DNA of 32,090 bases from Acidisphaera sp. (GTDB lineage: Bacteria; Pseudomonadota; Alphaproteobacteria; Acetobacterales; Acetobacteraceae). This document shows positions 1-32,090 of the stretch, in pieces. Each line of letters starts with the position of its first letter. Positions within the stretch are counted from its first letter, which is position 1. The notes under the pieces are model-generated. The model was not told the DNA's origin. It saw nothing but the letters and a program-made list of their open reading frames with translations, and did no database searches. The stretch is taken from positions 1 to 32,090 of the forward strand of contig JAFAYM010000176.1 of assembly GCA_019240395.1 (NCBI GenBank), in the 5' to 3' direction. The translations under genes were made by a program, and so were the position numbers.

Positions 1-1932
1 CCGAACAAGACGCTGGCCGCCCAGCTCTACGGCGAGATGAAGGCGTTCTTCCCGGACAACGCCGTCGAATACTTCGTCAGCTACTACGACTACTACCAGC
101 CCGAGGCCTACGTCCCGCGTACCGACACCTATATCGAGAAGGACGCGCAGATCAACGAGACGATCGACCGGATGCGCCACGCCGCTACCCAGTCGCTGCT
201 CGAACGCAACGACGTGATCATCGTCGCTTCGGTTTCCTGCATCTACGGCATCGGCGCGGTCGAGACCTACGCCAAGATGGTGGTGCGTTTGGAGCCGGGC
301 GGCCGCATCGAGCGCGACCGGCTCGCCAAGGCGCTGGTCGAGCTGCAGTACCGCCGCAACGACCAGGCTTTCCAGCGCGGCACTTTCCGGCTGCGCGGCG
401 AGACCATCGACATCTTTCCCAGCCATCAGGAGGACCGCGCCTGGCGGGTGTCGCTGTTCGGCGACGAGATCGAAGGCATCCACGAATTCGACCCGCTCAC
501 CGGCGAGAAGACCGCCGAGCTCGGCCACATCACCGTCTACGCCAACAGCCACTATGTCACGCCCCGCCCGACGCTCACCCAGGCTGTCCGCGACATCAAG
601 ATCGAGTTGAAGGAGCGGCTGGCGCAGTTCAACGCCGAGGGCCGATTGCTGGAGGCCGAGCGCCTGGCCCAGCGCACCACCTTCGACATCGAGATGATGG
701 AAACGACAGGGTCCTGCAAAGGCATCGAGAACTATTCGCGCTACCTCTCCGGCCGCAATCCCGGCGAGCCGCCGCCCACGCTCTTCGAATACCTGCCGGA
801 GAATGCGCTGCTCATCGTCGATGAGAGCCATGTGACGGTGCCGCAGGTCGGCGGCATGGAACGCGGCGACTTTGCGCGCAAGTCGATCCTGGCCGAATTC
901 GGCTTCCGTCTTCCCTCCTGCATCGACAACCGCCCGCTGAAATTCGCGGAGTGGGAGCGCTTCCGGCCGCTGACCATCTTCGTCAGCGCCACACCCGGCC
1001 CGTGGGAGATGGAGCGCACCGCCGGCGTCTTTGCCGAGCAGGTGATCCGCCCGACCGGCCTGATCGATCCGGTGACGGAAGTGCGCCCGGTCGAGCGCCA
1101 GGTCGACGACCTGCTGGCGGAGTGCCGCAGCGTTGTCGGCCAGGGCGGGCGCGTGCTGGTCACCACGCTGACCAAGCGCATGGCCGAGGACCTCACGGAA
1201 TACCTGACCGAGCACGGCGTGAAGGTGCGCTACCTGCATTCCGACATCGACACGCTCGAGCGGATCGAGATCATCCGCGACCTGCGCCTCGGCGTGTTCG
1301 ACGTGCTGGTCGGCATCAATCTGCTGCGCGAGGGGCTGGACATTCCGGAATGCGCGCTCGTCGCCATCCTGGACGCCGACAAGGAGGGCTTTCTCCGCTC
1401 GCAGACCAGCCTGGTGCAGACCATCGGGCGCGCCGCGCGCAACGTCGAGGGACGGGTGATCCTCTACGCCGACACGATGACGGCGAGCCTGCGCTTCGCC
1501 ATCGAGGAGACCGAACGCCGGCGCAACAAGCAGCGCGCCTGGAACGAGGCGCATGGCATCACGCCGCAGAGCATCAAGAAGCAGATCGGCAAGGTGCTCG
1601 AGAGCGTCTTCGAGCAGGACTACGTGACGGTGGCGCCGGTCGCCGACACCAACGTGGCGGAGTTCGTCGGCCGCGACCTGCGCGGCTCGATCGCCGAGCT
1701 CGAGAAGCGGATGCGCACCGCCGCCGCCGACCTGGAGTTCGAGACGGCGGCCCGGCTGCGCGACGAGATCCGCCGGCTGGAGGCGCTCGATCTCGGGCTG
1801 ACGCCGCCGCCTGCGGCTTCCGCGACGTTGCGGCCGAAACGCGATCGCACGCCTCAGCCGCTGGGTCCGGGCGGCGGGGGTTACGATCCGGAGAAGCGGC
1901 GCGGCGCAGCTCGGCGGGGGCGGGGCCGGTAG
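1..1932 (+). CDS. uvrB: UvrABC system protein B (excinuclease subunit B), 5'-truncated by window edge
   Basis: UvrB is the damage-verifying helicase-like subunit of nucleotide excision repair; it is loaded by UvrA and recruits UvrC. The reading frame is open from base 1, beginning [18 protein letters not shown], so roughly the first 70 residues, including the Walker A loop, lie outside the window. Visible hallmarks are the beta-hairpin segment [12 protein letters not shown] that clamps DNA, the helicase motifs [10 protein letters not shown] and SATPGPWE, the domain 4 stretch [22 protein letters not shown], and a C-terminal UVR motif ([17 protein letters not shown]) that binds UvrC. A short basic glycine-rich tail follows the UVR motif. 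uvrC lies 3.5 kb downstream on the same strand. The identification is very secure. Confidence 0.97.
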
Positions 1933-2016
1933 CAAGGAAAGGCGGGGGCTCTCCCTCCGCGGGCATTCCATCGCCTGCGCCGGTGGAACCTTGGCCCGCT
2001 CCGCCCCTCGACCCCG

Positions 2017-2035
2017 GCAAGGGCAATGCCCTTGC
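2017..2035. terminator. Short perfect hairpin downstream of uvrB
   Basis: An 8-bp perfect inverted repeat, GCAAGGGC and GCCCTTGC, encloses a three-base loop 85 bases after the uvrB stop, in the 184-base gap before the next gene. It has no run of T after it, so it is not a textbook intrinsic terminator. It could instead be a dispersed palindromic element or a weak transcript-end hairpin. The rest of the gap shows nothing clear. Confidence 0.35.
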
Positions 2036-2116
2036 AACCCGTCACCCAAAAGCCTCGCGGGAATAACCTTGGTGTGATACGCAACCAGGAGTAGTAGAGA
2101 ACCGCGAGGACTCCGC

Positions 2117-3349
2117 ATGCCCACCGCGATTCCGACCAAGGCCCAGTTTCAGAAAGCCACCGACCTGACGTTCGTGACCGGCGCCAAGCGGGCCGGGGAC
2201 ACCATCCTCAACCGGATCGACGCATTGCTCGACAACTACCACGCCATGCGCAAACCCCAGGGCCAGATGATCCTTCTGGGCCGGCTGTTCCTGGCGACCG
2301 ATCTGTGGCTGAAGACCTGCGACCGCGGCTCACCGGAGATCAACCCGCGTCGCAAGGATGCGGTTTACAGCTTCTATAAAACCGTGGTTGCCCGGCTGAC
2401 CGAGGACACCGGGGTTCCCGTGAACCTGCTGCCGAACTGGCTGACCGAGACCTTCGGCAAGAGCATGGGCGCACACGGCGCCGACGTCGACCTGACCAGC
2501 AGAAGCGCCGACTACCTGAGCCCGGAAAAAGCGGCAAAATACCGCCTCAAATTCTCCGGCGGCCTCGCCTACCAGCAGAAATGGTGGGAGAACGATGACG
2601 CCTACATCGAGGCCAACACCATCCAGCGCGATCCCCGCCAAGCCGGCGTCATCGCCGCAGGCTTCGCCGGCTACATCGTCACGATGGGAGGCGAGTTCTA
2701 CACCGGGCCGCATTGGGCCGGCGGCAACAACAACGCCAACGGCCGCTTCCACTCCTCCTACCTGGCCGGGGAATCGGTGCTCTGCGGCGGCGAGATGAAG
2801 ATCGTCAATGGCCGCGTGCTGGAGATCAACAACGAAAGCGGTCATTACCAGCCGGGCAGCCCGAACCTGTTCATGGCGGTCGAAACGCTGGCGATCGTCG
2901 GCGTCGACATGGCGGCGCTGATCGTCGCGCCGCATGGCCTGCCGAAGCAGTCGGGGAAGGCCTATCTCGGCCGGTTCGACAAGTTCGCCGGCGACGGCAT
3001 CTTCACCTTCGCCAATGCGCTCACCAAGGCGCGGCCTGGCGACACGCCGCTTTCCCGCCATAAGGTCGCCACCACCTTGGGCGCCAACCGGACCGCGCGG
3101 ACGGACGGGCCGTCCTATGCCATCCTCAAGGCGCATTGGAAGCCGCGAGACCAGGGCGGTCATGGCTTTGGCAGACGGGAAAGATGCGAGGAGTGCAGGG
3201 CGCTCCACCATCTCTGGGAGAACATGCAGGCGGCGATCAAGGCATCTCCCGGCGGCATCGACCAGGTAAGACCGGCGGACATGCAGCCGGCCGTGCTCGA
3301 TCCGGCACGCGGCATGCAGAACCGCTTCGTCGTCGCGCCCCGCCCCTGA
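2117..3349 (+). CDS. Protein of unknown function with HSSY/SGHY motif
   Basis: This is a 410-residue soluble protein with no signal peptide or membrane segment. The start is supported by GAGGA six bases before the ATG. I cannot assign a family. The clearest internal feature is at about residues 210-245: NGRFHSSYLAGESVLCGGEM, then NGRVLEINNESGHYQPG. From memory this HSS(x)LAG...GE...SGHYxP arrangement resembles one in the plant calmodulin-binding IQM proteins and in some bacterial proteins of unknown function. The C-terminal part has a CEEC pair next to LHHLW, a possible metal or redox site. The N-terminal half looks helical. It stands alone between uvrB and an SRPBCC gene, so context gives no function. 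Coding is well supported by length and start; function is open. Confidence 0.75.
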   Translation: MPTAIPTKAQFQKATDLTFVTGAKRAGDTILNRIDALLDNYHAMRKPQGQMILLGRLFLATDLWLKTCDRGSPEINPRRKDAVYSFYKTVVARLTEDTGVPVNLLPNWLTETFGKSMGAHGADVDLTSRSADYLSPEKAAKYRLKFSGGLAYQQKWWENDDAYIEANTIQRDPRQAGVIAAGFAGYIVTMGGEFYTGPHWAGGNNNANGRFHSSYLAGESVLCGGEMKIVNGRVLEINNESGHYQPGSPNLFMAVETLAIVGVDMAALIVAPHGLPKQSGKAYLGRFDKFAGDGIFTFANALTKARPGDTPLSRHKVATTLGANRTARTDGPSYAILKAHWKPRDQGGHGFGRRERCEECRALHHLWENMQAAIKASPGGIDQVRPADMQPAVLDPARGMQNRFVVAPRP

Positions 3350-3437
3350 CCGGGCGATCGCGGTCGCCTGCGTCGCCGAACCGCCTGCCGCGCCGCCGCG
3401 TTCGGCATTCAGTTTCGGGTCCGCAGGGAGGTCCGCC

Positions 3438-3908
3438 ATGTCCGACTACACCGAGACCATCGATGTCCAGGCCCCGGCAAAGACCGTTTTCGGCTTTGTC
3501 TCCGACGTGAAGAACCTGCCGCTCTATCTGCCCACGGTGCATCAGGCGAGCCGGGCGGATGCCGGGCACGTCGCGGTGGAGGGCGAGGCGAACGGCCACC
3601 CCTACCACTCCGAAGGCTGGTTCAAGTCCGACGAGGGCGGGATGCGCCTCAGCTGGGGCTCGGAAGGGGCGAACGACTATTCCGGCGAGCTTCGCGTCAC
3701 CGCCTCGGGCGACGCCGCGCGGGTTGCCTGCACGCTGCACTTCAATCCCAAGCCGGACACCGCGGCGCAGATGGAGCACCACCAGGGCGGCCGTGACGCA
3801 GCCATCCGGGAGGGATTGCGGGCCTCGCTGACCAGCATCAAGCAGCTCTGCGAGGGCACCGGGGGCAAGCAGCCCAGCTCGGCCGACCGGGTCGACCCGC
3901 CGCTTTGA
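3438..3908 (+). CDS. SRPBCC (START-like) family protein
   Basis: A 156-residue protein that begins with the typical SRPBCC opening YTETIDVQAPAKTVFGFVSDVKNLPLYLP and ends with a long helix (AAIREGLRASLTSIKQL). This helix-grip fold forms a hydrophobic pocket used for ligand binding or cyclase chemistry. The internal pattern of alternating strands (GWFKSDEGGMRLSWGSE, YSGELRVTASGDAARVAC) fits the polyketide cyclase/dehydrase branch. No catalytic residue can be assigned. A good ribosome-binding site (GGGAGG) precedes the ATG. Its stop codon overlaps the TTG start of the following SDR gene, which suggests co-transcription with the SDR and folB. The ligand is unknown. Confidence 0.85.
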   Translation: MSDYTETIDVQAPAKTVFGFVSDVKNLPLYLPTVHQASRADAGHVAVEGEANGHPYHSEGWFKSDEGGMRLSWGSEGANDYSGELRVTASGDAARVACTLHFNPKPDTAAQMEHHQGGRDAAIREGLRASLTSIKQLCEGTGGKQPSSADRVDPPL

Positions 3909-4699
3909 GCGCGGTCCTGGGGGGAAGCATCCCCGCCGGCATCCCGCGCACGGCGCTGGTGACCGGCGGGGCCCGGCGGATCGGCCGGGCCATCGTGCTC
4001 GCCCTCGCGGAATCCGGCTTCGCCGTCGCCGTGCATGGCCGCCGCCCCTCGGCGGAGCTGGAAGCGACGGTCGGCGCCGCGCGCGAATGCGGCGTCGCCG
4101 CCGCGGTGGTGCATGCCGATCTCGCCCGCGAGGCCGAGACCGCCGGCGTGGTCGCCGCCGCCACAGCGGCGATCGGTCCGCTCGGCGTGCTCGTCAACAA
4201 CGCCAGCACCTTCGAGCGCGACGAATGGCACGACACGACGCGCGAGAGCTGGGACGCGCATTTCGAGCCGAATCTGCGCGCGCCCTTCGTCCTGATGCAG
4301 CACTTCGCCGCCGGCCTGCCGCCCGAGGCCGAGGGCGTGGTGATCAATCTGCTGGACCAGCGGGTCTGGTCGCTGACCCCGCATTTCGTCTCCTACAGCG
4401 TCTCCAAGGCAGGGCTCTGGGCGCTCACGCGCAGCATGGCGCTGGCGCTTGCCCCGCGAATCCGGGTGAATGGGATCGGCCCGGGCCCCGCTCTGCCCAG
4501 CCCCCGACAGACCGAGGAGCAGTTCGCCCGGCAGAATGCCGGCGTGCCGCTGCACCACGGCACCAACCCCGAAGAGATCGGCCGCGCCGTGCTCGCCATC
4601 CTCTCCCTGCCCGCGCTGACCGGCCAGATGCTGGCGCTCGACGGTGGCCAGCACCTGCAATGGGGCGCGTCGCGCGGCCAGCCGCCCGCCAGCGAGTGA
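3905..4699 (+). CDS. folM: SDR family oxidoreductase, pteridine-reductase-like (FolM/PTR1 type)
   Basis: A 264-residue classical short-chain dehydrogenase. It has the nucleotide-binding TGGARRIG motif (an arginine-containing TGxxxRxG as in pteridine reductases), NNAS, and the YSVSK catalytic pair preceded by LLDQRVWSLTPHFVS. The LDQRVW...PHF stretch is typical of FolM/PTR1-like enzymes, which reduce dihydropteridines or dihydrofolate with NADPH. The next gene, 12 bases downstream, is folB, so a role in tetrahydrofolate or tetrahydromonapterin metabolism is supported by context. The start is TTG, overlapping the SRPBCC stop codon by three bases, consistent with translational coupling. An in-frame later start is possible. 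Gene symbol is by resemblance and context. Confidence 0.8.
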   Translation: MSAVLGGSIPAGIPRTALVTGGARRIGRAIVLALAESGFAVAVHGRRPSAELEATVGAARECGVAAAVVHADLAREAETAGVVAAATAAIGPLGVLVNNASTFERDEWHDTTRESWDAHFEPNLRAPFVLMQHFAAGLPPEAEGVVINLLDQRVWSLTPHFVSYSVSKAGLWALTRSMALALAPRIRVNGIGPGPALPSPRQTEEQFARQNAGVPLHHGTNPEEIGRAVLAILSLPALTGQMLALDGGQHLQWGASRGQPPASE

Positions 4700-4711
4700 T
4701 CGGTCAGGACC

Positions 4712-5122
4712 ATGGACGCTCCACGCATCGCCGACGCAGCCAGGGGATTGCGGCACGTCTTCATCCGCGACCTCGTGCTGTCCGCCAGCATCGGCGTGCA
4801 CGCGCGCGAGAAGACCGGGCGCCAGCGCATTCGCATCAACATCGATCTCGGCGTCGATGATGACGGCGCGAAAGCCCTGTCGCGGAGCGCCGTCGGGCGC
4901 GACGAGCTGGCCCGGGTGGTTGATTACGAAAGGGTTGCCAAAACCGTAGGGGTGATCGTAGAAAGCGGTCATGTCGTATTGGTTGAGACCTTGGCAGAAC
5001 GGATAGCCGAGGCGTGCCTGCAGGATCCCAGGGTCCTTTTGGCCCGCATCCGTATCGAGAAACTGGATATCCTGCCTGACGCACAGTCCGTTGGCGTGGA
5101 GGTTGAACGCCGCCGCCGGTGA
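4712..5122 (+). CDS. folB: Dihydroneopterin aldolase
   Basis: FolB converts 7,8-dihydroneopterin to 6-hydroxymethyl-dihydropterin and glycolaldehyde in folate synthesis. The 136-residue product has the usual layout: a beta strand with RHVFIRDLVLSASIGVHARE (pterin-anchoring Glu near residue 31), the VDYERVAKTV segment (Tyr), LVETLAERIAE, and the catalytic lysine in RIEKLDI, followed by VGVEVERR. It lies 12 bases after the pteridine-reductase-like SDR. The last 200 bases are less GC-rich than the first half; bases 4981-5040 count 36 G/C of 60. The following intergenic region is poorer still. The protein itself looks complete and intact. Confidence 0.92.
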   Translation: MDAPRIADAARGLRHVFIRDLVLSASIGVHAREKTGRQRIRINIDLGVDDDGAKALSRSAVGRDELARVVDYERVAKTVGVIVESGHVVLVETLAERIAEACLQDPRVLLARIRIEKLDILPDAQSVGVEVERRRR

Positions 5123-5396
5123 TTCATCCACGCCCGGTGGCGGGCCTTAACAGTTACAAGATGATGGCACCTGATCTTAAGAGCCTCACGTATTTGGGAG
5201 GAAAATCGCAAGTCATTTCAGTCACATAGCGAGATGCTTCTGTTTTAGGCAAAGTGACAAGTCGTAAGGAAAATCCTCGACCTGAGCGGTCTCGGGCCAG
5301 CCTCGCCCACAAACATATCCACAGACTCTGGGGGAAATGACGGCGGCGGCGCGCGGCTATTGAGCGCCGGCCCGGCTGCCCCTAATCGGTAGCGCG
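5123..5396. other. Low-GC intergenic region before uvrC
   Basis: A 274-base gap between folB and uvrC with markedly lower GC than its surroundings; bases 5161-5220 count 26 G/C of 60. No ORF with coding character, tRNA-like fold or convincing terminator was seen. One DnaA-box-like ATATCCACA lies at 5315-5323, alone. The uvrC promoter presumably lies here, but I could not find a convincing pair of boxes. Confidence 0.5.
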
Positions 5397-7292
5397 ATGA
5401 CCGACCGCGAGCACGACGAGCCGGGTGAACCGGGCCCGCTTGGGCCTGGCGTCATCGAGGCGGCCCTCTCGACGATGCCATCCGCCCCGGGCGTCTATCG
5501 CATGCTCAACGCGCGGGGCGACGCGCTCTATGTCGGCAAGGCGCGCAGCCTGAAGAAGCGGGTCGCGGCCTACACCCAGCCGGGTCGGCTGCCCGACCGG
5601 CTGCGGCGCATGGTGGCCGAGACATCGGCCCTTGAGATCGTCACCACCCACACCGAAGCCGAGGCCTTGCTGCTCGAGGCCAACCTGATCAAGCGGCTCA
5701 AGCCGCGCTTCAACATCGTCCTGCGCGACGACAAATCCTATCCCTGGCTGATGCTGACCGAGGACCACCCGTTTCCGCAGATCGTCAAGCATCGCGGCGC
5801 GCAGACCCGTCGCGGTACCTATTGGGGGCCGTTCGCCTCGGCGTGGGCGGTCAACCAGACCGTCACCGCCATGCAGCGCGTGTTCCTGCTGCGCTCCTGC
5901 ACCGACAGCGTCTTCGCCAACCGGTCCCGACCCTGCCTGCTGCACCAGATCCGCCGCTGCTCGGCGCCGTGCGTCGGCCGCATCGGCGGCGGGGACTACG
6001 CGATCCTGGTCGGCCAGGCGAAGGCCTTCCTGGCCGGCAAGGGGGCGGCGATCCAGCGCGAGCTGGCCGAAGAGATGGAGCACGCCGCCGAGGCGCTGGA
6101 GTTCGAACGCGCGGCGGCGATCCGCGACCGCATCCGCGGGCTCACCCATGTCCAGGGCAGCGGCGTGGTGAACCCGGCGAGCCTGCGGGATGCCGACGTG
6201 ATCGCGGCCTGGCAGATCGGCGGCCAGAGCTGCGTGCAAGTGTTCTTCGTCAGGGGCGGGCGCAACAACGGCAACCGCGCCTTCTTCCCCCAGCACGCCC
6301 GTGCCGAGGAGGCGCCGGCGGTGCTGGCCGCCTTCATCGCCCAGTTCTATGACGACAAGCCGCCGCCGCCGCTGCTGCTGTCCAACCACCGGCTTCCCGA
6401 GCAGGAGCTCATCGAGGAAGCCCTCGGTTTGAAGGCCGGCCGGAAGGTGGAAATCCTGATCCCCGCGCGCGGCGAGAAGCGCGCGGTCGTGCAGCACGCC
6501 GAGACCAACGCGCGCGAGGCGCTGGAGCGGCGGCTCGCCGAGTCGGCGGGCCAGGCGAAGCTGCTGGAGGGTGTCGGGAGGCTTTTCGGCCTGCCGGCGC
6601 CGCCCGAGCGCATCGAGGTCTACGACAACAGCCACATCATGGGCGCCCAGCCCTACGGGGTGATGGTGGTGGCGGGGCGCGACGGCTTCGCCAAACACGC
6701 CTACCGGAAATACGGCATCCGCGGCGCCATCACGCCGGGCGACGATTTCGCCATGATGCGCGAGGTGCTGGAGCGCCGCTTCGGCCGGGCGCTGAAGGAG
6801 CGAGCGGCCAATCCCGAGGCCAGCCCGGCCGAGGCGACGCCGCACTGGCCCGACCTGGTGCTGATCGACGGCGGCGCCGGACAGCTTTCGGCGGCGCGCT
6901 CGGTGCTCGCCGATCTCGGCGTGCAGGATGTGCCGCTGGTGGCGATTGCCAAGGGTTCCGACCGGGATGCCGGGCGCGAATGGTTCCACGCCGAGGGCGG
7001 AGCGCCGTTCCAGCTGCCGCCGCGCGATCCCGTGCTCTACTATCTGCAGCGGCTGCGTGACGAGGCGCACCGCTTCGCCATCAGCGCCCACCGGACCGGC
7101 CGCGCCAAGGCGCTCACCACCAGCGAGCTGGACGAAGTGCCGGGGATCGGCAGCAAGCGCAAACGGGCGCTGCTGAACCATTTCGGCTCCTCGCGCGGCG
7201 TCAAGCAGGCGGGGCTGACGGACCTGGAGGCCGTTCCCGGCATCAACCGCGAGACGGCGCGTCGTGTCTATGCCCACTTCCATTCGCAATGA
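5397..7292 (+). CDS. uvrC: UvrABC system protein C (excinuclease subunit C)
   Basis: UvrC makes the two incisions flanking a lesion bound by UvrB. The 631-residue protein is full length for the family. Domains in order: N-terminal GIY-YIG nuclease ([19 protein letters not shown], about residues 31-49); a cysteine-bearing region (C in [16 protein letters not shown]); a UVR motif pairing with UvrB ([16 protein letters not shown], about 230-246); the RNase H-like C-terminal nuclease (VYDNSHIMG with the catalytic Asp near 410, and [10 protein letters not shown]); and a helix-hairpin-helix pair at the end ([26 protein letters not shown]). In many alphaproteobacteria pgsA and moaD follow uvrC; here an unrelated SDR follows. 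Confidence 0.97.
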
Positions 7293-7312
7293 CCCATCCC
7301 GAGGAGAAACCG

Positions 7313-8068
7313 ATGCGCCTGTTCGATCTGACATCCCGGGTGGCCATCGTCACCGGCGGCAACGGCGGTATCGGGCTGGGGATGGCGCGGGGTCTTCTGG
7401 AAGCCGGCGCGCGGGTCGTCATCGCCGGGCGTGACCGCGCCAAGGCGGAGGCAGCGCTGGCCGACCTCGCCGGCGAGCACGCCTTCCTCGAAGCCGACGT
7501 GACCAGCGAGGCGGCGTGCCGGCAGTTGGTCGCCGGGGCCGTCGCGCGGTTCGGCCGGCTCGACATCCTGGTCAACAACGCCGGCAGCTCGATCCGCAAG
7601 GCGCCGGAGGCCTACACCGAGGCGGAGTGGCACGCCGTGTTGGACGCCAACCTGACCAGCACCTTCCTGTGCTGCAAGGCGGCCTATCCCGTGATGAAGC
7701 AGGGCGGCGGCGGCAAGATCATCAACATCGGTTCGATGATGTCGATCTTCGGCGCGCCCTATGCCGCGGCCTATGCCGCGAGCAAGGGCGGCGTGGTGCA
7801 GCTGACGAAATCCCTGGCGACGGCCTGGGCCGGCGACGGCATACAAGTGAACGCGGTGCTTCCCGGCTGGATCGACACCGACCTGACCCGGCGCGCCCGC
7901 GAGCAAGTCGAGGGGCTGCACCAGCACGTGCTGAGCCGCACGCCGGCCGGCCGCTGGGGCATGCCGGAAGACATGGCGGGGATCGCCGTCTTTCTCGCCA
8001 GCTCCGGCGCGGATTTCGTGACGGGTGCCGCAATTCCGGTCGACGGAGGGTTTTCCTCCCGCGCCTGA
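7313..8068 (+). CDS. SDR family NAD(P)-dependent oxidoreductase (KduD/gluconate dehydrogenase-like)
   Basis: A 251-residue classical SDR with the cofactor motif TGGNGGIG, NNAG (in LVNNAGSSI), catalytic Ser in NIGSMMS, YAASK, and the C-terminal PGWIDTDLT and GAAIPVDGGFS. The style resembles gluconate 5-dehydrogenase, 2-deoxy-D-gluconate dehydrogenase and many 3-oxoacyl reductases; the substrate cannot be told from sequence. The start is set at 7313 because GAGGAG lies six bases upstream and the protein then begins MRLFDLTSRVAIVTGG, as the family does. An in-frame ATG at 7289 overlapping the uvrC stop is less likely. It may be co-transcribed with uvrC. Confidence 0.88.
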   Translation: MRLFDLTSRVAIVTGGNGGIGLGMARGLLEAGARVVIAGRDRAKAEAALADLAGEHAFLEADVTSEAACRQLVAGAVARFGRLDILVNNAGSSIRKAPEAYTEAEWHAVLDANLTSTFLCCKAAYPVMKQGGGGKIINIGSMMSIFGAPYAAAYAASKGGVVQLTKSLATAWAGDGIQVNAVLPGWIDTDLTRRAREQVEGLHQHVLSRTPAGRWGMPEDMAGIAVFLASSGADFVTGAAIPVDGGFSSRA

Positions 8069-8146
8069 ATTTATTTGGCTCTACGGACGGAAAATGTGTC
8101 ATCGGCCGGAATTGCCGTATAACCATTCCAGACACAGGAGAGAGGA

Positions 8147-8710
8147 ATGACGGAGACACCGGACGGCGAGGAGCTGGCGACCTTGGGAGGCGGCTGCTTC
8201 TGGTGCCTGGAAGCGGTGTTCCTGGAATTGCGCGGCGTGACGCGCGTGACCTCCGGCTATGCCGGCGGAAGCGTCGCGAACCCGAGCTACAGGCAGGTCT
8301 GCCGCGGCGATACCGGCCACGCCGAAGTCGTGCAGGTCGCGTTCGATCCGCGCCGGATCAGCTATGCCGACCTGCTGCGCGTCTTCTTCACCATGCACGA
8401 CCCGACCACGCCCAACCGCCAGGGCAACGATGTCGGGCCGCAATACCGCTCGATCATCCTGACGCACTCGCCGGATCAGGCGGCGGTCGCGCGTGACGTG
8501 ATGCAGGAGATCGAAGCCGCCGGGATCTGGCCGGGCAGACTGGTCACCGAGATCGTGCCGCTCGACACCTTCTATCCGGCGGAGCCGGAGCACCACGATT
8601 ATTTCGCCCGCAATCCGGCCAGCGGCTATTGCCAGGTCGTCGTCGCGCCGAAGGTCGGCAAGTTCCGGAAGCTGTTTGCCGACCGCCTGAGGCAGCGCGC
8701 TGCTGAGTAG
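8147..8710 (+). CDS. msrA: Peptide-methionine (S)-S-oxide reductase
   Basis: MsrA repairs S-epimers of methionine sulfoxide in proteins and free methionine, using thioredoxin for recycling. The 187-residue product carries the catalytic GCFWC motif (Cys17, Cys20), SGYAGG, the GDTGHAEVVQV stretch typical of MsrA, DPTTPNRQGNDVGPQYRS, and FYPAEPEHHDY. A strong purine-rich ribosome-binding site (ACAGGAGAGAGG) abuts the start. The 78-base gap upstream is relatively AT-rich and holds a GTATAACC stretch at 8110-8117 that could be part of a promoter, without a convincing -35 box. Msr genes are common stand-alone repair genes. Confidence 0.96.
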   Translation: MTETPDGEELATLGGGCFWCLEAVFLELRGVTRVTSGYAGGSVANPSYRQVCRGDTGHAEVVQVAFDPRRISYADLLRVFFTMHDPTTPNRQGNDVGPQYRSIILTHSPDQAAVARDVMQEIEAAGIWPGRLVTEIVPLDTFYPAEPEHHDYFARNPASGYCQVVVAPKVGKFRKLFADRLRQRAAE

Positions 8711-8786
8711 TCTCACCCCTGAGCTCGTCGGGCCGGCGAGTGCCGGGCGGGTGGCCCGGCCGGATCGCGGCCGGACAGGAGCCTCC

Positions 8787-9818
8787 TTGCTCGGCACCAT
8801 CGCCGACACCGATCCCGACCTGACGATCTTCCAGATGCCCTGGTGGCTGGACGCGGTCAGCTTCGGGCAATGGGCCGCGGTGACCGCCGGGGACGGGGTG
8901 AACTCGTTTCTCTGGCTGCCCTATGCCGAGAGCCGCAAGCTCGGGCTCACGGTGATCGGCATGCCGCCGCTCACCCATACGCTCGGCCCGGTCATCCGGC
9001 TGCCCGAAGGCCGCGCCGTCCTGCGCGGCACCTGTCGGCGCAAGCTGATCGATGCCGCGCTGGCGGCGCTGCCGCCGCATCACGGGTTCTTCCAGGTGCT
9101 GGACCCACGTGTGGAGGACGCGCTCGACTACGCCATCAACGGCATGGAAGTGGGCGTGCGCTACACTTTCCGGATCGACACCGCCTGCGGGCCGGATGCG
9201 CTGTGGCAATCGCTCAAGCACAACACGCGCAACGTCATCCGCAAGGCGGAGCGCTTCGTGCGCGCCGGCGAGATGGGCTCGGTGATGGATTTCTACGCCT
9301 TCTACGAAGCCAATCTGCGCGAGCGCGGCTTCGCCAATCATCACGACAGGCGGCTCTATGAGGCGCTTTCGGCGGCGCTCGCCAGGCGCTCCCAGCACAA
9401 GGTGATCGCGGCCTTCGACCGGCATTCGGGACAGCCGGTGGCGGCGGCGCTGCTGGTCTGGGACAGCATGACCCTTTATTACCTGCGCGCCACCCGCAAC
9501 CCGGTCGAGGCCGGGCGCGGCGTCGGCAGCCACCTGCTCTGGCAGGCGATCAGCCTAGCCGCCGAGAAGCACCTGATCTTCGACACCGACAGCTTTTATG
9601 GCCGCGGCAGCGCCCTGTTTCTCGAGGCGTTCGGGGCGAAGCCGACGCCGCGCCTGACCATCGATCGGCGCCGCCGCAGCCTCAAGCTGATCGAAGCCTG
9701 CGAGCGTCAGCTGGCCAACGCCCGCACGCGGCTGCTGCGGCCTGTCCCCGGCGGAAAGTCAGGCGAGGGCTCTCCCGCCACGCTCGTGTCCGAGTCTCGC
9801 TCGGGCCCGTCGCCCTGA
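8787..9818 (+). CDS. FemAB-like / GNAT-fold acyltransferase (BioF2-like)
   Basis: A roughly 340-residue protein of the FemAB-related GNAT group. It opens with IFQMPWWLDAV, has a first GNAT half with PYAESRKLGL and LGPVIRLP, the basic central segment KHNTRNVIRKAERF, and a second half with MTLYYLRATRNPVEAGRGVGSHLLWQAI and the final IFDTDSFYGRGSALFLEAFGAKP. Such proteins transfer acyl or aminoacyl groups in peptidoglycan, exopolysaccharide or lipid modification; the donor here is unknown. I chose the TTG at 8787, with AGGAG five bases upstream. An in-frame GTG at 8751 would add 12 residues but has no clear ribosome-binding site. The last 25 residues are low complexity. Confidence 0.82.
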   Translation: MLGTIADTDPDLTIFQMPWWLDAVSFGQWAAVTAGDGVNSFLWLPYAESRKLGLTVIGMPPLTHTLGPVIRLPEGRAVLRGTCRRKLIDAALAALPPHHGFFQVLDPRVEDALDYAINGMEVGVRYTFRIDTACGPDALWQSLKHNTRNVIRKAERFVRAGEMGSVMDFYAFYEANLRERGFANHHDRRLYEALSAALARRSQHKVIAAFDRHSGQPVAAALLVWDSMTLYYLRATRNPVEAGRGVGSHLLWQAISLAAEKHLIFDTDSFYGRGSALFLEAFGAKPTPRLTIDRRRRSLKLIEACERQLANARTRLLRPVPGGKSGEGSPATLVSESRSGPSP

Positions 9819-9851
9819 GCCCATCCGCGGGGCTGCTGCAAACCCTGACGG

Positions 9852-9983
9852 CTACTTCGTCGAGCCCTTCGCGGCCGGCTTCGCCGAGGATTTCTGGATG
9901 AAGGACGCCGAGCCCGCGGCCGGCTTCTTCGCCGCCTTCGGCTTCTTCACCTCACGATTGCTGCGCTTCTGTCCTTTGGCCAT
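9852..9983 (-). CDS. Small basic Lys/Ala-rich protein (43 aa)
   Basis: A 43-residue reading frame on the minus strand begins MAKGQKRSNREVKKPKAAKK and ends in an alanine, lysine and proline-rich tail. GGAG lies six bases before the ATG. The MAKGQ(x)RSNRE(x)KKPK opening is one I recognise from small conserved hypothetical proteins in Proteobacteria, which are strongly basic and of unknown function; nucleic-acid binding is a guess from charge alone. It sits alone in the 247-base gap between the FemAB-like gene and the aminotransferase gene. The start, the ribosome-binding site and the recognisable opening make it more than a chance frame. Confidence 0.7.
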   Translation of the reverse strand: MAKGQKRSNREVKKPKAAKKPAAGSASFIQKSSAKPAAKGSTK

Positions 9984-10065
9984 GGAACGCTCCGATGTTC
10001 GTTAATCAGGACAGCATAATGGAGTGCAGATTCTCTCCGTCACGCAAGCAAAATCAGATCGCTCG

Positions 10066-11352
10066 TCAAGCCGCGAGTTCGCGTGCCGCCGAGGCGAAGG
10101 CCTCCACGGTGTGGCTTATATCCGCCTCGTCATGGGCCAGCGAGATGTAGAGCTTGCTCTCGCTCTTGAAGATGCCGCGCTCGCGCAGCAGCGCGTTGAA
10201 CCGCTTGGCGAGCGCCGCGTCGCCGCCGACCGTGTCCCGATAGTTGCTGATCCGGCCAGGGGCGAACACCACGTCGAACATCGGCGGCTCGCCGGGAACC
10301 GCGACCTCGAACCCGGCATCGCGCAGACTGCCGGCGAGCCCGTCGCGGATCGCCTGGCCGGTGGCGAAAATCCGCTCATAGGCACCCGGCCGCTTGAGGA
10401 TCTGCAGGGTCGCCAGGCCGGCGACCGCGGCGACCGGGTTGCCGCTCAGCGTGCCGATCTGCGGCATGAACCGCTCGTCCCCGACGGCGGCGCGATCCAG
10501 ATGCGCCATGATGTCCTCGCGCCCGGCGATCGCCGCCAGCGGGAAGCCGCCGCCGATCACCTTGCCGAGCGAGCAGAGATCCGGAACGACGCCGTAATAG
10601 GCCTGCGCGCCGCCATAGGCGAGGCGGAAGCCGGTGACCACCTCATCGAAGATCAGCGGGATGTCGTATTCCCGGGTGATCTCCCGCAGACCCTGCAGGA
10701 AGCCCGGCTGCGGCGGGATCAGCCGCTGCATCGGCTCGACGATCACGCCGGCCAGCTCGTCGTGATACTCGCGGATGAGGTTTTCCGCCATTTCGAGGTC
10801 GTTGAAGGCGCAGACCAGCATCTCGCTGCGCACGCCGGCCGGAATGCCGGCCGAATCCGGGGCGGCCTGCGGGAAGTTGCCCACCTGCTTCGGCCACAGG
10901 CTCATCAGGCCGTAGTCGCTCATGCCGTGATAGCCGCCCTCGAACTTCAGGATCTTGTCGCGGCGGCGGAAGGCGCGGGCCAGGCGCATGGCGTAGAGAT
11001 CGGCCTCGGTGCCGCTGCTGACGAAGCGGACCTTCTGCGCGCAGGCCACGGCATCGACGATCTCGGCGGCCAGCAGGATCGCCGGCTCGTTGTTGGCGAA
11101 GAACGTGGTGCCGCGCGGCAGCTGTTCCTGCACCGCCGCGACGACCTCGGGATGGGCATGGCCCACCAGCATCGGCCCCGATCCCAGGAGGAAGTCGATA
11201 TATTCGTTGCCGCTGGCATCCCAGACCCGCCCGCCGCGGCCTTCGCGGATGACGGTCGCTACGTCGACATTGCCGAGGCTGCCGGCGGGAAGCACGCGCC
11301 GCGCGGTTTCCGCCAGCGCCAGTTCGGCATCGCTGCGCCGGATGATGGACAT
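10066..11352 (-). CDS. Class III PLP-dependent aminotransferase (glutamate-1-semialdehyde aminomutase-like)
   Basis: A roughly 428-residue fold-type I PLP enzyme resembling HemL and related class III aminotransferases. Visible motifs are VWDASGNEYIDFLLGSGPMLVGHAHP, the phosphate-binding SSGTEAD, GGYHG, the cofactor ring-binding Asp in LIFDEVVTGFR, and the Schiff-base lysine in SLGKVIGGGFPLAA (about Lys264). True HemL or another amino group transfer cannot be decided from sequence; the divergence from HemL and the lone position suggest a catabolic or specialised aminotransferase. The start at 11352 (MSIIRRSDAEL) is preferred, as the in-frame ATG at 11409 adds a 19-residue segment unlike the family. 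It lies downstream of the sterol operon on the same strand but has its own likely promoter. Confidence 0.85.
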   Translation of the reverse strand: MSIIRRSDAELALAETARRVLPAGSLGNVDVATVIREGRGGRVWDASGNEYIDFLLGSGPMLVGHAHPEVVAAVQEQLPRGTTFFANNEPAILLAAEIVDAVACAQKVRFVSSGTEADLYAMRLARAFRRRDKILKFEGGYHGMSDYGLMSLWPKQVGNFPQAAPDSAGIPAGVRSEMLVCAFNDLEMAENLIREYHDELAGVIVEPMQRLIPPQPGFLQGLREITREYDIPLIFDEVVTGFRLAYGGAQAYYGVVPDLCSLGKVIGGGFPLAAIAGREDIMAHLDRAAVGDERFMPQIGTLSGNPVAAVAGLATLQILKRPGAYERIFATGQAIRDGLAGSLRDAGFEVAVPGEPPMFDVVFAPGRISNYRDTVGGDAALAKRFNALLRERGIFKSESKLYISLAHDEADISHTVEAFASAARELAA

Positions 11353-11469
11353 GAGGCTGATCCCTTTCCCGTAAGCTCGATACGAGCTTGCCACCGCCCA
11401 GCTTGCCATAGCGGCGTGGTGGAGGGGGTTTCCCCCGAACCGGCGTTCCCGGGCGATCCCAGCTGGTTC

Positions 11470-11498
11470 ATAACGGCTTGGGTATGCCCACTTGTCAA
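11470..11498 (-). promoter_or_regulatory. Putative sigma-70-type promoter for the aminotransferase gene
   Basis: On the minus strand a perfect TTGACA (11498-11493) is followed, after exactly 17 bases, by CGTTAT (11475-11470), a weak -10 box. It lies in the 193-base gap between the P450 stop and the aminotransferase start and would give a leader of about 110 bases. The rest of the gap shows no clear terminator. Only the -35 box is strong. Confidence 0.4.
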
Positions 11499-11545
11499 CC
11501 CAGTGCCGTTCTCCGGTGGCTCCGGCTGTGTCCGGTTATGGCGCC

Positions 11546-13024
11546 TCACCACCTCGATTTCCTCACGAACTCGATTTCGTAGGGCTCGGGCTGCAGCGTG
11601 ACCGAGCCGCGATAGTCGTTATGCCCGGGACGGCCGGAACCGATCCGGCGCAACCGGTAGCGCCCGAGCAGCTGCTTGAGAAAGACGGTGATGTGCAGCT
11701 CGGCGAAGACCCTGCCCGTGCACGCCATCTGGCCGAGTGAGAACCCGGCCCAGCGTCCGCCGAGAGCCGCTTCGGGAGGGGCGAAGCGAGCAGGGTCGAA
11801 CCGCTCGGGATCGGCGTAGCTGGCGGGGTTGCGGTGCAGCGTGTCCAGCTGCACGAAGCTGTACGTGCCCTTGGGCACGAAGTAGCCGCCGTAGCGCCGG
11901 GATTGCGCCAGCAGCCGGGTGATGGCCGCAGCCTGCGGATGGAGGCGCAGGCATTCCCGGATCGCCATCGCCGTCACGGCCGGGGCGCGCGGCACGGCGA
12001 GCGGATCGGCGCCGGCCAGCTCGTCACCGAGCTGGTCCTGCAGCTCGGGATGCCCCGCCAGCTCATCGAGCAGGAACAGAATGGTGCCTCCGGTCGAGCC
12101 GGTGGAGGGCAGCATCACCGTGAACAGATGCTGGTAGAAAGCGAGCGACCCGAGCAGCCTCGCCCGTTCTTCCCCGCAGCTCGCCAGGCGCCGGCGATCC
12201 CAGCCGAGCGCGTCGAGCGATTCCGCGACGAACCGGAGTTGATCCTCGCCGACATCGCCGCCGCCCAGGATGGCATCCAGGCTGCGCGCGAGCAGCCCGG
12301 CGTAGCTCTTCTCGAGCGTCTTCACCCGCCGGCGCGCGTGCAGGAAGAACCAGCTGTCGAACAGCAGCGCGCTGAGCAGGCTGCCCACGTCGAAATACCG
12401 CGCCAGCGTGTCCCGCGTCTCCGACGGGGTCGGTTCCACGCCCATCCAGCAGCGCAGCGAGACATGCTGCACGGTGGCCAGGATCTCCGTGTTGAGATCG
12501 AAACGCCGCACCGCATCCTGCCCGCGCGGGATCGATACCATGCGTTCGATCGCCGGGGTCCAGATCTCCGTCATCCCAGCGGCATGGCGGCGGAGCATGT
12601 CGGGTGCGAGGTGGCGCGCGATCAGACGCTGGCGCTCGGCATGCACGGGATCGTCGCCGGACGTGCAGAACACCGCCTGCTCGCCGAACACCAGCGGTGG
12701 TCCGGTCATCGGCGCGTAGCCGCGCTGCCGGTCCTGCGTCAGCGTGAGCAGCGCCACCTCGGGATCGGCGACCAGCAGGAAGCGTCGGCCGAGCACCGGC
12801 GGCCCGAAACGCAGCAGGACCAACGGTCCGTAAGCCTGCACGCAGCGCCGGTGGAAAGCGACGAAGCCTTCCGTCCGGATGTCGTGCAGGTGGCCGAGCC
12901 AGCGGTGGCGGATCGGCGGCGATGGCGGCAGCCGCTCGCCGCGCACGGAAAGCGCGTCCTGCGCCCAGTTGGCGAGCGCCCCGGCGAGCAGCCGGCCGGC
13001 TCCGGTCACCGCAGCAACGGCCAT
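11546..13024 (-). CDS. Cytochrome P450, last gene of the sterol operon
   Basis: A 492-residue P450. The heme-ligand motif FxxGxxxCxG is present as FSLGQMACTG (Cys about 435), the K-helix ExxR as ECLRLHP (Glu about 357), and the PERF motif as DPERFDPARF. The I-helix region reads LPSTGSTGGT at about 305-315, without the usual AGxxTT and without the AGxHTS of CYP51 sterol 14-demethylases. The N-terminus is mildly hydrophobic (VTGAGRLLAGALANWAQDAL) and may associate with membrane. Its ATG directly follows the stop of the flavoprotein gene (TAGATG), so it is the end of the sterol operon. It probably oxidises the sterol nucleus or side chain. Whether it replaces CYP51 cannot be told here. Confidence 0.93.
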   Translation of the reverse strand: MAVAAVTGAGRLLAGALANWAQDALSVRGERLPPSPPIRHRWLGHLHDIRTEGFVAFHRRCVQAYGPLVLLRFGPPVLGRRFLLVADPEVALLTLTQDRQRGYAPMTGPPLVFGEQAVFCTSGDDPVHAERQRLIARHLAPDMLRRHAAGMTEIWTPAIERMVSIPRGQDAVRRFDLNTEILATVQHVSLRCWMGVEPTPSETRDTLARYFDVGSLLSALLFDSWFFLHARRRVKTLEKSYAGLLARSLDAILGGGDVGEDQLRFVAESLDALGWDRRRLASCGEERARLLGSLAFYQHLFTVMLPSTGSTGGTILFLLDELAGHPELQDQLGDELAGADPLAVPRAPAVTAMAIRECLRLHPQAAAITRLLAQSRRYGGYFVPKGTYSFVQLDTLHRNPASYADPERFDPARFAPPEAALGGRWAGFSLGQMACTGRVFAELHITVFLKQLLGRYRLRRIGSGRPGHNDYRGSVTLQPEPYEIEFVRKSRW

Positions 13025-14287
13025 CTATCCCGTCGATTGCTGGAGCGCTGCCGGCCGCAGCGCCAGGCGGCCCAGCGCTGCGAGCACCGGCAGTGCCAGG
13101 CCGGGCTTGAGGAAGTCGAGCTTGGGCCGCGCGCCGGTCATCACCTCGGCCCATTTCGCCAGCAGCGGCGCGCCATCCCGGCGCAGCGCGAGGGCACCCG
13201 CGTCGAGCAGCCCCGGACGCGCGCTGCACAGCCTGGCGATGCGGGCGCTCCAGGCGAAATCGTTGCCGAAGGCGCGGCGCCAGCGCCGGTGGTAGCGGCT
13301 CAGTCGGGCGGCCCTGAAATCATCCTCGGCAAGGCATTCGACGAGCGTGGCCGCGGCGATCTCGGCGGCGTCCATGCCGTACTGGATGCCCTCTCCGGTC
13401 AGTGGATCGATCTGTCCCGCGGCGTCGCCCAGGATCAGCAGCCGCTCGCCGTAGCTGCGGGGAATACCGCCGAGGCGCAGCGGCGCGCCGCGCATGGCGC
13501 CGATCGCCGCCCGCGCGCCGATCGCACGGCTGACGAACGGGTCCTCCCGCATCACCCGATCATGGGTGCGCCGCAGATCGTGCACGGTCAGCTGGCCGCC
13601 GGGAATCAGATAGAGGCAGAAATTGAGTTGGCCGCCCGCCTCCCGGAACAGCGCGCAGTAGCCGGGCAGCAGATCGCGCGGATAGAAGGCGACGCCGTCG
13701 TGCGGAAAATCACTGCTGCTTGCGTCGATATAGGCGCGGCTGCACACCGCCTCCGGCGCGCCTCCGACGATGCCGAGGCGCCGCGCCAGCCGGGACAGCG
13801 CGCCGTCGGCGGCGACCAGCACGCGCGCCCGGCAGCTTGCGCCGCGCCGCGCGTCGATCGTCCACAGCCCGGCTTCGCCATCGAGCGTCGCGTCCACCGC
13901 CTCGAAGCGCTCGATCAGCGCTGCGCCGGCTTCGGCCGCGGCGCGGGCGATGCGCTGATCGAGGTGGACGCGCCTGACGGCGATGACCGGCGAGGAGGCG
14001 ATGTGTTCCACCGAGTTGCCGATCGCCACCACGCCGCCCGGGCTGACCATCCCGCCGATCGCGGCGGCATGCGCCTCGCCGTTGTCGAAAATCTGCTGCA
14101 GCACGCCCATGCGTGACAGATGCAGCTGGGCGCGGCTGCACACCGCATCCCCGCAGATCTTGTCGCGCGGGAAGGCGTGCTTCTCCAGCAGCGCCACCCG
14201 CACGCCGGCGCGCGCCAGATACCAGGCGCAGGTCGCACCGGCCGGACCGGCGCCGACGATCGCGACATCGTAAATGCACGCGGTCAC
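13025..14287 (-). CDS. Geranylgeranyl-reductase-family FAD-dependent oxidoreductase
   Basis: A 420-residue flavoprotein with the FAD-binding DVAIVGAGPAGATCAWYLARAG start (GxGxxG at about 12-17), the CGDAVC signature after FPRDKI, VAADGALSRLARRL, and the second FAD motif LILGDAAGQIDPLTGEGIQYG (Asp about 288). This is the geranylgeranyl reductase family, whose members reduce or oxidise isoprenoid double bonds; others are halogenases or hydroxylases. In this operon it is a candidate sterol double-bond reductase or oxidase, by inference only. The start is GTG at 14287, overlapping the preceding TGA (GTGA), which implies coupling. A longer open frame upstream lies inside the epoxidase gene in another frame and is not real coding. 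Confidence 0.9.
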   Translation of the reverse strand: MTACIYDVAIVGAGPAGATCAWYLARAGVRVALLEKHAFPRDKICGDAVCSRAQLHLSRMGVLQQIFDNGEAHAAAIGGMVSPGGVVAIGNSVEHIASSPVIAVRRVHLDQRIARAAAEAGAALIERFEAVDATLDGEAGLWTIDARRGASCRARVLVAADGALSRLARRLGIVGGAPEAVCSRAYIDASSSDFPHDGVAFYPRDLLPGYCALFREAGGQLNFCLYLIPGGQLTVHDLRRTHDRVMREDPFVSRAIGARAAIGAMRGAPLRLGGIPRSYGERLLILGDAAGQIDPLTGEGIQYGMDAAEIAAATLVECLAEDDFRAARLSRYHRRWRRAFGNDFAWSARIARLCSARPGLLDAGALALRRDGAPLLAKWAEVMTGARPKLDFLKPGLALPVLAALGRLALRPAALQQSTG

Positions 14288-15600
14288 TGGATGCGGATCG
14301 TGTCGGTCGTCAGGCGCATGATGGGCAGAGCCAGCTTTGCCATCGCGCCGACCTGCCGCGCAAGGCCGGACAGACCGCCCGGCGGTCGGCACAGCCCATG
14401 CAAGGCCACCCAAGCGAGTTCGTGGAGCACCGCGTGCACGCGCGTCTCGGTGCTGGCGATGAGCTGCAACGAGGCGGCGCGACCGCCGGCGCTGCGCATC
14501 CAGTAGCGGAGCAGCCCGTCGCGCAGGAATTCCATGGCGGGTGCGGTCCCGCCCAGCGTGTCGTGCAGCAAAGCGGCGAGCAGCATGCGGGCACGCTGCT
14601 GAGCGCGACGCTCGCGCGCATAGAGGCGCAAGGCGAGGGCCACATCGCCGGAGGCACGGCACAGCGCGTCGCGCAGGCGGAAAGCGTCGGCGACGGCCAT
14701 GCTCATGCCGCTCGCCGTCAGCGGATGACAGCTTCCCGCGGCATCGCCGACCAGCGCCACGCCTCCGCGCACGACCGCAGAAACGGCGACGTGGCGGGCG
14801 GCGAAACCGAGGCCACCCCCGGCAGAGACGGCCGCGCCGAGTGCTTCGCGCAGCGGTGCGGGAAGCATCGCGGTGCATTCGTCCGGTCGGGCGCGGCGGT
14901 CGGGGCCGACCGGCTGCTCGAACAGCACGCGTGCCGCGCCGTCGCCGATCGCATAGGCGAGGACCGGGTGCTTTGCGCCGAGGAACACATGGCCGAGGCC
15001 CGGCGCCGGAAGCGCCTCGCTGCCGATGCGATAGCCGCTGAATCGCGCGCCACCGTGGCGCCGATGGGCGATCCCCGCCATGTCCCGAACCCGCGAGGAC
15101 GCCCCGTCCGCGGCGACGAGCAGCCGGCAGGGGACGGTCTCACGCTGGCCGCCCCGGGCCAAATGGACGGCGCTCCGGCCGGGCGCTCCGTCATCCAACC
15201 CGACCACGCGGCAGCCGCGCGCGACGCTGACACGCTCGATGCGGCCGGCGGCGTCCAGCAGGGTGCGGCGAAGGGTGCCGTGATCGAGCGCCAGCGCCGT
15301 GCTCCGGCCGGCATCGCCGGAGCGATAGAGCAAGTGCATCGGCGGGGTTGGCGACGGCTCGGCGAACACGGCAAAGCCGCGCAGCGGCGCGGCACGGGCA
15401 ATATCGGCCGGCGCCAGCAAGCCGAGTTCGGCCAGGTCGGCGACGCAGGCGGGGTGGATGAATTCGCCGGAGAGACGACGCTCCTCGTGCTGGCCGGGCT
15501 CGACCAGGAGGACGGACCAGCCCAGGGTGGCCAGGCAGGAGGCGGCGGCGCAGCCCGCCACCCCGCCCCCGGCGACGATGACATCGGGATCGCCGCTCAC
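14284..15600 (-). CDS. Squalene epoxidase (squalene monooxygenase)
   Basis: This enzyme converts squalene to 2,3-oxidosqualene, the committed oxygen-requiring step towards sterols. The 438-residue product aligns by eye with eukaryotic SQLE along its length: DVIVAGGGVAGCAAA (FAD GxGxxG), LSGEFIHPACVADLAELGL (compare GEFLQPGG...LGL), LDHGTLRRTLLDAA, VAADGASSRVR, HPVLAYAIGDGAARVLFEQP, and GGVALVGDAAGSCHPLTASGMSMAVAD (compare [20 protein letters not shown]). The C-terminal helical part matches as well (RYWMRSAGG). It starts with GTG, overlapping the TGA of the Coq4-like gene. The adjacent oxidosqualene cyclase makes the assignment much stronger than to a generic flavin monooxygenase. Confidence 0.9.
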   Translation of the reverse strand: MSGDPDVIVAGGGVAGCAAASCLATLGWSVLLVEPGQHEERRLSGEFIHPACVADLAELGLLAPADIARAAPLRGFAVFAEPSPTPPMHLLYRSGDAGRSTALALDHGTLRRTLLDAAGRIERVSVARGCRVVGLDDGAPGRSAVHLARGGQRETVPCRLLVAADGASSRVRDMAGIAHRRHGGARFSGYRIGSEALPAPGLGHVFLGAKHPVLAYAIGDGAARVLFEQPVGPDRRARPDECTAMLPAPLREALGAAVSAGGGLGFAARHVAVSAVVRGGVALVGDAAGSCHPLTASGMSMAVADAFRLRDALCRASGDVALALRLYARERRAQQRARMLLAALLHDTLGGTAPAMEFLRDGLLRYWMRSAGGRAASLQLIASTETRVHAVLHELAWVALHGLCRPPGGLSGLARQVGAMAKLALPIMRLTTDTIRIQ

Positions 15601-16318
15601 CGGTCCGCCATCACCCGATGATACAGGCGGGGCGGCGCCAGGCGCAAAGTCTCGCGCAGCCCGTCGAGCCCGTGCTCGAGGCTGCGTTCCCAGAAGACAT
15701 CCTCGAGCCAGGCGGCGTGCCGGCCGCGGCGATACGCCTCGATGACGGCGGCGCGGACCGGCCGGCCGGGAAACTGCCGGGCCAGCTTGAACATCCAGGT
15801 GAAGGCCAGGAAGCCGCGTCCGGGATGGCGCGTCTGCGCATAACGGAAGCCAGCACGCACAGCTCCCCGAGCTCGTCGGTGCCGTAGCCGATGACGACGT
15901 GCCAGAGATCGTGCAGATCGGTGGCTCGATCGATGAACCATCGCTCGTCCGGCGACATCGGCCGCTCGCCGCCGAGCGCTTCCAGGTCCGCCAGCGCGCG
16001 CAGATCCAGTTTGTTTTCGGTCATGAAATCGGCATAGGCGCGGCCAAGCGTGCCCGTGGGCAGCGCCGCCAGGCGTCCCCGGTCGGCAAGGCTGTCGCGC
16101 GCCGCCGGGCGCTCGCGCAACAGCGCCTGCCCCGCCGGGCTGGCGCGCAGCCGGCAAAACCCGCGCTGGCCGGAGCGGCCTTGCGTCGCATGCAGGAAGA
16201 TCACGCCTTGCGCGACATCCTTGCCGCGGCTCCTGGCGAGCGCGCGCAGCGCGCGGATGGCGATCAGCGGGCGAATGCGATTCCCCCCGAAATTCGGCAC
16301 CGCAATTCCGGCCCTCAT
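15597..16318 (-). pseudogene. Coq4-like gene with an apparent one-base frameshift
   Basis: The gene starts at ATG 16318, overlapping the cyclase stop (ATGA). Its first 156 residues follow the Coq4 family, including the metal motif HDxxHx11E as HDLWH (about 136-140) with Glu152. At about 15848 the frame breaks: frame one gives CVLASVMRR and runs to a stop at 15611. Shifting by one base gives FRYAQTRHPGRGFLAFTWMFKLARQ and a clean Coq4-like C-terminus ending at the TGA at 15597, which overlaps the epoxidase GTG. One missing base (GCTTCC instead of, for instance, GCTTTCC) explains it. Coq4 acts on the ring of ubiquinone precursors in eukaryotes; a role with sterols is unknown. It could be a sequencing error, a true mutation or, less likely, recoding. 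A corrected product would be about 240 residues. Confidence 0.85.
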
Positions 16319-18282
16319 CGCGCGCCCCCGATGCCGCAGGCCCGGGCGCGTGCCAGCGCCCAGGCGGGGAAATACGTGTTGTAGAGCCGGTAATCGAGCA
16401 TCGCCGTGCCGAAGAACACGCCGTTGACAGAGTCCCGCGGCCAGTCGCCGTCGGCAAGCTGCCGCCCGGCCAGCCAGTCGAGGCCGCGTCTCGTCGCCGC
16501 GGAGGGCTCCGCCTCGGCGCGAAGCAACGCGAGCAGCGCCCAGGCGGTCGTGATCACCAGGCTTTCGGGATGCGGCACGTAGCGCCCGGAAAGGCAGCCG
16601 GAGAAATGCTCGCCCCAGCCGCCATCCTCGTTCTGCACCGAGCGCAGCCAGCCCACGGCCTTGCACACCGCACGGTGTTCCGCGCCAAGTCCGACATCGC
16701 GCAAGGCGACGACGGCTAGGCCGGTGGCATAGACGAAATTGATGCCCCAGAAGCCCGGCCACGCGCCGTCCGGACGTTGTCGGGACAGCAGGAAGCGCCG
16801 GCCGCGCCCCATTGCATCGCGGCATTCCGCGGGCGCAATGCTCGGCTCCGTGGTGGCGAGCTGATGCAGCGCCCGGATCGCCGATGCCGTGCACTCGACA
16901 TAGGAGAGTTCGGTCATGCACTGGCCGAACATCTCCGAGGGGTTGAGTCGCGCCAGCATGCGGCCGCCCCGCCGCCGCTCGTAGCTGGCGAAGCCGCCAT
17001 CGGCGTTCTGGCGGTCGAGCAGGAAGCGGACGGCGGCGGCGAGGCGCGCGCGCGGGATGCGATCCGGCCCCGCGATCAGGCCGGGAATCGTCTGGCAGAG
17101 TAGCAGGGCGCTCAGCGCCTCGGCGGTGCAGTCGCTCACCGGCCAGCAATGCGCCGGCGTGCCGAAGCACCAGCCGCCGGCGATTTTCTGCCGGCCTTCG
17201 TCGAGCGTGGCCGGCTCCTCGGTGATCTGCAGCGCAGCCAGCGCAAGATAGCCGCGCCGCATGGCGGAGCGGGTTGCGCCATCAGGGTCGGGTGCCTCGC
17301 CCGCCGCCTGCAGCGCGAAGGCGGTATCCCAGCTTGTCGAGCGGGCGCCGGCATAGCGCAGTCCTTCGGCCTCATCGCGCCAGCACCAGGCCTCCAGCCC
17401 GGCGAGGCTGGCGAGGCAATCCGGGCCGTCGGGCGCGACCGACCAGAGCGCCAGGGTGTTGAGGATGCCGTTCACCGGCGACAGCGCCTGAAAACCGGAG
17501 CCACGCTGTTCGGCACGGATCCGGTCGAGGCAGCGTCCCAGGGCGCGCCGGCGCAGGCGACGCGCGACGGGAAGGCGTAGCCACGCTGGCCCGAGCGCTG
17601 CCAGCGCGTGATAAGCGAGACGCACCGGCCATCCCGGCCGCACATGCAGGTCGCTCGCCGCGACATGGTGACGGGAAGCGGGGCGGTGTGCCGCGAATCG
17701 GGCGAGCTCGGCCTGCAAGCTCTCCCGCATCGGGCCGAGATCAGCGCGAAAGCCGCTCCCCCAGAGGAAAGCCATGCCGAGATAGATATAGCGGGTGTGG
17801 CAGTAAAGCCGGTTCGGCGACAGCGGGAACCAGTTCGGGAGCAGATAGAGCTCGGGCGGACACGGGGGGACGCGAAGCGCGTCGTAGAGCCCGATCAGCG
17901 ACAGCCAGAAGCGGCCCCAGCTCGGCAATCCCGCCAAGCCGTCGGGATGCCTGGCGAGCCAGCCCGCTGCGGGGCCGAGCAGCGGCGAGCCGGCGGGTTC
18001 ACCGAGCAGGCGCGCGGCGACATAGACCAGGACCGTCACGAACAGGTACGAGTGGGATTCCGGATGCAGCCCCCAGCCGCCATCCGGGCGGCGCGTGCGG
18101 GCAAAATGCCGCATGATGAGGCGGCATCGATCCGGGTCGGGCGGCCGGCCGATGATGGCATGCAGGATCGCCACCTGGGCGGTGATCACTGGGCACCAGA
18201 CGACCTCGCCCTCCCAGCTGCCGGTCGCGTCCTGGCGGGCAAGGAGGCGGCGACGGGCGCGTTCCCAAGGGAGCAGGGTCAG
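16315..18282 (-). CDS. Oxidosqualene cyclase (lanosterol/cycloartenol synthase type)
   Basis: This triterpene cyclase folds 2,3-oxidosqualene into a sterol skeleton. The decisive motif is PVSDCTAEALSA (catalytic Asp about 384): VSDCTAE marks oxidosqualene cyclases, whereas squalene-hopene cyclases have DxDD. Other oxidosqualene cyclase features are YVECTASAIRAL (Cys about 464, partner of the catalytic Asp), RLYCHTRYIYLGMAFLWG (His about 162), WDTAFALQA, QW repeats (RQDATGSW, RQRPDGAW, VQNEDGGW), and the C-terminal GVFFGTAMLDYR...YFPAWALAR. The start is uncertain. CTG at 18282, overlapping the methyltransferase TGA, gives about 655 residues and keeps the first QW motif. GTG 18363 would overlap by 85 bases, and GTG 18189 would cut that motif. 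The family call is very secure. Confidence 0.94.
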   Translation of the reverse strand: MTLLPWERARRRLLARQDATGSWEGEVVWCPVITAQVAILHAIIGRPPDPDRCRLIMRHFARTRRPDGGWGLHPESHSYLFVTVLVYVAARLLGEPAGSPLLGPAAGWLARHPDGLAGLPSWGRFWLSLIGLYDALRVPPCPPELYLLPNWFPLSPNRLYCHTRYIYLGMAFLWGSGFRADLGPMRESLQAELARFAAHRPASRHHVAASDLHVRPGWPVRLAYHALAALGPAWLRLPVARRLRRRALGRCLDRIRAEQRGSGFQALSPVNGILNTLALWSVAPDGPDCLASLAGLEAWCWRDEAEGLRYAGARSTSWDTAFALQAAGEAPDPDGATRSAMRRGYLALAALQITEEPATLDEGRQKIAGGWCFGTPAHCWPVSDCTAEALSALLLCQTIPGLIAGPDRIPRARLAAAVRFLLDRQNADGGFASYERRRGGRMLARLNPSEMFGQCMTELSYVECTASAIRALHQLATTEPSIAPAECRDAMGRGRRFLLSRQRPDGAWPGFWGINFVYATGLAVVALRDVGLGAEHRAVCKAVGWLRSVQNEDGGWGEHFSGCLSGRYVPHPESLVITTAWALLALLRAEAEPSAATRRGLDWLAGRQLADGDWPRDSVNGVFFGTAMLDYRLYNTYFPAWALARARACGIGGAR

Positions 18283-19316
18283 GATCGGGGGTTGCGGGCC
18301 AGGATGAAAAAGTCCGGCGTGAACAGGCCCTGCTGTCCGGCCGTGACCAGCGTGCGGCCGCACGCCTCGAGCAGCTGCGCGACCTCGGTCGCGCCGCGCG
18401 GCGCCACGCGCAGCGATTCCAGGACACGCACCGCGATGCGCGTGACATGCCGGCCGATGCCCGAGCTGCGGCGCAGGCTGAACCGCCGCGCTGCGGGGGC
18501 AAGCGGCTCCCACCACGGAATGTCGCCGGCCTTGGCGCGATCCTCGCTGTGCAGCAGCTCGAAACCGGAAGCGGTGATCGCCTGGGTTACCGCCGCCGAG
18601 GTCGACAGGTCGATCAGGCCGTTGCCGATTTCGATCTCCCGCTTGATTGCCTGGTGCGACGGATCGGTCGGGACGAAGTCCGGCGTCAGGCACCATTCGT
18701 AGGTGCCGAAGAGCGCGCCCGGCTTCAACACCCGCCGGATCTCGCGATAGACATCGACCAGGCTCGGCGCGTGCACGGTCGCCTCGATGGCGTAAGCGGC
18801 GTCCATGGCGGCGTCCGGCAGGGGCATGGCCATGAAGTCGCCCCTGATGACCCTACACCGCGCGGCGAGGCCGGCGCGCTCGTTCAGCGTCTCGGCGCGC
18901 GCCACCTGATAGGCGTTGTTGTTGATGCCGGTGATCCGGCAGCCGGCAAAGCGGGCGATCGCGCGCAGCGGCCCGCCGACGCCGCAGCCGACATCGAGCA
19001 CGTGCAGCGATGGGTCGAGCCGCAACCGCAGTGCCATCCAGTGCTCGTGACGCAGGATGGATTGCTCCCGGGTCTCGCCGCGCGCGCGCGGCGCGAAATG
19101 GAAGGATTGGCCCCAGCCGTATTCGAAGAAATCGGTGACGAGGTCGTAATATCGGTTGACCACTTGCGCATAGGCGCGGCGACGGTCCTCCACATCGGCA
19201 TGGGCGTCGCGACGATAGCGGGCGAGGGTCGCCGATACCGCGTCAGCCGACACCGCGCTGCCGGCGAGCCGCGTCAGACCGGGCGCGGCGGCGCCGGGTG
19301 CCCGGTCGGTCTGCAT
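18279..19316 (-). CDS. Sterol 24-C-methyltransferase (Erg6/SMT-like)
   Basis: This SAM-dependent enzyme adds a methyl group at C-24 of a sterol side chain with a delta-24 double bond. The 345-residue protein follows yeast Erg6 closely through its length: VNRYYDLVTDFFEYGWGQSF (about 53-71, sterol-binding region I), HEHW, SAM motif LDVGCGVGGP (107-116), INNNAYQ (131-137), GDFMAMP, YAIEATVHAP (175-184), VLKPGALFGTYEW (196-208), EIEIGNGL, SEDRAKAGDIPWWEPL, and a final LFTPDFFILARNP. Position 64 is Phe where yeast has Tyr81. The ATG at 19316 overlaps the upstream SDR by 43 bases; GTG 19253 is an alternative start without overlap. Sterol methyltransferases are rare in bacteria, and the neighbouring cyclase supports the function. 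Confidence 0.95.
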   Translation of the reverse strand: MQTDRAPGAAAPGLTRLAGSAVSADAVSATLARYRRDAHADVEDRRRAYAQVVNRYYDLVTDFFEYGWGQSFHFAPRARGETREQSILRHEHWMALRLRLDPSLHVLDVGCGVGGPLRAIARFAGCRITGINNNAYQVARAETLNERAGLAARCRVIRGDFMAMPLPDAAMDAAYAIEATVHAPSLVDVYREIRRVLKPGALFGTYEWCLTPDFVPTDPSHQAIKREIEIGNGLIDLSTSAAVTQAITASGFELLHSEDRAKAGDIPWWEPLAPAARRFSLRRSSGIGRHVTRIAVRVLESLRVAPRGATEVAQLLEACGRTLVTAGQQGLFTPDFFILARNPRS

Positions 19317-20344
19317 GGCTTGGGGCTGGAGCTGCGGCGCGGACGCGCGTCGCGGACGATGACGCCGCGATCGACGAAATCCCGATAGGCGTCAGCCACG
19401 GCGGCTTCGATGGAGGTCGGGCGAAAGCCAAGCTCCGTCCGGGCCTTGCTGGTGTCGGCGCGGCGCGCCAGGCGGAGCAGGCGGATGGCGGCCGGCGTCA
19501 GCAGCGGTTCGGCGCGTGGCGCGACGAGCGGGCTGAGCCGGGCAGTGACGCTGGCGGCCACGCGCATCAGTGTCGGCGGCAGCCGGAGCGGCCGGTGCGG
19601 CCGGCCGGTGACGCGCCGGAACATCGCCATCATCTCGTCCATGTTCACGAAGCCCGTGGAGAAGATGTATTTCTGCCCGGGCCGCCCCTTCGCCATCGCC
19701 AGGCGATGGCCGGCGGCGATGTCGCAGGCGGCGACGAATTCGAAGCCGCCCTGGATGTAGGCCGGCAGCCGGCCGTGGGCGAAATCGATCAGCACGCGTC
19801 CCATGCGCGACGGCTTGAAATCGTTCGGTCCGAGAATGGCGGTCGAGGTCGCGATCACCACCGGCAAGCCGTCGGCGCAGGCCTTCAGGCATTCATGTTC
19901 TGCCGCGGCCTTGCTCTGCTCATAGGGGAGATGCCGCTCGAATGGGTTGAACGGCACGGTCTCGTCGCTCGGGATACCGTCCTCGCGCACGCCGACGGCG
20001 CTGAACGAGCTGGTGACGACGACCTTACCGACCCGTGCGGCGCGCGCCGCCTGCAGCAGGATGCGGGTGGCCAGCACGTTGCAGCCAAAGATCTCATCGC
20101 GGCCGCGCTCGCTCGTCGAGACCCGAGCCGCGCAATGATAGACCTGGGTGCAGCCGGCGACGCAAGCGGCGGCGAGGGCGGGATCACGCAAATCGCCCAC
20201 GAGCGTTTCGACGGAGAGGCCGGCGAGGCTCGGTGCCTCCACCGGATCGTGCAGCAAGGCGCGCACCGTCTCGCCTTCGGCAAGCAGGTGGCGCACGAGG
20301 TTGGCACCGAGATGGCCGCCCGCGCCGGTGACGAGGATTGCCAT
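19274..20344 (-). CDS. NAD(P)-dependent extended SDR, SdmB/HpnA/3-beta-HSD-like
   Basis: A 356-residue extended short-chain dehydrogenase. It has the cofactor motif TGAGGHLG (6-13), the catalytic YxxxK as YEQSK (Tyr141, Lys145), SSFSAVG, and STAILGPNDFKPSRMGR. The build recalls HpnA of hopanoid clusters and 3-beta-hydroxysteroid dehydrogenases. In Methylococcus the C-4 demethylation of sterols uses a Rieske oxygenase (SdmA) together with an NAD(P)-dependent SDR (SdmB). The same pairing is present here, with the Rieske gene 12 bases upstream, so oxidative decarboxylation at C-4 is the best inference. The last 25 or so residues are rich in Pro, Arg and Ser and overlap the methyltransferase gene. 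HpnA-like sugar epimerase activity is the main alternative. Confidence 0.88.
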   Translation of the reverse strand: MAILVTGAGGHLGANLVRHLLAEGETVRALLHDPVEAPSLAGLSVETLVGDLRDPALAAACVAGCTQVYHCAARVSTSERGRDEIFGCNVLATRILLQAARAARVGKVVVTSSFSAVGVREDGIPSDETVPFNPFERHLPYEQSKAAAEHECLKACADGLPVVIATSTAILGPNDFKPSRMGRVLIDFAHGRLPAYIQGGFEFVAACDIAAGHRLAMAKGRPGQKYIFSTGFVNMDEMMAMFRRVTGRPHRPLRLPPTLMRVAASVTARLSPLVAPRAEPLLTPAAIRLLRLARRADTSKARTELGFRPTSIEAAVADAYRDFVDRGVIVRDARPRRSSSPKPCRPTGHPAPPRPV

Positions 20345-20356
20345 GTCAGGGGAGCG

Positions 20357-21487
20357 TCACGCGAGCTCGGCCGGCGCCGCCGTGCGCGGCATCGCGCCTT
20401 CGAGATGCCGCCGCCACTCCGCCACGACGAGTTTCTGGAACGCGATCACCGCCGGATTGAGCTCGATCGAGGGGGCGTGCGGCCTGCGCTCATAGGCCTG
20501 CTGCTCGGCTTCCACCATGCCGCCGTCCTGCGCCAGCAGCGGACGGATCATCACGCGACGCGCGGCACGCAACAGCGGCAGCTGCAGCCAGCGCGGCATC
20601 GGCACCCGCAGCAGCGGGATCTGGATGGCGTCGAAATAGAACAGGAAGAAGACGCGCGTGGTTCGCGCATCCATCGGCAGGAAGAAGCACCAATGCTTGA
20701 TGCGGCCGCCGGTGTCCGACCATTGATAGGGATACTCGAAGCACAGCTCCATCCGGTCGACGCGCACGCGGCTGCGGTCGACGAAATGCTTGCTGAAGCG
20801 GCCGTCGCCAACCAGCACGTCATAGGCAAGCCGCACCCGCTGCCCCTCGGTCCGCAGCTCGATCAGCGTGGCATCGGTGAACGGGCGATAGCTGCGGTGC
20901 AGATGCGCGTGGGTGAAATCGCTGACGTTCTCGATGATCATCGAGTGATGCGCGGCCCAGGTGAAGTCGACGGTGATGGCGGCCCAGGGTCGCGCGCCCT
21001 CCACCTCCGGGATCTCCGGCATCGCCGTCGCCTCGGCCAGCGCAGGGTCACCGGGGAACAGCCAGATCAGCCCATACCGCTCGCGCACGGGAAACGCGGC
21101 GAGGCGCACGCGCGGCATCGGCTGGCCGAACAGGGCATGCGGGATTGCTACCAGCCGGCCCGCCGTGTCGTATTGCCAGCCGTGATAGGGGCAGACCAGA
21201 CGGCAGCCCGCCACCTCGCCGAGCGACAGCTTGACCTGGCGGTGGGCGCAGCGGTTCTCGACGGCCCCTATGGTGCCGTCCTGCCCTCGGAACAGGGCGA
21301 TGGAACGCTGCCAGAACCGCGTCTCGATCACCGCGCCGGGGCGCAGAGCGTGACTGTGCTCGACGGCGTACCAGTGATCTGGGTGGAGGCCGGCGGCGCG
21401 CGCCATCTGCCGGCGCGTGCGCGCCCGCTCGAATGCGGGAACCGCCGGATCATCGCCCGGCCTAGGCTCCTGACGCTCGGCATTCAT
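20357..21487 (-). CDS. Rieske non-heme iron oxygenase (SdmA-like), first gene of the sterol operon
   Basis: A 376-residue Rieske oxygenase alpha subunit. The [2Fe-2S] ligands are Cys80 and His82 (CAHRQ) and Cys99 and His102 (CPYHGW). The mononuclear iron region reads ENVSDFTHAHLHRSY, with Asp190 and histidines 193, 195 and 197; the usual pattern has four residues between the iron histidines, and here the spacing is unclear. Rieske enzymes of this type hydroxylate steroids; SdmA performs C-4 methyl oxidation of bacterial sterols. Adjacency to an SdmB-like SDR and the other sterol genes favours that role. No ferredoxin or reductase gene is in the window, so electrons must come from proteins encoded elsewhere. 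The start codon has no obvious ribosome-binding site. The upstream gene stops 18 bases before it. Confidence 0.92.
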   Translation of the reverse strand: MNAERQEPRPGDDPAVPAFERARTRRQMARAAGLHPDHWYAVEHSHALRPGAVIETRFWQRSIALFRGQDGTIGAVENRCAHRQVKLSLGEVAGCRLVCPYHGWQYDTAGRLVAIPHALFGQPMPRVRLAAFPVRERYGLIWLFPGDPALAEATAMPEIPEVEGARPWAAITVDFTWAAHHSMIIENVSDFTHAHLHRSYRPFTDATLIELRTEGQRVRLAYDVLVGDGRFSKHFVDRSRVRVDRMELCFEYPYQWSDTGGRIKHWCFFLPMDARTTRVFFLFYFDAIQIPLLRVPMPRWLQLPLLRAARRVMIRPLLAQDGGMVEAEQQAYERRPHAPSIELNPAVIAFQKLVVAEWRRHLEGAMPRTAAPAELA

Positions 21488-21505
21488 CGTCGCGACTGCG
21501 CGCGG

Positions 21506-24055
21506 TCAGGCGGCGGTGGACGCGCTGCGCGCATCCAGGTCGGCGCGGGCCAGCAGAGTGCCGTCGGCGGAGCGCCGGACTTCCAGCACGCCCGCCCCAG
21601 GCAGCGGCGCCGGTAGCCAGGCGGCAAAACTGTGCCGGCCGCTGCCCAGCCCTGCCGCCTGCAGGTCAAGGCGGTGACGATTGGCGAGCGCCTGCGCGAC
21701 CACCACGCCATCGACCAGGATATCGAGGCAGACCGGCGCTTCCGGATGCAGCGTATCCTGCGCCCAACCCCGCACCTCATGGCCGCTCGCGTTATCGAGG
21801 TAGCCGCGCAGTTCGCCGAGCCCGGGTGCCCGCCGTGTCAGTCCCGCGCGCTCGGCGATGCGCCGGCGGACCGCTTCCAGCGCGTAGCCTGCCTCGAGCC
21901 GCGGCGCGCAGAACAGCGCCGGGCCGGATGGCGCGTCGGGGTAGCGGCTGGCGTAGTCATCGGCATTGTGGAAGATGGCCCGGCTATCGTCGTCGATGAA
22001 GGTTTCCGACGCCGCACCTTCCGCCCAGACCACGTTGTGTTCGGCCAATTCGATGTGGATGTACTCCACGGACTCGACCGCCTCTTCCTGCACGATCGAC
22101 ACGCCGTTGATCAGCAGTCCGGCGGGAACCAGCACGCCGTCGAGATACATCGCGTGATTCGGTGACACCAGAAGGTCGCGGGACGGCACGTTGTCGGCCA
22201 GCGCGCCGGCGCGAATGCGGACCGGCATGATGTGGCGCTTGCCCGCGAGGAAGCGCCCGGCATAGCTGCGCCGGCCAATCCAGCGGATAGGCTCGAACGC
22301 ACCGCCATACGTCGCAACGCGGTCACCGATCGCCAGATCCTCGATGGGAACCTCGCCGCGCTCGGTGCGCATCAGCGTTCCCCGGCAGAAGCAGGGCATG
22401 TCGTTGATCACCGTGCCGCCCATGCCGTCGGAGTGGACGTAGTATTGCGTGGCTCCGGGATTGCTCAGCGTGAGGTCGATCGTCGTGCCGCCGTCGCTGA
22501 TGATGAGCGTGCTGCCGGACAGCGTGGCCGTCGCGCCCGTGCTGAAGGTGAGGCCGCGCAGGTCGATCGCGTCGTTAGTGCCGAAATTGGCGATGGTGTC
22601 GGTAAAGGTGCCGCCGTTAACCGGGGTCGCCGGGGCGTCGATCTGCAACGTCGCGCTGCCGCCGGCGGCAGGCGAGAAGGCGAAGGTGTCGCTGCCCACC
22701 GAGCCGCTGGTCGCGAGCTCCACGGTGCCGGCGCTGATGATGACGCTGCCGCCGCTGAACGTATCCGTGCCGCTGAGCAGCAACGTGCCGCTGCCGGTCT
22801 GTATGATCGTCGCGCTGAGCCCCTGGATGGACCCATACTCGGTCAGCGTGCCGCCGGCCGCCTCGCTGGCCACCAGCGTGCCGCCAGCCAGCTGAAGCGT
22901 GCCGCCGCCGCTCACGACCGTGTTGCTGTCGGCACCCCCGAACGCCACGATCTCGGAGCCGCCATTGCCCACGACGGTGCCGCTCGCACTGCCCCCCGAT
23001 ATAATGTCCAGGGTGCCACCGTTGCCCACCATGGCGCCCCTGGCGCTACCGCCGGAGGAGAGGATCAGTTCCTGGAGTCCTGTCGCGCTCAGAACGGGTC
23101 CCGTGACCGCGGCGCCGCTCGCCAGAATCTCGGTCCCACCCGAGAACGTCGCACCCATGGCGCTCGCACCGCCGACAAGCTCCAGCGCCCCGCCGCTGTA
23201 CACGGTCTCCCCGGCCGCCATGCCGCCGGCGGAGACGATCTCGGTCGCGCCGCTGCTGACGACGATGTTGGCGGCCGTGCCGCCGCTGGCGACGATCAGC
23301 TCCTGCAAAAAGCCGAAAGACAATGTCCTTCCGGTCAGCGCCGCACCTCCCTCCAGGAGCTCGGTGCCCCCAGAGAAGGTGGTGCCCGCATCGGTCTGCC
23401 CGGCGCCGGACAAGGCGAGCACTGCGGTCGAGAAGACAATCTCGGTCCCTCCGTTGCTCACCACCGGATCGACCGACGTGCCGCCCTCTTCGACCAGTGC
23501 GGTGCCGCCACTCAGAACCATGATACCGGAAGCGGTACCCAGAAGCACTTCCGCAGTGCCGCCGCTCTCGACCCGGACGGTGGCGCCGGAAGAGACGGTG
23601 GTGACGCCCTTTCCGTTGAAAAGTACGGTGCCGTAATCGTCGACGCTGCCGCTCGCGGCGACCGTGACGCCAATCGCTGTGCCTCCGCCGAGGACCTGCA
23701 GATTGCCGCCGCTATTCACCGTCGTGGAGCTGACCTGAGCGCCGGACGAGACGACCAGCTCCTGCAGCCCGCCGGCCACGACGGTCTGGCTGGTGAGGGT
23801 TCCGCCGCTCAGCACAACCTCGGTGCCGCCGGAGAAGGTCAAGCTCGCGGTTATGGCACCGTTTTCGAGATCCAGCTCGCCGCTGCTGTTGATCGTGGAG
23901 CTGCTGACGTTGCCGCCGGAGGAGATGTAGAGCGTCCCGCCGGAGTTGACCGTCGTGTCGATCGCCGTGCCGCCTGACAGGACGTATTCAGTGCCGCCAC
24001 TGCCGATCGTGCCGCTGCTGGTCTGGCCGGAACTGACATTGATGGGGGTGCTCAC
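21506..24055 (-). CDS. AIDA-type repeat protein with Hint domain
   Basis: A large 849-residue protein in three parts. Residues of about 5-480 are degenerate repeats of the pattern SGGT..(I/V)..SGGTL, the AIDA-I/hemagglutinin-like beta-helix repeat seen in surface and secreted proteins. From about residue 554 a Hint_2 (hedgehog/intein-like) domain starts with CFCRGT, followed by GEVPIEDLAIGDRVAT, PIRWIGRRSY and LLVSPNHAMYLDG, which may cleave the chain autocatalytically. From about 750 a C-terminal module reads RGYLDNASGHEVRGWAQDT...DILVDGVVVA, a type I link with Rhodospirillales proteins. No signal peptide or beta-barrel is visible. GTG 24055 is chosen because GGAAGGAAG lies nine bases upstream; the frame opens further upstream without coding character. 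Confidence 0.87.
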   Translation of the reverse strand: MSTPINVSSGQTSSGTIGSGGTEYVLSGGTAIDTTVNSGGTLYISSGGNVSSSTINSSGELDLENGAITASLTFSGGTEVVLSGGTLTSQTVVAGGLQELVVSSGAQVSSTTVNSGGNLQVLGGGTAIGVTVAASGSVDDYGTVLFNGKGVTTVSSGATVRVESGGTAEVLLGTASGIMVLSGGTALVEEGGTSVDPVVSNGGTEIVFSTAVLALSGAGQTDAGTTFSGGTELLEGGAALTGRTLSFGFLQELIVASGGTAANIVVSSGATEIVSAGGMAAGETVYSGGALELVGGASAMGATFSGGTEILASGAAVTGPVLSATGLQELILSSGGSARGAMVGNGGTLDIISGGSASGTVVGNGGSEIVAFGGADSNTVVSGGGTLQLAGGTLVASEAAGGTLTEYGSIQGLSATIIQTGSGTLLLSGTDTFSGGSVIISAGTVELATSGSVGSDTFAFSPAAGGSATLQIDAPATPVNGGTFTDTIANFGTNDAIDLRGLTFSTGATATLSGSTLIISDGGTTIDLTLSNPGATQYYVHSDGMGGTVINDMPCFCRGTLMRTERGEVPIEDLAIGDRVATYGGAFEPIRWIGRRSYAGRFLAGKRHIMPVRIRAGALADNVPSRDLLVSPNHAMYLDGVLVPAGLLINGVSIVQEEAVESVEYIHIELAEHNVVWAEGAASETFIDDDSRAIFHNADDYASRYPDAPSGPALFCAPRLEAGYALEAVRRRIAERAGLTRRAPGLGELRGYLDNASGHEVRGWAQDTLHPEAPVCLDILVDGVVVAQALANRHRLDLQAAGLGSGRHSFAAWLPAPLPGAGVLEVRRSADGTLLARADLDARSASTAA
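22850..24040 (-). repeat. Degenerate tandem repeats inside the AIDA/Hint gene
   Basis: The 5' two fifths of this gene consist of many imperfect units of about 18-20 codons built round SGGT or SSGG. On the plus strand the units appear as recurring gtgccgccgct and ccgccgctg patterns. Units vary in length and sequence, so recent unit expansion is not evident. A longer-period subrepeat is visible at protein level: the phrase LQEL(I/V)(V/L)SSG or close variants recurs three times (LQELVVSSG, LQELIVASG, LQELILSSG). Confidence 0.75.
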
Positions 24056-24064
24056 GGCGAAGGG

Positions 24065-24073
24065 CTTCCTTCC
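24065..24073 (-). promoter_or_regulatory. Strong ribosome-binding site that sets the GTG start of the AIDA/Hint gene
   Basis: The minus strand reads GGAAGGAAG, nine bases before GTG 24055. It decides for this GTG over upstream in-frame codons, whose translation (with runs such as RRLDWTSSREG) lacks the repeat composition. The 279-base gap to the adenylate-forming gene also holds a TATAAC box at 24247-24242 without a good -35 box; it could be part of a promoter. Confidence 0.5.
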
Positions 24074-24334
24074 AGGCGGTTCGCTCGTTTCGGGAAGACG
24101 CGTCGAAACACATCCCTCACGACTGCTGGTCCAATCCAGCCGGCGAGAGCGGTGTGGCGCGCGCTTGATGGGATAGGCAGCCGGACATGAGCTTGTCTGT
24201 TCGTTCCTTAGGCCCGGCGACCGCCATTCCAACTGTCATAGGTTATACGACGCCCCGATCGCTGGGAACAGACCGCGTCTCGCAAGCCGCGGTGGAAAGC
24301 AGAAAAGCGCGCTGCTCTCCGGCGCTTCCGGCGA

Positions 24335-25786
24335 TTACGCGCCGCCCTTCAGCTTCGTCGCAGCCTGCTGCAGCATGTCACGCTGCACTTTACCCAGCGC
24401 ATTGCGGGGAATGCGATCAACCCACGCGACATAAACGGGCGGCAACCCGGGCAGCCGCAACGCCTGCGCCAATGCCGGCTCGGCAAATCCTTCCCCGCGC
24501 ACCACGGCAATCCAGGGCGTGCTGATGCCGGCCGCGTCCGGCATGACGAAGGCCCCGGCATCAAGCACGCCGGCGCAGGCAAGCGCCGCGTCCTCGATGG
24601 TACGCGGCAGGAGTTTTTCGCCACCGAAATTCATGACGTCATCGACCCGCCCCTCGACACGCAGCATGCCATCCTCGCCGAAACGACCGAGATCGCCAGG
24701 GTAGAACCAACCATCCCGAAATTGCCGGGCTGTGGCATCGGCATCGTCGAGGTAGGCCTCGACGACCTCCTCCCCGCGCACTCTGATCTGTCCCAGCTCG
24801 CCCGTCGGGAGAACGCGGCCATCCCTGTCGACGATCTGCACGGTCGCCCAGGGGAGCACCCAGCCGACCGCGGCATCGTCGCCTTCCAGATGCGCCGCGT
24901 GCGCCTCGGCGGTGGCGCCGCCTTCCGTCGAGGCATAGACGACCAGCAGGTTGGGCGTCAGCCGCGCCCGTGCTGCCTGCCGCACCGCGCGCGGCGTATG
25001 GCTGCCGGAGACGCCGATCCATAGCTCCGGCATCGGCAGGAAGCCCGGCGGCAGCACATCCAGCAGCATCCTGAGCTGGATCGGCGCCATCACCAGCCCG
25101 CGTGGCGACAGGCGCGGCAGTGCCGCCGCGAGCTGGGCGGGGTCTTGTGGACCAAACAGCACGGCGCCGCCGATCGCCCAGGCGCTCAGCGCCACCGAGA
25201 AGGCGCCGCTCTCCACGCCGATCGCCGACATCAGCCGGGACAGCGCGTGACTGGCGGCATTCAGGAACACGATCCGCAGCGCCGTCCGCTCGATGCGCCG
25301 CCAGCTCATCGCCAGCTTCTTCGGCACTCCCGTGCTGCCCGACGACGTCACGACGCGGGCAAGGCCATCCGGGTCCAGCGTCGGGCGCGGCAGAGGGACC
25401 GGCGGGCATCGCAATGTCTGCTCGACCCAGTCGGTGGAAATCGGCACGATCCGCGGCATCGGCGCCGCGTCCCGCGGCTCCGGCCCGGGCGCATCGGCGA
25501 TCACCAGTTCCGGGCGCAGCAGCGGCAGCATCAGCCGGTCGTGACCGGCGGCGTAGGAAGCGGTGGGCACGCCCAGTCGCGCGAATGCCAGCAATGCCAG
25601 GCAGTGCAGGTAGGGATCGGCCAACTGCACCGCGACGAGCCCGGACGGTTCCAGCGCCGCCAGCCCGGCCGCGAACCGGTCGATATCGGCCTCGAAGCGC
25701 TGGTAGCTGATGTCGCCGCGCATCCCCGACACGGCGACTGCGTGCGGCTGCTGCCTGGCACGGAACGTGATGAAGCGGTCGAACAT
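24335..25786 (-). CDS. Adenylate-forming enzyme (AMP-binding acyl-CoA synthetase/ligase family)
   Basis: A 483-residue member of the ANL superfamily, which activates carboxylic acids as acyl-AMP. Motifs in order: the P-loop VVTSSGSTGVPKK (146-157), YASTEGG, WFYPGDLGRFGEDGML, VEGRVDDVMNFGGEKL, and the C-terminal catalytic lysine in PRNALGKVQRD (about Lys466). The acid substrate is not predictable; there is no fused carrier domain, which favours a CoA ligase or a free-standing acyl activator. The ATG has AGAGG four bases upstream. It is on the same strand as, and upstream of, the AIDA/Hint gene and sterol operon, but a 279-base gap separates them. Co-function with sterols is speculative. Confidence 0.88.
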   Translation of the reverse strand: MFDRFITFRARQQPHAVAVSGMRGDISYQRFEADIDRFAAGLAALEPSGLVAVQLADPYLHCLALLAFARLGVPTASYAAGHDRLMLPLLRPELVIADAPGPEPRDAAPMPRIVPISTDWVEQTLRCPPVPLPRPTLDPDGLARVVTSSGSTGVPKKLAMSWRRIERTALRIVFLNAASHALSRLMSAIGVESGAFSVALSAWAIGGAVLFGPQDPAQLAAALPRLSPRGLVMAPIQLRMLLDVLPPGFLPMPELWIGVSGSHTPRAVRQAARARLTPNLLVVYASTEGGATAEAHAAHLEGDDAAVGWVLPWATVQIVDRDGRVLPTGELGQIRVRGEEVVEAYLDDADATARQFRDGWFYPGDLGRFGEDGMLRVEGRVDDVMNFGGEKLLPRTIEDAALACAGVLDAGAFVMPDAAGISTPWIAVVRGEGFAEPALAQALRLPGLPPVYVAWVDRIPRNALGKVQRDMLQQAATKLKGGA

Positions 25787-25947
25787 CGGACCTCTGAAGT
25801 GAAGGGATGCAACGGCTTCGGCCGCGTCACGTGCGCCGGAGCCAATCCTTCATCCCTGAACCAGGTCGGCCGGCTCGCGATCCGCCAAGCGCCGCCTGTC
25901 CGGCATGGGATTTCCGTTGGGTTATCACAAGCTCCGGGTAAATCAAC

Positions 25948-25958
25948 GTTGCGGCAAC
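25948..25958. promoter_or_regulatory. Small palindrome in the divergent promoter region
   Basis: GTTGC-G-GCAAC is a perfect inverted repeat, 48 bases before the PaoA-like start, in the 220-base gap between divergently transcribed genes. It could be an operator or chance. No adjacent regulator gene is present. Confidence 0.2.
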
Positions 25959-26006
25959 CTTGTGTGCGCGCCTCGGTTAAGACTCCGCTTCAAGCGGGAG
26001 GCCGGG

Positions 26007-26533
<527 letters not shown>

Positions 26534-26534
<1 letters not shown>

Positions 26535-27526
26535 TGACCCCATTCAGTTACGAGCGCGCGACGGACGCGCAGGGGGCGGTGGCGCTCGGCGCGCGGGCGG
26601 GGGCCAAATACCTCGGCGGCGGCACCAATCTGGTGGACCTGATGCGCGAGACCATCGAGCACCCACAAGTGCTGGTGGACGTGACCGGGCTTTCGCGCGA
26701 GATCGTGGAAACGGCGGATGGCGGGCTGAAGATCGGCGCCGGTGTGAAGAACACCGCGGTCGCCGCCGATCGGCGGGTGTGCGAACGCTATCCGCTGCTC
26801 GTCCAGGCGACCCTGGCCGGCGCCTCCGCCCAGATCCGCAACATGGCGACGGTGGGCGGCAACCTCCTGCAGCGCACCCGCTGCATCTATTTCTACGACG
26901 ACGCGGCCCGCTGCAACAAACGCGCGCCGGGCGAAGGCTGCGACGCCATCGAGGGCATCAACCGCAACCACGCCATCCTCGGTGCCTCCGGGGCCTGCGT
27001 GGCGACCCACCCGTCGGACATGTGCGTGGCGCTGGCGGCACTCGATGCCGTGGTGTCGGTGCAAGGCCCGGGCGGGGCGCGCGAGATTCCGTTCCTCGAT
27101 CTGCACCGGTTGCCGGGCGATACGCCGCAGATCGAGACGGCGCTTCTGCCCGCCGAGCTGATCACCGCGGTGACGCTGCCGCCGAACCGCTTGGCGGCGC
27201 GCTCCGGCTATCGCAAGGTGCGCGACCGCGCGAGCTACGCCTTCGCCCTGGTTTCGGTAGCCGCCGGGCTGCAGCTGGAGGGCGGCGTGATCAAGGACGT
27301 GCGCCTCGCGCTGGGCGGCGTCGCGCACAAGCCCTGGCGCGCCCGGGCGGCCGAGGCGGTCCTGAAAGGCGCGCCCGCCACGGAGACCCTCTTCCGCCAG
27401 GCGGCCGAGACCGAGCTCGCGACCGCCCAGGGGCTGCGCGACAACGCCTTCAAGATCGAGCTGTCCAGGCGGGTGATCGCCGACGTTCTCGCCAGGCTGA
27501 GCCACAGCGGGGAGACCGCCCGATGA
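26534..27526 (+). CDS. Aldehyde oxidoreductase FAD subunit with [4Fe-4S] cysteines (PaoB-like)
   Basis: A 330-residue FAD-binding subunit of the CoxM/PaoB type. The FAD motifs are LGGGTNLVDLM and ATVGGNLLQRTRC. Between them and the C-terminal CO-dehydrogenase flavoprotein domain is the insert Cys117, Cys127, Cys136, with Cys155 (ASGACVATHPSDM). This is the arrangement that binds the extra [4Fe-4S] cluster in E. coli PaoB and in 4-hydroxybenzoyl-CoA reductase-like enzymes. The sequence RTRC.YFYD...CNKR.PG.GC.A.EG matches PaoB particularly well. The stop overlaps the next gene's start (ATGA). It is the middle subunit of a three-gene operon. Confidence 0.94.
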
Positions 27527-29835
27527 GCTTTGTCAAAGAGGCGATGCAGACGGTGGTCAAGAAGGCCGTCGCCCTGGCGCCCGACAGCTGGATCCCCGGC
27601 GGCAAGCCCGATCCCCTGATCTACCACAAGCACGGTCTGATCGGCGCCCCCGTGTCGCGGCTCGACGGGCCGCAGAAGGTTGCCGGCCAGGCACGGTTCG
27701 CGGCCGAGTTCGCGATGAAGGATCTGACCTACGCGGCCCTGCACTACTCCACAATCGCCAAGGGCCGCATCGTCGAGATCGACACGGCCGCGGCCAAGGC
27801 GGCGCCTGGCGTGGCGCTGGTCATGACCCATCGCAATGCGCCCAGGCTGAAGCCCACGCCGCCGTTCGGGAGCCAGGCCAAGGCCGCCGGCGGCGATGCC
27901 GTGCCGGTGATGCAGGACGACCGCATACACTGGAACGGCCAGCCGGTCGCGGTGGTGCTGGCCGAGACGCAGGAACAGGCGGACCACGCCCAGTCACTGG
28001 TCCGCGTGACTTATGCGGAAGAGGCGGGGGTGACCTCGCTGGAGGCGGCCAAGGCGATCGGCACCGAGCCGGGCCTGTTCATGGGCGAGCCGCTCAAGGT
28101 CGAGATCCACGACGCCGAGGCCAGGCTCGCCGCCGCGCCGCACAAGGTGGACGCGACCTATCGCACGCCCCGTCACAACCACAACCCCATCGAGTTGCAC
28201 GCGCTCACCCTGGCCTGGTCCGGCGACGAACTCAGGGTGCATGACGCCTCCCAGGCCGTGGACCACGCAGCCTGGACGCTCGCCCATGTGTTCGACGTCA
28301 AGGAGGAGCAGGTCCACGTCACCTCGCCCTTCGTCGGCGGCGGTTTCGGCAGCAAGACGCTCTGGCAGCACCACATCATCGCGGCGGCGGCGGCCAAGCT
28401 CGCCGGTCGGCCGGTGCGAATGGTGCTGTCGCGCGAAGGCGTGTTCCGGATGGTGGGCGGGCGCACCCTCACCGAGCAGCGCGTGGCGATCGGCGCGCAG
28501 GCCGACGGCCGCTTCGATGCCCTGATCCACACCGGTACGACGGCCATGACTCCGCACAACAGCATGCCGGAGCCGTTCATCCTGCCGGCGCGCAGCGCCT
28601 ATGCGGCCGAAAGCTTCAAGCTGGAGGTCGATACGGTCAAGCTGAACATGGTGGCGAACACCTTCATGCGCGCCCCCGGCGAGGCGGTCGGCACCTTCGG
28701 ACTGGAATGCGCCATCGACGAGCTGGCGGTCGCGCTGGACATGGACCCGATCCAACTGCGCATCCGCAACGAGCCGGAGAAGGACCCGACGCTCGGCCTG
28801 CCCTTCTCCGCGCGCCACATCGTCGAGGCTTGGCGCGCGGGGGCCGAGCGGTTCGGCTGGGATCGGCGGAGCAGGACACCAGGCAACCGGCGTGAGGGCG
28901 AGTGGCGGGTCGGCATGGGCTGCGCCACCGCCACCTATCCCTATTACCGCATGCCCGGCGGCGCGGCGCGGATCACCCTGACGCGCGACGGCCGCGCCAA
29001 GGTGGCCGTGGCGGCGCACGAGATGGGGATGGGCACGGCGACCACGCACACCCAGGTCGCCGCCGAGCGGCTGGGCCTGTCCCTGGACCAGGTGGAGTTC
29101 ACCTATGGCGACAACACCCTGCCCGGCACGGTGCTGGCGGGTGGCTCGCAGCAGACGGCCTCGATCGGCGCCGGGGTGATCGCCGCGCACCGCGCTCTGG
29201 TGGCCGCGCTCCTGAAGCTCGCCGGCAACGATTCACCGCTCGCCGGGCTCAAGGCCGAGGAGGTGGGCGGTCTGGACGGCGGTCTGTGCAAGCTCGACGA
29301 CCCGCAAGCCCGGGAGAGCTACGCGTCCATCCTGGGGCGCGCCCAGCGCGACGAGCTGACGGTGCAGGCCGAGGCGCCGGCGCCGCTGGAGCTGCAGCAC
29401 TGGTCGATGCACTCGCATGGGGCGATGTTCTGCGAGGCGCGCGTCAACGCCGTCACCGGAGAAATCCGGATCGGCCGGTTCCTCGGCGCCTTCGACTGCG
29501 GCCGGATCCTGAACGCCAAGACGGCGACGAGCCAGTTCCGCGGCGGCATCATCATGGGCCTGGGACTGGCGCTGATGGAGGAGACTCAGTTCGACGAGCG
29601 CAGTGGCCGGATCATGAACCCGTCGCTCGCCGAGTACCACGTGCCGGTGCAGATGGACGTGCCGGAGATCGAGGTGATGTGGACCGACGAGCCCGACCCG
29701 CGTGCTCCCATGGGCGCCCGCGGCATCGGCGAGATCGGCATCACCGGCGTCGGGGCCGCGGTGGCCAACGCGGTTTATAACGCGACCGGCAAGCGCATCC
29801 GCGACCTACCGATCACGCTCGACAAGCTGCTCTAG
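27523..29835 (+). CDS. Aldehyde oxidoreductase molybdenum-binding subunit (PaoC-like)
   Basis: A 770-residue catalytic subunit of the xanthine oxidase family, binding the molybdopterin cofactor. It has the typical opening IGAPVSRLDGPQKVAGQARFAAE, the PFVGGGFGSK motif, RAPGEA (with VANTFMRAPGEAVGTFGLE), QTASIGAGV, and the catalytic glutamate in GARGIGEIGITG (about Glu737). Homologs oxidise aromatic and aliphatic aldehydes to acids. A longer open frame runs upstream through the PaoB-like gene out of frame; the real start is the ATG at 27523 overlapping the PaoB-like stop. No XdhC-like insertion chaperone (PaoD) is in the window. Its stop is only four bases from the convergent acyl-CoA dehydrogenase stop. 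Confidence 0.94.
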   Translation: MSFVKEAMQTVVKKAVALAPDSWIPGGKPDPLIYHKHGLIGAPVSRLDGPQKVAGQARFAAEFAMKDLTYAALHYSTIAKGRIVEIDTAAAKAAPGVALVMTHRNAPRLKPTPPFGSQAKAAGGDAVPVMQDDRIHWNGQPVAVVLAETQEQADHAQSLVRVTYAEEAGVTSLEAAKAIGTEPGLFMGEPLKVEIHDAEARLAAAPHKVDATYRTPRHNHNPIELHALTLAWSGDELRVHDASQAVDHAAWTLAHVFDVKEEQVHVTSPFVGGGFGSKTLWQHHIIAAAAAKLAGRPVRMVLSREGVFRMVGGRTLTEQRVAIGAQADGRFDALIHTGTTAMTPHNSMPEPFILPARSAYAAESFKLEVDTVKLNMVANTFMRAPGEAVGTFGLECAIDELAVALDMDPIQLRIRNEPEKDPTLGLPFSARHIVEAWRAGAERFGWDRRSRTPGNRREGEWRVGMGCATATYPYYRMPGGAARITLTRDGRAKVAVAAHEMGMGTATTHTQVAAERLGLSLDQVEFTYGDNTLPGTVLAGGSQQTASIGAGVIAAHRALVAALLKLAGNDSPLAGLKAEEVGGLDGGLCKLDDPQARESYASILGRAQRDELTVQAEAPAPLELQHWSMHSHGAMFCEARVNAVTGEIRIGRFLGAFDCGRILNAKTATSQFRGGIIMGLGLALMEETQFDERSGRIMNPSLAEYHVPVQMDVPEIEVMWTDEPDPRAPMGARGIGEIGITGVGAAVANAVYNATGKRIRDLPITLDKLL

Positions 29836-29839
29836 AGCT

Positions 29840-31510
29840 TCACATGAGCAACGTGGCATCCGGCGTGCTTCGAGCGCCGAAAGAAATTCTCTGCGCCAGA
29901 TGCTCACAAGCCGTGAGGTATCTGTCAGCATAGACATTCGCGAGTACCCGTTTCCGGTTGGAGGCCGGGGCGTCGGCTTCGACGACAGATGCCATTCGCA
30001 ACCACATCCATCCAATCGACACGATGGAGGCGAGCATTGTGTAGTCGGTCGCGGCGGCGAGAGCGCCTTCATCATCGTGAGCGAGTATGCTGTCCGTCGC
30101 CGACCGGAAAGCAGCCACGCCTGCGCTCAACTGTTGCTGCACCCTGGAACATTCGTCGCACCAGGGTTGGCGCTGTAGCTGCCGGTCAAGCTCATCGACG
30201 AGTGCGTGGTAGCCAGTTGCAGACCTTCGTACCTTGCGCATCACCAAGTCGATAGCCTGGATACCGCTGGTGCCTTCGTAGATGGGCAGGATGCGGGCGT
30301 CACGAAGGCACTGTTCCGCCCCATATGCCCGGGTATAGCCGCTACCCCCATGTACCTGTATCCCAAGATTGGCTGTATACACCGCAAATTCTGATGCCGC
30401 GAACTTGCAAATGGGCAGGAGAAACGCCAGGAGAGCAGCCGAGTGAGACGGCGCGCTTTGCCGTTCGGCGACGTCCATATAGGCCGCCGCTTGCAGCGTC
30501 AAAGCACGAACGCCTTCGGTGAGGCATGCCATTTCGGAAATCATGCGTCGGACATCTGGATGCTCGATGATCGCGACTGCTTGTCCGCCCTTCCCCCGGC
30601 CCTGAATCCGATCCCGTGCGTACTGGCGAGCCAACTCGGTCGCGGCGTGACAAACTCCGACACCCTCTGAAGCCACTTCCAGGCGCATGCAATTCACCAT
30701 CGTGAATATGCATTTGAGCCCCTCTCCTACTTCGCCGACCAATATGCCTTCGGCGTTGCGGAGGGCGACCGCGCAAGTAGGCGATCCGTGAAGCCCCAGC
30801 TTCTGCTCGATGCCGATGACCTCAATGCCGGACGCGGGGTCGGCTGCGCCCGGACGGGTGCTCAGCAGGAACAAACTGATGGCGTCGTCACGTTCCGTCA
30901 CTTTGGCCAAGACCAGGTGAACGATCCGCTCCGCAAGATCGTGATCAGCAAAGGAGATGAAGATCTTGCTGCCGGTCAACCCATAGCGCCTACCGCTGAT
31001 ACAGCTGGCTCTAGTGTTCATCAGATTGGGATCAGAGCCCGCGGCCGGCTCAGTCATCGCTATGGTTGACGTCCATTCGCCCCGGCACAGGCGAGGCACG
31101 ATGTCGGCGCTGAGATTCGGGTCGGCGTGCTTCAGGAGCGTCTTCGCCGCCGCCCGCGCTGTCACGGCCAACATTCCAAGTGGAATGAAGGCCCCGTTGA
31201 TGATTTCGGACACGGCGGCCTGCAGCACATTGGTCAAGCCCAGTCCGCCGTATTCCTTCGGAAGGCTCAGGCCTAACCACCCGTCGCCCGCGAACTCGCG
31301 AAATGCCTCTTTGAAGCCTTTCGGTAGCGTGACGGCGCCTCCCTCGAACCTGCAACCCTCGGCATCCGCGCTCCGGCCTAGCGGCCGCAGCTCCAAATCA
31401 GCGAACCGGGCGATTTCGGCCAAAATGTCGGCGGACGGCGTCTCGTCGTCGCTCTCCAGCCCAAGTGCGTGCTGGATCACATACATGCTGTCTGCAGCTG
31501 CCGTGTTCAT
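29840..31510 (-). CDS. Acyl-CoA dehydrogenase, long DmdC-like form
   Basis: A 556-residue flavoenzyme, longer than the usual 380 residues owing to a C-terminal helical extension, as in DmdC and related acyl-CoA dehydrogenases. Key segments are GLSLPKEYGGLG, AMTEPAAGSD (FAD and substrate loop), GSKIFIS, EQKLGLHGSPTCAV, GGSGYTRAYGAEQCLRDARILPIYEGTSGIQAID with the catalytic-base Glu at about 412. The gene is much less GC-rich than everything to its left. It is in the same orientation as, and 12 bases downstream of, a feruloyl-CoA-synthase-like gene. Together they suggest activation and beta-oxidation-type breakdown of an aryl or acyl acid. Confidence 0.93.
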   Translation of the reverse strand: MNTAAADSMYVIQHALGLESDDETPSADILAEIARFADLELRPLGRSADAEGCRFEGGAVTLPKGFKEAFREFAGDGWLGLSLPKEYGGLGLTNVLQAAVSEIINGAFIPLGMLAVTARAAAKTLLKHADPNLSADIVPRLCRGEWTSTIAMTEPAAGSDPNLMNTRASCISGRRYGLTGSKIFISFADHDLAERIVHLVLAKVTERDDAISLFLLSTRPGAADPASGIEVIGIEQKLGLHGSPTCAVALRNAEGILVGEVGEGLKCIFTMVNCMRLEVASEGVGVCHAATELARQYARDRIQGRGKGGQAVAIIEHPDVRRMISEMACLTEGVRALTLQAAAYMDVAERQSAPSHSAALLAFLLPICKFAASEFAVYTANLGIQVHGGSGYTRAYGAEQCLRDARILPIYEGTSGIQAIDLVMRKVRRSATGYHALVDELDRQLQRQPWCDECSRVQQQLSAGVAAFRSATDSILAHDDEGALAAATDYTMLASIVSIGWMWLRMASVVEADAPASNRKRVLANVYADRYLTACEHLAQRISFGARSTPDATLLM

Positions 31511-31522
31511 CCGTCACCGCGG

Positions 31523-32090
31523 CTAGGTTTTTGACGATGGAAAGAGCAGGATGTCTGGGTCCGAAGTTGGCAAGCTGGAATACAGCCGCTCCACCAACTC
31601 CGCTCGTTTGCTCAAGACCGCCCGCTGATTGATGTACCCCTTATCCGTAATCTCGTTCGCGGCCGCGGACGGAGGCTCGCGGAGAATGAGGATTCGTGTA
31701 ATGGTTCGGCTGCTTCCACGATTGACAGTGTTGAAAGCGGCTAGCGAGGATCTTAGGTGGGTTTGAACTTCTGGTCGGCTGATAAGCTCGTCTAAACACC
31801 CCTCTGGCGAATTGCAAACCTGCCTGCAGCCGTTCAAACTGGGGAATACAAGCAAACCGACCTCGTCGCGGTCGTGACCGGTTACCACGACATCGGCAAT
31901 GACGGGTGCGGCCGCACCGACGACATCTGCGCACAAGCTTCCCACTTGAACCCAAGTCCCACTCAGCAGCTTGAAGTTCTCCGCCACGCGCCCATCGAAG
32001 CGCAGCCCTTTCTCCGGTCGCGCGGCATCGACGAACGCCACCGCGTCGCCAAGCTTGAAAAACCCCTCGCTGTCGAAGGCCTTCTCGGTG
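31523..32090 (-). CDS. Feruloyl-CoA synthase-like AMP-binding enzyme, C-terminal part (truncated by window edge)
   Basis: The frame is open to the right edge, so only about the last 189 residues are seen. It begins TEKAFDSEGFFKLGDAVAFV and continues with PEKGLRFDGRVAENFKLLSGTWVQVG. This replaces the standard GR.DD.I...G segment of ANL enzymes with the GRVAE(N/D)FKL.(T/S)GTWV typical of feruloyl-CoA synthases. Then follow the alanine-rich and valine-rich strand VIADVVVTG and the C-terminal ITDKGYINQRAVL with the catalytic Lys. The substrate would be ferulate or another aryl acid, by family resemblance. It shares the low-GC composition of the following acyl-CoA dehydrogenase gene; bases 31741-31800 count 30 G/C of 60. 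Confidence 0.85.
   Translation of the reverse strand, partial: TEKAFDSEGFFKLGDAVAFVDAARPEKGLRFDGRVAENFKLLSGTWVQVGSLCADVVGAAAPVIADVVVTGHDRDEVGLLVFPSLNGCRQVCNSPEGCLDELISRPEVQTHLRSSLAAFNTVNRGSSRTITRILILREPPSAAANEITDKGYINQRAVLSKRAELVERLYSSLPTSDPDILLFPSSKT

Follow-up and report, generated by a model that had tools for sequence, protein, structure and literature searches.

The window, as we call the whole stretch of 32,090 nucleotides from an Acidisphaera sp. contig (Acetobacteraceae), carries on its minus strand an operon in the order SdmA, SdmB, sterol methyltransferase (SMT), oxidosqualene cyclase (OSC), Coq4-like protein, squalene epoxidase, GGR-like reductase and cytochrome P450 (Table 1). An earlier note on this DNA had placed a P450 of a sterol operon here, and both parts of that claim hold: the open reading frame is confirmed, on the minus strand, and SdmA, SdmB, SMT, OSC and squalene epoxidase are encoded alongside it. 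The plus-strand frame 1 of the same interval is interrupted by a stop and is not the P450 reading frame. The SdmA, SdmB and OSC proteins score strongly with their NCBIfam models, yet below the curated cut-offs, so these names are given by similarity. The cyclase has the DCTA motif and the profile of an OSC rather than of a hopene cyclase: it scores 757.5 bits with TIGR03463 (under the curated cut-off of 851) versus 215.4 bits with the hopene cyclase model, and among PDB entries human lanosterol synthase matches it best. A hopanoid operon was rejected as an identification, since the cyclase is of the OSC type and a separate hopene cyclase lies on contig C80. Sterol clusters that include methyltransferase and SdmA/B genes have been described in bacteria (PMC10070321).

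Two features adjoin the upstream end of the operon: a Hint-domain protein with AIDA/PATR-type repeats, encoded immediately upstream of SdmA, and an AMP-binding enzyme beyond it, so that the Hint-domain protein sits between SdmA and the AMP-binding enzyme. Within the operon, the Coq4-like gene shows an apparent frame shift, where its N-terminal two thirds and the rest match the copies of a related genome (Rhodopila, below) in different frames; this is either a sequencing error or a real lesion.

Table 1. Positions of the operon genes, of the motifs in the P450, and of neighbouring and comparison features (comparison loci are numbered within their own stretches).
Feature	Position	Strand	Basis or remark
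SdmA-like Rieske C-4 methylsterol oxygenase	20357-21487	minus	NF052579, E 1e-115, 386.5 bits, under curated cut-off 600
SdmB-like C-4 demethylation dehydrogenase	19274-20344	minus	NF052578, E 2e-88, 297.3 bits, under curated cut-off 600
Sterol methyltransferase-like protein	18279-19316	minus	Sterol_MT_C
Oxidosqualene cyclase, lanosterol-synthase-like, start approximate	16315-18363	minus	VSDCTAEA motif, TIGR03463
Coq4-like protein, HDxxH-x10-E motif	15600-16318	minus	Pfam Coq4
Apparent frame shift in Coq4-like gene	near 15845-15851		
Squalene epoxidase-like FAD monooxygenase	14284-15600	minus	Pfam SE PF08491, E 1.2e-16
GGR-family FAD reductase-like protein, start approximate	13025-14287	minus	TIGR02032, 161.4 bits, cut-off 158.8
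Cytochrome P450, 492 aa	13024-11546	minus	ATG start; PF00067; AlphaFold model
I-helix motif LPSTGSTGGT, P450 residues 305-314	12083-12112	minus	alignments; kept in Rhodopila homologue
ExxR motif ECLR, P450 residues 357-360	11945-11956	minus	
Heme-binding loop GFSLGQMACTG, P450 residues 427-437, with Cys435	11714-11746	minus	
Class-III aminotransferase	10066-11409	minus	akin to glutamate-1-semialdehyde aminomutase, below cut-offs
Hint-domain protein with AIDA/PATR-type repeats	21506-24232	minus	
AMP-binding enzyme	24335-25786		
Rhodopila GGR-like gene split over two frames	L048:6116-7413		
Rhodopila AMP-binding enzyme upstream of SdmA	L169:4346-5962	minus	
Fusion-like squalene epoxidase-OSC ORF	L044:5956-9471		
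Three adjacent sterol methyltransferase homologues	L043:15240-18699	minus	
P450 of separate MAG clade	L073:12611-14104		
P450 of separate MAG clade	L096:5228-6724	minus	
P450 of separate MAG clade	L119:1954-3453		
P450 of separate MAG clade	L086:1957-3426		
P450 of separate MAG clade	L105:16426-17877	minus	
P450 of separate MAG clade	L102:456-1940	minus	
P450 of separate MAG clade	L075:6-1472		

Membership of the protein in the P450 superfamily is clear from its Pfam domain (PF00067 covers residues 34-486, E 2.8e-34), its cysteine ligand loop, its ExxR motif and its fold, which was modelled by AlphaFold2 from a 55-row alignment with a mean pLDDT of 86.5 and a pTM of 0.91. The Cys ligand and the ExxR motif are intact (Cys435; ECLR, residues 357-360), just as the earlier note had said. 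The ATG of the gene abuts the TAG stop of the GGR-like gene, and the two proteins are probably co-translated. In the genome as a whole (4.52 Mb in 303 contigs, 97.85% complete, 3.78% contamination) this P450 is the sole PF00067 match detected.

The one close relative of the cassette was found in a Rhodopila sp. MAG, also of the Acetobacteraceae, at a locus (L048) that encodes a P450 63% identical to that of the window. The gene order at this locus, OSC-Coq4-like-SQE-GGR-P450 (SQE, squalene epoxidase), is the order of the window, with identities of 67% for the OSC, 51% for the SQE and 70-74% for the GGR-like protein; there are two Coq4-like copies, and the GGR-like and P450 genes are 2 bp apart. 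On another contig of the same genome, SdmA (73%), SdmB (69%) and SMT (59%) occur in the order of the window. The differences between the two P450 genes are distributed 136/118/230 over the three codon positions, highest at the third, as expected under purifying selection. The Rhodopila genome gives 11 P450 matches in all. Its GGR-like gene is split over two frames, by a sequencing error or a real lesion. An AMP-binding enzyme is located directly upstream of its SdmA, and no blast match at E≤1e-8 was obtained between this enzyme and the AMP-binding enzyme of the window. The HemL-like aminotransferase was considered as a further cassette member and rejected: it lies 136 bp downstream of the P450, and no homologue of it was found in the Rhodopila stretch.

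The I-helix of the P450 departs from the usual sequence. In alignments with PDB entries and with the P450s of related loci, the columns that read A-G-x-[D/E/H]-T-[T/S] in other P450s read P-S-T-G-S-T here. Gly309 occupies the column of Asp/Glu in P450s and of His in CYP51; Ser310 replaces the usual conserved Thr and is followed by Thr311, so the acid is lost and a hydroxyl is kept. The earlier note had described the protein as lacking the acid-alcohol pair altogether. The loss of the acid stands, but the alcohol is lost only in part, the Ser310 hydroxyl being still present, and CYP51s themselves have His at this position, not an acid. In the AlphaFold model, residues 295-323 form one long helix, with mean pLDDT values for successive ten-residue blocks of 75 (291-300), 89 (301-310), 97 (311-320) and 98 (321-330).

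The replacement of AGxHTS by LPSTGSTGGT was confirmed in the window and again in the Rhodopila homologue, which reads LPSMGSTGGT. Because the motif is kept in a second genome, a sequencing slip was rejected as its explanation. The two P450s are identical at 21 of 22 residues over 297-318, a stretch picked by eye, and at 306 of 485 overall. Conservation is not unique to the motif, however, residues 31-80 being identical at 46 of 50. Among the 100 rows of our P450 alignment, Gly-Ser at these two columns is confined to the window P450 and the Rhodopila homologue (three rows, the homologue being present twice, as L048 and L156), and nine further rows deviate from [D/E/H]-[T/S] there in other ways.

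Is this protein nevertheless a CYP51, or a member of another known family? It resembles the CYP51s of bacterial sterol operons in its fold and in being encoded with SdmA, SdmB, SMT, squalene epoxidase and OSC. It differs from them in both signature regions: AGx[H]T[S] is replaced by PSTGST, and the BC-region string FTVPxFGxGVAYD, which is present in most CYP51s of the OSC loci, is replaced by GYAPMTGPPLVFGEQAVFCT. The closest CYP51 shares 31.9% identity with it (144 of 451 aligned residues, global alignment), and the closest of 99 P450s of OSC loci, the Rhodopila gene left aside, shares 32.6%; only that gene exceeds 33%. A CYP family is defined by at least 40% identity. That level is not reached with any CYP51 compared, nor with any of the 99 locus P450s, and the PDB sequence matches are weak.

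A quick maximum-likelihood tree unites 54 CYP51s in a clade supported by an SH-aLRT of 100, and the window/Rhodopila pair falls outside this clade on a branch of length 3.17, a placement for which the tool flags long branches. An AU test on a careful 60-row tree did not reject a clade of the pair with 20 CYP51s (22 rows versus 38, p 0.303), and a remote common ancestry of the pair with the CYP51s may exist. The same test would be consistent with an extremely diverged true CYP51 that has lost its signatures and kept standard 14-demethylation, as would the closeness of the best CYP51 identity to the best for any other P450. We regard this as highly improbable: the CYP51 clade excludes the pair in the quick tree, both signature regions are missing, CYP51s of several phyla in the OSC loci hold on to the motif, and neither of the known C-14 reductases was found in the own or the Rhodopila genome (see below). 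Judged by its sequence, then, the P450 is not a CYP51.

The wider searches returned no closer relative. Viral contigs scanned with the P450 gave none, and tblastn against plasmids gave distant P450s only (293 records, all below 60% identity, the 15 matches listed being at 23-27%). Of the 395 genomes in the order sample, 128, our own included, match the P450 at E≤1e-10, the best non-self match being 37% over 186 residues; among the matches listed, all genomes from the window's order share the family code of the own genome, in keeping with Acetobacteraceae. In the class sample, a two-row P450 profile at E≤1e-60 matched the own genome alone (1 of 385). Six NCBIfam P450 models matched, all far under their cut-offs. 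The best PDB sequence matches are CYP170A1 and CYP184A1, at no more than 70.6 bits, with CYP170A1 aligning over the C-terminal part (about residues 287-481); both carry Glu and Thr at the I-helix, unlike the Gly309 and Ser310 of the window P450. With these two, and with CYP11A1, which ranks high by fold, the whole P450 fold is shared at about 20-22% identity by structure. The searches made thus turned up no CYP51, and no P450 from an unrelated pathway, of high identity, and the suggestion in the earlier note of a new P450 family gains support from this, from the lack of a detected separate CYP51 in the genome and from the sole close relative being a homologue in an equivalent cassette. The protein apparently represents a new family dedicated to the sterol pathway of Acetobacteraceae.

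Structure comparison gave high Foldseek ranks to CYP184A1, CYP11A1, CYP3A4, CYP170A1 and CYP51, while VIA-align scored CYP4B1 best (Z 36.1), then CYP102A1 (up to 35.7), and gave M. capsulatus CYP51 a Z of 34.6. These are generic P450 matches, and the fold therefore singles out no family. CYP4B1 and CYP102A1 are fatty-acid or alkane hydroxylases, as might be expected if the P450 acted outside the sterol pathway, for example on fatty acids or xenobiotics, and stood in the operon by accident. We find this very unlikely, since the gene directly adjoins the GGR-like gene and keeps the same order after the OSC in the second genome.

The distribution of CYP51 and its partner enzymes also bears on the question. 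The CYP51 product has a Δ14 double bond, the target of the canonical C-14 reductase; in methanotrophs and some other bacteria, an NTF2-fold protein, 8,14-Bsr, is described as performing the Δ14 reduction (PMC13277303). We scanned a genome collection with an OSC alignment and obtained 221 stretches with a relative, of which 80 were kept and 141 stand outside the counts; many flanks are cut, so a locus without CYP51 does not equal a genome without CYP51. A P450 with a CYP51-type motif (AG[QH]HTS, GGQHTS or AGHRTT) occurs in 51 of the 80 loci and an ERG24 homologue in 44; both occur together in 42, CYP51 without ERG24 in nine, and ERG24 without CYP51 in two, and 21 loci have no P450 ORF in the stretch examined. 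SdmA is present in 48 loci, four of which (L049, L051, L053, L097) have no CYP51 in the stretch. In the class sample, 7 of 385 genomes, including our own, have an OSC match at E≤1e-120. Five of the six others offer operon-length stretches, each of which encodes a CYP51 (FAGQHTS) beside an ERG4/ERG24-family reductase; the sixth (G756) has a partial OSC on a short contig.

Whole-genome probing with CYP51 covered the own genome and the Rhodopila genome. In the former, the earlier note's question of a separate CYP51 is answered by a single match of 65.4 bits, which is the P450 itself. In the latter, eight places with 26-30% identity matched, none scoring above 87.5 bits, and no CYP51 was found; for reference, 56 CYP51-motif ORFs of the OSC loci score at least 324 bits. 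An ERG24-type C-14 reductase was likewise found in neither of these genomes, but in five of the seven searched, namely all five with CYP51 operons. A probe for 8,14-Bsr matched one of five genomes (G776, a Methylococcaceae control) and gave nothing in G000 (the own genome), G775, G458 and G777, with the own and Rhodopila genomes both negative. This probe was an NTF2-like gene near CYP51 and OSC in locus L057, picked by its position and the fold class given in PMC13277303 rather than by accession; its sole Pfam match, SnoaL-like, is below threshold. Both genomes are fragmented and a CYP51 in an assembly gap is possible, but it would need to have been missed twice. Unlike the CYP51 operons, then, the window has no detected ERG24 or 8,14-Bsr partner, and its P450 neighbours a GGR-like and a Coq4-like gene.

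We consider it a little better than an even bet that the P450 belongs to a new family that tailors a sterol keeping its 14α-methyl group, and that it does not do the job of CYP51. The operon would epoxidise squalene and cyclise it to a lanosterol-type sterol, SdmA and SdmB would oxidise C-4 methyl groups, SMT would alkylate C-24, and the P450 would then hydroxylate or further oxidise the sterol nucleus or side chain. In lanosterol-producing E. coli, SdmA/B homologues from Calothrix remove both C-4 methyls and those from M. capsulatus remove one (PMC10202945). Since these homologues act on lanosterol, C-14 demethylation need not come first, and a C-4 demethylated, 14-methylated sterol is chemically possible without CYP51. 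This activity, together with the undetected C-14 reductases in both genomes, favours tailoring over 14-demethylation; we infer the retained 14-methyl group from absences. Several observations count on the other side. Enhygromyxa salina demethylates C-14 before C-4, and its SdmAB alone fail on lanosterol (PMC10202945). The P450 occupies the operon place where many others have CYP51, and sterol enzymes (CYP11A1, CYP51) are among the P450s that rank high by fold, as are unrelated ones. Finally, an unrecognised C-14 reductase, perhaps the GGR-like protein, would allow 14-demethylation.

CYP51 is the only enzyme known to remove the sterol 14α-methyl group. A non-orthologous replacement of CYP51, in which this P450 strips the methyl group by a different route, is nonetheless conceivable, and the neighbouring genes suggest one such route: oxidation to the acid, loss of the carboxylate through a Coq4-like decarboxylase and reduction of the new double bond by the GGR-like protein. 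A Coq4-like match, a GGR-like protein above 100 bits and a P450 of this kind are combined elsewhere only in the Rhodopila locus (among the 80 OSC loci kept, many with cut flanks), and a CYP51-type P450 is what most of these loci have. Oxidative decarboxylase activity has been reported for human COQ4 (PMC11495197), and a GGR-family protein, Bsr, is the sterol C-24 reductase of the myxobacterium Sandaracinus amylolyticus, where it reduces a C=C bond (PMC12004948). The GGR-family flavoprotein of the window resembles Bsr in belonging to a sterol cluster and in having the KICGD cysteine stretch. It departs from it in that the YxWxFP motif described for Bsr (PMC12004948) is missing from the window protein and from both pieces of the Rhodopila protein, the closest strings by eye being YCALFR and YCAVFR. 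Against the replacement also stand the apparent frame shift in the Coq4-like gene of the window, the absence of Coq4 among the matches listed for the literature on sterol biosynthesis and OSC gene clusters, and an SdmA/B pathway that has no need of a 14-demethylation step. On balance we think a replacement of CYP51 possible but doubtful, and the specific scheme in which P450, Coq4-like and GGR-like proteins together remove the 14α-methyl group independently of CYP51, through carboxylate, decarboxylation and reduction, clearly improbable.

The altered I-helix is compatible with the tailoring of a 14-methylated sterol by ordinary P450 chemistry. Ser310 probably serves as the alcohol: with Thr311 perhaps assisting, it would act in the proton relay, where water or a substrate hydroxyl would stand in for the acid lost at 309. 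CYP107A1 (P450eryF) likewise departs from the usual I-helix proton-relay residues, in a different manner: there Thr is replaced by Ala, and a substrate OH is probably the proton donor (PMC10741444), whereas in the window P450 the acid becomes Gly and the Thr becomes Ser. Mutants of the conserved Thr lose 78-95% of hydroxylation in P450cam and 85% in P450BM-3, not all of it (PMC12332404). Because CYP107A1 works without the Thr and such mutants keep some activity, the loss of the acid at 309 alone need not block catalysis. The unusual oxygen activation proposed in the earlier note is accordingly less compelling than claimed, an alcohol being retained by Ser310 at the catalytic position. For human CYP51A1, Compound 0 chemistry is described as the dominant mode of deformylation (PMC12332404); such a step would by inference need no acid, so the I-helix alone cannot exclude a demethylase. 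The literature on I-helix variants and on C-14 demethylation without CYP51 provided background only.

How bacteria make sterols matters both for the origin of sterols and for the interpretation of sterane biomarkers. Going by its genes, Acetobacteraceae appear to have a sterol cassette with functions for C-4 demethylation and side-chain methylation; a literature search pairing this family with oxidosqualene cyclase found no paper, and the alphaproteobacteria investigated in PMC12583986 are said there not to produce sterols. As these genes occur with no detected CYP51, unusual sterols are predicted, perhaps 4-desmethyl, 24-alkyl and 14-methylated, and such products should be recognisable by GC-MS. 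Should the P450 instead turn out to take the place of CYP51, it would represent an independent solution to a step for which CYP51 is considered necessary, and would offer a natural contrast for judging what the I-helix acid/His contributes to deformylation.

Three further observations came from the OSC loci. In alphaproteobacterial operons (L041, L042, L043, L044 and L045), a single fusion-like ORF without interruption covers both squalene epoxidase and OSC; all five single ORFs are matched by both queries, and Pfam finds SE and both cyclase domains in that of L044, while the window has separate genes. Beside the sterol operon of L043 are three adjacent sterol methyltransferase homologues, 42-45% identical to the SMT of the window. 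In uncultured MAGs, P450s of a separate, unrelated clade (seven rows, SH-aLRT 100 in the quick tree) are encoded near OSC genes; their I-helix lacks both the acid/His and the Thr, as in FQSIYL-GD, and the Pfam p450 domain was matched in both of the members tested.
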